Source: a virus
Reading direction: 5' to 3' (one strand)
DNA: 34,406 nucleotides
Virus record (IMG/VR): IMGVR_UViG_3300046009_013557
Coordinates: 1-34,406 of that record
Shown here: piece by piece, positions 1-34,406 of the stretch
Numbering within the stretch: the first letter of the stretch is position 1
How the letters are laid out: each line of letters starts with the position of its first letter
Translations under genes and position numbers: made by a program
The notes under the pieces: generated by a model
What the model saw: only the letters and a program-made list of their open reading frames with translations
Databases searched by the model: none
Told to the model about the DNA's origin: nothing

Positions 1-469
1 CCACATTGCCGGCGATGATCACATGTTGGGCAAAGGTCTGTCGCACCAGTTCAACAAAATCACCAAAATGTTCACTGTAGCCGTTGGCCACATCTATGCA
101 GATGAACTTGATCTGTGGCTGTGCTTTGAGTATCACTTGCAGTTTGGCAAACTCTATTTCACTGGTACCGGTACTCACAGCCAAGTGATCAGGATCAATC
201 TCACCGCATTCACGATTCCAATCGGCCACGGTGTGATTTTTGACCATGCACGCAAACATTTCGTGCTGGGCCAGGCTGCGGGCCATGGCCCATGTGCCCA
301 CTCCATCCATGTTGGACGCCATGATGGGAACGCCCGACCAAGTTTGTTGGCTGTGTCGGAAACGATAACTGCGACTCAAGTTTACTTCTCGTCTGGTGCC
401 AAGAGTGCTACGCTTGGGCCTTATCAACACATCACGGAAATCCAGTTTGATATCTTCTTCTATACGCAT
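1..469 (-). CDS. guaC: GMP reductase GuaC (3' part beyond window edge)
   Basis: GMP reductase converts GMP to IMP with NADPH and so moves guanine nucleotides back into the adenine/inosine pool. Translating the minus strand from the ATG at 469 gives MRIEEDIKLDFRDVLIRPKR, followed by SGVPIMASNMD, VSTGTSEIEFAK and ICIDVANGYSEHF. These match the start and first barrel strands of E. coli-type GuaC rather than IMP dehydrogenase, and no CBS domain is inserted in the visible part. About 156 residues are present; the catalytic Cys loop lies outside the window. The ATG overlaps the end of the upstream glycosylase gene by 10 bases. With the Gpt-like gene nearby it suggests phage control of purine pools during infection. 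Confidence 0.93.
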   Translation of the reverse strand, partial: MRIEEDIKLDFRDVLIRPKRSTLGTRREVNLSRSYRFRHSQQTWSGVPIMASNMDGVGTWAMARSLAQHEMFACMVKNHTVADWNRECGEIDPDHLAVSTGTSEIEFAKLQVILKAQPQIKFICIDVANGYSEHFGDFVELVRQTFAQHVIIAGNV

Positions 470-894
470 GCTTCTTCTGCCAAATATCGTTGAAGTTCTT
501 TGTCAGTGGGTTCCACTGTGTAGTTTTGTTTGAAAAAGATCTCATAAGAATCTGATCCGTATTTTCCGATACCATACAAATCAGTGGCATCATCGAGATC
601 CCAAAGAGCGAAATCGCAAGTCATCTTTTGCAATCTTTTGGTGCGCACATTGACCATGCCCAGGCTCCAGATCACATCCTTTACTTGTTGCTCGGATGCT
701 TGCACAAACTTGCTTGGCGTAGGCCAATGATGCATAAAGACAGGAAATACAGTTTTTACAGGCTTGCGACCAGTCTGGTTCAACATGATCACTGCCACCA
801 TGTGCTGCCAGGCACGGATACGCTGATCCTGTGCTGGCAGTTGTTGTTGGACCATGAGGTCATCACGCAAGGGTTGGATCATTTGTTTATCCAT
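460..894 (-). CDS. MBD4-like HhH-GPD DNA glycosylase
   Basis: The 144-residue product resembles the catalytic domain of MBD4-type thymine/uracil mismatch glycosylases, which excise T or U opposite G. Visible features are VIMLNQTGRK (about 35-44), the helix-hairpin-helix LYGIGKYGSDSY (106-117) and the catalytic Asp in VEPTDKEL (D131). In human MBD4 I recall LNRTSGK, LHGIGKYGNDSY and VHPEDHKL in the same order. There is no methyl-CpG-binding domain and no Fe-S Cys cluster of the EndoIII kind. The start is uncertain: the ATG at 894 gives the longest form, while the ATG at 882 forms the ATGA overlap with the upstream stop that is usual in this window. Base excision of deaminated bases is the likely role; activity is inferred. 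Confidence 0.85.
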   Translation of the reverse strand: MDKQMIQPLRDDLMVQQQLPAQDQRIRAWQHMVAVIMLNQTGRKPVKTVFPVFMHHWPTPSKFVQASEQQVKDVIWSLGMVNVRTKRLQKMTCDFALWDLDDATDLYGIGKYGSDSYEIFFKQNYTVEPTDKELQRYLAEEACV

Positions 895-1508
895 TTTGCC
901 AGAGTTTCGGCGATAAGCACATGACCTTTTTGGTTGGGATGACAGTTGTTTGGGTGGACATATTGATTATCTCTGGCAAGAGTGAATTCGTGTTCACAAG
1001 GAGCACCAAATAATTCCGCGCAGGTTTTATCATAAATCTTTGTTTTGTCAATACCAGGAAAATCCAGATCAATTTTATCCCAACCGACGAAGTAATAATC
1101 ATCAATGTTATAGAGATTACAAATGCGTTGTAAAGCTAATATAGCTAACCTTGTCCGAAATTGATCCTGTAAAGGAGTGTGGAAAAATTTATACCATGCG
1201 TGTGCATGAGACCCTCGTGATTGATCTGCCCAGGGATATATTTCTTTGTCTACTCCATCGAAGTCAATGAGACAAGTCCTTGCCGTTGAGGTTATAAAAA
1301 ATACAGCGACAGTTTGATTAGAATAACCCGGTGATTCAATGTACCTTTCCAACTGCAATATCATCTGTTCATTGCTTGTGGCACTTTTAGAATGATTCTC
1401 AAAATTTAATGATAACAAGTTGGACAGAATAACACCATATGGGTTTTCACCGGCTAATAATTCTGCCCCAGCGGGCCAACTATCGCCAAAAGTTACCAAT
1501 TTTTTCAT
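879..1508 (-). CDS. SGNH/GDSL-family hydrolase-like protein
   Basis: A 209-residue protein with the SGNH block I motif TFGDSWPAG near the N-terminus (putative nucleophile S10) and a block V-like end, HPNNCHPNQKGH, carrying the His of the catalytic triad. The family cleaves or transfers acyl esters on lipids and polysaccharides. No signal peptide is seen, so a cytoplasmic role is likely. A second, longer SGNH protein lies at 19493-20515; both have the FGDS start and the NP/NxKGH-type end. The Asp usually found three residues before the His is Asn here, so activity may be altered. In a region rich in sugar genes, de-acetylation or acetyl transfer on a glycan is possible; this is inference. Confidence 0.7.
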   Translation of the reverse strand: MKKLVTFGDSWPAGAELLAGENPYGVILSNLLSLNFENHSKSATSNEQMILQLERYIESPGYSNQTVAVFFITSTARTCLIDFDGVDKEIYPWADQSRGSHAHAWYKFFHTPLQDQFRTRLAILALQRICNLYNIDDYYFVGWDKIDLDFPGIDKTKIYDKTCAELFGAPCEHEFTLARDNQYVHPNNCHPNQKGHVLIAETLAKWINK

Positions 1509-1515
1509 CAGTATC

Positions 1516-1878
1516 TTAATTTTGTCTCACAAATCTTTCCAGTCTAGGAGGCTCCCACCCTTCGGGTTTGAGGACTTTGCCATCTTCTCGCCGTGTAACT
1601 TTACCGGTGCGCGGATCTACCTTGGCAAAGTTGCTACGCATGACCTCTTTCCAAGCACCTTCAGCATCCACGCCTAGGCTATGTATGGCGCCAGCGGTCA
1701 CGACCATGATATCTATCAAGGCATCAAGGTCGTCTACAATGTTGTCGCTGGAGCAGAGTTCATCAAACTCTTCACGGATGAGATTGCAATACATCTGGTA
1801 TTGATCTCGATCAAATTCATCTGTGATCTGTCCACAGGCGTGCATAAACTTGCGTTGATCGTTGAAAATATCGCTCAT
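1516..1878 (-). CDS. MazG-like / phosphoribosyl-ATP pyrophosphohydrolase-like protein
   Basis: The 120-residue all-alpha protein has the EEFDEL pattern (about residues 36-41) and DDLDALIDIMVV (about 49-60), matching the ExxE...D-type metal-binding helices of the MazG/PRA-PH nucleotide pyrophosphohydrolase superfamily. Its C-terminal half reads GAWKEVMRSNFAKVD, then a TGKV-DGKVLKP tail typical of phage and bacterial members that hydrolyse (d)NTPs to NMPs. Phage MazG proteins are thought to adjust nucleotide or alarmone pools; the substrate here is unknown. It sits 10 bases from the Gpt-like gene and precedes the SGNH gene by 7 bases, so all are probably one transcript. Confidence 0.85.
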   Translation of the reverse strand: MSDIFNDQRKFMHACGQITDEFDRDQYQMYCNLIREEFDELCSSDNIVDDLDALIDIMVVTAGAIHSLGVDAEGAWKEVMRSNFAKVDPRTGKVTRREDGKVLKPEGWEPPRLERFVRQN

Positions 1879-1888
1879 TGATTATCTC

Positions 1889-2410
1889 TTAGATATGTTG
1901 TTGATTTGGATTCCACTTCCTCCACCATTCCTCCCAGGGAAAAACTATCCACTGCGGAGTTTCATGTTTGTTCACATGTTCTGCGGCGTAGGATACATCT
2001 ACTTCGTTATGGCTGCTTTCGTTGTTATACAGCACAGCGATTCTTACATTGCCTCCCCAGACACTGGCCCAAGCTGCATCGTTAGGCAGATTCGACCCTT
2101 GCCAGTCGCGGCGGATCCAATTGATGGTTGCGCCTGAATCATTGATATCATCTACGATCAGTATCTTGCGTCCTTGGAATGCGTCCTCGGCCATCCAAGC
2201 ATTGGTTTCGCATTGCTCATCATCTCTTAGGCTGACTTTTAGCGCATGCATGGGTGCCTCTAGATACTGGCTGATGAGATTGGCTGGAATAAGTCCGCCC
2301 CTGGTTATGCCTACCACATAGTCAGGGTGGAAATCATCGAGGTACATCTGGCGAATGATTTCTTGCGTTTGTCGTTCTACATCCGACCAGTTGACATAGA
2401 CCTTTTTCAT
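1889..2410 (-). CDS. Gpt-like purine phosphoribosyltransferase
   Basis: A 173-residue type I phosphoribosyltransferase. The PRPP-binding loop is ILIVDDINDSGAT (about residues 83-95), and an upstream VVGITRGGLIPANLI segment (about 32-46) matches the SRGGLVPG region of E. coli xanthine-guanine phosphoribosyltransferase. A late tryptophan-rich WIVFPWEEWW echoes the WIEQPWD stretch of Gpt. It would salvage guanine or xanthine (or a related base) to the nucleotide using PRPP. The ATG at 2410 overlaps the stop of the epimerase gene as ATGA, indicating translational coupling. Base specificity cannot be read reliably; hypoxanthine or a modified guanine are alternatives. Confidence 0.85.
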   Translation of the reverse strand: MKKVYVNWSDVERQTQEIIRQMYLDDFHPDYVVGITRGGLIPANLISQYLEAPMHALKVSLRDDEQCETNAWMAEDAFQGRKILIVDDINDSGATINWIRRDWQGSNLPNDAAWASVWGGNVRIAVLYNNESSHNEVDVSYAAEHVNKHETPQWIVFPWEEWWRKWNPNQQHI

Positions 2411-3387
2411 GCTGCCTTCACATCAACGATGTTGTTTCGAACCATATTGTCAATCCATGCATAAGTTTTCTCTAGTCCATATTCCAAGTTGTCTTGAGGT
2501 GCCCAACCAATGGTGTTACGGATCAACTGGTTGTGGCTGTTACGACCCATCACACCCATGGGACCTGGAACATTGTTTATTTTAACAGATTTTTTGGCTA
2601 TGGTCGACACTAATTGGGCCAGGCCATTGATCGATATCATCCGTTCTGACCCTAGATTTAAAGGAAATTCGCAGTCTGAAGCCTGGATACGATGTATGCC
2701 TTCGATGCACTCGTCTATGTACAGGAAACTGCGTGTCTGCACGCCCGGTCCCCAGACTTCGATCTCTCCGGTGCTTTCGGCCACTTTGCGGCACAGGGCA
2801 GCAGGAGCTTTTTCCTTGCCATTGTTCCAGGACCCTAACGGACCAAAAACATTGTGCAGTCGGGCGATGCGGGCACGGATACCATAGTTGCGGGCAAAAC
2901 TCATAAACAGGCGTTCGGAAAACAGTTTCTCCCAACCGTATTCCGAGTCAGGATTGGCTGGGTATGCCGAGTCCTCGCTTAAGAGAGGATTATCTGGATC
3001 CTCTTGGTTGTGGCTGGGATACATGCAGGCCGATGATGTGTAGAACACATTCTTCACATTTTTGCGAACCATTTCTTCGGCAATGTTGAGATTGATCATG
3101 GCCGAGTTGTGCATGATGTCTGCGTCATTGTCTCCGGTGAAAATGTATCCGGCACCACCCATGTCTGCAGCCAGTTGATAGATGGTATCGATATCTGCGG
3201 TGATCAGTTTTCTCACATTGCTCTGCTCTCGCAGATCCATGACATAGAATTCGTCAGCATCAGTGGGTTGGTATTCGTGCCGTTTGATATCAGCGCCAAT
3301 GACATAGTGTCCTTGCTTTTTGAGACTGGTCACAAGATGGCCTCCGATGAATCCACCTGCTCCACATACTAAAACTTTTTTCTGCAT
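2407..3387 (-). CDS. GDP-mannose 3,5-epimerase-like NAD-dependent epimerase
   Basis: A 326-residue extended short-chain dehydrogenase with the NAD-binding GAGGFIGGH start. It closely resembles plant GDP-D-mannose 3',5'-epimerase: AADMGGAGYI, YTSSACMYPS, EYGWEK, GKEKAPAALCRK, QTRSFLYIDECIEG and GRNSHNQLI all have direct counterparts. The catalytic residues I recall for the Arabidopsis enzyme (C145, Y174, K178, K217) fall at C121, Y150, K154 and K193, all offset by exactly 24, so spacing is fully conserved. The product would be GDP-L-galactose or GDP-L-gulose. An AAAGGA ribosome site precedes the ATG. It belongs to the sugar-nucleotide block and ends in an ATGA overlap with the phosphoribosyltransferase gene. 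Confidence 0.93.
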   Translation of the reverse strand: MQKKVLVCGAGGFIGGHLVTSLKKQGHYVIGADIKRHEYQPTDADEFYVMDLREQSNVRKLITADIDTIYQLAADMGGAGYIFTGDNDADIMHNSAMINLNIAEEMVRKNVKNVFYTSSACMYPSHNQEDPDNPLLSEDSAYPANPDSEYGWEKLFSERLFMSFARNYGIRARIARLHNVFGPLGSWNNGKEKAPAALCRKVAESTGEIEVWGPGVQTRSFLYIDECIEGIHRIQASDCEFPLNLGSERMISINGLAQLVSTIAKKSVKINNVPGPMGVMGRNSHNQLIRNTIGWAPQDNLEYGLEKTYAWIDNMVRNNIVDVKAA

Positions 3388-3410
3388 TTGTGTTTCCTTT
3401 TAGATATTCT

Positions 3411-4031
3411 TTAGATTGATCTTTCTAACTGGTAGAATTTCCAATATTGTCCATTCCACCCGTGGTATGATCCAGGATCTGCCTGAGTTTCACGAACTGT
3501 ACGCAACCCCGCTTGGGACAGGATGTCATTGATTTGATCTTCAGTACGGAAAAAATGCATACCGCTGTGTACTAAATCTGGCTTGACTTTATCGCTGGCG
3601 TGTTCCAGAGCATCTGGAGTCTTGAGGCAACTAAATTGGCAATAAATCTTTCCATCAGCGGTGAGATTTATAGATCGTAAGATTCTCACGCATTCTGCGT
3701 CATCGCAATGTACCAGCACCAGATGACATAGTGCCATGTCTACCTCAGGAATCAGATGTATTTCTTGAGTATTCCATGTACCTGCTGCGTAAGGTTTGAC
3801 CCTTGCCAAGGCTTGCTCGCTGATGTCGGCGCAATATAGTGTGTTCACCACTCGTGACAGCGGCTCTGTGGCAGTGGCCAATCCCACTCCTATCTCTAGG
3901 AATTTTTTATTTTCCAGATCTTCAGCGGTCAGTGAATACCATTTCATGATTGGTGCTAGTGTGGTACCTGTGAGCCATTGATTGCCACCACGCTGGTGTT
4001 GACCCTCCCAGAAATTTTGGAAATCAGGCAT
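3411..4031 (-). CDS. Class I SAM-dependent methyltransferase
   Basis: A 206-residue protein with a Rossmann-type SAM-binding motif I, FLEIGVGLATATEP (about residues 44-57), and an acidic strand-2 end, YCADISEQAL. It starts FWEGQHQRGGNQWLTGT, a pattern found in methyltransferases of sugar or glycan clusters. The substrate is unknown. Its start overlaps the upstream epimerase stop by 8 bases. Within the 2.4-9.1 kb block it is one of three methyltransferases among glycosyltransferases and sugar-nucleotide enzymes, so O-methylation of a glycan is the simplest idea. Confidence 0.75.
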   Translation of the reverse strand: MPDFQNFWEGQHQRGGNQWLTGTTLAPIMKWYSLTAEDLENKKFLEIGVGLATATEPLSRVVNTLYCADISEQALARVKPYAAGTWNTQEIHLIPEVDMALCHLVLVHCDDAECVRILRSINLTADGKIYCQFSCLKTPDALEHASDKVKPDLVHSGMHFFRTEDQINDILSQAGLRTVRETQADPGSYHGWNGQYWKFYQLERSI

Positions 4032-4863
4032 GATGAGATTTTTTCATCTGATCGATCACTTGCGCGATACCCTGCCGCACACTGATCTCTGGCCGCCAGT
4101 ATTTCAGTATATGAGGATCAGGTTCGTTCTTGGCGTCTTTTTGCACCATGTCTTTGCTCGTGGCCGGTTGTACTCTTGTGCCCGGAAAGTGTTCTGCGAT
4201 GATCTGCGCGACTTCCAGCATGGTCGACCACTCAAAGTTAGTTATATGGTATTCCTGATCTCTAGGCAAGTCTTGGTATTTTTGTCCCAGGATGTAAAGC
4301 GCACGGCTGCAGTCGTCGGCATGTAACATCTGGCGGCTTTCCGTGCCGTCGGTGCGCATGTCTATCAATTTATTGTCACGGGCTTTGTTGATAAAGTCTG
4401 TGACCACATGGGTTTTTGCTGGATCGAGCTCGATGCCGTAGACATTCCAGAATTTGACCACTAAACCATCCAAGGTACGGGTGATCTTTTCTGCCAGGCT
4501 TTTAGTTAGACCGTAAGAACTATAACTCATACTGGCCATCTGGCTGGATGCGAAAATAAATGGCCGTCCTGATTCTTTCAAACATTCAAAAACATTGTGC
4601 ATGATAGCGACATTGTTCATCATGAAATCATAGGTATCCTGATATCGTGCGAGATAGGCACTGCCACCTACATCCCAGGCCAGGAAGTAAACTAGGTCGC
4701 AGTCTTCCAGCGCCCGGCGTAAGCCAGGATTGTACAGTCTGCGGAGATCATACCTACCACCATCTGCGATATCAAATTCTTGCACTGTGTGGCCTTGATT
4801 ACGCAGATATTGGCACAGGCTTAATCCAATCTGCCCTCGGGATCCCAGAACAAGATATTTCAT
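4024..4863 (-). CDS. NAD-dependent sugar epimerase/dehydratase
   Basis: A 279-residue extended short-chain dehydrogenase/reductase. It begins MKYLVLGSRGQIGLSL, a dinucleotide-binding GxxGxxG variant, and has SSQMASMSYSSYGLTKSLAE, with the Ser and the YxxxK catalytic pair (Y-GLT-K). A longer reading frame begins at 4935, but the ATG at 4863 overlaps the upstream stop as ATGA and puts the Rossmann motif at the N-terminus, so it is preferred. The family epimerises, dehydrates or reduces nucleotide sugars; the specific sugar is not recognisable. It is shorter than GalE or the GDP-mannose epimerase next door and not a duplicate of either. Confidence 0.82.
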   Translation of the reverse strand: MKYLVLGSRGQIGLSLCQYLRNQGHTVQEFDIADGGRYDLRRLYNPGLRRALEDCDLVYFLAWDVGGSAYLARYQDTYDFMMNNVAIMHNVFECLKESGRPFIFASSQMASMSYSSYGLTKSLAEKITRTLDGLVVKFWNVYGIELDPAKTHVVTDFINKARDNKLIDMRTDGTESRQMLHADDCSRALYILGQKYQDLPRDQEYHITNFEWSTMLEVAQIIAEHFPGTRVQPATSKDMVQKDAKNEPDPHILKYWRPEISVRQGIAQVIDQMKKSHHA

Positions 4864-5465
4864 TTGAGGATCACTCCACTTTTCTTGCGTAAGATGGTCA
4901 ACCCGTGATTTACAGGAATAGTGCTCCATTCCCATATGGCAGGATCAAGTTCGGCCACAGCCCGATAAGGACCGCCGCCTTGCCACTGTGGATCTTGGCT
5001 TTCAGGATCAGATCTATAGTGTGGATGTGCCCCGGAATACATGAGATCATGCAACAATATCACAGTACTGGGAGTGATCATGGGCTCTATCAATTCTAGT
5101 TCTCGTTTGACATGAGGATAACTGTGCCAGTCATCAATGTAAACGAGATCATATTGGCCACCTTCTTTGGCCCGTTGATCCAGCCATGCGATGGCATCGC
5201 TCTGATGAAATTCCCAAAAAACTTGTAATTCTGCGGGGCAACGGAAAGTGGTTGGATCAAGATCCACCGAATGTACCAGACCACCTAATTCTTTTGCAGC
5301 ACAAAGAAAAGGCAAGGTTGTATTACCAGTACGCACGCCTAATTCTAAAATACGCTTGGCATGTATCTGCATGGCGATACTAAAACAAGTCAACACATGA
5401 CGATCGCTGTCTTGTTGTCCATATTTGACCTGGCCTAATAAGTGTTGATATATCTCTGGTCTCAT
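4860..5465 (-). CDS. Class I methyltransferase (Methyltransf_24-like)
   Basis: A 201-residue protein with the motif ILELGVRTGNTTLPFL (about residues 39-54), VHSVDLDP at the end of the second strand and YDLVYIDDWHSYPHVKREL, which is characteristic of the Methyltransf_24 / cephalosporin-hydroxylase-like group often found beside glycosyltransferases. The HDLMYSGAH segment later in the chain also fits that group. Methylation of a sugar hydroxyl is likely, but the acceptor is unknown. Both ends are ATGA-coupled (5465 with the glycosyltransferase, 4863 with the epimerase). Confidence 0.75.
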   Translation of the reverse strand: MRPEIYQHLLGQVKYGQQDSDRHVLTCFSIAMQIHAKRILELGVRTGNTTLPFLCAAKELGGLVHSVDLDPTTFRCPAELQVFWEFHQSDAIAWLDQRAKEGGQYDLVYIDDWHSYPHVKRELELIEPMITPSTVILLHDLMYSGAHPHYRSDPESQDPQWQGGGPYRAVAELDPAIWEWSTIPVNHGLTILRKKSGVILK

Positions 5466-6373
5466 ACGGGTACCTTAACTGTTTCCGGAAGATCTTGGCC
5501 TTTGAAACCCCATTCTGTATGCCCAGGCTGAGCAGACAATGCCTTGATATCAAGGCTAGCGAAAGATCGATCCTGAGGTTTGCGATCGTGGTGCTGATGG
5601 AAAATGCACATGGGGCTGACAAACATATGTTGTTTGATCTGCGCTGTCTCAAATCGCATCAAACTGATGCTATCTACATGCCAGCGATGTTCGATCGTTT
5701 CGTACATACCTCGTACGGTAAAAAACACTTCCTTGGCCGCCAACATAAAATCACCGCAGCCATTGGTATGCCAGACGCCGGGTGCTATTCCAGACCGAGG
5801 TAACAGGTCTAAAGTGCGCTCGTTTTCGTGTACCGTTTCCGACACACTTGTCCTGTCAGACATGGCGTGTACCACGAATGTATTAGCCACCGCAAAATCT
5901 ATGAGATCCGCACTGGCCACATCCTTGATACCAGTTGTGGCAAAATCGTATCGATCTGTTCGATACACTGTATCTAGCCGCAGTCGCTTGGCTGCGATCT
6001 CATCGATCAATTGTTGGGTAAACAGGATGTCAGGGTTTGTGACCAGTACAAACTCTCCTCGGGCGCGACGGATACCCGCATTTTTGCCATAGAACTCCAG
6101 CACAGGATGTTCACTGCCAATTGTATCGTGCAGATCTTTTGAAACAGTGATCACTCGTACTGGCAGATGCCGTGTGTCGTCGATCACATCGGCCAGTGGA
6201 GCATAGTCGCCCACAGGGTTCCATTCTACGATGATTAATTCAAAAATGCCTTTGTATTGCGCGACTTGATGATCTAGACTACGAACAAAAGTATTGATGC
6301 GGCCCACAAAATCATCGCCGTATCCATCGTTGCGCCCTACTATGACCACGCTAATATAAGGTTTCTTTTTCAT
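5462..6373 (-). CDS. Glycosyltransferase, GT-A / family 2-like
   Basis: A 303-residue protein starting MKKKPYISVVIVGRNDGYG, the usual first strand of family 2-type GT-A transferases. It continues with FELIIVEWNP, an EFYGKNAGIRRARGEFVLVTNPDILF region that contains the nucleotide-sugar contact and an NPD in place of DxD, and a long middle loop. A C-terminal segment has several His (CIFHQHHDRKP). The donor and acceptor are unknown. ATGA overlaps link it to the UDP-glucose dehydrogenase and methyltransferase genes. UDP-glucuronate made by the preceding gene product is a possible donor. Confidence 0.8.
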   Translation of the reverse strand: MKKKPYISVVIVGRNDGYGDDFVGRINTFVRSLDHQVAQYKGIFELIIVEWNPVGDYAPLADVIDDTRHLPVRVITVSKDLHDTIGSEHPVLEFYGKNAGIRRARGEFVLVTNPDILFTQQLIDEIAAKRLRLDTVYRTDRYDFATTGIKDVASADLIDFAVANTFVVHAMSDRTSVSETVHENERTLDLLPRSGIAPGVWHTNGCGDFMLAAKEVFFTVRGMYETIEHRWHVDSISLMRFETAQIKQHMFVSPMCIFHQHHDRKPQDRSFASLDIKALSAQPGHTEWGFKGQDLPETVKVPV

Positions 6374-7518
6374 GTTGGTATCTCCACTACATCTCCTGCT
6401 TTGTCTCTGGTTAAGAATCTAATGTGCCCGGCATATTGTAGTTCCAGGACCTGGCGCACTGCGGCTGGCATTTTGTCGCAAGGTTCAACTACAACGGTAT
6501 AACCTTGCTCCAGCAATCGTTCGCATAGAGCCAACTGCTGGCTCTCTTCGTAGATATCAGTGTCGGGTTTGTAACTGATAGATCTCATGTAAAATGGTCG
6601 CCTATTGGGATTGATATCCATGAAATACCGTGCTAGGAATGCTGTATGATCTTGGTTGAACTTGTCTACTATGATACCCAAGGAAAAATCTAGTCCTATC
6701 TTGCGGGCGTAATGCGCGAAAGCGCGATTGTCTCTGGGCAAGCAAGGTCCACCATAGCCAAATCCATAACGGAGATATTTGTTGCCCACGCGGCTATCTG
6801 CGCCAATGGCAGCCAGGGCACGATCGACATCTGCCTCAAGGCCTGATCGGATCAGTACTTCGCCTACCATGTTGGCATAACTGATCTTGGTAGTAAGGAA
6901 ACAGTTGGTACCGATCTTGACCAGTTCAGCGGCAGTGAGGCTCATGGTATGCACATTGGGAGATTTTACAGGTTGGATCTTGTGGTAGACCTCTTTGTAT
7001 CGATCCATCACCGACTGATCCTCGCCACCAATCAGCACCATGTCTGCATTTTCTAAGTCGCGGATTATTGATCCTTGAGCGATGAATTCAGGATTGTACA
7101 GCACAGATATGCCATGACTTCTCAACTGGTCTTGTATGCGCTGGCAATCTCCAGGATTGGTCGTGCAACCGATGACAAGTGTCTTGCCGGAGATATCAAA
7201 GTCAGATTCTGCGACATCTTGGACCACTCGTTGCACTGCTGAGATATCGTAACTACCGTCGGCCTTGGATGGTGTTGCTACCATGACATAGATGATATCA
7301 CTGTGCTGGATCACTTCTCGGGTATCTGTGGTAAACTCTATTCCACAGTCCTTTAACATTTCAGATACACCAGGCTCTGTGGTGTTCACACGCCGATCAT
7401 TTAGTCCAGCCACATAGTTGGTGCGTATGTCGCTGCCAATCACACGATAGCCACCACGATCCAATAGAAGTGCGAAACAAATACCCAATCGACCTACACC
7501 AATGACTCCGATGTTCAT
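6370..7518 (-). CDS. ugd: UDP-glucose 6-dehydrogenase-type nucleotide sugar dehydrogenase
   Basis: The enzyme oxidises a UDP-hexose to the uronic acid with two NAD+. The 382-residue product has the N-terminal NAD motif MNIGVIGVGRLG, the AELVKIGTNCFLTTKIS helix with the conserved Lys, and the catalytic Cys in YGGPCLPRD (about C259). An ORF extends to 7548, but the ATG at 7518 forms an ATGA overlap with the methyltransferase stop and starts exactly at the Rossmann strand. UDP-GlcA is the expected product, though UDP-N-acetyl-mannosamine dehydrogenases share these motifs. With GalE and the GDP-mannose epimerase it gives this phage its own nucleotide-sugar supply. Confidence 0.9.
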   Translation of the reverse strand: MNIGVIGVGRLGICFALLLDRGGYRVIGSDIRTNYVAGLNDRRVNTTEPGVSEMLKDCGIEFTTDTREVIQHSDIIYVMVATPSKADGSYDISAVQRVVQDVAESDFDISGKTLVIGCTTNPGDCQRIQDQLRSHGISVLYNPEFIAQGSIIRDLENADMVLIGGEDQSVMDRYKEVYHKIQPVKSPNVHTMSLTAAELVKIGTNCFLTTKISYANMVGEVLIRSGLEADVDRALAAIGADSRVGNKYLRYGFGYGGPCLPRDNRAFAHYARKIGLDFSLGIIVDKFNQDHTAFLARYFMDINPNRRPFYMRSISYKPDTDIYEESQQLALCERLLEQGYTVVVEPCDKMPAAVRQVLELQYAGHIRFLTRDKAGDVVEIPT

Positions 7519-8291
7519 AATTTCTCCGCTGTGATCATGAGATGCCATCCCAATCGCCGTTCCAACGCACGGAAAATTTCAGCAGGCATGTGTTCGAACC
7601 ATGGTTGTTTCTTGTACTGACCTGCCTTATAAGGCTCGACTTGGAAAGGGAAGATATGATCTTGATCCACGGATACAATACGGAAACCAGGACCAATCAT
7701 GCTCATTAACTGATTTTCAGTGTAGGTATAAGCCACAGGACAACCATATTGCGCTTCGGGTTGATCGTGGCCGGCTTCGATCATGTAGTTCTTCCAGGAG
7801 TTGGCGGCATAGACCATGACCTTGAGAGTGGTGCCAGACTTCATATAGTGCTGTGCTTGTTGCAGGATGGCCCCGGGGTTGGGACTGTGATGGATCACAC
7901 CCCAAGTGAATACTAGATCATATTTCTGGATGGGCACAAAGTTGGTAAGTTCTTCGGCGTTGCCTTGGAAAAAACGACCGGGATAGTCATAGACCTGGAA
8001 TCGTTGTCGGGTCAACTCAAGGCTTTCTTCGCTGAGTTCCACACCAGTGTAGTCAGCTCCGGCCCGGGCAAAGTTTATGGCCATGGTGCCTATGCCCGAT
8101 CCAATCTCTAGCACCCGTTTACCGTGCCAGCGGTCAAACTCACAAAAGGTTGGGATATGTGGTTCTGCTGTAAATTTTTTCTTTTCTACCTCATCAAAGT
8201 ACTCGCGGGTACCAAGAGGTTTATCACTATGTCTGACATTACAAGGGCGAGCATTCCAAAAATCTCTGACTTGATCTATCGTGGCTGACAT
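7515..8291 (-). CDS. Class I SAM-dependent methyltransferase
   Basis: A 258-residue methyltransferase with motif I VLEIGSGIGTMAINFARAGA (about residues 55-74), GVELSEESL after strand 2 and YDLVFTWGVIHHSPNPG (motif II/post II). It begins with FWNARPCNVRHSDK, a header seen in methyltransferases near glycan loci. The substrate is unknown. Its start codon abuts the stop of the next upstream glycosyltransferase (TAAATG) and its stop overlaps the dehydrogenase start, placing it inside the sugar operon. Confidence 0.8.
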   Translation of the reverse strand: MSATIDQVRDFWNARPCNVRHSDKPLGTREYFDEVEKKKFTAEPHIPTFCEFDRWHGKRVLEIGSGIGTMAINFARAGADYTGVELSEESLELTRQRFQVYDYPGRFFQGNAEELTNFVPIQKYDLVFTWGVIHHSPNPGAILQQAQHYMKSGTTLKVMVYAANSWKNYMIEAGHDQPEAQYGCPVAYTYTENQLMSMIGPGFRIVSVDQDHIFPFQVEPYKAGQYKKQPWFEHMPAEIFRALERRLGWHLMITAEKL

Positions 8292-9104
8292 TTATCTACC
8301 TAATTTGATTTTCTCACCGCGACGCAGTGCTGCCATTTTTGCAAAAGGATCTTGCTGGCCATCTCGACAACGGTTCCACCAAGACACATCTTCGCCTTGT
8401 GTGCTTAAACATTGAGACAAACGGTCAGCATCAGCGACTCTGCGTTCATTCCAGTTGGCATGATAGAAATCTCTGGGATCATGGGGATTGCCTTCTAGCA
8501 TGGGACGATTAGCAAAGGTCTCGTCGTTGTTGTTGCCGGTAAGATCTGCACGGTCATGCACCACATCAACATCGATGTCTTGCATGATGTCCAACATATA
8601 TCCTAGATAACTGCACCAAGTGTCAGTGAGTTGATGCGGTGATAGATATCCAAACAGTTCAAACCACTGCCGAGGTACGATGGGGAATATAGCGTAGGGA
8701 TGACCGTTGTGCGTGGGCATGCGCAGTACACGGAATCGACCTGTCAGTTCACGGATCCTGGTGTCCCAGCCCTGGCTGTGCATCACGGCATCGTCACCCC
8801 AGAAAAACAGCCAATCTCCTCGCGCTGATTTGGCCAACTCATTGAGATACTCATTGAGCCTGATATAGCCCAAGCGCTCAAATCCCATGGCAGTATATCT
8901 CACGCCCAGTTCATCTAACCGTGGTGCTATATTGGCGGAAAACCAATCATAACTCGCGGAATCATCGTCGTCAAAGGCCAGCAGCATTTCAATGCTGTGA
9001 GGATCATCGGCCAGTTCTGCCAGGGTCAGCAGTGCGGTTTTTAGGCTAGTAGTACGCCCCCTAGTAGGCAGTAGCATACTGATGGCCACAGGTTTTTCTG
9101 TCAT
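8292..9104 (-). CDS. Glycosyltransferase-like protein (GT-A fold)
   Basis: A 270-residue protein. It opens with AISMLLPTRGRTTSLKTAL, the GT-A first strand and helix, then EMLLAFDDDDSASYDW and GDWLFFWGDDAVMHSQGWD, which resemble the family 2 nucleotide-binding and DxD positions. The C-terminal half contains a DADRL..C region without a recognised domain. Transfer of a sugar is probable; donor and acceptor are unknown. It is separated from the queD homologue by 38 bases and may be read from the promoter upstream of that gene. Confidence 0.72.
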   Translation of the reverse strand: MTEKPVAISMLLPTRGRTTSLKTALLTLAELADDPHSIEMLLAFDDDDSASYDWFSANIAPRLDELGVRYTAMGFERLGYIRLNEYLNELAKSARGDWLFFWGDDAVMHSQGWDTRIRELTGRFRVLRMPTHNGHPYAIFPIVPRQWFELFGYLSPHQLTDTWCSYLGYMLDIMQDIDVDVVHDRADLTGNNNDETFANRPMLEGNPHDPRDFYHANWNERRVADADRLSQCLSTQGEDVSWWNRCRDGQQDPFAKMAALRRGEKIKLGR

Positions 9105-9142
9105 ATCTTAATTATCTGCGTCGGTAATGGCCGCGCTGATTT

Positions 9143-9646
9143 CTATGACAGCAGATCCTCATTCCATTCTCTGTGCCCTTCACGGAAGGCCATGTTGCTC
9201 TGTGTTTCACGCACTTCTACACGGAAACACCACAGACGATCGGCTTCAGCAGGCCCCCACATGTCGGGGATATAGACGCCGTTGACATATTTGTACAGCA
9301 TGTCTGCTAGGCCCTCGCAGCCCAGTCTCGGCAGCACAGTGAGTTTGGCCATTTTCTTTTCTTGTAGCAAGCGGAATGTGGCCAGTTCAGGATCGTCTTC
9401 TGCAACCAAGAGTGTGTGATCAAACTGATCTTCCAAGATACCTTTGAGTTCTTTGAGACCACCATAGTCAGCGGCCCAATTACGAACATCAAGGTCGTCG
9501 GTCCCAAAGTAGAACTTCATTGAGAATGAATAGCCATGTATGAGATTGCAATGGCTGTCCGCACGCCATTGGCGATAGGCGCAGGGGAAAGAGTCGTGAT
9601 ACTCTTTGGTTGACACATACTTGTAAACTCTGGTTTCGTGGCTCAT
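9143..9646 (-). CDS. queD: 6-carboxy-tetrahydropterin synthase-like protein (QueD family), altered zinc ligands
   Basis: QueD turns dihydroneopterin triphosphate, the FolE product, into 6-carboxy-tetrahydropterin on the way to preQ0. The 167-residue product keeps the family layout: FPCAYRQWRADSHCNLIHGY with the catalytic-position Cys, DYGGLKELK, FDHTLL, then GCEGLADML and a late VEVRET. Two of the usual zinc His are changed, AAH to CAY and HGH to HGY, so it belongs to a divergent subgroup. The frame opens earlier at 9673, but ATAGGAGATC lies just upstream of the ATG at 9646, which is therefore chosen. A TTTACA-17-TAACAT promoter precedes it. Confidence 0.85.
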   Translation of the reverse strand: MSHETRVYKYVSTKEYHDSFPCAYRQWRADSHCNLIHGYSFSMKFYFGTDDLDVRNWAADYGGLKELKGILEDQFDHTLLVAEDDPELATFRLLQEKKMAKLTVLPRLGCEGLADMLYKYVNGVYIPDMWGPAEADRLWCFRVEVRETQSNMAFREGHREWNEDLLS

Positions 9647-9663
9647 GCTTGATCTCCTATCGT

Positions 9664-9692
9664 ATGTTAGCATAGGCGGCAGAGTTTGTAAA
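9664..9692 (-). promoter_or_regulatory. Sigma70-like promoter upstream of queD
   Basis: On the minus strand, TTTACA (9687-9692) and TAACAT (9664-9669) are separated by 17 bases. This lies in the 78-base gap between the HIT gene and queD, and the GGAG ribosome site follows closely. The -10 box matches the consensus at four of six positions. A separate start for the sugar block is plausible. Confidence 0.5.
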
Positions 9693-9724
9693 GCGGGAAT
9701 GACGCCAAGACCGCTGAGAAAAAA

Positions 9725-10129
9725 TTATTTATCCGTGGGATTTTTATAATCTGGTTTCTTGTAGTTGGCTTGCCCTGGAATGACTCCACGCACACCTCCA
9801 ACAGGGTCCTCAGTATCTCCAGCACGGCGAGGAATAAGATGCACATGCGGATACATCACGGTCTGTCCGGCACTGGCACCCATGTTGATACCTATGTTGT
9901 AACCATCGCAATCACCTTGCGCTTTCAAAGCTTCACCCCAGGCCACCGCCACACTCATGGCCGCACCGATATCTGACACATCGACCATCTTGGGTACAAA
10001 CAGCAGGTGTCCAGTAGTGACTGGATAACGATCTCGGTAGATGACGATATTGGGCAGTTCCTTGACCATGTCATCCCAAGGTGCTACGCCCTGCTCTTGC
10101 GCTTGTTCTAGATGTGTTTTAATTACCAT
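9725..10129 (-). CDS. HIT-family nucleotide hydrolase/transferase
   Basis: A 134-residue histidine triad protein. Typical segments are NIVIYRDRYPVTTGHLLFVPK, NIGINMGASAGQTV and the active-site motif YPHVHLIPRR, of the HxHxIPR kind common in bacterial Ap4A-hydrolase-like and GalT-related HIT proteins; the middle His is the nucleophile. It would cleave nucleotide phosphoanhydrides or phosphoramidates. Its start overlaps the end of the lipoprotein gene by 7 bases, with GGAGATC as ribosome site, so the two are co-translated. The natural substrate is unknown. Confidence 0.88.
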   Translation of the reverse strand: MVIKTHLEQAQEQGVAPWDDMVKELPNIVIYRDRYPVTTGHLLFVPKMVDVSDIGAAMSVAVAWGEALKAQGDCDGYNIGINMGASAGQTVMYPHVHLIPRRAGDTEDPVGGVRGVIPGQANYKKPDYKNPTDK

Positions 10130-12561
10130 GATGATTTGATCTCCATTTTTACAGCATACGAATCTTGTGTTGATATCATGCCAGCTGCACTGAATTTTGT
10201 TTGACGATTGATAGATGTTTGATAACCCATCCTGGCAAAGACTGCCAGAGGATTATCAAACCCTGCTCTTACATTAGTATATTGGATGTGTCCGCGATTG
10301 TCAACACCAGTGGGCAAGGTCAGGTCAACTGATCCACCCACGATCTTGGGCAAGGTTCCTGCCGCGATCTGCCAATCTCCAAACGCATAGGTCACGTCGC
10401 TCCAGACAGCAGTTATGGGATTGACACGAGTGACTAGCCCGGGATCAATTTGGGTGGTAGTATACATGGTACCACCACGCATCCTCCAATCATTCTGCCG
10501 CCAAGTCACTGTGGCCTCTGTGGTAGTTGATGATTTTACTGTGCCCCAACTTCCGGTGATATTCATCCAGGGAGAATAAGGCATGGTTGTAAATTGCCAT
10601 GTTCCCCAGAGATTTCCTCCTAGTCGATAATCTGGCATGCCAAACACAAGACTTTGATTATCTGGGCTGGCGCCATACCGGAATCCATTGCTTTGCCCGA
10701 ATTGTAGATTTGTGACCATGCTCAGTGTTCGAGAACTGTCGTCTTTTTCATCTAGTCTAGAGGACCAAGCATTGAGCATGTTTAAGCGGGTGGATGAGTA
10801 ATCCATTGCCCAAGCGCGACCAAATGCGTCCTGCACTTTTAAAGAGTTGGCTGTACTACCTAAATTCACACCGCTGATAGAACCAGACAAGGGCCGGAAT
10901 CCCGACGCAGTGGGTATGGCGATCTTTCCTGCAGGAGAAAGTGCAACAGCAGGATCTAGCAAATTCATGTTCAGATAAGTCCGAGTGCTTTGACTCATGA
11001 TATCATTTACTTGTGCTGAACTCAACCAAGGCCAGTTTGCTACTATGGCAGCCCTGGTTTGATTGTAAGTCATGCCGTTCAAGGGCGTAATGTAGATGGC
11101 ACGATGCGTGGCATGACCAGTGTTACCTGGGTCGGTTCCCACTGCGGTGGCGATGTACATGGTACCACTGGCGTCTTGTATCAACGCCACACCAGTACCG
11201 GTGAAACTTGAGTTGCTCTCCAGAGCCTTGGCGCCATCTTGGAAGGCCTGGAGAACTGTGGCATAACTGGCTTGATATTCAAACCCGTAGATGTTAGAGG
11301 CGCTGTTCCAGATCAGTACCTGAGCGCCGGAGTTGCTGGTCCAAGAGTTGCCCGGAAGCACGATATCAAGCCTACCGTCGCCGTTGATGTCCTTGAACGA
11401 GGCATTGTAACTGGCCACGGTGCTGGTATTGTATCCTTTGAGAACTGTGTCAGTGATGTCTGAGAAGTTGCCTGTTCCACCGTTCTTCAAGAACTGGACT
11501 TCGCTGAGTTCAGGCCACTGTCCGGTGCCGTACTGATTGGCACGGCTGATGATCACAGCATCGCTGACTACGCCTTGGCTGCTGGCCCGGCGTCCTGTGC
11601 CGAGTTCGATATCGGCCAGCACACGAACATCGTGACCACCAGTGAACCCTTGCCCAGCCCATCGCGGGAGTTCGAATCTTGGAGTGGGTAATGCGCTGAC
11701 ATGCGTGACATCGACCCTGCTGTTAGCGAGATCTATGGTGTAGGAATAAAGATTGTTGACGCTACCAGTGGTTGCTCGGGCGCTACCTTGATCTGTGAGG
11801 ATCACACCTTTGGTGCCCACGGCGGTAAAATCAGCCACGGCGATGCCTGCGCCTCCGGCCTGTGGGTTACCTGCCACTGAGAGCCTGGTAAATGTCCTGT
11901 TGGCGTTGCCTAGCAATACTGTAGAACTGCCACCTGCGGTACTCCAAATGTCATCTCGCCCGTCATTGTTCAAGTCGGCGATGGACGAGGCATGAGCATG
12001 CGTGGTAGCCGAAAGAACAATGTCTGTGCGTTGATTGAAACTTGAGTTTCCGCTGTTATAAAACACAGCACCTGTACTGGATAGTTCGTAACCGCCACGC
12101 AAGGCGATGTCGTCAGTATAGGGACCAGCGTACATATCTCGGTGGCCATCGCCGTCGAAGTCGCCAAATTTGACCTCTTCCTCGACACCAGTGACCCGAC
12201 GGTCTAGGCTACCAAACCATTGATTGGTTTTGTTGACTAGTTGACCTCCTTGCCAACCCCAGATAGATATATCAAGATTCTGCCAGGTAGCGGCTGTGGC
12301 ACCCGTGGGATTCTGCCGACCAACTAAGATCAGTTCATCACCACCAGTACCGTCTATATCCTGTGATACCAATGCAGTCTCAGTGGCCACTGCGCCCGAT
12401 CCGCTCAACGGTTTGACCGATTCTACACGGAGGAACGATGTAGTCGAGGGTTGGATGTAAGGATTACCACCGCCTGGCCCACCCCCACCCCCACCGCCAC
12501 ATCCGGTTAGAGCGATACTAACCGCCGTGGCGATCAATGTAGGTTGTAAAGTTTTCCGCAT
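10123..12561 (-). CDS. Large lipoprotein with FG-GAP/VCBS-like repeats
   Basis: An 812-residue exported protein. The N-terminus MRKTLQPTLIATAVSIALTG followed by Cys21 is a lipoprotein signal with an LTGC lipobox, then a run of seven glycines. Residues of about 60-420 contain several calcium-binding FG-GAP/VCBS-like units of the type DGDGHRD, DLNNDGRDD and DINGDGRLD, spaced as in beta-propellers. The last 250 residues are rich in alternating aromatic and polar residues (TWQF, VTWRQNDW, YAFGDWQI) and may form beta structure resembling outer-membrane or autotransporter-type ends. It would be lipid-anchored in the host envelope, or displayed on virions. It has its own strong promoter and is coupled to the HIT gene. 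Confidence 0.75.
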   Translation of the reverse strand: MRKTLQPTLIATAVSIALTGCGGGGGGGPGGGNPYIQPSTTSFLRVESVKPLSGSGAVATETALVSQDIDGTGGDELILVGRQNPTGATAATWQNLDISIWGWQGGQLVNKTNQWFGSLDRRVTGVEEEVKFGDFDGDGHRDMYAGPYTDDIALRGGYELSSTGAVFYNSGNSSFNQRTDIVLSATTHAHASSIADLNNDGRDDIWSTAGGSSTVLLGNANRTFTRLSVAGNPQAGGAGIAVADFTAVGTKGVILTDQGSARATTGSVNNLYSYTIDLANSRVDVTHVSALPTPRFELPRWAGQGFTGGHDVRVLADIELGTGRRASSQGVVSDAVIISRANQYGTGQWPELSEVQFLKNGGTGNFSDITDTVLKGYNTSTVASYNASFKDINGDGRLDIVLPGNSWTSNSGAQVLIWNSASNIYGFEYQASYATVLQAFQDGAKALESNSSFTGTGVALIQDASGTMYIATAVGTDPGNTGHATHRAIYITPLNGMTYNQTRAAIVANWPWLSSAQVNDIMSQSTRTYLNMNLLDPAVALSPAGKIAIPTASGFRPLSGSISGVNLGSTANSLKVQDAFGRAWAMDYSSTRLNMLNAWSSRLDEKDDSSRTLSMVTNLQFGQSNGFRYGASPDNQSLVFGMPDYRLGGNLWGTWQFTTMPYSPWMNITGSWGTVKSSTTTEATVTWRQNDWRMRGGTMYTTTQIDPGLVTRVNPITAVWSDVTYAFGDWQIAAGTLPKIVGGSVDLTLPTGVDNRGHIQYTNVRAGFDNPLAVFARMGYQTSINRQTKFSAAGMISTQDSYAVKMEIKSSW

Positions 12562-12590
12562 GATTGCTCCTAGATCTACAGTGATACGCT

Positions 12591-12619
12591 ATTGTACAAC
12601 GGAGCGAATTTCTGGTCAA
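12591..12619 (-). promoter_or_regulatory. Strong sigma70-like promoter of the lipoprotein gene
   Basis: Minus strand TTGACC (12614-12619), a 17-base spacer and TACAAT (12591-12596), each one base from consensus. The expected start of transcription is about 12584, followed by CTAGGAGCAA before the ATG at 12561. It lies between folE and the lipoprotein gene. Confidence 0.75.
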
Positions 12620-12624
12620 CCTTG

Positions 12625-12640
12625 GTAAGTGAGCACTTAC
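12625..12640. repeat. 7-bp inverted repeat at the end of folE
   Basis: GTAAGTG and CACTTAC are perfect complements separated by two bases and overlap the folE stop codon. No T-run follows in the minus direction, so it is not a classic terminator. It sits just upstream of the -35 box of the lipoprotein promoter, so an operator or an mRNA 3' hairpin are both possible. Confidence 0.5.
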
Positions 12641-13404
12641 CTGGGGGCAAAATCCTGTTGCAGTTTGATGTTGTCTGTGAACTCTTTTTTAACAGCAGGA
12701 TCTGTGCGGAATGCACCATGTAGCACCGTGGTCTGCGTCAACGAACTATGAGCCATGATGCCACGATTCTCACAACAACCATGCGTGGCCTGGATATACA
12801 CTCCGACATCTTTTGAGTCAGTGGCCCGCATGATCTCTCGTGCAATATCATTACAAAGTTCTTCTTGCAAGGTTCCTCGACGACTACACCATTGGGCGAT
12901 GCGTGTGTACTTGCTGAGACCAATGAGTTTCTGTGCCGCTAAGATACCAATATAAGCCACACCCACCACAGGTTGATGATGGTGGCTACACATACTTCGA
13001 ATCTCCGATCGCACAACCAACATTCCTTCATATCTATCAACGGAATCGTTGGGAAAGGCAGTACAGTCAGGTGCAGCATCATAGCGACCGGCCATGATCT
13101 CATTAAAATACATTTTGGCTAATCGTCGGGCCGTGCCTCGTGAATTAGGGTCTGTTTCTCTGTCGATCAACAACCGATCCAGCACTAATTCAAATGCTTC
13201 AGTGGCTTCGTTGATCAATTTATGTTTCATTTCTTCAGTGACATAATCACTAATGTTGTCGCCGGCCCAGAAGCGCTTGCCTTCACGCTTCATTTTAAAG
13301 CGTATGGCATCGGCGAGATATGCTTCTTCATATCCTTTATCACTCATGATTTGACCTGCTTTCAGCATCGCGTTTTCTCTATCTTCTGATGTAAATGTTG
13401 TCAA
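12637..13404 (-). CDS. folE: GTP cyclohydrolase I
   Basis: FolE converts GTP to 7,8-dihydroneopterin triphosphate, the first step toward both folate and 7-deazaguanines. The 255-residue product has zinc ligand motifs MCSHHHQP (C139, His 141-143) and ATHGCCENRG (C200/C201), and the active-site stretch YIGILAAQKLIGLSKYTRI. It is longer than the roughly 220-residue bacterial enzyme because of an N-terminal helical extension of about 60 residues. A good sigma70-like promoter lies upstream. Together with the QueD homologue and DpdA it suggests preQ0 synthesis for DNA modification rather than folate supply; this link is inference. Confidence 0.93.
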   Translation of the reverse strand: MTTFTSEDRENAMLKAGQIMSDKGYEEAYLADAIRFKMKREGKRFWAGDNISDYVTEEMKHKLINEATEAFELVLDRLLIDRETDPNSRGTARRLAKMYFNEIMAGRYDAAPDCTAFPNDSVDRYEGMLVVRSEIRSMCSHHHQPVVGVAYIGILAAQKLIGLSKYTRIAQWCSRRGTLQEELCNDIAREIMRATDSKDVGVYIQATHGCCENRGIMAHSSLTQTTVLHGAFRTDPAVKKEFTDNIKLQQDFAPR

Positions 13405-13448
13405 TTATATTCTCCGAGTTAGGGCGGTGGATCGCCAGTCATGAATTA

Positions 13449-13477
13449 ATTTTAGATGGTATTTAGATGTTTGTCAA
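13449..13477 (-). promoter_or_regulatory. Sigma70-like promoter of folE
   Basis: Minus strand TTGACA (13472-13477), a 17-base spacer and TAAAAT (13449-13454): a perfect -35 box and a one-mismatch -10 box. Transcription would begin near 13442, about 38 bases before the folE ATG. It overlaps the TTTAGATG repeats, which could be an operator. Confidence 0.75.
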
Positions 13478-13503
13478 GAGTTTCGGAATTTATCCATCTA
13501 AAT
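13451..13503. repeat. TTTAGATG repeats in divergent intergenic region (possible operator)
   Basis: TTTAGATG occurs at 13451-13458 and again 11 bases further at 13462-13469, and as the inverted copy CATCTAAA at 13495-13502. The pair ATTTAGATG / CATCTAAAT is a perfect 9-bp inverted repeat. The copies lie between the outward-facing folE and TctC-like genes and overlap the folE promoter, so they may bind a regulator of both. Confidence 0.5.
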
Positions 13504-13517
13504 CTTTGCTTTATAAG
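13489..13517 (+). promoter_or_regulatory. Weak promoter candidate for the plus-strand pair
   Basis: TATAAG (13512-13517) is a good -10 box, preceded at 17 bases by TTTATC (13489-13494), a poor -35. It is 28 bases before the TctC-like ATG, and AGGAGA follows. The only better -35 in the region faces the other way. Confidence 0.35.
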
Positions 13518-13544
13518 TACATACATAATTACCAGGAGAAATCT

Positions 13545-14459
13545 ATGAGATCTTTTTTTGCATCCATCATTTTAGCTATTTCAACTTCGATATCAGCATC
13601 AGAAACTATCACGATTCGTAGTCCATATGATCACAATCATGCTGGTAATTCGGCCCTGCAATCCATCATACAAGTTGCCAATCAAAATCAAAGTGAATAC
13701 AAATTTGTGTTGATATCTCATCCAGGCGGGCAAGGTACTGTGGCACTGTCTAAAGTTGAGCCTTTGAAAGACATCGCTCTGATCCACCCCAGTTTCGTGC
13801 AAAATTCAATTGCAGGAACTGTGAAAGAAAAAAATTGGGTTCCGGTTGGGGCACTAGGAGATGCTTGTTTTTTACTATTGAGCCAAAGAGGTGACAGCAA
13901 AGAAGGCATCCGTAGCCTAAAAAAATCTTCAGGTCCTTTTATGATGGGAGTGGTAGGATTGGGCAGTGCGGCACATTTAGTTGCATTGGAAATTTCATCA
14001 ACTATAGACGTGATCATTGATCCAGTGATGTTTAAAAGTGCAGGCGAAGCAATTCTTACCATGGTAGCACAAGATGAAATGACCATGGCCATGGGTACCG
14101 TTACTCAATTACGCACTCTATCATCCAAAAAAGGATCGGTGACACCACTGGCAGCATTTTGCCCTACTCGACATCCTGATTTACCAGAAGTGTCAACCAT
14201 GCAAGAACAAGGAATTAAGACACCATTGATTTTTAACATACTAGTGGCTAGTGTAGAAATGCCAAAATTTAAAAGAGATCAGATATCTCGGATCTGGGAT
14301 TCCGCATCAAAAGCCGTGGGTAAAGACACAATATTTGCCCAAAGTGGATTTATAAGTCCGCATTTCCAAAACATCAGCATAGAGGATTATTATCGCCAAC
14401 GTATATCTGACATGCATCGGGCACTTGAAAAACACAAAGGAAAAGTCATCGCCAAATGA
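13545..14459 (+). CDS. TctC/Bug-like periplasmic solute-binding protein
   Basis: A 304-residue exported protein and one of only two plus-strand genes. The N-terminus MRSFFASIILAISTSISASE is a Sec signal peptide with an ASA-type cleavage site. The body fits tripartite tricarboxylate transporter receptors: HPGGQGTVAL near residue 60, GVVGLGSAAHLVALE in the middle and a C-terminal helix pair ending in repeated basic residues. Such proteins capture carboxylates in the periplasm. No TctA/TctB membrane partners are present, so it would have to serve a host transporter or do another job. The frame opens at 13467, but the ATG at 13545 follows AGGAGA and starts the signal peptide. The stop overlaps the next start (ATGA). 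Confidence 0.75.
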   Translation: MRSFFASIILAISTSISASETITIRSPYDHNHAGNSALQSIIQVANQNQSEYKFVLISHPGGQGTVALSKVEPLKDIALIHPSFVQNSIAGTVKEKNWVPVGALGDACFLLLSQRGDSKEGIRSLKKSSGPFMMGVVGLGSAAHLVALEISSTIDVIIDPVMFKSAGEAILTMVAQDEMTMAMGTVTQLRTLSSKKGSVTPLAAFCPTRHPDLPEVSTMQEQGIKTPLIFNILVASVEMPKFKRDQISRIWDSASKAVGKDTIFAQSGFISPHFQNISIEDYYRQRISDMHRALEKHKGKVIAK

Positions 14460-15541
14460 AAAGAGCAGTGATTTGTGTATCTCGGCCATGGGAAGTAATC
14501 GATCATTATGAAAAGGATTACAGCATCATGGTTGTCAATCCATCGACCACTCCTGACAGATTACGGTACCTTTTAGATAATTCTGACTATTCTGTATTGG
14601 TATCAGACCATGGAGTTAAAACAAGGAATGGTTGCGATTACTCAGGAGAAAAGGTCTATTGGTATACATCTGGAACTACCGGCGATAGTAAATTCTTTAG
14701 TTTCAGTGCAGAGCAATTGGATATCATGAGCAAAACCATTTGTTGTGCTTATGATATCACAGCCAATGATAGATATTTTAGTGTGATGCCACTGTGGCAC
14801 GGACATGGGCAGGGTTTCTATTGGGCTATGCGTTTGATAGGCTGCGAAGCCGTGTACGGGAATATATTTGATCAAGAAAAGATTGAAAAATTACAACCAA
14901 CTTTCATTACCAGTATTCCAGACATGATGAAGGTTTTCATGACATACAATCTAGAAAATCTAAGATTCGTAAGGACTGCGAGTTCTTCACTGACCAATAA
15001 CTTGTATGATGCTATAAAAAAACGTTGGCAGTGTCCGGTGATTGAAGCGTTTGGCATGACCGAAGCACTGAGCCATTGTTTCACTAATTCCTTGCACGGA
15101 GAACAGCGGATTGGTACTGTTGGATTGCCTGATGGCATACAGGCAGAATTAAGGAATCAACATCTCTGGATCCAAGGTCCATGCACTGTGAATAGAGATT
15201 GGGTGGATACAGGTGATCTTGCAGAGCAAGACGATCAAGGTTATGTAAAAATATTAGGAAGATCTGTAGATAGAATCAATGTCAAAGGTTACAAGATTGA
15301 TCCACTTAGTATCGAAAATCAACTCTATAACCAATTTGAAGATATCAAAGAGGTTGCAGTTTTCGGCTCCGATCGACTCAAGTGTGTGTTTGTGGGCGAT
15401 GTAGATCTGCATAAGGTAAGTGCTTTTCTAGTATCTCTTGGTTCGGCCTGCAGGCCTAGATTTTTACAGCAAATAGATGAAATCCCAAAAAACACGGCCG
15501 GTAAAATAAGCAGATCTTTGTTGGAACAATATTTTTCATAA
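14456..15541 (+). CDS. Short AMP-forming acyl ligase (ANL superfamily)
   Basis: A 361-residue adenylating enzyme. Key motifs are intact: the phosphate loop YTSGTTGDSK (70-79), MPLWHGHGQG, FGMTEA (199-204), the ribose-binding DTGD (251-254), the hinge GRSVDRINVKGYK and the C-terminal catalytic Lys in NTAGKISR (K350). It would activate a carboxylic acid as acyl-AMP. The family is usually about 500 residues; here most of the N-terminal subdomain before the P-loop is missing, leaving about 70 residues, yet the frame is uninterrupted. No carrier protein or CoA partner is seen nearby. It is coupled to the TctC-like gene by ATGA, and its stop abuts the stop of the convergent acyltransferase gene. 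Confidence 0.85.
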   Translation: MKRAVICVSRPWEVIDHYEKDYSIMVVNPSTTPDRLRYLLDNSDYSVLVSDHGVKTRNGCDYSGEKVYWYTSGTTGDSKFFSFSAEQLDIMSKTICCAYDITANDRYFSVMPLWHGHGQGFYWAMRLIGCEAVYGNIFDQEKIEKLQPTFITSIPDMMKVFMTYNLENLRFVRTASSSLTNNLYDAIKKRWQCPVIEAFGMTEALSHCFTNSLHGEQRIGTVGLPDGIQAELRNQHLWIQGPCTVNRDWVDTGDLAEQDDQGYVKILGRSVDRINVKGYKIDPLSIENQLYNQFEDIKEVAVFGSDRLKCVFVGDVDLHKVSAFLVSLGSACRPRFLQQIDEIPKNTAGKISRSLLEQYFS

Positions 15542-16165
15542 AGCCAGTTCTAAACTTGTACGATCATCCACTAGTTTCCGTCCTGCCCAGGTACCACTGC
15601 TGGCTACAGATTCAGTCAATCTACCATTGGCATAAAAATTACACCATGCCGGAGTCAATATCTTGGTCTCTGGATATCCAAAAAACTGGTTATTAATGCC
15701 TACGAAATTTCCATGGCCTATGGAGCAGAAAGAAAAATAACCGTAAGGAGCTATATGGCATAGATCGCCAATAATGACTTCGTGGCTGATCATTACAAAA
15801 TTTGTGATACAGGAAAAATCACCCACCTTTGCATCATCATACAGAACATTTTTATGATTAATCAGGGTACTGCGTCCAATGGTTACATTGTGACCTAGCA
15901 CTGAATCCGCACTTACCACGCTGAATAAATCAGCAGGTACATCCTTGAAAAAATTTTTTACTTTCAATCTGAACGATACATTGCTCATAACACACATAAA
16001 TTGATGATCTTGGAGCCATGTCTGGCTTTGTTGTTCTAACTCTTCGATGCTAACAAGTTGGGAGGATCGAGAAGGAGAAAAATATCTATTCAAACAACGA
16101 TTATGGTAACTGTGACCTACAAAGACCAATGGTTTATCGTGGTCATATAAAATTTTATAATTCAT
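15536..16165 (-). CDS. Left-handed beta-helix acyltransferase (NeuD-like)
   Basis: A 209-residue protein with an N-terminal YKILYDHDKPLVFVGHSYHN strand-like segment and a C-terminal hexapeptide-repeat coil: SVLGHNVTIGRSTLINHKNV, VGDFSCITNFVMISHEVIIG, LCHIAPYGYF and IGHGNFVGINNQFFG. This architecture matches NeuD/PglD-type acetyltransferases, which acylate amino sugars. The frame extends to 16267, but the ATG at 16165 lies just after the upstream stop (16170) and begins the domain, so it is preferred. It could use the acyl group activated by the convergent ANL enzyme, but that is inference. It ends tail to tail with that gene, with a 6-base overlap. Confidence 0.8.
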   Translation of the reverse strand: MNYKILYDHDKPLVFVGHSYHNRCLNRYFSPSRSSQLVSIEELEQQSQTWLQDHQFMCVMSNVSFRLKVKNFFKDVPADLFSVVSADSVLGHNVTIGRSTLINHKNVLYDDAKVGDFSCITNFVMISHEVIIGDLCHIAPYGYFSFCSIGHGNFVGINNQFFGYPETKILTPAWCNFYANGRLTESVASSGTWAGRKLVDDRTSLELAL

Positions 16166-16169
16166 ATGT

Positions 16170-17063
16170 TTAGGGCAGTTTTCCAGATCCAAGATATTTG
16201 TTAAAACACAATCTGTTATTGCCAGCACCTCGATCATAATCTTTCCACCGCTGATCGCCCAGGCCAAATATCACTGTAGGACTAATAGTGGCCCCCAACT
16301 GGTTACACCATTCATTTTGTCGATCACGATATCGTGTGGGTATGTAATCTGGACCAAACGCCTGCAACAATTCACAGCCTAGATATGCTCCTACACGATT
16401 GGTGTAATTGGTCTTGTTGAGCACAAACAAAGGATCATCGTCGTCATATCTGGTCACCCGCATACCAATGCGAGCATGTGACAACGGAAAACTCTTGCTC
16501 ATGCTAAAAGTCACATCCCTGATGCATGACCATGTGAGATCGATATCAAGTCCAGCGCAGATGCCCATATAGGCACAATCTAACAATACAGGAATATCCA
16601 TTGCTTCACATAATGACAGCACTCGATCCATGTCGTCGTGTTTGCCGCCGGTATCTGCAAATGGGTAACTGATCACAACCGCATCTCCGGATCTTAGATC
16701 ATCGTGATCTATGTAACACCAGTTAGGAAAACAATTCCGCCAACTAAGGATATGATACATGTATTCTCCTCGGAAGCAGCGGAATCGTCTGGTATGATTT
16801 TTAAGATAGAATTTGTCAAAAGCCTCAGTGGTAGCGTTGGTATAACAGGCATGAGAGAATTGATCGAGACCTTGCACCTGATTAGATTGTGTAGACTGGA
16901 TCCAAACACGGTACTGCTCCAAAAATCTATGAGTCATGGTATCATCATTCAGAATGCTCGGCAGATCAATCTTTATATCTTTGATCTTGGCCAACTGATC
17001 GGGATCCTGCACGGCCCCGGCTCCACCAAATGGCAGTATTTTGAGATTGGGTAAAGTGCTCAC
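16170..17063 (-). CDS. PLP-dependent fold type I aminotransferase-like enzyme
   Basis: A 297-residue protein starting at a GTG (17063) that overlaps the upstream stop as GTGA; an ATG frame start at 17144 would cover 85 bases of the neighbour. Motifs of class I/II aminotransferases are present: VVISYPFADTGG, then IPVLLDCAYMGIC with the pyridine-nitrogen Asp (D162) and Tyr (Y165), and FSMSKSFPLSHARIGMR with the Schiff-base Lys (K190) and phosphate-contact Arg (R198). It is about 100 residues shorter than typical members, mostly at the C-terminus. An amino transfer, decarboxylation or condensation is possible. Its neighbours are two oxygenases and an acyltransferase. Confidence 0.78.
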   Translation of the reverse strand: MSTLPNLKILPFGGAGAVQDPDQLAKIKDIKIDLPSILNDDTMTHRFLEQYRVWIQSTQSNQVQGLDQFSHACYTNATTEAFDKFYLKNHTRRFRCFRGEYMYHILSWRNCFPNWCYIDHDDLRSGDAVVISYPFADTGGKHDDMDRVLSLCEAMDIPVLLDCAYMGICAGLDIDLTWSCIRDVTFSMSKSFPLSHARIGMRVTRYDDDDPLFVLNKTNYTNRVGAYLGCELLQAFGPDYIPTRYRDRQNEWCNQLGATISPTVIFGLGDQRWKDYDRGAGNNRLCFNKYLGSGKLP

Positions 17064-17575
17064 AGTCTTACACCTGTTATTTGTAAAGTATAGCGTGGAA
17101 TACTGCCAAGATTTCCGGCCATGTGCGGAGCGTCTCCTTGCCAAGCTACAAAGGTTCCAGCTGGATATTGATTACAGGGTTTTGAATCAATCTCAAACAA
17201 GAAGCCAGGTTGCCAGTCTTGCATGAACACGATTGCTCTCCAGATATCCTTGACTTGCACATCAAACACCTTGGTAAATCTTGCATAGGTATCCTGATGA
17301 TATGGTAGCAGATCACCAGGCATCATTTTGTAATACGAAGTACCCACATGATCGAGATCTAGCCCGGCGCTCCTGATATCTTGTAAAATGGTAGAGGTAC
17401 ACCCCGGCTGTTGTCGCCGATAGTCGGCTTGTAAGCCGCTGCGGTAAATGGAACCGTATAGATCATTCCATCTTTGCATGGTGTCCGGGTCATTAAACTC
17501 TTCGTAGAAATAATCCATGCCTTCGATATCCGACATGGACCACGAAACAGGTATCTGTCCTTGGAAATGGGTCAT
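17060..17575 (-). CDS. 2OG-Fe(II) oxygenase-like small protein
   Basis: A 171-residue protein with a cupin-type iron site: LPYHQDTY (H93, D95), a distal His in DAPHMAGN (H151) and R161 in IPRYTLQITG in the place of the 2-oxoglutarate-binding residue. Aromatic-rich strands such as WRAIVFMQDWQPG lie between. It would hydroxylate or otherwise oxidise a small molecule or peptide. No named family is recognised. It is coupled on both sides by ATGA/GTGA overlaps to another 2OG-type oxygenase and the PLP enzyme, which suggests sequential steps. Confidence 0.7.
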   Translation of the reverse strand: MTHFQGQIPVSWSMSDIEGMDYFYEEFNDPDTMQRWNDLYGSIYRSGLQADYRRQQPGCTSTILQDIRSAGLDLDHVGTSYYKMMPGDLLPYHQDTYARFTKVFDVQVKDIWRAIVFMQDWQPGFLFEIDSKPCNQYPAGTFVAWQGDAPHMAGNLGSIPRYTLQITGVRL

Positions 17576-18330
17576 TGATGATCTCTCATGTCAATTGGTT
17601 TTTTGGACTGTTCATCATACCAATACAAACTTCGATGTGGTTGTGTGTGTGGAGTGCTATTGCTTTGATAATAGAAAATCCGTAGGGCTATCCTAGAATT
17701 ATTTTCGGGACAATCAATGGGTTGCGGATATCCATGGTACAATCTTTCGTCATAGTCCCATATCAACAATCTGTTGCTCAAACAGTCTATAGTCTGCACA
17801 GGCCCTTGTCTATCAAAATCCCAAAACTCCAAAGCACCGCCCCATTCTGATTGCCATCTGGGATTTATATACAGTATCAAACTCAAACAACGATTTAGTC
17901 TTAACTCATCGTTCCAATTGAAATCAGTGTGTAATTTTAGACTGTGTCCATTGTGCGTTTCGCTCACGCCTGCTCCAATGAGATGAGGGTCACTGATCAA
18001 ATTACTCAATCCAGTGATATTCTCAAGCCAGTCTAGGAACGCACCGCTGTTGAACCCATGACATAAAGTTTGCAGTACAGGGGATGCTTGGAAATTTTTG
18101 GACTCTCGCATGCAACTTCCATTGCGTGTAAATCGAGTCCAGTAGTCCTGTGGGATCAATGTTGTCTGCTGAGATACCTCAGAAAAAAGATCCTGTGGTA
18201 AAAAATCATCTATCACTAAAAATGGGACAGGTTTTCCATTTTTGTAATCCCATAGATAATCCCTAGGATGGAATTTTTTTGGAAGTTCATTAAAAAAAGT
18301 GTATAAGTCTTGATGTACATCTTTATCCAT
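17572..18330 (-). CDS. 2OG-Fe(II) oxygenase (prolyl 4-hydroxylase-like)
   Basis: A 252-residue protein with the HxD site in LKLHTDFNW (H134, D136), the strand motif SLILYINPRWQSEWGGALEF typical of P4H-like enzymes, a distal His in RLYHGYP (H199) and NSRIALRIFYY with the likely 2-oxoglutarate Arg. The chain begins PFLVIDDFLPQDL, also usual in this family. A frame start at 18384 is possible, but AGGATC just upstream of the ATG at 18330, plus a 9-base gap to the upstream stop, favour the shorter form. It could hydroxylate a sugar, lipid, amino acid or peptide; the substrate is unknown. Confidence 0.82.
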   Translation of the reverse strand: MDKDVHQDLYTFFNELPKKFHPRDYLWDYKNGKPVPFLVIDDFLPQDLFSEVSQQTTLIPQDYWTRFTRNGSCMRESKNFQASPVLQTLCHGFNSGAFLDWLENITGLSNLISDPHLIGAGVSETHNGHSLKLHTDFNWNDELRLNRCLSLILYINPRWQSEWGGALEFWDFDRQGPVQTIDCLSNRLLIWDYDERLYHGYPQPIDCPENNSRIALRIFYYQSNSTPHTQPHRSLYWYDEQSKKPIDMRDHQ

Positions 18331-18338
18331 GATCCTAT

Positions 18339-19352
18339 TTAACCGTTTTCTCCTAGCAAAGAGAATATTTTGTGTTTTATGCAAGACGAGTAAATGGAGT
18401 CAAACATTCCAGATTGGAAATTTTCTTGATTCATCTTGCGTTGTTGATATGTGGCCCGATAAACAGCGTCGAGGTCTTGATTCATAAGATCATCAAGTAT
18501 TTCATGCATCCGGTCAATCCTAGATTGCCAGTCCATTTCGTTATCATAATAAGAATGGTCAATGACATCGTCGAAAACCTGCACGCCCACGGATCTCAGA
18601 TAATCAATGCTACCAGGATTGCCCACAGATAAAAATAATTGTCCAGAGGCCACGGGTTTCCATGTTTTTTCGCTCATGTAAATGCCGTCAATCACAGAGT
18701 GCTCGGTGATGATATTAATATACGAATCAGTATAAGCTGGATTATCTAGATTCCATATATAGGTTTTACCAAAATAATTTGAATCTTTGAACCGAGGTGA
18801 TTCAAAGAATTGATCTTTGCATTTATTCCAACTCTCCCATATTTCTTCTGACAGTTGAGGATCATCGGGTCTTGGGTGTAGTTGATCATGCATGGACCAA
18901 AGACATTCACTAAAATATTTTTTATCTTTGGCCTTGTACCAGTTGTAGATACGATGAGGTCTAGCAAAATGATTCAGACATGATATTTTGTATCTCCTCG
19001 GTAATATCAGATTCCGTTGGCTGGGATAGATAAATTTGCTCTTACTGTTATGATATTCAGACGGATAAAATAAAAGATTTGGTCGCCGTTGATGATCCTC
19101 GGGTCGATGGCTGAGTAATAGAAACTTACAGTCGTCTGATTCAAGTTGATCATAAACACAATCTATTAGCCGGTGTTTGCCAGGTCCCCAGTGTTCTGTA
19201 CTGAGATCTACAACCAGCAATAGATTTTTATGTACTGATTCAGAGATGACTCGATTTAGATTATCTTTCCAATAGTTTTCGATAAAATAGATATGATCAA
19301 TGTATAATATTTTTGGATGTTGTTTCCAGGGTTCTATAATGTCGCGACACAT
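18339..19352 (-). CDS. Fucosyltransferase-like glycosyltransferase candidate
   Basis: A 337-residue protein of uncertain function. The C-terminal third contains ISEHS-like and YMSEKTWKPVASGQLFLSVG, then NPGSIDYLRSVGVQVFDDVI. That arrangement (a SEK/TEK helix, 'KPxASGQ', a strand and a Gly turn) resembles the donor site of family 10/11 fucosyltransferase-like GT-B proteins and of conserved phage proteins. No membrane segment is present. The N-terminal half is not recognised. It starts three bases from the stop of the 46-residue ORF. A sugar-transfer role fits the neighbourhood but is not proven. Confidence 0.5.
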   Translation of the reverse strand: MCRDIIEPWKQHPKILYIDHIYFIENYWKDNLNRVISESVHKNLLLVVDLSTEHWGPGKHRLIDCVYDQLESDDCKFLLLSHRPEDHQRRPNLLFYPSEYHNSKSKFIYPSQRNLILPRRYKISCLNHFARPHRIYNWYKAKDKKYFSECLWSMHDQLHPRPDDPQLSEEIWESWNKCKDQFFESPRFKDSNYFGKTYIWNLDNPAYTDSYINIITEHSVIDGIYMSEKTWKPVASGQLFLSVGNPGSIDYLRSVGVQVFDDVIDHSYYDNEMDWQSRIDRMHEILDDLMNQDLDAVYRATYQQRKMNQENFQSGMFDSIYSSCIKHKIFSLLGENG

Positions 19353-19355
19353 GAC

Positions 19356-19496
19356 TTAGTGCGTATACCACTGTTGATCGTCTAACAATATAGCACCACA
19401 TTTGCCCACACTCAATGGCTTACCGTAGTCAAAATAAGGAGCTCCAGTATATAGAGACAGTTCGTGTTCTAGATGAAATAGTTGATCAAAATTCAT
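19356..19496 (-). CDS. Small 46-residue ORF, unknown function
   Basis: The minus strand reads MNFDQLFHLEHELSLYTGAP followed by 26 more residues, ending in QQWYTH. The ATG at 19496 overlaps the TGA of the upstream SGNH gene (ATGA), and the TAA at 19356-19358 lies three bases before the ATG of the next gene. This exact fit in an otherwise unexplained 140-base gap is the main evidence that it is real. It is acidic and aromatic-rich with a single Cys and no signal peptide. It could be a small partner protein or, less likely, a modified peptide, given the nearby radical SAM and oxygenase genes. No family is recognised. Confidence 0.6.
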   Translation of the reverse strand: MNFDQLFHLEHELSLYTGAPYFDYGKPLSVGKCGAILLDDQQWYTH

Positions 19497-20515
19497 TGCG
19501 AAAGGTGATCCTTTTTTATTTCGCGCACCGAACAACCTAATCTGTCTGCCATGGCATTTTTTAACTGAATTCGTTGATTATTGAGATTTCTTATTTCCAA
19601 CGCCCGTCGCCCTATTTCTTCAAGAGAGAGTTCATGATCTCGTCCAGATTTTAATTCACTTTCTTTGTTCCAAATATCGTTATGTATAGATACTAGTTGA
19701 GTATATAGATCTTGTATCAATCCAAAATCAAGTCCTACTACCTGGTCTCTATACCAGTCTAGTTCGGGTTTATTTTTTTGGCTTCTTTGCCACTTGATTT
19801 CCGCGATTGCCAATCGATCAAATAATTCAATGACTGGAAATACACTGTTTTTCTGTTGTAATCGCAGGTAATCTAATAGATGTTGGGCCCAAAGGGCATG
19901 CCCTTGTGGGTTGAAATGCGCATCTTCATCGCTGATAAAACATTTATTTTCCAATATAAAATCCAAGGTGTACCCGGCGCCCTGCAAATCTAAGTCATGT
20001 ACACTATCATGGCTAAAGAAAAAAGGAACATGTGTGCCTGTACAGGTACCCTTAACTGCGTGAAAATATCCAGACAACGATATTTTTTGTTCGATAAGAG
20101 AATAATAATCTCTAAACCATACATCATAGAAATGATTAGATGTGTGTTGAGGACTAAAGTTACACCATTTATCTACTGTATCATTGAGAGGATTCCGGCT
20201 TCTAATAATTTTAACATCGTTTATATTCCACATAAAACTACGAGCCAATGACTGTTCGTGATTGGGATTGTCTGGATCATAAACAAAACTTTTACGAGAC
20301 GGGTGGCTCCATCCTACTATTACCACATCCTCAGGTTTAATCAACGCTTTGTTAGACAGGTAACATTGATAGATATAAAAATTATCTGCTGCAGGGACTG
20401 CAAAATTTTTTAATTCACCGCATAATTCTTGCGCTATGATTTCCGGCCAGCCCAAGACATTTTTTTGGAGTTTATAAGGCAAGCATAAACTATCGCCGAA
20501 GACCCAAATTTTCAT
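19493..20515 (-). CDS. SGNH hydrolase-like protein with C-terminal helical domain
   Basis: A 340-residue protein. The first part is SGNH-like: VFGDSLCLPYK (S9), VIVGWSHPSRK and the block V-type EDAHFNPQGHALWAQHL. The last about 110 residues form a separate helical domain beginning VIELFDRLAIAEIKWQRS, resembling short DUF6165-like modules found in glycan loci; that match is tentative. No signal peptide. It is ATGA-coupled to the radical SAM gene upstream and to the 46-residue ORF downstream. It may add or remove an acyl group on the product of the cargo block. Confidence 0.65.
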   Translation of the reverse strand: MKIWVFGDSLCLPYKLQKNVLGWPEIIAQELCGELKNFAVPAADNFYIYQCYLSNKALIKPEDVVIVGWSHPSRKSFVYDPDNPNHEQSLARSFMWNINDVKIIRSRNPLNDTVDKWCNFSPQHTSNHFYDVWFRDYYSLIEQKISLSGYFHAVKGTCTGTHVPFFFSHDSVHDLDLQGAGYTLDFILENKCFISDEDAHFNPQGHALWAQHLLDYLRLQQKNSVFPVIELFDRLAIAEIKWQRSQKNKPELDWYRDQVVGLDFGLIQDLYTQLVSIHNDIWNKESELKSGRDHELSLEEIGRRALEIRNLNNQRIQLKNAMADRLGCSVREIKKDHLSQ

Positions 20516-21540
20516 AGATATAATTGTTCAATTTTTTTTGGATTATTCAAGATATCTTGGATCTGGTTGTTGGTATGATTCGGCCGACAGGGTCGGCATA
20601 GAGATACATTGGTACCATGGTAGATAGCATGATGTCTATCTTTCTGCCACAAATCGCGGAAATCACCTTGATCCCATCTACCAAGGGCAAAATTAGGATT
20701 GCCTTTGTTATCACAACAAACATATATGTATCCTTCAGCACAGAATACTGGAAAATGATACATTTGATGGCATCTTTTGTAGTGGCGGGGTTGGGTCTTA
20801 TTTTCGTTAATCCAGTAGGGTACGCCGGTCCGATCGCTGGCTTGTTTGATCCAGAGTTTCAATTCATCGGTAATTTTATGCGCTTTCCCTTCATAGATAA
20901 CAGGTCTAAAGTAAAGTGCTCGACCGTTTATTTCTTTCACATAGTTGAATAAATCATCTATGGCCAGTTTGTTATCATTGAAGGGATTTATCAAACACTT
21001 AAAATCCACATTGATTCCTGCCTTGATAAGTTCGCTAGCGTTCTCTTTCACTCTTTGAAAAAGACTCTTGCTTGTCAGACTACGGCGAATCCGTTCATAG
21101 AGTTCTTCTGTCCCGGCATCAATGTCAATACCGATCCACGCAATTTTTTGCAGTTTTGCCACTGTTACGGAATCCAGTAGTCGATTCAATTTACTTCCAT
21201 TTGTAGTAATAGATGTTAGGAAACCAAGATCGATTGTGTGTTCAATGACATGCTCGTAGCCTGACAATACCGTGGGCTCCCCACCACCTGGGTAGGTTAT
21301 AGCATGCGTTGTACCAAAACTGTTGGGACTGTGTGATCGCCAAGTCACAAGACGATCAAGCAAATCAATGTATTCTGTATATTTTTTTTGAACAGGAGCG
21401 GTTGTACGGTGTTCTGCCGAATTACAATAATAGCAATCCTGATTGCATATGTTGGTTAGATCAATATCCACTTGGGCAGGCAACAAAATTTTGCTGTCCT
21501 GATTTCTCATCCAATGTACGAGTTCAGCTGCGTGATACAT
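20512..21540 (-). CDS. Radical SAM protein with SPASM-like C-terminus
   Basis: A 342-residue radical SAM enzyme. The [4Fe-4S] motif is ICNQDCYYCN (C32-x3-C36-x2-C39), followed by TYPGGGEPTVL, the GGE motif that binds SAM, and TSITTNGSKL. The C-terminal part has additional Cys in CHQMYHFPVFCAEGY, YVCCDNKG and LCRPCRP, as in SPASM/twitch domains holding auxiliary clusters. Members modify peptides, sugars or tRNA; no specific class is clear. It is the first gene after a promoter candidate and heads the AT-rich cargo block. Radical chemistry on a sugar or amino acid intermediate is possible. Confidence 0.85.
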   Translation of the reverse strand: MYHAAELVHWMRNQDSKILLPAQVDIDLTNICNQDCYYCNSAEHRTTAPVQKKYTEYIDLLDRLVTWRSHSPNSFGTTHAITYPGGGEPTVLSGYEHVIEHTIDLGFLTSITTNGSKLNRLLDSVTVAKLQKIAWIGIDIDAGTEELYERIRRSLTSKSLFQRVKENASELIKAGINVDFKCLINPFNDNKLAIDDLFNYVKEINGRALYFRPVIYEGKAHKITDELKLWIKQASDRTGVPYWINENKTQPRHYKRCHQMYHFPVFCAEGYIYVCCDNKGNPNFALGRWDQGDFRDLWQKDRHHAIYHGTNVSLCRPCRPNHTNNQIQDILNNPKKIEQLYL

Positions 21541-21568
21541 GCTTGCCCAATAAATTATCCTTGCAAAA

Positions 21569-21596
21569 ATTTTAGATCATTTTCTGGATTTATCAA
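21569..21596 (-). promoter_or_regulatory. Promoter candidate for the cargo block
   Basis: Minus strand TTGATA (21591-21596), a 16-base spacer and TAAAAT (21569-21574), lying in the gap between galE and the radical SAM gene. Start of transcription would be near 21562. It would let the radical SAM-to-acyltransferase block be read on its own. Confidence 0.5.
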
Positions 21597-21598
21597 TA

Positions 21599-22552
21599 TC
21601 ATCTAGTGTACCAGGCCCAGGCGTGACTGATCATGTCATCCAATGTCCACCGAGGTTGCCAGCCCGATGCCTTAATAAACTTGTCAGCGGATGCAGTAAG
21701 AAGAGCCGGGTCTCCTTCTCTTTTGGGACCCACTGTGATTTTTAACTTGCGTTCAGTGATCCGCTCGGCCGCTGTGATGATTTCTCTGTTGCTGACACCT
21801 TGCTTGGTTCCGAGGTTGTAGACACCACTGGACAAAGATTTATCAATACATCGAATGTGTGCATCTGCGATATCTTGCACATGTACATAATCTCTGACGC
21901 AGGTGCCGTCGGGGGTGGCATAGTCTTCGCCATTTAATACAAATTCTCGATCATTTTTCAAAGCTTCCAGCACTCGAGCGATGATATGGGTGGCGCCAGA
22001 TCGCTGTCCATGGCGGCCTTGGCTGTCTGCACTACAGGCATTGAAATATCTCAAAGCCACGAAATCGAGATTGTAGGCATGCTTATAACTGTTCATCATC
22101 CATTCGATCATGAGTTTGCTTTGACCGTAGGGGCTGATAGGTTCGCAAGGATCAACTTCGCTACACGGAGTCATGATAGGCTCACCGTAACAGGCAGCCG
22201 AACTGCTGAAGATTACACGGGTATTGATTTTATTATCCACGATGTAATCTAATAGTTTTTTTGTCTTGACAAAGTTATTGTTATAATAGTCAGCGGGCCG
22301 TCCCAGGCTGGGACCGACCAAACTGGAGCCTGCACAATGGACCACAGCCACGGGATCGAATTGATGTAACAAATCCAAGGCATAGGAGTTGCTGAAATCT
22401 TCTTGATAGAATCTGTCGGCCACAAATCCAAGATGGCTTGGGCAGACCACAGTGTCTACACCAACGACTCTGTAGTCATGATCCTTGAGGCGTAGCATGG
22501 TTTCGCCTCCTATGAAACCGCCAGCACCAGTCACTAATACAGTCTTGTTCAT
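21599..22552 (-). CDS. galE: UDP-glucose 4-epimerase
   Basis: GalE interconverts UDP-glucose and UDP-galactose (or the N-acetyl forms). The 317-residue product has VLVTGAGGFIGGET for NAD, VVHCAGSSLVGPS, FSSSAACYG and the catalytic PYGQSK (Y142, K146). It also has ALRYFNACSAD and VRDYVHVQDIADAHI, all hallmark GalE segments. It is near the usual length of about 330 residues. Its start abuts the stop of a glycosyltransferase gene (TAAATG). It probably supplies UDP-galactose or UDP-GalNAc to the glycosyltransferases here. Confidence 0.93.
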   Translation of the reverse strand: MNKTVLVTGAGGFIGGETMLRLKDHDYRVVGVDTVVCPSHLGFVADRFYQEDFSNSYALDLLHQFDPVAVVHCAGSSLVGPSLGRPADYYNNNFVKTKKLLDYIVDNKINTRVIFSSSAACYGEPIMTPCSEVDPCEPISPYGQSKLMIEWMMNSYKHAYNLDFVALRYFNACSADSQGRHGQRSGATHIIARVLEALKNDREFVLNGEDYATPDGTCVRDYVHVQDIADAHIRCIDKSLSSGVYNLGTKQGVSNREIITAAERITERKLKITVGPKREGDPALLTASADKFIKASGWQPRWTLDDMISHAWAWYTR

Positions 22553-23761
22553 TTAAGCCTCGACTTTGATTATGTGATATTTGTTAGCAGGAACATGATC
22601 TCTGTATCGATTACCAGAACGGTTCCATTGCTCTCCTTGCCCTGTGATAATGTCTACCACACGATCCACAGTGCCGTTGTTCCAATCGGATATGAGACCC
22701 ATGTTATGGTGCGGTTGATCCAGCAGTTGTTCTAACTTAGCAAAGGCATCATCCAGGCTCCAAGGAACATAAAGACGATCAGGATCATTGGCAAAAGTTT
22801 CAGGAAAACTACGATAAGCAGGATATAGAACATTACAACCAAGAGTATCGGCCTCCGAGACGGTGTTGGAGACCCAGTCCTGAAGAGCACAATTAAATAA
22901 TACGCGAGTATCATTAAGCAGAGTGTAATAATCATTTTTCTTCAACCCGTCGTAGATTTTCAATTTGCCGTCGGCCTGCATGGCTCGGGCACGCTCAAGG
23001 TATTTAGGATTGTTAGATCGCAATGTACCACCCGAAAACACCGCAAACTCGACATCCTTGTAGCGACCTTTTGAAAGATACATTTCAATTAGGTCCATAT
23101 AGAAGTCAGGTTGCTTTTCCTGGTCAAACCTGGCAGCGAACCCCACTCGCATCTTGCGATCGCTGAATGGTTTTACTCGGTCGTGGCCACCGATGCGTTC
23201 TAGCACTTCTGATTTGCCAAATGCCAAACCTGAAATATTGTAGATAGGCGCGGTCCAGCCTGCGATACGCATGTGAGCGACCATTTCCTCATTGGTGGCT
23301 AATACATGCACGTTGGGTATCTGGTTGACCATGCGTTCATAAGTGCTCATCCAGCCGGCCATGTTCCATACATGCACGAAGTCATCAGGATCGATGGCCT
23401 GTGCCAGGCAGCGTACAAAGACACGAGGTCTGAGATTTGTTGGCACTTGATCAATGATATAAGGCAGCGATTCTATGCCAGGCTGGAACATGTCTTCGAA
23501 GTAGATCACATCTTGATCAGTGACATCACCGTCTCGCATCATCTGTACTAGATTCATCATCTGGCTCATGGCAAAATAACTGCGACCATGTGCATCTAGA
23601 ACCTGACCTACTGAGATGCTCTGCGTGTTGTCGATGGTTGACCCGGGCACATATACAACATCTAGCCCACGACGATCAAAAACACGACGATTCCATTCTG
23701 TGAGTTGTAGAGAGTAGCGTGCTTCATACGACTCCAAACCCATATAGAATAACTTACGCAT
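22553..23761 (-). CDS. GT-B glycosyltransferase-like protein
   Basis: A 402-residue protein with a family 4-like donor half: KMRVGFAARFDQEKQPDFYM, YKDVEFAVFSGG, KIYDGLKKNDYYTLLNDTRV and ALQDWVSNTVSEADTLGC, the last corresponding to the acidic Ex7E region of GT4/GT1-like enzymes. The N-terminal half is a Rossmann-like acceptor domain of uncertain specificity. Start and stop are tightly placed: its ATG overlaps the 71-residue gene's stop by one base and its stop abuts galE. Conserved in T4-like marine phages as far as I recall; the acceptor is unknown. Confidence 0.75.
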   Translation of the reverse strand: MRKLFYMGLESYEARYSLQLTEWNRRVFDRRGLDVVYVPGSTIDNTQSISVGQVLDAHGRSYFAMSQMMNLVQMMRDGDVTDQDVIYFEDMFQPGIESLPYIIDQVPTNLRPRVFVRCLAQAIDPDDFVHVWNMAGWMSTYERMVNQIPNVHVLATNEEMVAHMRIAGWTAPIYNISGLAFGKSEVLERIGGHDRVKPFSDRKMRVGFAARFDQEKQPDFYMDLIEMYLSKGRYKDVEFAVFSGGTLRSNNPKYLERARAMQADGKLKIYDGLKKNDYYTLLNDTRVLFNCALQDWVSNTVSEADTLGCNVLYPAYRSFPETFANDPDRLYVPWSLDDAFAKLEQLLDQPHHNMGLISDWNNGTVDRVVDIITGQGEQWNRSGNRYRDHVPANKYHIIKVEA

Positions 23762-23976
23762 TATCGACTCCTACGATTGGAGTCTTGGATCCACATGTCC
23801 TTGGCGAATTTACCCTGCACATTCTTGTTGAACTGCTGGTAGGCGTAACTCTTCCAGTTGTATAGATCGGCTTCGTTGAATTTATAACCGAAATCTTGAC
23901 AGAAACGCAGATATTGTTCGAGGTCCTCAAATATAGCATTTACTCGAGGGTTAGATTTGAACTGTGGCTTGGCCAT
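23761..23976 (-). CDS. Small conserved phage protein, unknown function
   Basis: A 71-residue basic protein. Segments such as FEDLEQYLRFCQDFGYKFNE and LYNWKSYAYQQF look like a short helical protein seen in T4-like cyanophages and their relatives, by memory only. AAAAAGGACG lies upstream of the ATG, and the stop overlaps the next start as TAATG. No catalytic motif can be seen. Its placement between the T-fold protein and a glycosyltransferase gives no clear clue. Confidence 0.7.
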   Translation of the reverse strand: MAKPQFKSNPRVNAIFEDLEQYLRFCQDFGYKFNEADLYNWKSYAYQQFNKNVQGKFAKDMWIQDSNRRSR

Positions 23977-23988
23977 TGTTCGTCCTTT

Positions 23989-24519
23989 TTAGATATTGAC
24001 AGAAAGGTTAGGGCGGTGAGTTTCATACTTGATCAAGCAGCCGTTCTCACCATCTTCGGCCACTTCTATCCACACACTACGACCTGGATAGCGGTCTGCG
24101 ATACGAGTATATAGTTCGTCTGCGATCATCTCGCAGGATTTGTAGTCGAGTTGGAGTCCAGCGGTTGATGCCAGTCCAGTTCTATCTTGATTATTGGAAA
24201 CGGCCCGATCTGGCACGCTGGTACCCAGGGATCCGGATGGCGTGTACAGTGACAGGAGCCACCGCTTGAACTGGATGAACTCGATGTCCCGGTCATTATG
24301 GAACACATCGATCCACACCCGGAAATGGAAGATATGACGATGAGGATAACCAAGGAACGAAACATCATATTCATCTCCAGTGGCCAGACTAGGATCTGTC
24401 AAGGCTGCAGGATATTTATGGATGCCTTCCATTCGGAAAGTGATCCATATCCGTCTTTGCGCTTGTTCCATTATGCGTTGTGCGGTTTCTTGCAAGGCTT
24501 GTTGTCTTTGTTCACTCAT
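23989..24519 (-). CDS. T-fold, pterin-synthase-like protein (second QueD-like)
   Basis: A 176-residue protein whose pattern fits the 6-pyruvoyl-tetrahydropterin synthase T-fold: MEGIHKYPAA and GYPHRHIFHF supply a likely three-His metal site, DREIEF-like DRDIEFIQFKRWL matches the DF-x-LK strand, SCEMIADELYTRI resembles the PTxEN helix, and VWIEVAEDGENGCLIKYE corresponds to the final Glu strand. It is therefore a possible QueD homologue different from the 9143-9646 one, which lacks two His. ATGA links it to the next gene upstream. Function in preQ0 synthesis is inferred from this and from the nearby DpdA. Confidence 0.6.
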   Translation of the reverse strand: MSEQRQQALQETAQRIMEQAQRRIWITFRMEGIHKYPAALTDPSLATGDEYDVSFLGYPHRHIFHFRVWIDVFHNDRDIEFIQFKRWLLSLYTPSGSLGTSVPDRAVSNNQDRTGLASTAGLQLDYKSCEMIADELYTRIADRYPGRSVWIEVAEDGENGCLIKYETHRPNLSVNI

Positions 24520-25025
24520 GATATGATATCATCCTTTTCGTATTTAGACCAATCGGTGAATTTTGATCGACGCATGAGATCTTGTAACTGATGTACCCAA
24601 ACTCCGGGATTCGTATCAGCAAAATCTCGATCATCAATCTTGACACAGGTATTATAGTTCCACAATTTTATATAGGGTATGGGCACTTTGATAATGGGGA
24701 TGAATCGATCACGCTCGCAGAGCCCACCTTCGTGGAACTCCTCTACATACTGGAATGGTATGTCCAGGCTGCACCAGTATCCGCGATCAAGAAAGGTCTG
24801 GATCACATTTTCCCATCCAGTGTGCTCAGCCGGTGTAGTGGGGCGATAACTGTCGTTGGCTCCAAAGAAGATATGATCTACTGCGCGAGGTATGTCTAGT
24901 TTGGCTTCAATCTCTTCAACAGTATGATAACCAATAACAAACAAAGTTTGTCGGCCAAACGCAGGTGTGTGCTCGACTTCTTCTCCAAAAAAGAAATCAG
25001 CAGATTCGTGTCCCAATCTATTCAT
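24516..25025 (-). CDS. Conserved phage protein of unknown function
   Basis: A 169-residue protein. Distinct segments are TLFVIGYHTVEEIEAKLD, DHIFFGANDSY, GYWCSLDIPFQYVEEFHEGG, RFIPIIKVPIPYI and KIDDRDFADTNPGVWVHQL. No membrane segment or known catalytic motif is seen. It overlaps the DUF465-like gene by 8 bases and is ATGA-coupled to the T-fold gene. Being between DpdA and the T-fold protein it may serve the deazaguanine route, for example in place of QueE, but there is no radical SAM Cys motif, so this is speculative. Confidence 0.65.
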   Translation of the reverse strand: MNRLGHESADFFFGEEVEHTPAFGRQTLFVIGYHTVEEIEAKLDIPRAVDHIFFGANDSYRPTTPAEHTGWENVIQTFLDRGYWCSLDIPFQYVEEFHEGGLCERDRFIPIIKVPIPYIKLWNYNTCVKIDDRDFADTNPGVWVHQLQDLMRRSKFTDWSKYEKDDIIS

Positions 25026-25218
25026 CGTGTCCTATTTCCTGGTCGTGTTCATATTGTTTGCGACGCAATTCTGCCAGTTGATCTCGCAATTGTAATCTTT
25101 GCTTCTTGAGATTATTTAGATGAACATCATCAAACTTGCCGGTTTTTTCCATGCCGTCAATTTGTTTGTCTAGGGCTTCATGCATCTGTTCTAGATGGCG
25201 GATGCGATTTTCGTACAT
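25018..25218 (-). CDS. Small coiled-coil protein, DUF465-like
   Basis: A 66-residue, highly charged helical protein. MYENRIRHLEQMHEALDKQI followed by LNNLKKQRLQLRDQLAELRR fits the YdcH/DUF465 two-helix pattern (HxxLdxxI...LKkqkLxLrD). The family function is unknown. Its ATG overlaps the DpdA-like stop by one base, indicating coupled translation. Confidence 0.7.
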   Translation of the reverse strand: MYENRIRHLEQMHEALDKQIDGMEKTGKFDDVHLNNLKKQRLQLRDQLAELRRKQYEHDQEIGHDE

Positions 25219-26753
25219 TATACGCTGTCCTCTAATGTGTCAAGTCGGGATCGATCAAATTCTTCTTCGGCTTCAAATTCTTCTGTGACTTCAAATAAGT
25301 TATTGAACATGGTATGGGCATTGACTGCTCTTTTTCCTGTGAATCCTCGAGTACCAACGATCCTTTCCCATATTTTAGCATGATCATCGATTATGGACAA
25401 CGACTTTGAGCGATCTCGGGCGGCAAACACTTGATCAATGATCTTTCGGGCATCATAGTCTGAGTTGGTTGGATGTACCATCATGTCCGGACAGATCCCT
25501 TGATCATATTGTCGATTGGCACGCTGTACTGATTCGATATGCATCCAGACATTGTGACCCATCATGAGAGCATAACTGAAACTGTCCCAACTGGTTTTAC
25601 CTTCTTTGCCGATCTTGTTGACATCACCGGGTTTGTACACGCAGACATCCTGTATTTTCAATCGGGCTGATATGGGACTATCTTCAAATTCAGCATGGAT
25701 GCCATCTGCTATCACTGCATCACGGAAGGATCGATTGTCAGTGGCGTACTTTTTATCGTCAGCAGTAGGGCTCATCTGATATGACCATTTGTTGCGATTG
25801 TCAGTGAATATGCTGTGATAGATCTGTCCATTGGCCGTGGCCAAGAATGGGCTGGCACAGTCGAAACTGATGGTAAAGTTTGGATTGGCATATCGACGGA
25901 CAGCCCGTTGTATGTCAGTGAGTAGCACCGCCCATTCCAGTTTGGATGTGCCCAGGAAGTGCATCCAGTCATGGACACCCGGTTGTAGCAAACCATCGTG
26001 TATCAGATGGACCAGGCGTTTGAGAACGAGATGTACATCACACATGTTCTGACCACCCATGCCCCAACCATTGAAATGGCGATCTGGATATTTGTTGGGA
26101 TCTGAATAGTGTTTCATGAGATCATACCAATGATCTGCTTCGGCATGATTGCCGCCCTGCAACACATTGAGTATCTTGGTATCGCCATAGCGATTGGCAA
26201 TCCAATAGTCGTTATTGTACTTGGTTGCATTCACAGCATCTTCGTAACTGAAGATTCCGCAGGCCTGTGCTGCCACAGGGTCACGGAATGTCCAGGTGGG
26301 TATGTCCATGGTCATGCCATGTGTGGCTATACCCATTTGCCACTTCAGCACCTTCTCTCGCTGTGCTTCGGCTTTTTTGTCTGTAAAATCAGCCCAGCGC
26401 CCGGGCCACACTCCCTTGGCTATCTGGAATCCACCTGAGTCTGCCAGCATGATGGTATTGGCGTCACGATTTCGAACCATGTCTTCCTTGGGGTCGACCT
26501 TGTTGAGATCTAGATTGGCGTGTCCGGCTGAATACAGGCTCCAACGATAAGGAAATAGGCCTTTCTGCGGATTCAACCAGTTCATTGATTCCATGTCGGG
26601 CATGGCAGAGGGCATGCGTGTAGATTCTACATATTGGCTGGTACGCTGTCGCCCTATATACGATGCATAAAATGAACTTATGGCTGGCAAGAATATGGCA
26701 TAGTCTTGCTGCTTGTTACTAAGATTATCTTGTTCAATCTTTGAATTCGACAT
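25218..26753 (-). CDS. dpdA: DpdA-like phage DNA guanine transglycosylase (TGT superfamily)
   Basis: Phage DpdA proteins exchange guanine in DNA for a 7-deazaguanine. The 511-residue product has TGT-type motifs: IMLADSGGFQIAKG (D105), MTMDIPTW (D150), FNGWGMGGQN in the place of the GGLAxGE loop, a FLGTSKLEWAVLLTDI helix and SFDCASPF with the likely nucleophile Asp (D298). The C-terminal CxCxxC zinc site of bacterial tRNA enzymes is absent, as in DpdA rather than Tgt. It is followed by small phage genes and preceded, with a 20-base overlap, by a sulfotransferase. FolE and two QueD-like proteins in the window support preQ0-type modification; the exact base is not known. Confidence 0.85.
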   Translation of the reverse strand: MSNSKIEQDNLSNKQQDYAIFLPAISSFYASYIGRQRTSQYVESTRMPSAMPDMESMNWLNPQKGLFPYRWSLYSAGHANLDLNKVDPKEDMVRNRDANTIMLADSGGFQIAKGVWPGRWADFTDKKAEAQREKVLKWQMGIATHGMTMDIPTWTFRDPVAAQACGIFSYEDAVNATKYNNDYWIANRYGDTKILNVLQGGNHAEADHWYDLMKHYSDPNKYPDRHFNGWGMGGQNMCDVHLVLKRLVHLIHDGLLQPGVHDWMHFLGTSKLEWAVLLTDIQRAVRRYANPNFTISFDCASPFLATANGQIYHSIFTDNRNKWSYQMSPTADDKKYATDNRSFRDAVIADGIHAEFEDSPISARLKIQDVCVYKPGDVNKIGKEGKTSWDSFSYALMMGHNVWMHIESVQRANRQYDQGICPDMMVHPTNSDYDARKIIDQVFAARDRSKSLSIIDDHAKIWERIVGTRGFTGKRAVNAHTMFNNLFEVTEEFEAEEEFDRSRLDTLEDSV

Positions 26754-27456
26754 CGGGTCTCGCTTGTTTTATAAAATCATAATCAGGCTCGTAGCGTTTT
26801 TTAACACGCTTGACAAGATCGGGGCGATGATGTAACTTTGCTTGGATAAACTCCTGCACTTTTCGAGTTGACGGATTGGACGAACCTAGATTTCGATCTA
26901 TGTTTTCTCCGGCAGGTGGTAACTCTAAGTATGGGCCTAACTTGGAATCTATTTCTTCCATCATGAAATAGGTCTTTTTAGCGTTGGGAAAAAGTCCTCG
27001 GATCACATCACACTGCATCTGCGTATGATCGTCAAACCTATCAATGACATCAAAAATCAGTCTTTCTACCAGTGGATTATACATCGATACAAAGTCGTCC
27101 CCAGACCAAGCATTGTCATGTTCAGTTGGCTCATCAATTCCAGGATAAAGTGGTCCATTTGGGCCATAGACATTTAGTATGTAACTAGTGATGTACTGTG
27201 AAAATCCACTGATCCAACGATCTAGAGGATTTCTTAATACAGCAACTAATTCTTTGGTCTGGAACATATCCTCAGCTTTCACTACTTGCCATTCATGATA
27301 AGTCGTCCAACTGTACAAGTAACTGGATGCGTTTTTTGGCACATTGACCAAGAATCGATCATCATTGACTCCTTGTTTTATTCCACGCCGAAGTTTTATT
27401 AATCCAGACCCAGGAATGTAATTCCTGATATTTTGTTGTCTTTGATCCAGTGTCAC
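26734..27456 (-). CDS. Sulfotransferase-like protein
   Basis: A 240-residue protein with the two PAPS-binding elements of cytosolic and Sulfotransfer_2-type enzymes: the 5'-phosphosulfate loop NVPKNASSYLYSW (about residues 38-50) and the 3'-phosphate motif VAVLRNPLDRWISGF (about 71-85). No membrane anchor is seen. It would transfer sulfate from PAPS to a sugar or other hydroxyl. It is ATGA-coupled to the sliding clamp and overlaps the DpdA-like gene by 20 bases, so it is made together with DNA-modification and replication proteins. Its acceptor is unknown. Confidence 0.78.
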   Translation of the reverse strand: MTLDQRQQNIRNYIPGSGLIKLRRGIKQGVNDDRFLVNVPKNASSYLYSWTTYHEWQVVKAEDMFQTKELVAVLRNPLDRWISGFSQYITSYILNVYGPNGPLYPGIDEPTEHDNAWSGDDFVSMYNPLVERLIFDVIDRFDDHTQMQCDVIRGLFPNAKKTYFMMEEIDSKLGPYLELPPAGENIDRNLGSSNPSTRKVQEFIQAKLHHRPDLVKRVKKRYEPDYDFIKQARPDVEFKD

Positions 27457-28184
27457 TTGCTCTGTGCCGGAAGGATATAGTTGTATTCTGCGATACCCGA
27501 GTTTACTGTGATCATGGCAGCACCATCATCAGAGATGCGCACAGTCTTGTCCCCAGTGAGATCCAGGATCGAGATCACTTGTTTCACTGGCCATGCCCAT
27601 GCCCTCTTGAGTGATCCGGTGATGCCAGCATGGAATACGAATTCTCCAGCATGGGTCGAGTGATCACCAAAGACAAACTTCAATGTGTCTTTGTCTGTCT
27701 TGGCCTGGAAATTGTTCTCTTCCGCGTTGGCCTGTGCCTGCATCTTTAGACGCTGGATTCCGGCCACTGTAGGTTCAAACTCAATGTTCCAGTTGGCCCC
27801 ACGGAACTTGGCAGTCTTGAGCTTTTCTGCGATGATCTCTGAAGTCATGAAACGATAGTCGTTCTTGAAGTCCCCTGACGCATTCTTGAAATGCAACCCT
27901 ACCGGAGTTGGAGCCCCGTTGCGTTCTTGCCGTGTGACTGAGATATCGGCATTCTCGCGATATTCACCGAGATTAAGCAAGATCTTGAGTTTGCTAAGAT
28001 TGGGCATGCCAAAGGTTCCGATGAACTCTGGAACCGGAGCAAGGAACTTGCCTTGAACCACTACTGATTTGTCTTCGGCGATACCGTCGATCACGGTTTC
28101 TTTGTCTGTGCCGGTGATCTTGATCAGATCAATACAGCCAAGATCATATGTGTGTTCTACTAAGTCTAATAGATGGTCTCTCAT
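27453..28184 (-). CDS. 45: DNA polymerase sliding clamp (T4 gp45-like)
   Basis: A 243-residue protein of the T4 gp45 length (about 228). Segments fitting the clamp fold are KITGTDKETVIDGIAEDKSV, IPEF-like PVPEFIGTFGMPNLSKLKIL, DFKNDYRFMTSEIIAEKL and HAGEFVFHAGITGSL; in gp45 trimers two such domains form each subunit. It encircles DNA and holds gp43, and in T4 also activates late transcription. It lies one gene away from the polymerase. gp44 and gp62 loader genes, next to gp45 in T4, are not in this window. Both ends are ATGA-coupled. Confidence 0.85.
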   Translation of the reverse strand: MRDHLLDLVEHTYDLGCIDLIKITGTDKETVIDGIAEDKSVVVQGKFLAPVPEFIGTFGMPNLSKLKILLNLGEYRENADISVTRQERNGAPTPVGLHFKNASGDFKNDYRFMTSEIIAEKLKTAKFRGANWNIEFEPTVAGIQRLKMQAQANAEENNFQAKTDKDTLKFVFGDHSTHAGEFVFHAGITGSLKRAWAWPVKQVISILDLTGDKTVRISDDGAAMITVNSGIAEYNYILPAQSK

Positions 28185-29323
28185 CGTGGGTTCCTTTGTT
28201 TAATTGTTTTCCTAAGTTGTTTGATGCTGTAGTCGTTTCGCAATCGTTCCGGAGTATCGATATTTAGATCTATAGCCCGTTGTATCAACATTTCTCTTTC
28301 TTCTGTATTATAAGTTTTTGGCGTATGTGTGTCAACCACTGTTTCCGGCGGTTTGGTGGTGCCTGCCTTTGGCGCCCGAGGCCCAGGCTTATGAATGACC
28401 TTGGCCAATGCTTGTCCGGCCCGCAAACTTGATTTTTCTCCAGGTCGTTGCAATTCGATCCATGTCACCGCCCGATCCAATTCATGTCTTAATTCTAAAG
28501 AAAAACCAATCATTTGGCTGATTGATATGATCATAGACCCTGGCGTGTAACACATGAACATCCGTTCGGCATTGGCCACACCGCCGGCCAAATCTCCATC
28601 GTTGATACTGAAGGCAAAAACACCACCTGGGCGCAATTTCTTGTAGACTTCGGTGAGATATTGTTTGATCACCTCAAAAGGTTTGTAATGGAAAAAGTTC
28701 CATGCCATTACGAATCCCATTTGGTCATCGGGCAAGGCCTGCAAAATCTCATGGTCATCTCTTTCAGCTACACAGATCCATCTTACACGGCCATTGTAAA
28801 CCTGATTAAATCTAGATCGAGCTGGATCCAAAAGATCATTGTGATGATCGACCACATACAATGGATCAAATGCTACCATTTGATCGATCCAGGCTTCTCT
28901 TCCGGGTCGGATGATGGCAGCGGGATGCTTCCATGTATCTCTGCGTCGTATGCGTGACAGCACGAAATCTTCGGTCTGGCTGGTTATCTGTATGCGGCGA
29001 TCCAAGATGTAACCAGGAGTATCCCCGCGGCACATGTCCTGATACAATCCGTAACTGCGTGCTAAGTAGGCTGCTTGATTTCGTTCAATCTCCTGGCCAA
29101 CATCCTTCTTGATTTGGGTCAATGATTGTTGGAAATCTTGTAATCCCGCGACTATGGTTGCCTTAGCATGTTCCAAAGTAGAGATATGATCTGCATTGGG
29201 CTGCTTGTTATTAGCCACCGAATAAATCACAGGATCTATCTCTCTGCGTAGATAATCTATGCTACCATCTTGAGTGATCTCTTCAAGGTGTCTGCGGTAG
29301 GCGACTAATTCCGACAGTATCAT
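28181..29323 (-). CDS. Methyltransferase-like phage protein
   Basis: A 380-residue protein. An N-terminal helical region of about 140 residues precedes a class I methyltransferase-like section: DQMVAFDPLYVVDHHND, VRWICVAERDDHEIL, MGFVMAWNFFHYKPFEVIKQ and LRPGGVFAFSINDGD. A Pro/Thr-rich linker follows, then a short helical end, MLIQRAIDLNIDTPERLRND. A canonical GxGxG loop is not obvious, so SAM binding is tentative. The frame opens at 29395, but the ATG at 29323 lies two bases after the polymerase stop and is preferred. It sits between polymerase and clamp, where T4 has regA, 62 and 44. Confidence 0.6.
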   Translation of the reverse strand: MILSELVAYRRHLEEITQDGSIDYLRREIDPVIYSVANNKQPNADHISTLEHAKATIVAGLQDFQQSLTQIKKDVGQEIERNQAAYLARSYGLYQDMCRGDTPGYILDRRIQITSQTEDFVLSRIRRRDTWKHPAAIIRPGREAWIDQMVAFDPLYVVDHHNDLLDPARSRFNQVYNGRVRWICVAERDDHEILQALPDDQMGFVMAWNFFHYKPFEVIKQYLTEVYKKLRPGGVFAFSINDGDLAGGVANAERMFMCYTPGSMIISISQMIGFSLELRHELDRAVTWIELQRPGEKSSLRAGQALAKVIHKPGPRAPKAGTTKPPETVVDTHTPKTYNTEEREMLIQRAIDLNIDTPERLRNDYSIKQLRKTIKQRNPR

Positions 29324-29324
29324 G

Positions 29325-31982
29325 CTAGAACTCAAACAATGATTGGAAAGTGTTGTCTGTGTTGGTCGATGCGGCAAGGTCCCATTCCAACACACCCAGC
29401 AGGTTGTCTAACTTGCTATCAATCACAGTGGCCTCCATCTCCGAGTCGTCAAACGGCAGTTCTCGGAACCATGCTGGTAGATGAAGTTCGTCAGTGGGAT
29501 ACCCTATTGATGTCCAGTTTAACACATTGGGTTTGAGTTTACACACAATGGTCTTCATGCCATCCACTATCTGCATGCTGTAATTGTCACTGTTCATCTT
29601 TCGCATGCTGTTCCAGTTCAGTGCGGCTCGTACATGTCCGGGCATGTTGGCTCGGCCCAAGCGCTCTTCTTCTTTTTGAAACTTGGTCAGATTGTTCACA
29701 CGCTTGGGGGTGCCTTTCTCCCAGCCTGGCCTTTCTTTGAACTCATACTTGAAATTCTTGATCTTTTCAACCACTGAATCTCGTTCATTCCCGGTGAGCA
29801 CATCATTGAGCACATCACTGAGGAAATCCTGGATGATCTTGGGAGTATCTGATCTCTTGAGATCCAGCCCCATGGCTTTGACTTTGCCTGGTTTACCATT
29901 GACATCAATGCGTCGGCCTTCTTTATCAATGATCATCACAGCATAACGTTTCTTAGTAATGAATAATCCGCGGCTGGCTACAACCTCTCGACCACCCTTG
30001 ATCACGGATCCCATTTCCCTGGGCACATGGAACGCCCGCTCCATGAAGCCGGGAAAACTCTGGTTCACTTGTTCTGCTATGCCATCATACAGCGCGATAC
30101 AGGTTTCCTTTGACCACTCCATGCGGCCTTCCTCTACTTCTTTTTTCAACACAGGCCATGCAGAGAAATAACAGGAATCTGTATCACCATAGATGATACA
30201 TTCACCTACATGATCATATTTTCCCGTGATGCATTCGTTGACATAGGCATCCATGTGGTAGGCTATGGCACGGCCAGTTAAGGTAGTACTCTGGCCGATG
30301 CGCTTGTCAAAGAATCTACAACCGGGATTCAAGATCGCTCCGTATAAGCTGTTCAAGTTGATCTTCTTGACCAATTGTCTCTTATCCCAATATTCCTCAT
30401 CTTCTTTGGTCTTGCACTCTTTGAGTCGGGCTTGCATCTCTTTGCGTTCGGCATACCAACGTTTGAGCAACCCAGGAATCACTGCTTCAGTTTCATAGGT
30501 AAAGATAGTTCCATTGGCCGACAGCATCCAGGGCTGGTTGCTATCAAAAATCATCTTCCAGACTTCTGCAGAAGAGTGTACGCTTTCAGCGCCATCCTGC
30601 CAGTCGATGGTGATCTCTGTGCCTCGTTGCTGTTCCATCACTGCAGTATATTCCAAGGTACCAAACAGACCTTCCCATGCCGCTGCAAAACTGGCACCAC
30701 CTCGTTGTTTGTCTTGGATATAATGATCGGTCATTACCGGACGCAGTTGTCCAACGATGGTTTCTGGCCCCATGTTAAGAGCACGGATGGCCGAGGGATA
30801 TAGACTGTTGATGTCGATGCTGCCGACCCAGTCGTGCATGCCTTTCTTGGGATAAGCAACATAGGCACCTGCGGCTTGAGTATCTTCATCTGTGAACCTT
30901 TCTTTGCGTACCGGCACTACCATGCCGCGTTCATGGGCTTCGTTGATAATGGCCTGCTCTGTGACTGCCACTGCGCCCATGGTAGTAGGCAACAGCACAG
31001 TGTTTTCGTGTGCCAGTGTATTGGCAAGATCTAAGAAACGCAATTTACGATCAATATCAGCCAATCCCCGAACATCCTGGCGGTTGTATTCAATAAAGGT
31101 CTTCCAGTTTTGATTGTATAATTGATCCAAGGTACCTTCAAATTTGGTCTTGCCTCCCAGTTCCTCATATTCTAATATGGCGTCAAGGCTGTAACTGTGA
31201 CGCTCTTCATAGGTATATTTGCGATACAGTTGCATGTAGTCAAGATGTACACGACCGATGAGATCGAAAGTGAGATTCTCGGCACCAAATCGTTCAAAGG
31301 TGCGTTGCTTGGGCATTTGATCCCATAGACAAAATCTGCGTGTGTCGTCTTTAGAAAGCACACGGGTGGTACGCATCACGGTGTAAGGGATATCGTAGCC
31401 TTCGGAGTTCCACCCTGACAGCACATCGGCATCTTGTATGAGATTAAGAAAGGTATCCAGCAGATCTCTTTCTTCCCTGAACACAAATGTATTAGGAAAC
31501 TCAGCCGCGATCTCCGTGGCTGTTTCCTGGCTCATGTGCTTAGGAGGCATGACCAAGGTCACTAGTTGATCCAGCCAGTCAAGGTACACGGATATGGCTG
31601 TGATGGCATTGAAAGGGTCCTCAGGACGACTAAATCCTCGAACAGGGTCGAAATCTACTTCAATGTCAAAAAATGCTGTGTTCAATCTCGGAGCATCTTG
31701 TCCTTTATAGTTCTCTTCCAAGCAGCGGAAGATAGGATTGATATCACCCTCGTAGAGATTCTTACCTTTCTGTATGGCCATTTCTTTACGAAACTCTTTT
31801 GAGTTGCGAGTAGAGAAACGGGCCACAGGTGTACCGTAGATCGATCGGAACTTGCCCCGAGGATCGTCATAGTAAAAGATGTAGTTGGCTGGAAACTCGT
31901 CGTAGTAGCGTTCGCCGTTGCGGCGACCTACGATGTGGATGCGATCGTGATCGCGATCAAAAAGTGCGTCGATGTAACTCAT
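29325..31982 (-). CDS. 43: Family B DNA polymerase (T4 gp43-like)
   Basis: The replicative phage polymerase with 3'-5' proofreading. The 885-residue chain has ExoI FFDIEVD (D106, E108), ExoII WNSEGYDIPY (191-200), ExoIII YNRQDV (Y299, D303), motif A DINSLYPSAIR (390-400), motif B KKINLNSLYG (529-538) and motif C YGDTDS (598-603). The length is close to T4 gp43 (898), and the C-terminus DNTFQSLFEF may be the clamp-binding tail. A CAGGAGAGCA ribosome site precedes the ATG. No intein or split is seen. It follows the DsbA-like gene with an 81-base gap. Confidence 0.96.
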   Translation of the reverse strand: MSYIDALFDRDHDRIHIVGRRNGERYYDEFPANYIFYYDDPRGKFRSIYGTPVARFSTRNSKEFRKEMAIQKGKNLYEGDINPIFRCLEENYKGQDAPRLNTAFFDIEVDFDPVRGFSRPEDPFNAITAISVYLDWLDQLVTLVMPPKHMSQETATEIAAEFPNTFVFREERDLLDTFLNLIQDADVLSGWNSEGYDIPYTVMRTTRVLSKDDTRRFCLWDQMPKQRTFERFGAENLTFDLIGRVHLDYMQLYRKYTYEERHSYSLDAILEYEELGGKTKFEGTLDQLYNQNWKTFIEYNRQDVRGLADIDRKLRFLDLANTLAHENTVLLPTTMGAVAVTEQAIINEAHERGMVVPVRKERFTDEDTQAAGAYVAYPKKGMHDWVGSIDINSLYPSAIRALNMGPETIVGQLRPVMTDHYIQDKQRGGASFAAAWEGLFGTLEYTAVMEQQRGTEITIDWQDGAESVHSSAEVWKMIFDSNQPWMLSANGTIFTYETEAVIPGLLKRWYAERKEMQARLKECKTKEDEEYWDKRQLVKKINLNSLYGAILNPGCRFFDKRIGQSTTLTGRAIAYHMDAYVNECITGKYDHVGECIIYGDTDSCYFSAWPVLKKEVEEGRMEWSKETCIALYDGIAEQVNQSFPGFMERAFHVPREMGSVIKGGREVVASRGLFITKKRYAVMIIDKEGRRIDVNGKPGKVKAMGLDLKRSDTPKIIQDFLSDVLNDVLTGNERDSVVEKIKNFKYEFKERPGWEKGTPKRVNNLTKFQKEEERLGRANMPGHVRAALNWNSMRKMNSDNYSMQIVDGMKTIVCKLKPNVLNWTSIGYPTDELHLPAWFRELPFDDSEMEATVIDSKLDNLLGVLEWDLAASTNTDNTFQSLFEF

Positions 31983-32062
31983 TGCTCTCCTGGCAGTTTA
32001 TGGCCTGCCTATACCGTTCTACATGCCCGTGTCGTGGGCGAGGCGCTGTTGTGATAACAGTA

Positions 32063-32068
32063 ATTATA
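32063..32068 (-). promoter_or_regulatory. Possible -10 box for the polymerase gene
   Basis: TATAAT reads perfectly on the minus strand, overlapping the DsbA-like stop, with no good -35 (TTACCA is too close). The 81-base leader downstream contains small inverted repeats (CTGTT/AACAG and GCCC/GGGC); T4 gp43 is known to repress its own mRNA through a leader hairpin, but none is clearly recognisable here. Confidence 0.3.
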
Positions 32069-32324
32069 AAGTTTTGCCTACAGTGGTAAGAATATTCTCT
32101 AACAAGGAATGATCCTGTTGCTCTTTGCCAAACTCAGCCTTGTGGGCGATCCGGATGGCTTTTTTTAGGATGTTGGGTTTAATATCCAGTTCTTCGGCCA
32201 CGGCCTTGATAGTGTCACTAAGGCCACCGTTGAGAGTTTCAATTTCATGCATGACCTGCATGCCTTCGTTAATGATTTGGGTAAGTTTGGCTTTTTGTTC
32301 TGCGGAAAAATTTCGGTTATCCAT
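32064..32324 (-). CDS. dsbA: DsbA-like double-stranded DNA-binding / late transcription protein
   Basis: An 86-residue protein. The order FSAEQKAKLTQIINEGMQVM, then EIETLNGGLSDTIKAVAEEL and LDIKPNILKKAIRIAHKAEF resembles the phage DsbA group (PF11126-like), small basic proteins that bind dsDNA near T4 late promoters; that name is by family memory. A helix-turn-helix-like end is plausible. It has a strong promoter upstream (TTGACA-17-TATACT) and AAGGAG before the ATG, so it is expressed early or independently. Confidence 0.7.
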   Translation of the reverse strand: MDNRNFSAEQKAKLTQIINEGMQVMHEIETLNGGLSDTIKAVAEELDIKPNILKKAIRIAHKAEFGKEQQDHSLLENILTTVGKTL

Positions 32325-32345
32325 AATGTCTCCTTAATAGACATG

Positions 32346-32374
32346 AGTATATAACAAAGATTACGGGATGTCAA
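32346..32374 (-). promoter_or_regulatory. Strong sigma70-like promoter of the DsbA-like gene
   Basis: Minus strand TTGACA (32369-32374), a 17-base spacer and TATACT (32346-32351): perfect -35 and a one-mismatch -10. Transcription would start near 32339, followed by AAGGAG and the ATG at 32324. Confidence 0.75.
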
Positions 32375-32438
32375 AAGAATCATGCTCACTTTGATGATCT
32401 GGGTAGCGATTCCGATCACGCAGGCAGCAGCCGCCCAT
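32361..32438 (-). CDS. Candidate 25-residue micro-ORF
   Basis: The minus strand reads MGGCCLRDRNRYPDHQSEHD plus FSD-type tail ending SFDIP before TAA. It fills most of the gap between the 77-residue gene and the DsbA-like gene, but it has only a weak GGTG ribosome site and overlaps the DsbA promoter. Coding is not established. Confidence 0.25.
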   Translation of the reverse strand: MGGCCLRDRNRYPDHQSEHDSFDIP

Positions 32439-32441
32439 TCA

Positions 32442-32473
32442 CCGTAGATCTAACGGTCCTAAGGCGAATCCTT
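32442..32473. other. 23S rRNA helix-69-like patch
   Basis: Plus strand 32451-32464 reads TAACGGTCCTAAGG, identical to the core of the 23S rRNA helix 69/I-CeuI site region, then CGAA and TCCTT with small deletions; CCGTA precedes it. It overlaps the stop of the 77-residue gene. The inverted repeat ACCGT...ACGGT (32441-32457) lies in it. May be chance. Confidence 0.35.
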
Positions 32474-32692
32474 CAATCTATGATATATTTCAACTTGATC
32501 CAGCATGTCTTGTAATATAGGATCGGATTCTGCTGATTCAAAAATGTCTCTCCAGAGTTGATGACGTAACATTTTTTTCCGTAAAGGCCCTTCCCGGATC
32601 ATTTCTCTGTCGAGGCTTCCGACCATACGGCGATAAACAGTGTCTCCACCGTCGGGGCTTTCATAGATGTAGGTTTCTTCTCTGTCGCTCAT
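32459..32692 (-). CDS. Small phage protein, unknown function
   Basis: A 77-residue charged protein. It begins MSDREETYIYESPDGGDTVY, with further segments REGPLRKKMLRHQLW and ILQDMLDQVEIYHRL. The TYIYESPDGGxxVYRR header is familiar from T4-like marine phages, by memory only. It is ATGA-coupled to the gene upstream (32689-32692). No known domain is visible. Confidence 0.7.
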   Translation of the reverse strand: MSDREETYIYESPDGGDTVYRRMVGSLDREMIREGPLRKKMLRHQLWRDIFESAESDPILQDMLDQVEIYHRLKDSP

Positions 32693-33258
32693 TTGGTCCC
32701 AATGACCATGAATCTGGTATATTTGGTTTCAGGATCTTGCAATGCAAGTTTACCTTGATATAGCACAGTTGTCAATGGGTAACGGTCAATGATGTCTTGG
32801 GTGCCGCGGAACTGAGCGCCAGGATCACGATCTCTGGCCTGCATCACTACCAAGGTTCCGTTGGGTATGTTATCAAACCATGACCGTCCAGGCATGTCAG
32901 TGAGGCTGGTATTGATGACCACACCATTGGACCCTAACTGTCGATAGTCCAGGTCGTTGGCATCGGCCAGCATGTGCTTGACATCGTCGGCACCGATGTG
33001 ATCCAGCATGCGGCGGCTCTGTGCCAGCATGCCTTTATTGCGTTCCACATTGATGATGATACCGTGATCAAGCAAAGGCAGGAGATGCATGTAAAGGCTG
33101 ATGTTACCAAACCACGATCCCAACACATAAACCGTGCCAATGTCAGGTCTTATGCGAGCCAGTTCTTGTAACAGCCAGACCTTGCTGGTGTTTAAATCAT
33201 GAGTGAAACTGCCCTGGAGGCTGTAACCGCTGCTCTCAGTGAGATCTCTTATGTTCAT
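32689..33258 (-). CDS. Methyltransferase-fold phage protein
   Basis: A 189-residue protein with a Rossmann-like pattern: GTVYVLGSWFGNISLYMHLL, IIINVERNKGML, DVKHMLADANDLDY and GVVINTSLTDMPGRSWFDNI. The SAM motif is degenerate (LGSWFGN), so methyl transfer is uncertain. The N-terminus MNIRDLTES has an LTE that could be a T4 gp21-type cleavage site. It is ATGA-coupled at both ends, to the 23-residue ORF upstream and the 77-residue gene downstream. Confidence 0.65.
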   Translation of the reverse strand: MNIRDLTESSGYSLQGSFTHDLNTSKVWLLQELARIRPDIGTVYVLGSWFGNISLYMHLLPLLDHGIIINVERNKGMLAQSRRMLDHIGADDVKHMLADANDLDYRQLGSNGVVINTSLTDMPGRSWFDNIPNGTLVVMQARDRDPGAQFRGTQDIIDRYPLTTVLYQGKLALQDPETKYTRFMVIGTK

Positions 33259-33326
33259 GCAGGTGAGTAAGGATTGCGAGCACTGTCGGTGCCATCATCC
33301 TCGGGCCATACAGGATAGGTATTCAT
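33255..33326 (-). CDS. 23-residue micro-ORF
   Basis: The minus strand reads MNTYPVWPEDDGTDSARNPY then SPA and TGA. Its ATG (33326-33324) overlaps the upstream gene's stop as ATGA, and its own stop overlaps the next ATG as ATGA, so it fits the 64-base gap exactly in the same style as its neighbours. It is acidic and Pro-rich. Function is unknown. Confidence 0.5.
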   Translation of the reverse strand: MNTYPVWPEDDGTDSARNPYSPA

Positions 33327-33607
33327 ACGCCCGATGCGGCTATGGCCGCTCCATTGTTGAAACTAGGGCTCCAAGAGTTTGGGTTGCGACCTTTGCGCTT
33401 GTACCAGACATATCCCGCTCGATGTCCTGAGCAGTCTTTGGTACAAGGACTGCCGTGGAAACTCAACTCATCCAGTTGTCCATCTTCGTTGTGTTTCTTC
33501 CTGCCTTGGCAGTGGGCACGCTGGCTGAAACCTCGGGGCCTGGCGCAGTTGATACTGCGTTTGTATTTTTGCGACCATTTCTCAGAAATGAATTCAGTGG
33601 CTCTCAT
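33323..33607 (-). CDS. Cys-rich small phage protein with MRAxEFIxE start
   Basis: A 94-residue basic protein. It starts MRATEFISEKW, which resembles the T4 internal protein leader (QEFIAE), then ARPRGFSQRAHCQGRKKHNE and SFHGSPCTKDCSGHRAGYVW with Cys and His spaced as if for metal binding, ending RNPNSWSPSFNNGAAIAASG. These are recurrent in marine T4-like phages, by memory. A virion-packaged protein is a reasonable guess. Coupled upstream and downstream by ATGA. Confidence 0.7.
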   Translation of the reverse strand: MRATEFISEKWSQKYKRSINCARPRGFSQRAHCQGRKKHNEDGQLDELSFHGSPCTKDCSGHRAGYVWYKRKGRNPNSWSPSFNNGAAIAASGV

Positions 33608-34011
33608 TTAGTTACAGGGCCACCTTCCACCCAGGCATCGCAGGTACGCTTGGCAGCACATTTGAACTTTAGGAACTTGCAATAGCCTAGTTGACCAGCG
33701 TCAATGGTATCATGTGGATCGCTGCCAGGTTCCGAGCCAATGCCCTTGGCGATACAATCCAGCATGTCTTCAGAGATGTCAAAGGCCGCACAGTTGCCAC
33801 AACGGTTGTTTTTCACTGACTCTATGTCATCAGTGTTCCATTTATCTGCCAACCCCTGCCAGTATTCATCGTTGGGCTCCGCAGGATTAAGCGGACCATA
33901 ATGATATTCGTCTATAGCCGTTTGGCGGTTTTCAAGATTGAGATCGATGCTCTGTGTGGCCGGAGGACAACCTTTTTCCAAGGCTTCTAATAGATTGATG
34001 TAGTTTCTCAT
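33604..34011 (-). CDS. Conserved Cys-rich phage protein
   Basis: A 135-residue protein. The N-terminus MRNYINLLEALEKG has LLEA, a possible T4 gp21-type cleavage motif. Then come IDEYHYGPLNPAEPNDEYW, NNRCGNCAAFDISEDMLDCI and AGQLGYCKFLKFKCAAKRTC, whose Cys spacing (C-x2-C ... C ... C ... C ... C) is like small iron-sulfur or zinc-binding proteins; I recall it being annotated as HiPIP-like in some phages. It ends DAWVEGGPVTK. Both ends are ATGA-coupled. Confidence 0.72.
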   Translation of the reverse strand: MRNYINLLEALEKGCPPATQSIDLNLENRQTAIDEYHYGPLNPAEPNDEYWQGLADKWNTDDIESVKNNRCGNCAAFDISEDMLDCIAKGIGSEPGSDPHDTIDAGQLGYCKFLKFKCAAKRTCDAWVEGGPVTK

Positions 34012-34268
34012 TTTTTCTTCGTGGCTACATTCTTGGCAGCGCCGCGCCTTTCTGGATTGGGGTCTTCTCGCCGTTTCCGGGCTGCTGCCGAAGCGCGACC
34101 TTTTTTACCAAGTGAGTGTGCCTTGCTTTGCGGCAAGCATTTTGGTTTGCCTTCTTTCTTGCTGCCACGGGCACATGGTCCCATGATCTTGCCCTGTGGA
34201 TTGAAACGCACCCATTTCTCACGGAACCACTTTTTCAGATCTTCAGTGATGAATTCGTTGGCTCTCAC
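34008..34268 (-). CDS. Highly basic DUF5872-like phage protein
   Basis: An 86-residue protein starting at GTG (34268), which overlaps the upstream stop as GTGA and gives the leader VRANEFITEDL. An ATG in frame at 34352 would cover the neighbour. The body, REKWVRFNPQGKIMGPCARG, KPKCLPQSKAHSLGKKGRAS and RKRREDPNPERRG, is rich in Lys and Arg and suits a nucleic-acid-binding or DNA-condensing packaged protein. The family name is from memory. ATGA-coupled to the gene that follows. Confidence 0.75.
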   Translation of the reverse strand: MRANEFITEDLKKWFREKWVRFNPQGKIMGPCARGSKKEGKPKCLPQSKAHSLGKKGRASAAARKRREDPNPERRGAAKNVATKKK

Positions 34269-34406
34269 TTTTTCTTTCCGCCAGTGCCCCAGTTGGCAGC
34301 GCCTTTTTTGCGGCATTGGACCAATGCACCCGATGCATAGGCCGATGGCCATACTTTGTAGCGGCTGCGCACTTTGTTATAGCAGGCATCTTTGCCGGCT
34401 TCGCCT
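34265..34406 (-). CDS. Phage protein C-terminus (5' part beyond window edge)
   Basis: The last 46 codons of a gene that begins outside the window: GEAGKDACYNKVRSRYKVWP then SAYASGALVQCRKKGAANWG and TGGKKK before TGA. The YKVWPSAYASGAL..CRK pattern is familiar from T4-like marine phage proteins. The stop overlaps the GTG of the next gene. Its function is unknown. Confidence 0.75.
   Translation of the reverse strand, partial: GEAGKDACYNKVRSRYKVWPSAYASGALVQCRKKGAANWGTGGKKK

Follow-up and report, generated by a model that had tools for sequence, protein, structure and literature searches.

The DNA analysed here, referred to as the window, is a complete IMG/VR record of 34,406 bases and a genome fragment of an uncultured jumbo phage. 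Its enzyme-rich block is the insert of a hypervariable slot, which is flanked by a conserved glycosyltransferase-like protein (GT2) and a GalE-type epimerase on one side and by folE on the other, and the window records a swap of enzyme class at one step. The slot enzymes probably build an unusual acylated amino sugar within the 7-deazaguanine precursor operon of large, mostly uncultured phages. The fuller reading, in which the block is the exchangeable part of a jumbo-phage operon slot devoted to amino-sugar tailoring and an N-acylated amino sugar is made and transferred, has about even chances.

Genomic context

The DNA polymerase encoded in the window is 49.9% identical to that of Sinorhizobium phage Phosso and 45% identical to that of Agrobacterium phage Atu_ph07, and viral contigs related to the window reach about 357 kb. 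The contigs are metagenomic, and genes were called by a simple longest-ORF method. All the ORFs named in the earlier note were located where it had placed them; the features considered below are as follows.

1889..2410, minus strand: phosphoribosyltransferase (PRT), backbone (PF00156, 5.7e-15)
9143..9673, minus strand: QueD-like 6-pyruvoyl-tetrahydropterin synthase, backbone (PF01242, 3.6e-14; phrog_2389, 1e-35)
12637..13404, minus strand: FolE-like GTP cyclohydrolase I, far bound of the slot (PF01227, 1.8e-38; 57% identity to Phosso)
13467..14459, plus strand: TctC-like periplasmic solute receptor (PF03401, 1.1e-5, below gathering; ATGA overlap with the ANL start)
14456..15541, plus strand: ANL, compact 361-aa AMP-forming acyl ligase (AMP-binding PF00501, 4.7e-25)
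15536..16165, minus strand: NeuD/PglD/VioB-like left-handed beta-helix acyltransferase (Hexapep, 1.1e-7)
16170..17063, minus strand: PLP, compact fold-type-I aminotransferase-like enzyme (GTG start overlapping the OG2B stop; no Pfam match)
17060..17575, minus strand: OG2B, small 2OG/Fe(II) oxygenase-like protein (no Pfam match; HQD and PH motifs)
17572..18330, minus strand: OG2A, 2-oxoglutarate/Fe(II) oxygenase (2OG-FeII_Oxy_3, PF13640, 1.1e-14)
18339..19352, minus strand: GT-like protein with an SEKTWKP motif (no Pfam match; motif resemblance only)
19356..19496, minus strand: 46-aa ORF, mini-DegT remnant (in-frame internal deletion, C-terminus lost)
19493..20515, minus strand: SGNH-like protein fused to D120 (no Pfam match)
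20512..21540, minus strand: rSAM, radical SAM protein with a C-terminal Cys-rich (twitch/SPASM-like) region (Radical_SAM, 8.5e-14)
21599..22552, minus strand: EPI, GalE-type UDP-glucose 4-epimerase family (TIGR01179, 294 bits, cut-off 262)
22553..23761, minus strand: GT2, conserved glycosyltransferase-like protein, slot bound (weak GT-4-type Pfam matches below the cut-off)

Pfam matches indicate that both FolE and QueD are encoded in the window. A QueE-like protein (f137, identified from sequence) is present in relatives, outside the part covered by the window, and queE is annotated in cultured relatives; the window PRT is 33% identical to the annotated XGPRT that adjoins queE in BUCT-ZZ01. 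Glycosyltransferases, methyltransferases, Ugd, a second epimerase and a weak sulfotransferase-like gene are found around the slot. Plasmid matches gave no clear clue to the host, the MFS matches being spread across many genera and TctC having no match.

The slot genes contain 37.5-43% G+C and the flanks 47-48% (whole window 45.7%), and the G+C content lies below that of the flanks in 84 of 98 slots of relatives, which supports the separate origin proposed in the earlier note. The two spot counts offered there for this purpose (22 and 35 of 60) are correct yet commonplace, such values being found in 14% and 5%, respectively, of all windows of 60 nt. The promoter suggested for the block is not borne out: a single 10/12 match lies at 21596-21569 on the minus strand, and 29 promoter-like matches compared with 32.4 in shuffles constitute no excess.

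Structure of the slot

GT2 has at least 577 viral relatives, with 65-86% identity among relatives; comparison of its profile with the PDB revealed no meaningful match and no homologue with a known activity. The cultured phages BUCT-ZZ01 (a Synechococcus phage), Phosso and PA5oct carry GT2 near queE, and two of these three groups list the protein as hypothetical. In Phosso, GT2, a single small ORF and folE follow one another in that order, and this stretch contains no slot genes; in BUCT-ZZ01, few genes separate GT2 from folE, no slot gene having been found among them, with queD, a phosphoribosyltransferase gene and queE farther on; in PA5oct, five genes lead from the GT2 homologue to queE.

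Loci were fetched by GT2 (the 80 best GT2 matches) with no preselection of content, which yielded 56 nonredundant complete slots. The epimerase and mini-DegT, an aminotransferase of about half the usual size, were each present in 53 of them, OG2B in 10, rSAM in 7, and PLP, NeuD and ANL in one each, which does not support the view of the block as a single unit. Among loci fetched by mini-DegT, the minimal order GT2, mini-DegT, folE is frequent. The more constant part of the slot is GT2, the GalE-type epimerase and one aminotransferase, and accessory enzymes are exchanged around them. The usual aminotransferase is mini-DegT, and a minority of slots, including that of the window, carry the unrelated compact PLP enzyme. 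D120 accompanies rSAM in 34 of 35 slots and PLP accompanies OG2A in 12 of 13, both counts being inflated by the choice of loci by module genes.

First cassette and the mini-DegT remnant

The rSAM protein retains the CxxxCxxC motif (residues 32-39) and GGE, and five further cysteines (C257, C275, C276, C315 and C318) are invariant. Its AlphaFold 2 model (pLDDT 88.6) matches the folds of DesII (Z-score 23.9, 321 residues aligned), the peptide maturase SkfB (23.9), BlsE (22.1) and BtrN, the butirosin radical SAM enzyme (16.2), as well as SuiB. DesII and SkfB are thus tied, and because of this tie no reaction is assigned to rSAM; DesII was not among the PDB profile matches of the protein. A search of genome_contigs with rSAM found no cellular relative.

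The neighbouring protein is SGNH-like, as had been noted before, but it is not a plain SGNH hydrolase: it is fused to D120, a domain of about 120 aa that has its own gene in relatives and is fused to SGNH only in the window locus. In loci L066, L084 and L093, rSAM, SGNH and D120 are three unfused genes. An alignment of SGNH/D120 found no match among PDB profiles, and four copies of D120 had no Pfam match above the curated cut-off. Assignment of D120 to DUF6165 was considered and rejected, the window having no PF19662 match at an E-value of 1.

The 46-aa ORF is a decayed mini-DegT rather than a separate gene. Two collinear segments of it match positions 3-23 and 107-130 of the 196-position mini-DegT profile, and it directly follows D120, where relatives have an intact mini-DegT of about 200 aa; it is all that the window locus contains of a DegT/StrS aminotransferase, the full-length enzyme being absent. 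No other viral contig was found to contain the exact junction, so the remnant is known from one assembly. The intact mini-DegT of relatives (PF01041, 2.6e-14) keeps the Lys and Gly motifs and lacks the usual C-terminal part; its profile matches the sugar aminotransferases WbpE, perosamine synthase and ArnB, and at least 563 viral stretches with it have been confirmed.

The closeness of a twitch/SPASM-like rSAM to a small ORF, together with fold matches that include SkfB and SuiB, might suggest a radical SAM/SPASM RiPP cassette in which the 46-aa ORF is the precursor peptide. The identity of the ORF as a remnant, at the place of an aminotransferase of about 200 aa in relatives, and the lack of a conserved peptide gene beside rSAM lead to the rejection of this very improbable explanation, and the ORF is likewise no peptide substrate.

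Second cassette and the replacement of mini-DegT

The GT-like protein is a putative glycosyltransferase, judged by its motif; its profile family numbers 27 to 164 members. The HxD...H motif and Arg of OG2A are invariant across 10 relatives, and the motifs of OG2B are matched in the relative L068. The PLP enzyme contains DCAY (DxAY), the Schiff-base motif SMSK(x7)R with Arg eight residues on, and RLCF, the residues of which we take to be the equivalents of aspartate-aminotransferase residues. Its class is settled by the predicted structure: the AlphaFold 2 model (pLDDT 87.1) resembles Pad-1 (Z-score 21.8), and Foldseek found 3p1t and HisC. The NeuD-like protein matches TIGR03570 (3.9e-14; 52.7 bits, below the curated cut-off of 160.8) and resembles NeuD/PglB/VioB, with an invariant His128 (8 of 8). 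The catalytic motifs of the block, the possible loss of which had been raised earlier, are intact.

Of the 21 slots with PLP, 20 are without an intact mini-DegT: only the remnant is left in the window, and the exception, L201, has both enzymes. An intact mini-DegT is present in 1 of 20 PLP slots (the count as tested) versus 53 of 55 PLP-free slots of the GT2 sample (Fisher p ~1e-14). Since PLP slots are nearly all devoid of an intact mini-DegT, PLP and mini-DegT replace each other, and in the window an enzyme that adds an amino group is seen giving way to an unrelated one.

The block is a composite of an rSAM/SGNH/D120/mini-DegT cassette, in which DegT has decayed, and a GT/2OG/2OG/PLP/NeuD cassette, which meets the convergent TctC-ANL pair. 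The coupling of the run described earlier is real in that the genes overlap or abut, but what they form is two joined cassettes, one partly decayed, rather than a single unit. We infer that an L066/L084-like rSAM/SGNH/D120/mini-DegT cassette underwent decay of DegT and fusion of SGNH to D120, with the PLP cassette placed behind it.

A search for the block in other phages, as the earlier note had advised, showed that the enzyme set recurs in L192, L107 and L033. Most of the second cassette is seen again in L192 (OG2A, PLP, OG2B, NeuD and a convergent ANL-TctC pair, with ANL in a 507-aa form); L107 has GT, PLP, OG2A, NeuD, a DUF2061 protein and the 361-aa ANL on one strand; L033 has most enzymes of the cassette (GT/PLP/OG2A/NeuD/ANL). 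L107 is also the sole PLP match in genome_contigs, where it is labelled as a Bacteroidetes MAG contig, yet its layout is that of a phage and resembles the window. Close matches to rSAM, PLP and SGNH are absent from isolate phages (INPHARED), in agreement with the former remark that such a modified-sugar module was not familiar from phages, and no description of the gene combination was found in the open-access literature.

The ANL-TctC pair

ANL contains all the core motifs (TSGTTG, GMTE, TGD, GRSVD, GKISR) and forms a compact family together with 113 confirmed viral relatives; its best PDB profile matches are oxalate- and benzoate-CoA ligases. As described before, it meets the run tail to tail, its last few bases overlapping the end of NeuD. 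The TctC-like gene overlapping its start had been overlooked; it is translationally coupled to ANL (ATGA), and its product is 51% identical to the ANL-adjacent TctC of L114/L115. ANL is accompanied by a solute receptor or transporter in several loci (TctC in the window, L056, L114 and L192; MFS in L033 and L004).

In slot contexts between EPI and folE, DegT or PLP lies no more than five genes from ANL in 14 of 14 cases. Where ANL lies near DNA polymerase, an aminotransferase is found within five genes in 4 of 11 loci, and elsewhere in 5 of 11; outside the folE slot, about half of the loci with the 361-aa ANL have no aminotransferase within five genes, and at ten of them DegT, PLP, NeuD, GT and SGNH are all absent nearby. 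ANL, NeuD and GT occur together near DNA polymerase in several loci. The loci devoid of aminotransferase, NeuD, GT or SGNH indicate that ANL is partly an independent cassette with other partners, and its own strand, the coupled start and the BKACE, SDR or NMO-like genes that adjoin ANL elsewhere also fit a separate cassette for acid uptake and activation with no tie to the sugar enzymes. Such complete separation seems unlikely, however, given that ANL is convergent with NeuD in the window, L056, L068, L114 and L192 and lies downstream of NeuD on the same strand in L107 and L033.

Proposed amino-sugar pathway

We infer the following reactions, substrates, acceptors and order of steps. The epimerase and rSAM would prepare or oxidise a sugar carbon, and the aminotransferase (mini-DegT or the PLP enzyme) would install an amine. 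TctC may aid the import of a small acid, which ANL would convert to an acyl-AMP or acyl-CoA; the NeuD-like enzyme would then move the acyl group onto the amine, and the 2OG oxygenases may hydroxylate the acyl chain or the sugar. Finally, GT/GT2 would pass the product to an acceptor, either modified DNA or a surface or virion glycan. In the window, the role of the decayed mini-DegT would have been taken by the PLP cassette.

The amino-sugar reading is supported by the resemblance of the rSAM model to enzymes acting on sugars or aminocyclitols (DesII, BlsE and BtrN), among others. It is further favoured by the frequency of mini-DegT and the epimerase in the GT2 sample, the alternation of mini-DegT with PLP, the sugar aminotransferases matched by mini-DegT, the NeuD-like character and invariant His of the acyltransferase, the genes that accompany ANL, and the viral precedent of Mimivirus. 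Points against it are the tie of DesII with SkfB, the missing C-terminal part of mini-DegT, the best folds of PLP, which are HisC/Pad-1-like and belong to families acting on amino acids and not on nucleotide sugars, and the presence of ANL, NeuD, PLP and rSAM each in a minority of slots. No 4,6-dehydratase supplying a keto sugar was identified, the slot epimerase being GalE-like and the SDR proteins at 2407 and 4024 having no typical dehydratase motif (by pattern match only); an NDP-sugar 4,6-dehydratase may come from the host.

The acceptor

The genes folE, queD and PRT, joined by queE in relatives, surround the slot, adjacent to DNA polymerase; GT2 and queE are linked in three groups of cultured phages whose genomes otherwise differ, and GT2 and folE in Phosso even where slot genes are absent. 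This setting makes modified DNA a serious possibility: GT2 and the slot enzymes might decorate a 7-deazaguanine base of the phage DNA with an amino sugar, varied against restriction. Phages with the 7-deazaguanine pathway and no DpdA are known, at least some of them with modified DNA (PMC6884629), so the absence of TGT/DpdA (no PF01702 match in 11 long contigs, the records of which may be fragments) is not decisive. Linkage of genes alone is no proof of a common acceptor, however; QueC is only marginal (2 of 10 contigs), the PDB offers no GT2 homologue whose activity is known, and the strong PF00303 matches in 4 of 10 contigs are read as a genuine thymidylate synthase and give no hint of hydroxymethyl bases. 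The DNA acceptor is regarded as rather doubtful, and somewhat more doubtful still is the whole scheme of an exchangeable acylated amino sugar placed on a 7-deazaguanine DNA base by way of a virus-specific half-size aminotransferase that a PLP enzyme can replace.

Perhaps, instead, the product is attached to the host envelope or the virion surface, as an O-antigen-like or capsid/tail glycan that blocks superinfection or varies antigenicity. The neighbouring genes listed above, from glycosyltransferases to the weak sulfotransferase-like gene, would suit such a role, enzymes of the NeuD and DegT types are characteristic of loci for surface polysaccharides, and the fibrils of Mimivirus are glycosylated by a route of this kind (PMC9614988). 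At the same time, none of the annotated slot families was recognised as a flippase, polymerase or lipid-carrier transferase, and the slot is linked with folE/queD/queE and DNA polymerase, not with structural genes. This acceptor can be proposed only tentatively, and it is at least as likely as DNA.

Phage contigs frequently encode mini-DegT and GT2. Should the aminotransferase indeed produce an amino sugar, many phages would possess exchangeable sugar chemistry of their own; with DNA as the acceptor, this would be a new way of decorating DNA and a means of countering restriction that can be tested.

Comparison with known systems

In the formation of anthrose, viosamine (VioA/VioB) and perosamine derivatives, a DegT enzyme adds an amine, which is followed by N-acylation with an unusual acyl-CoA. 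These bacterial pathways use full-length aminotransferases, whereas the slot has a half-size mini-DegT or a fold-type-I PLP enzyme and is phage-borne and exchangeable. A viral parallel is the UDP-viosamine pathway of Mimivirus, with the L136 aminotransferase and the PglB-like acetyltransferase L142 (PMC9614988, which also covers anthrose and perosamine): the virus encodes its own DegT-type aminotransferase and PglB-like N-acyltransferase to make an N-acyl amino sugar, as is proposed for the slot. Mimivirus, however, is a giant virus of eukaryotes with a full-length L136, an acetyl-CoA donor and a separate dehydratase, R141, and its pathway, unlike the slot, involves no ANL, radical SAM or 2OG enzymes.

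The TDP-desosamine pathway includes the radical SAM enzyme DesII (PMC11434129). DesII, a top fold match of rSAM, and BtrN act on an amino sugar or aminocyclitol beside aminotransferase steps, but both share only 14-16% identity with rSAM, which has invariant extra Cys residues. Phage 7-deazaguanine DNA modification likewise places folE, queD and queE in one neighbourhood, queE being known here from relatives, and includes a described DpdA-less group (PMC6884629); the operon considered here differs in adding GT2, an epimerase and an aminotransferase, with QueC marginal and DpdA not found.

Acyl ligase genes in related loci

At eight related loci (L132, L150, L163, L176, L179, L185, L188 and L190), the gene for the AMP-forming acyl ligase (ANL) occurs at a second site, together with genes for mini-DegT (a half-size DegT/StrS aminotransferase), NeuD-like and GT-like proteins; this site is close to the DNA polymerase gene where the contig reaches it, and several of the eight loci also contain a nitronate monooxygenase-like gene (PF03060). 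The 361-aa ANL also adjoins a gene for a beta-keto acid cleavage enzyme in locus L158 and an SDR gene in locus L164, and in both cases module genes are absent nearby. Locus L107 (DLXM01000126.1), filed as a contig of a Bacteroidetes MAG, carries the phage slot layout from the epimerase through folE and therefore probably represents phage sequence that was misbinned.

Other genes of the window

1889-9673 (-), sugar genes (second epimerase, methyltransferases, UDP-glucose dehydrogenase), intermixed with a phosphoribosyltransferase gene and a queD-like gene
10123-12561 (-), 812-aa protein
27453-28184 (-), homologue of an annotated sliding clamp

The 812-aa protein begins with a lipobox-like N-terminus (LTGC) followed by a glycine run, and a similar protein is located after folE in several relatives. 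The product of 27453-28184 has 30% identity to that of a gene annotated as a sliding clamp in the cultured Sinorhizobium phage Phosso.
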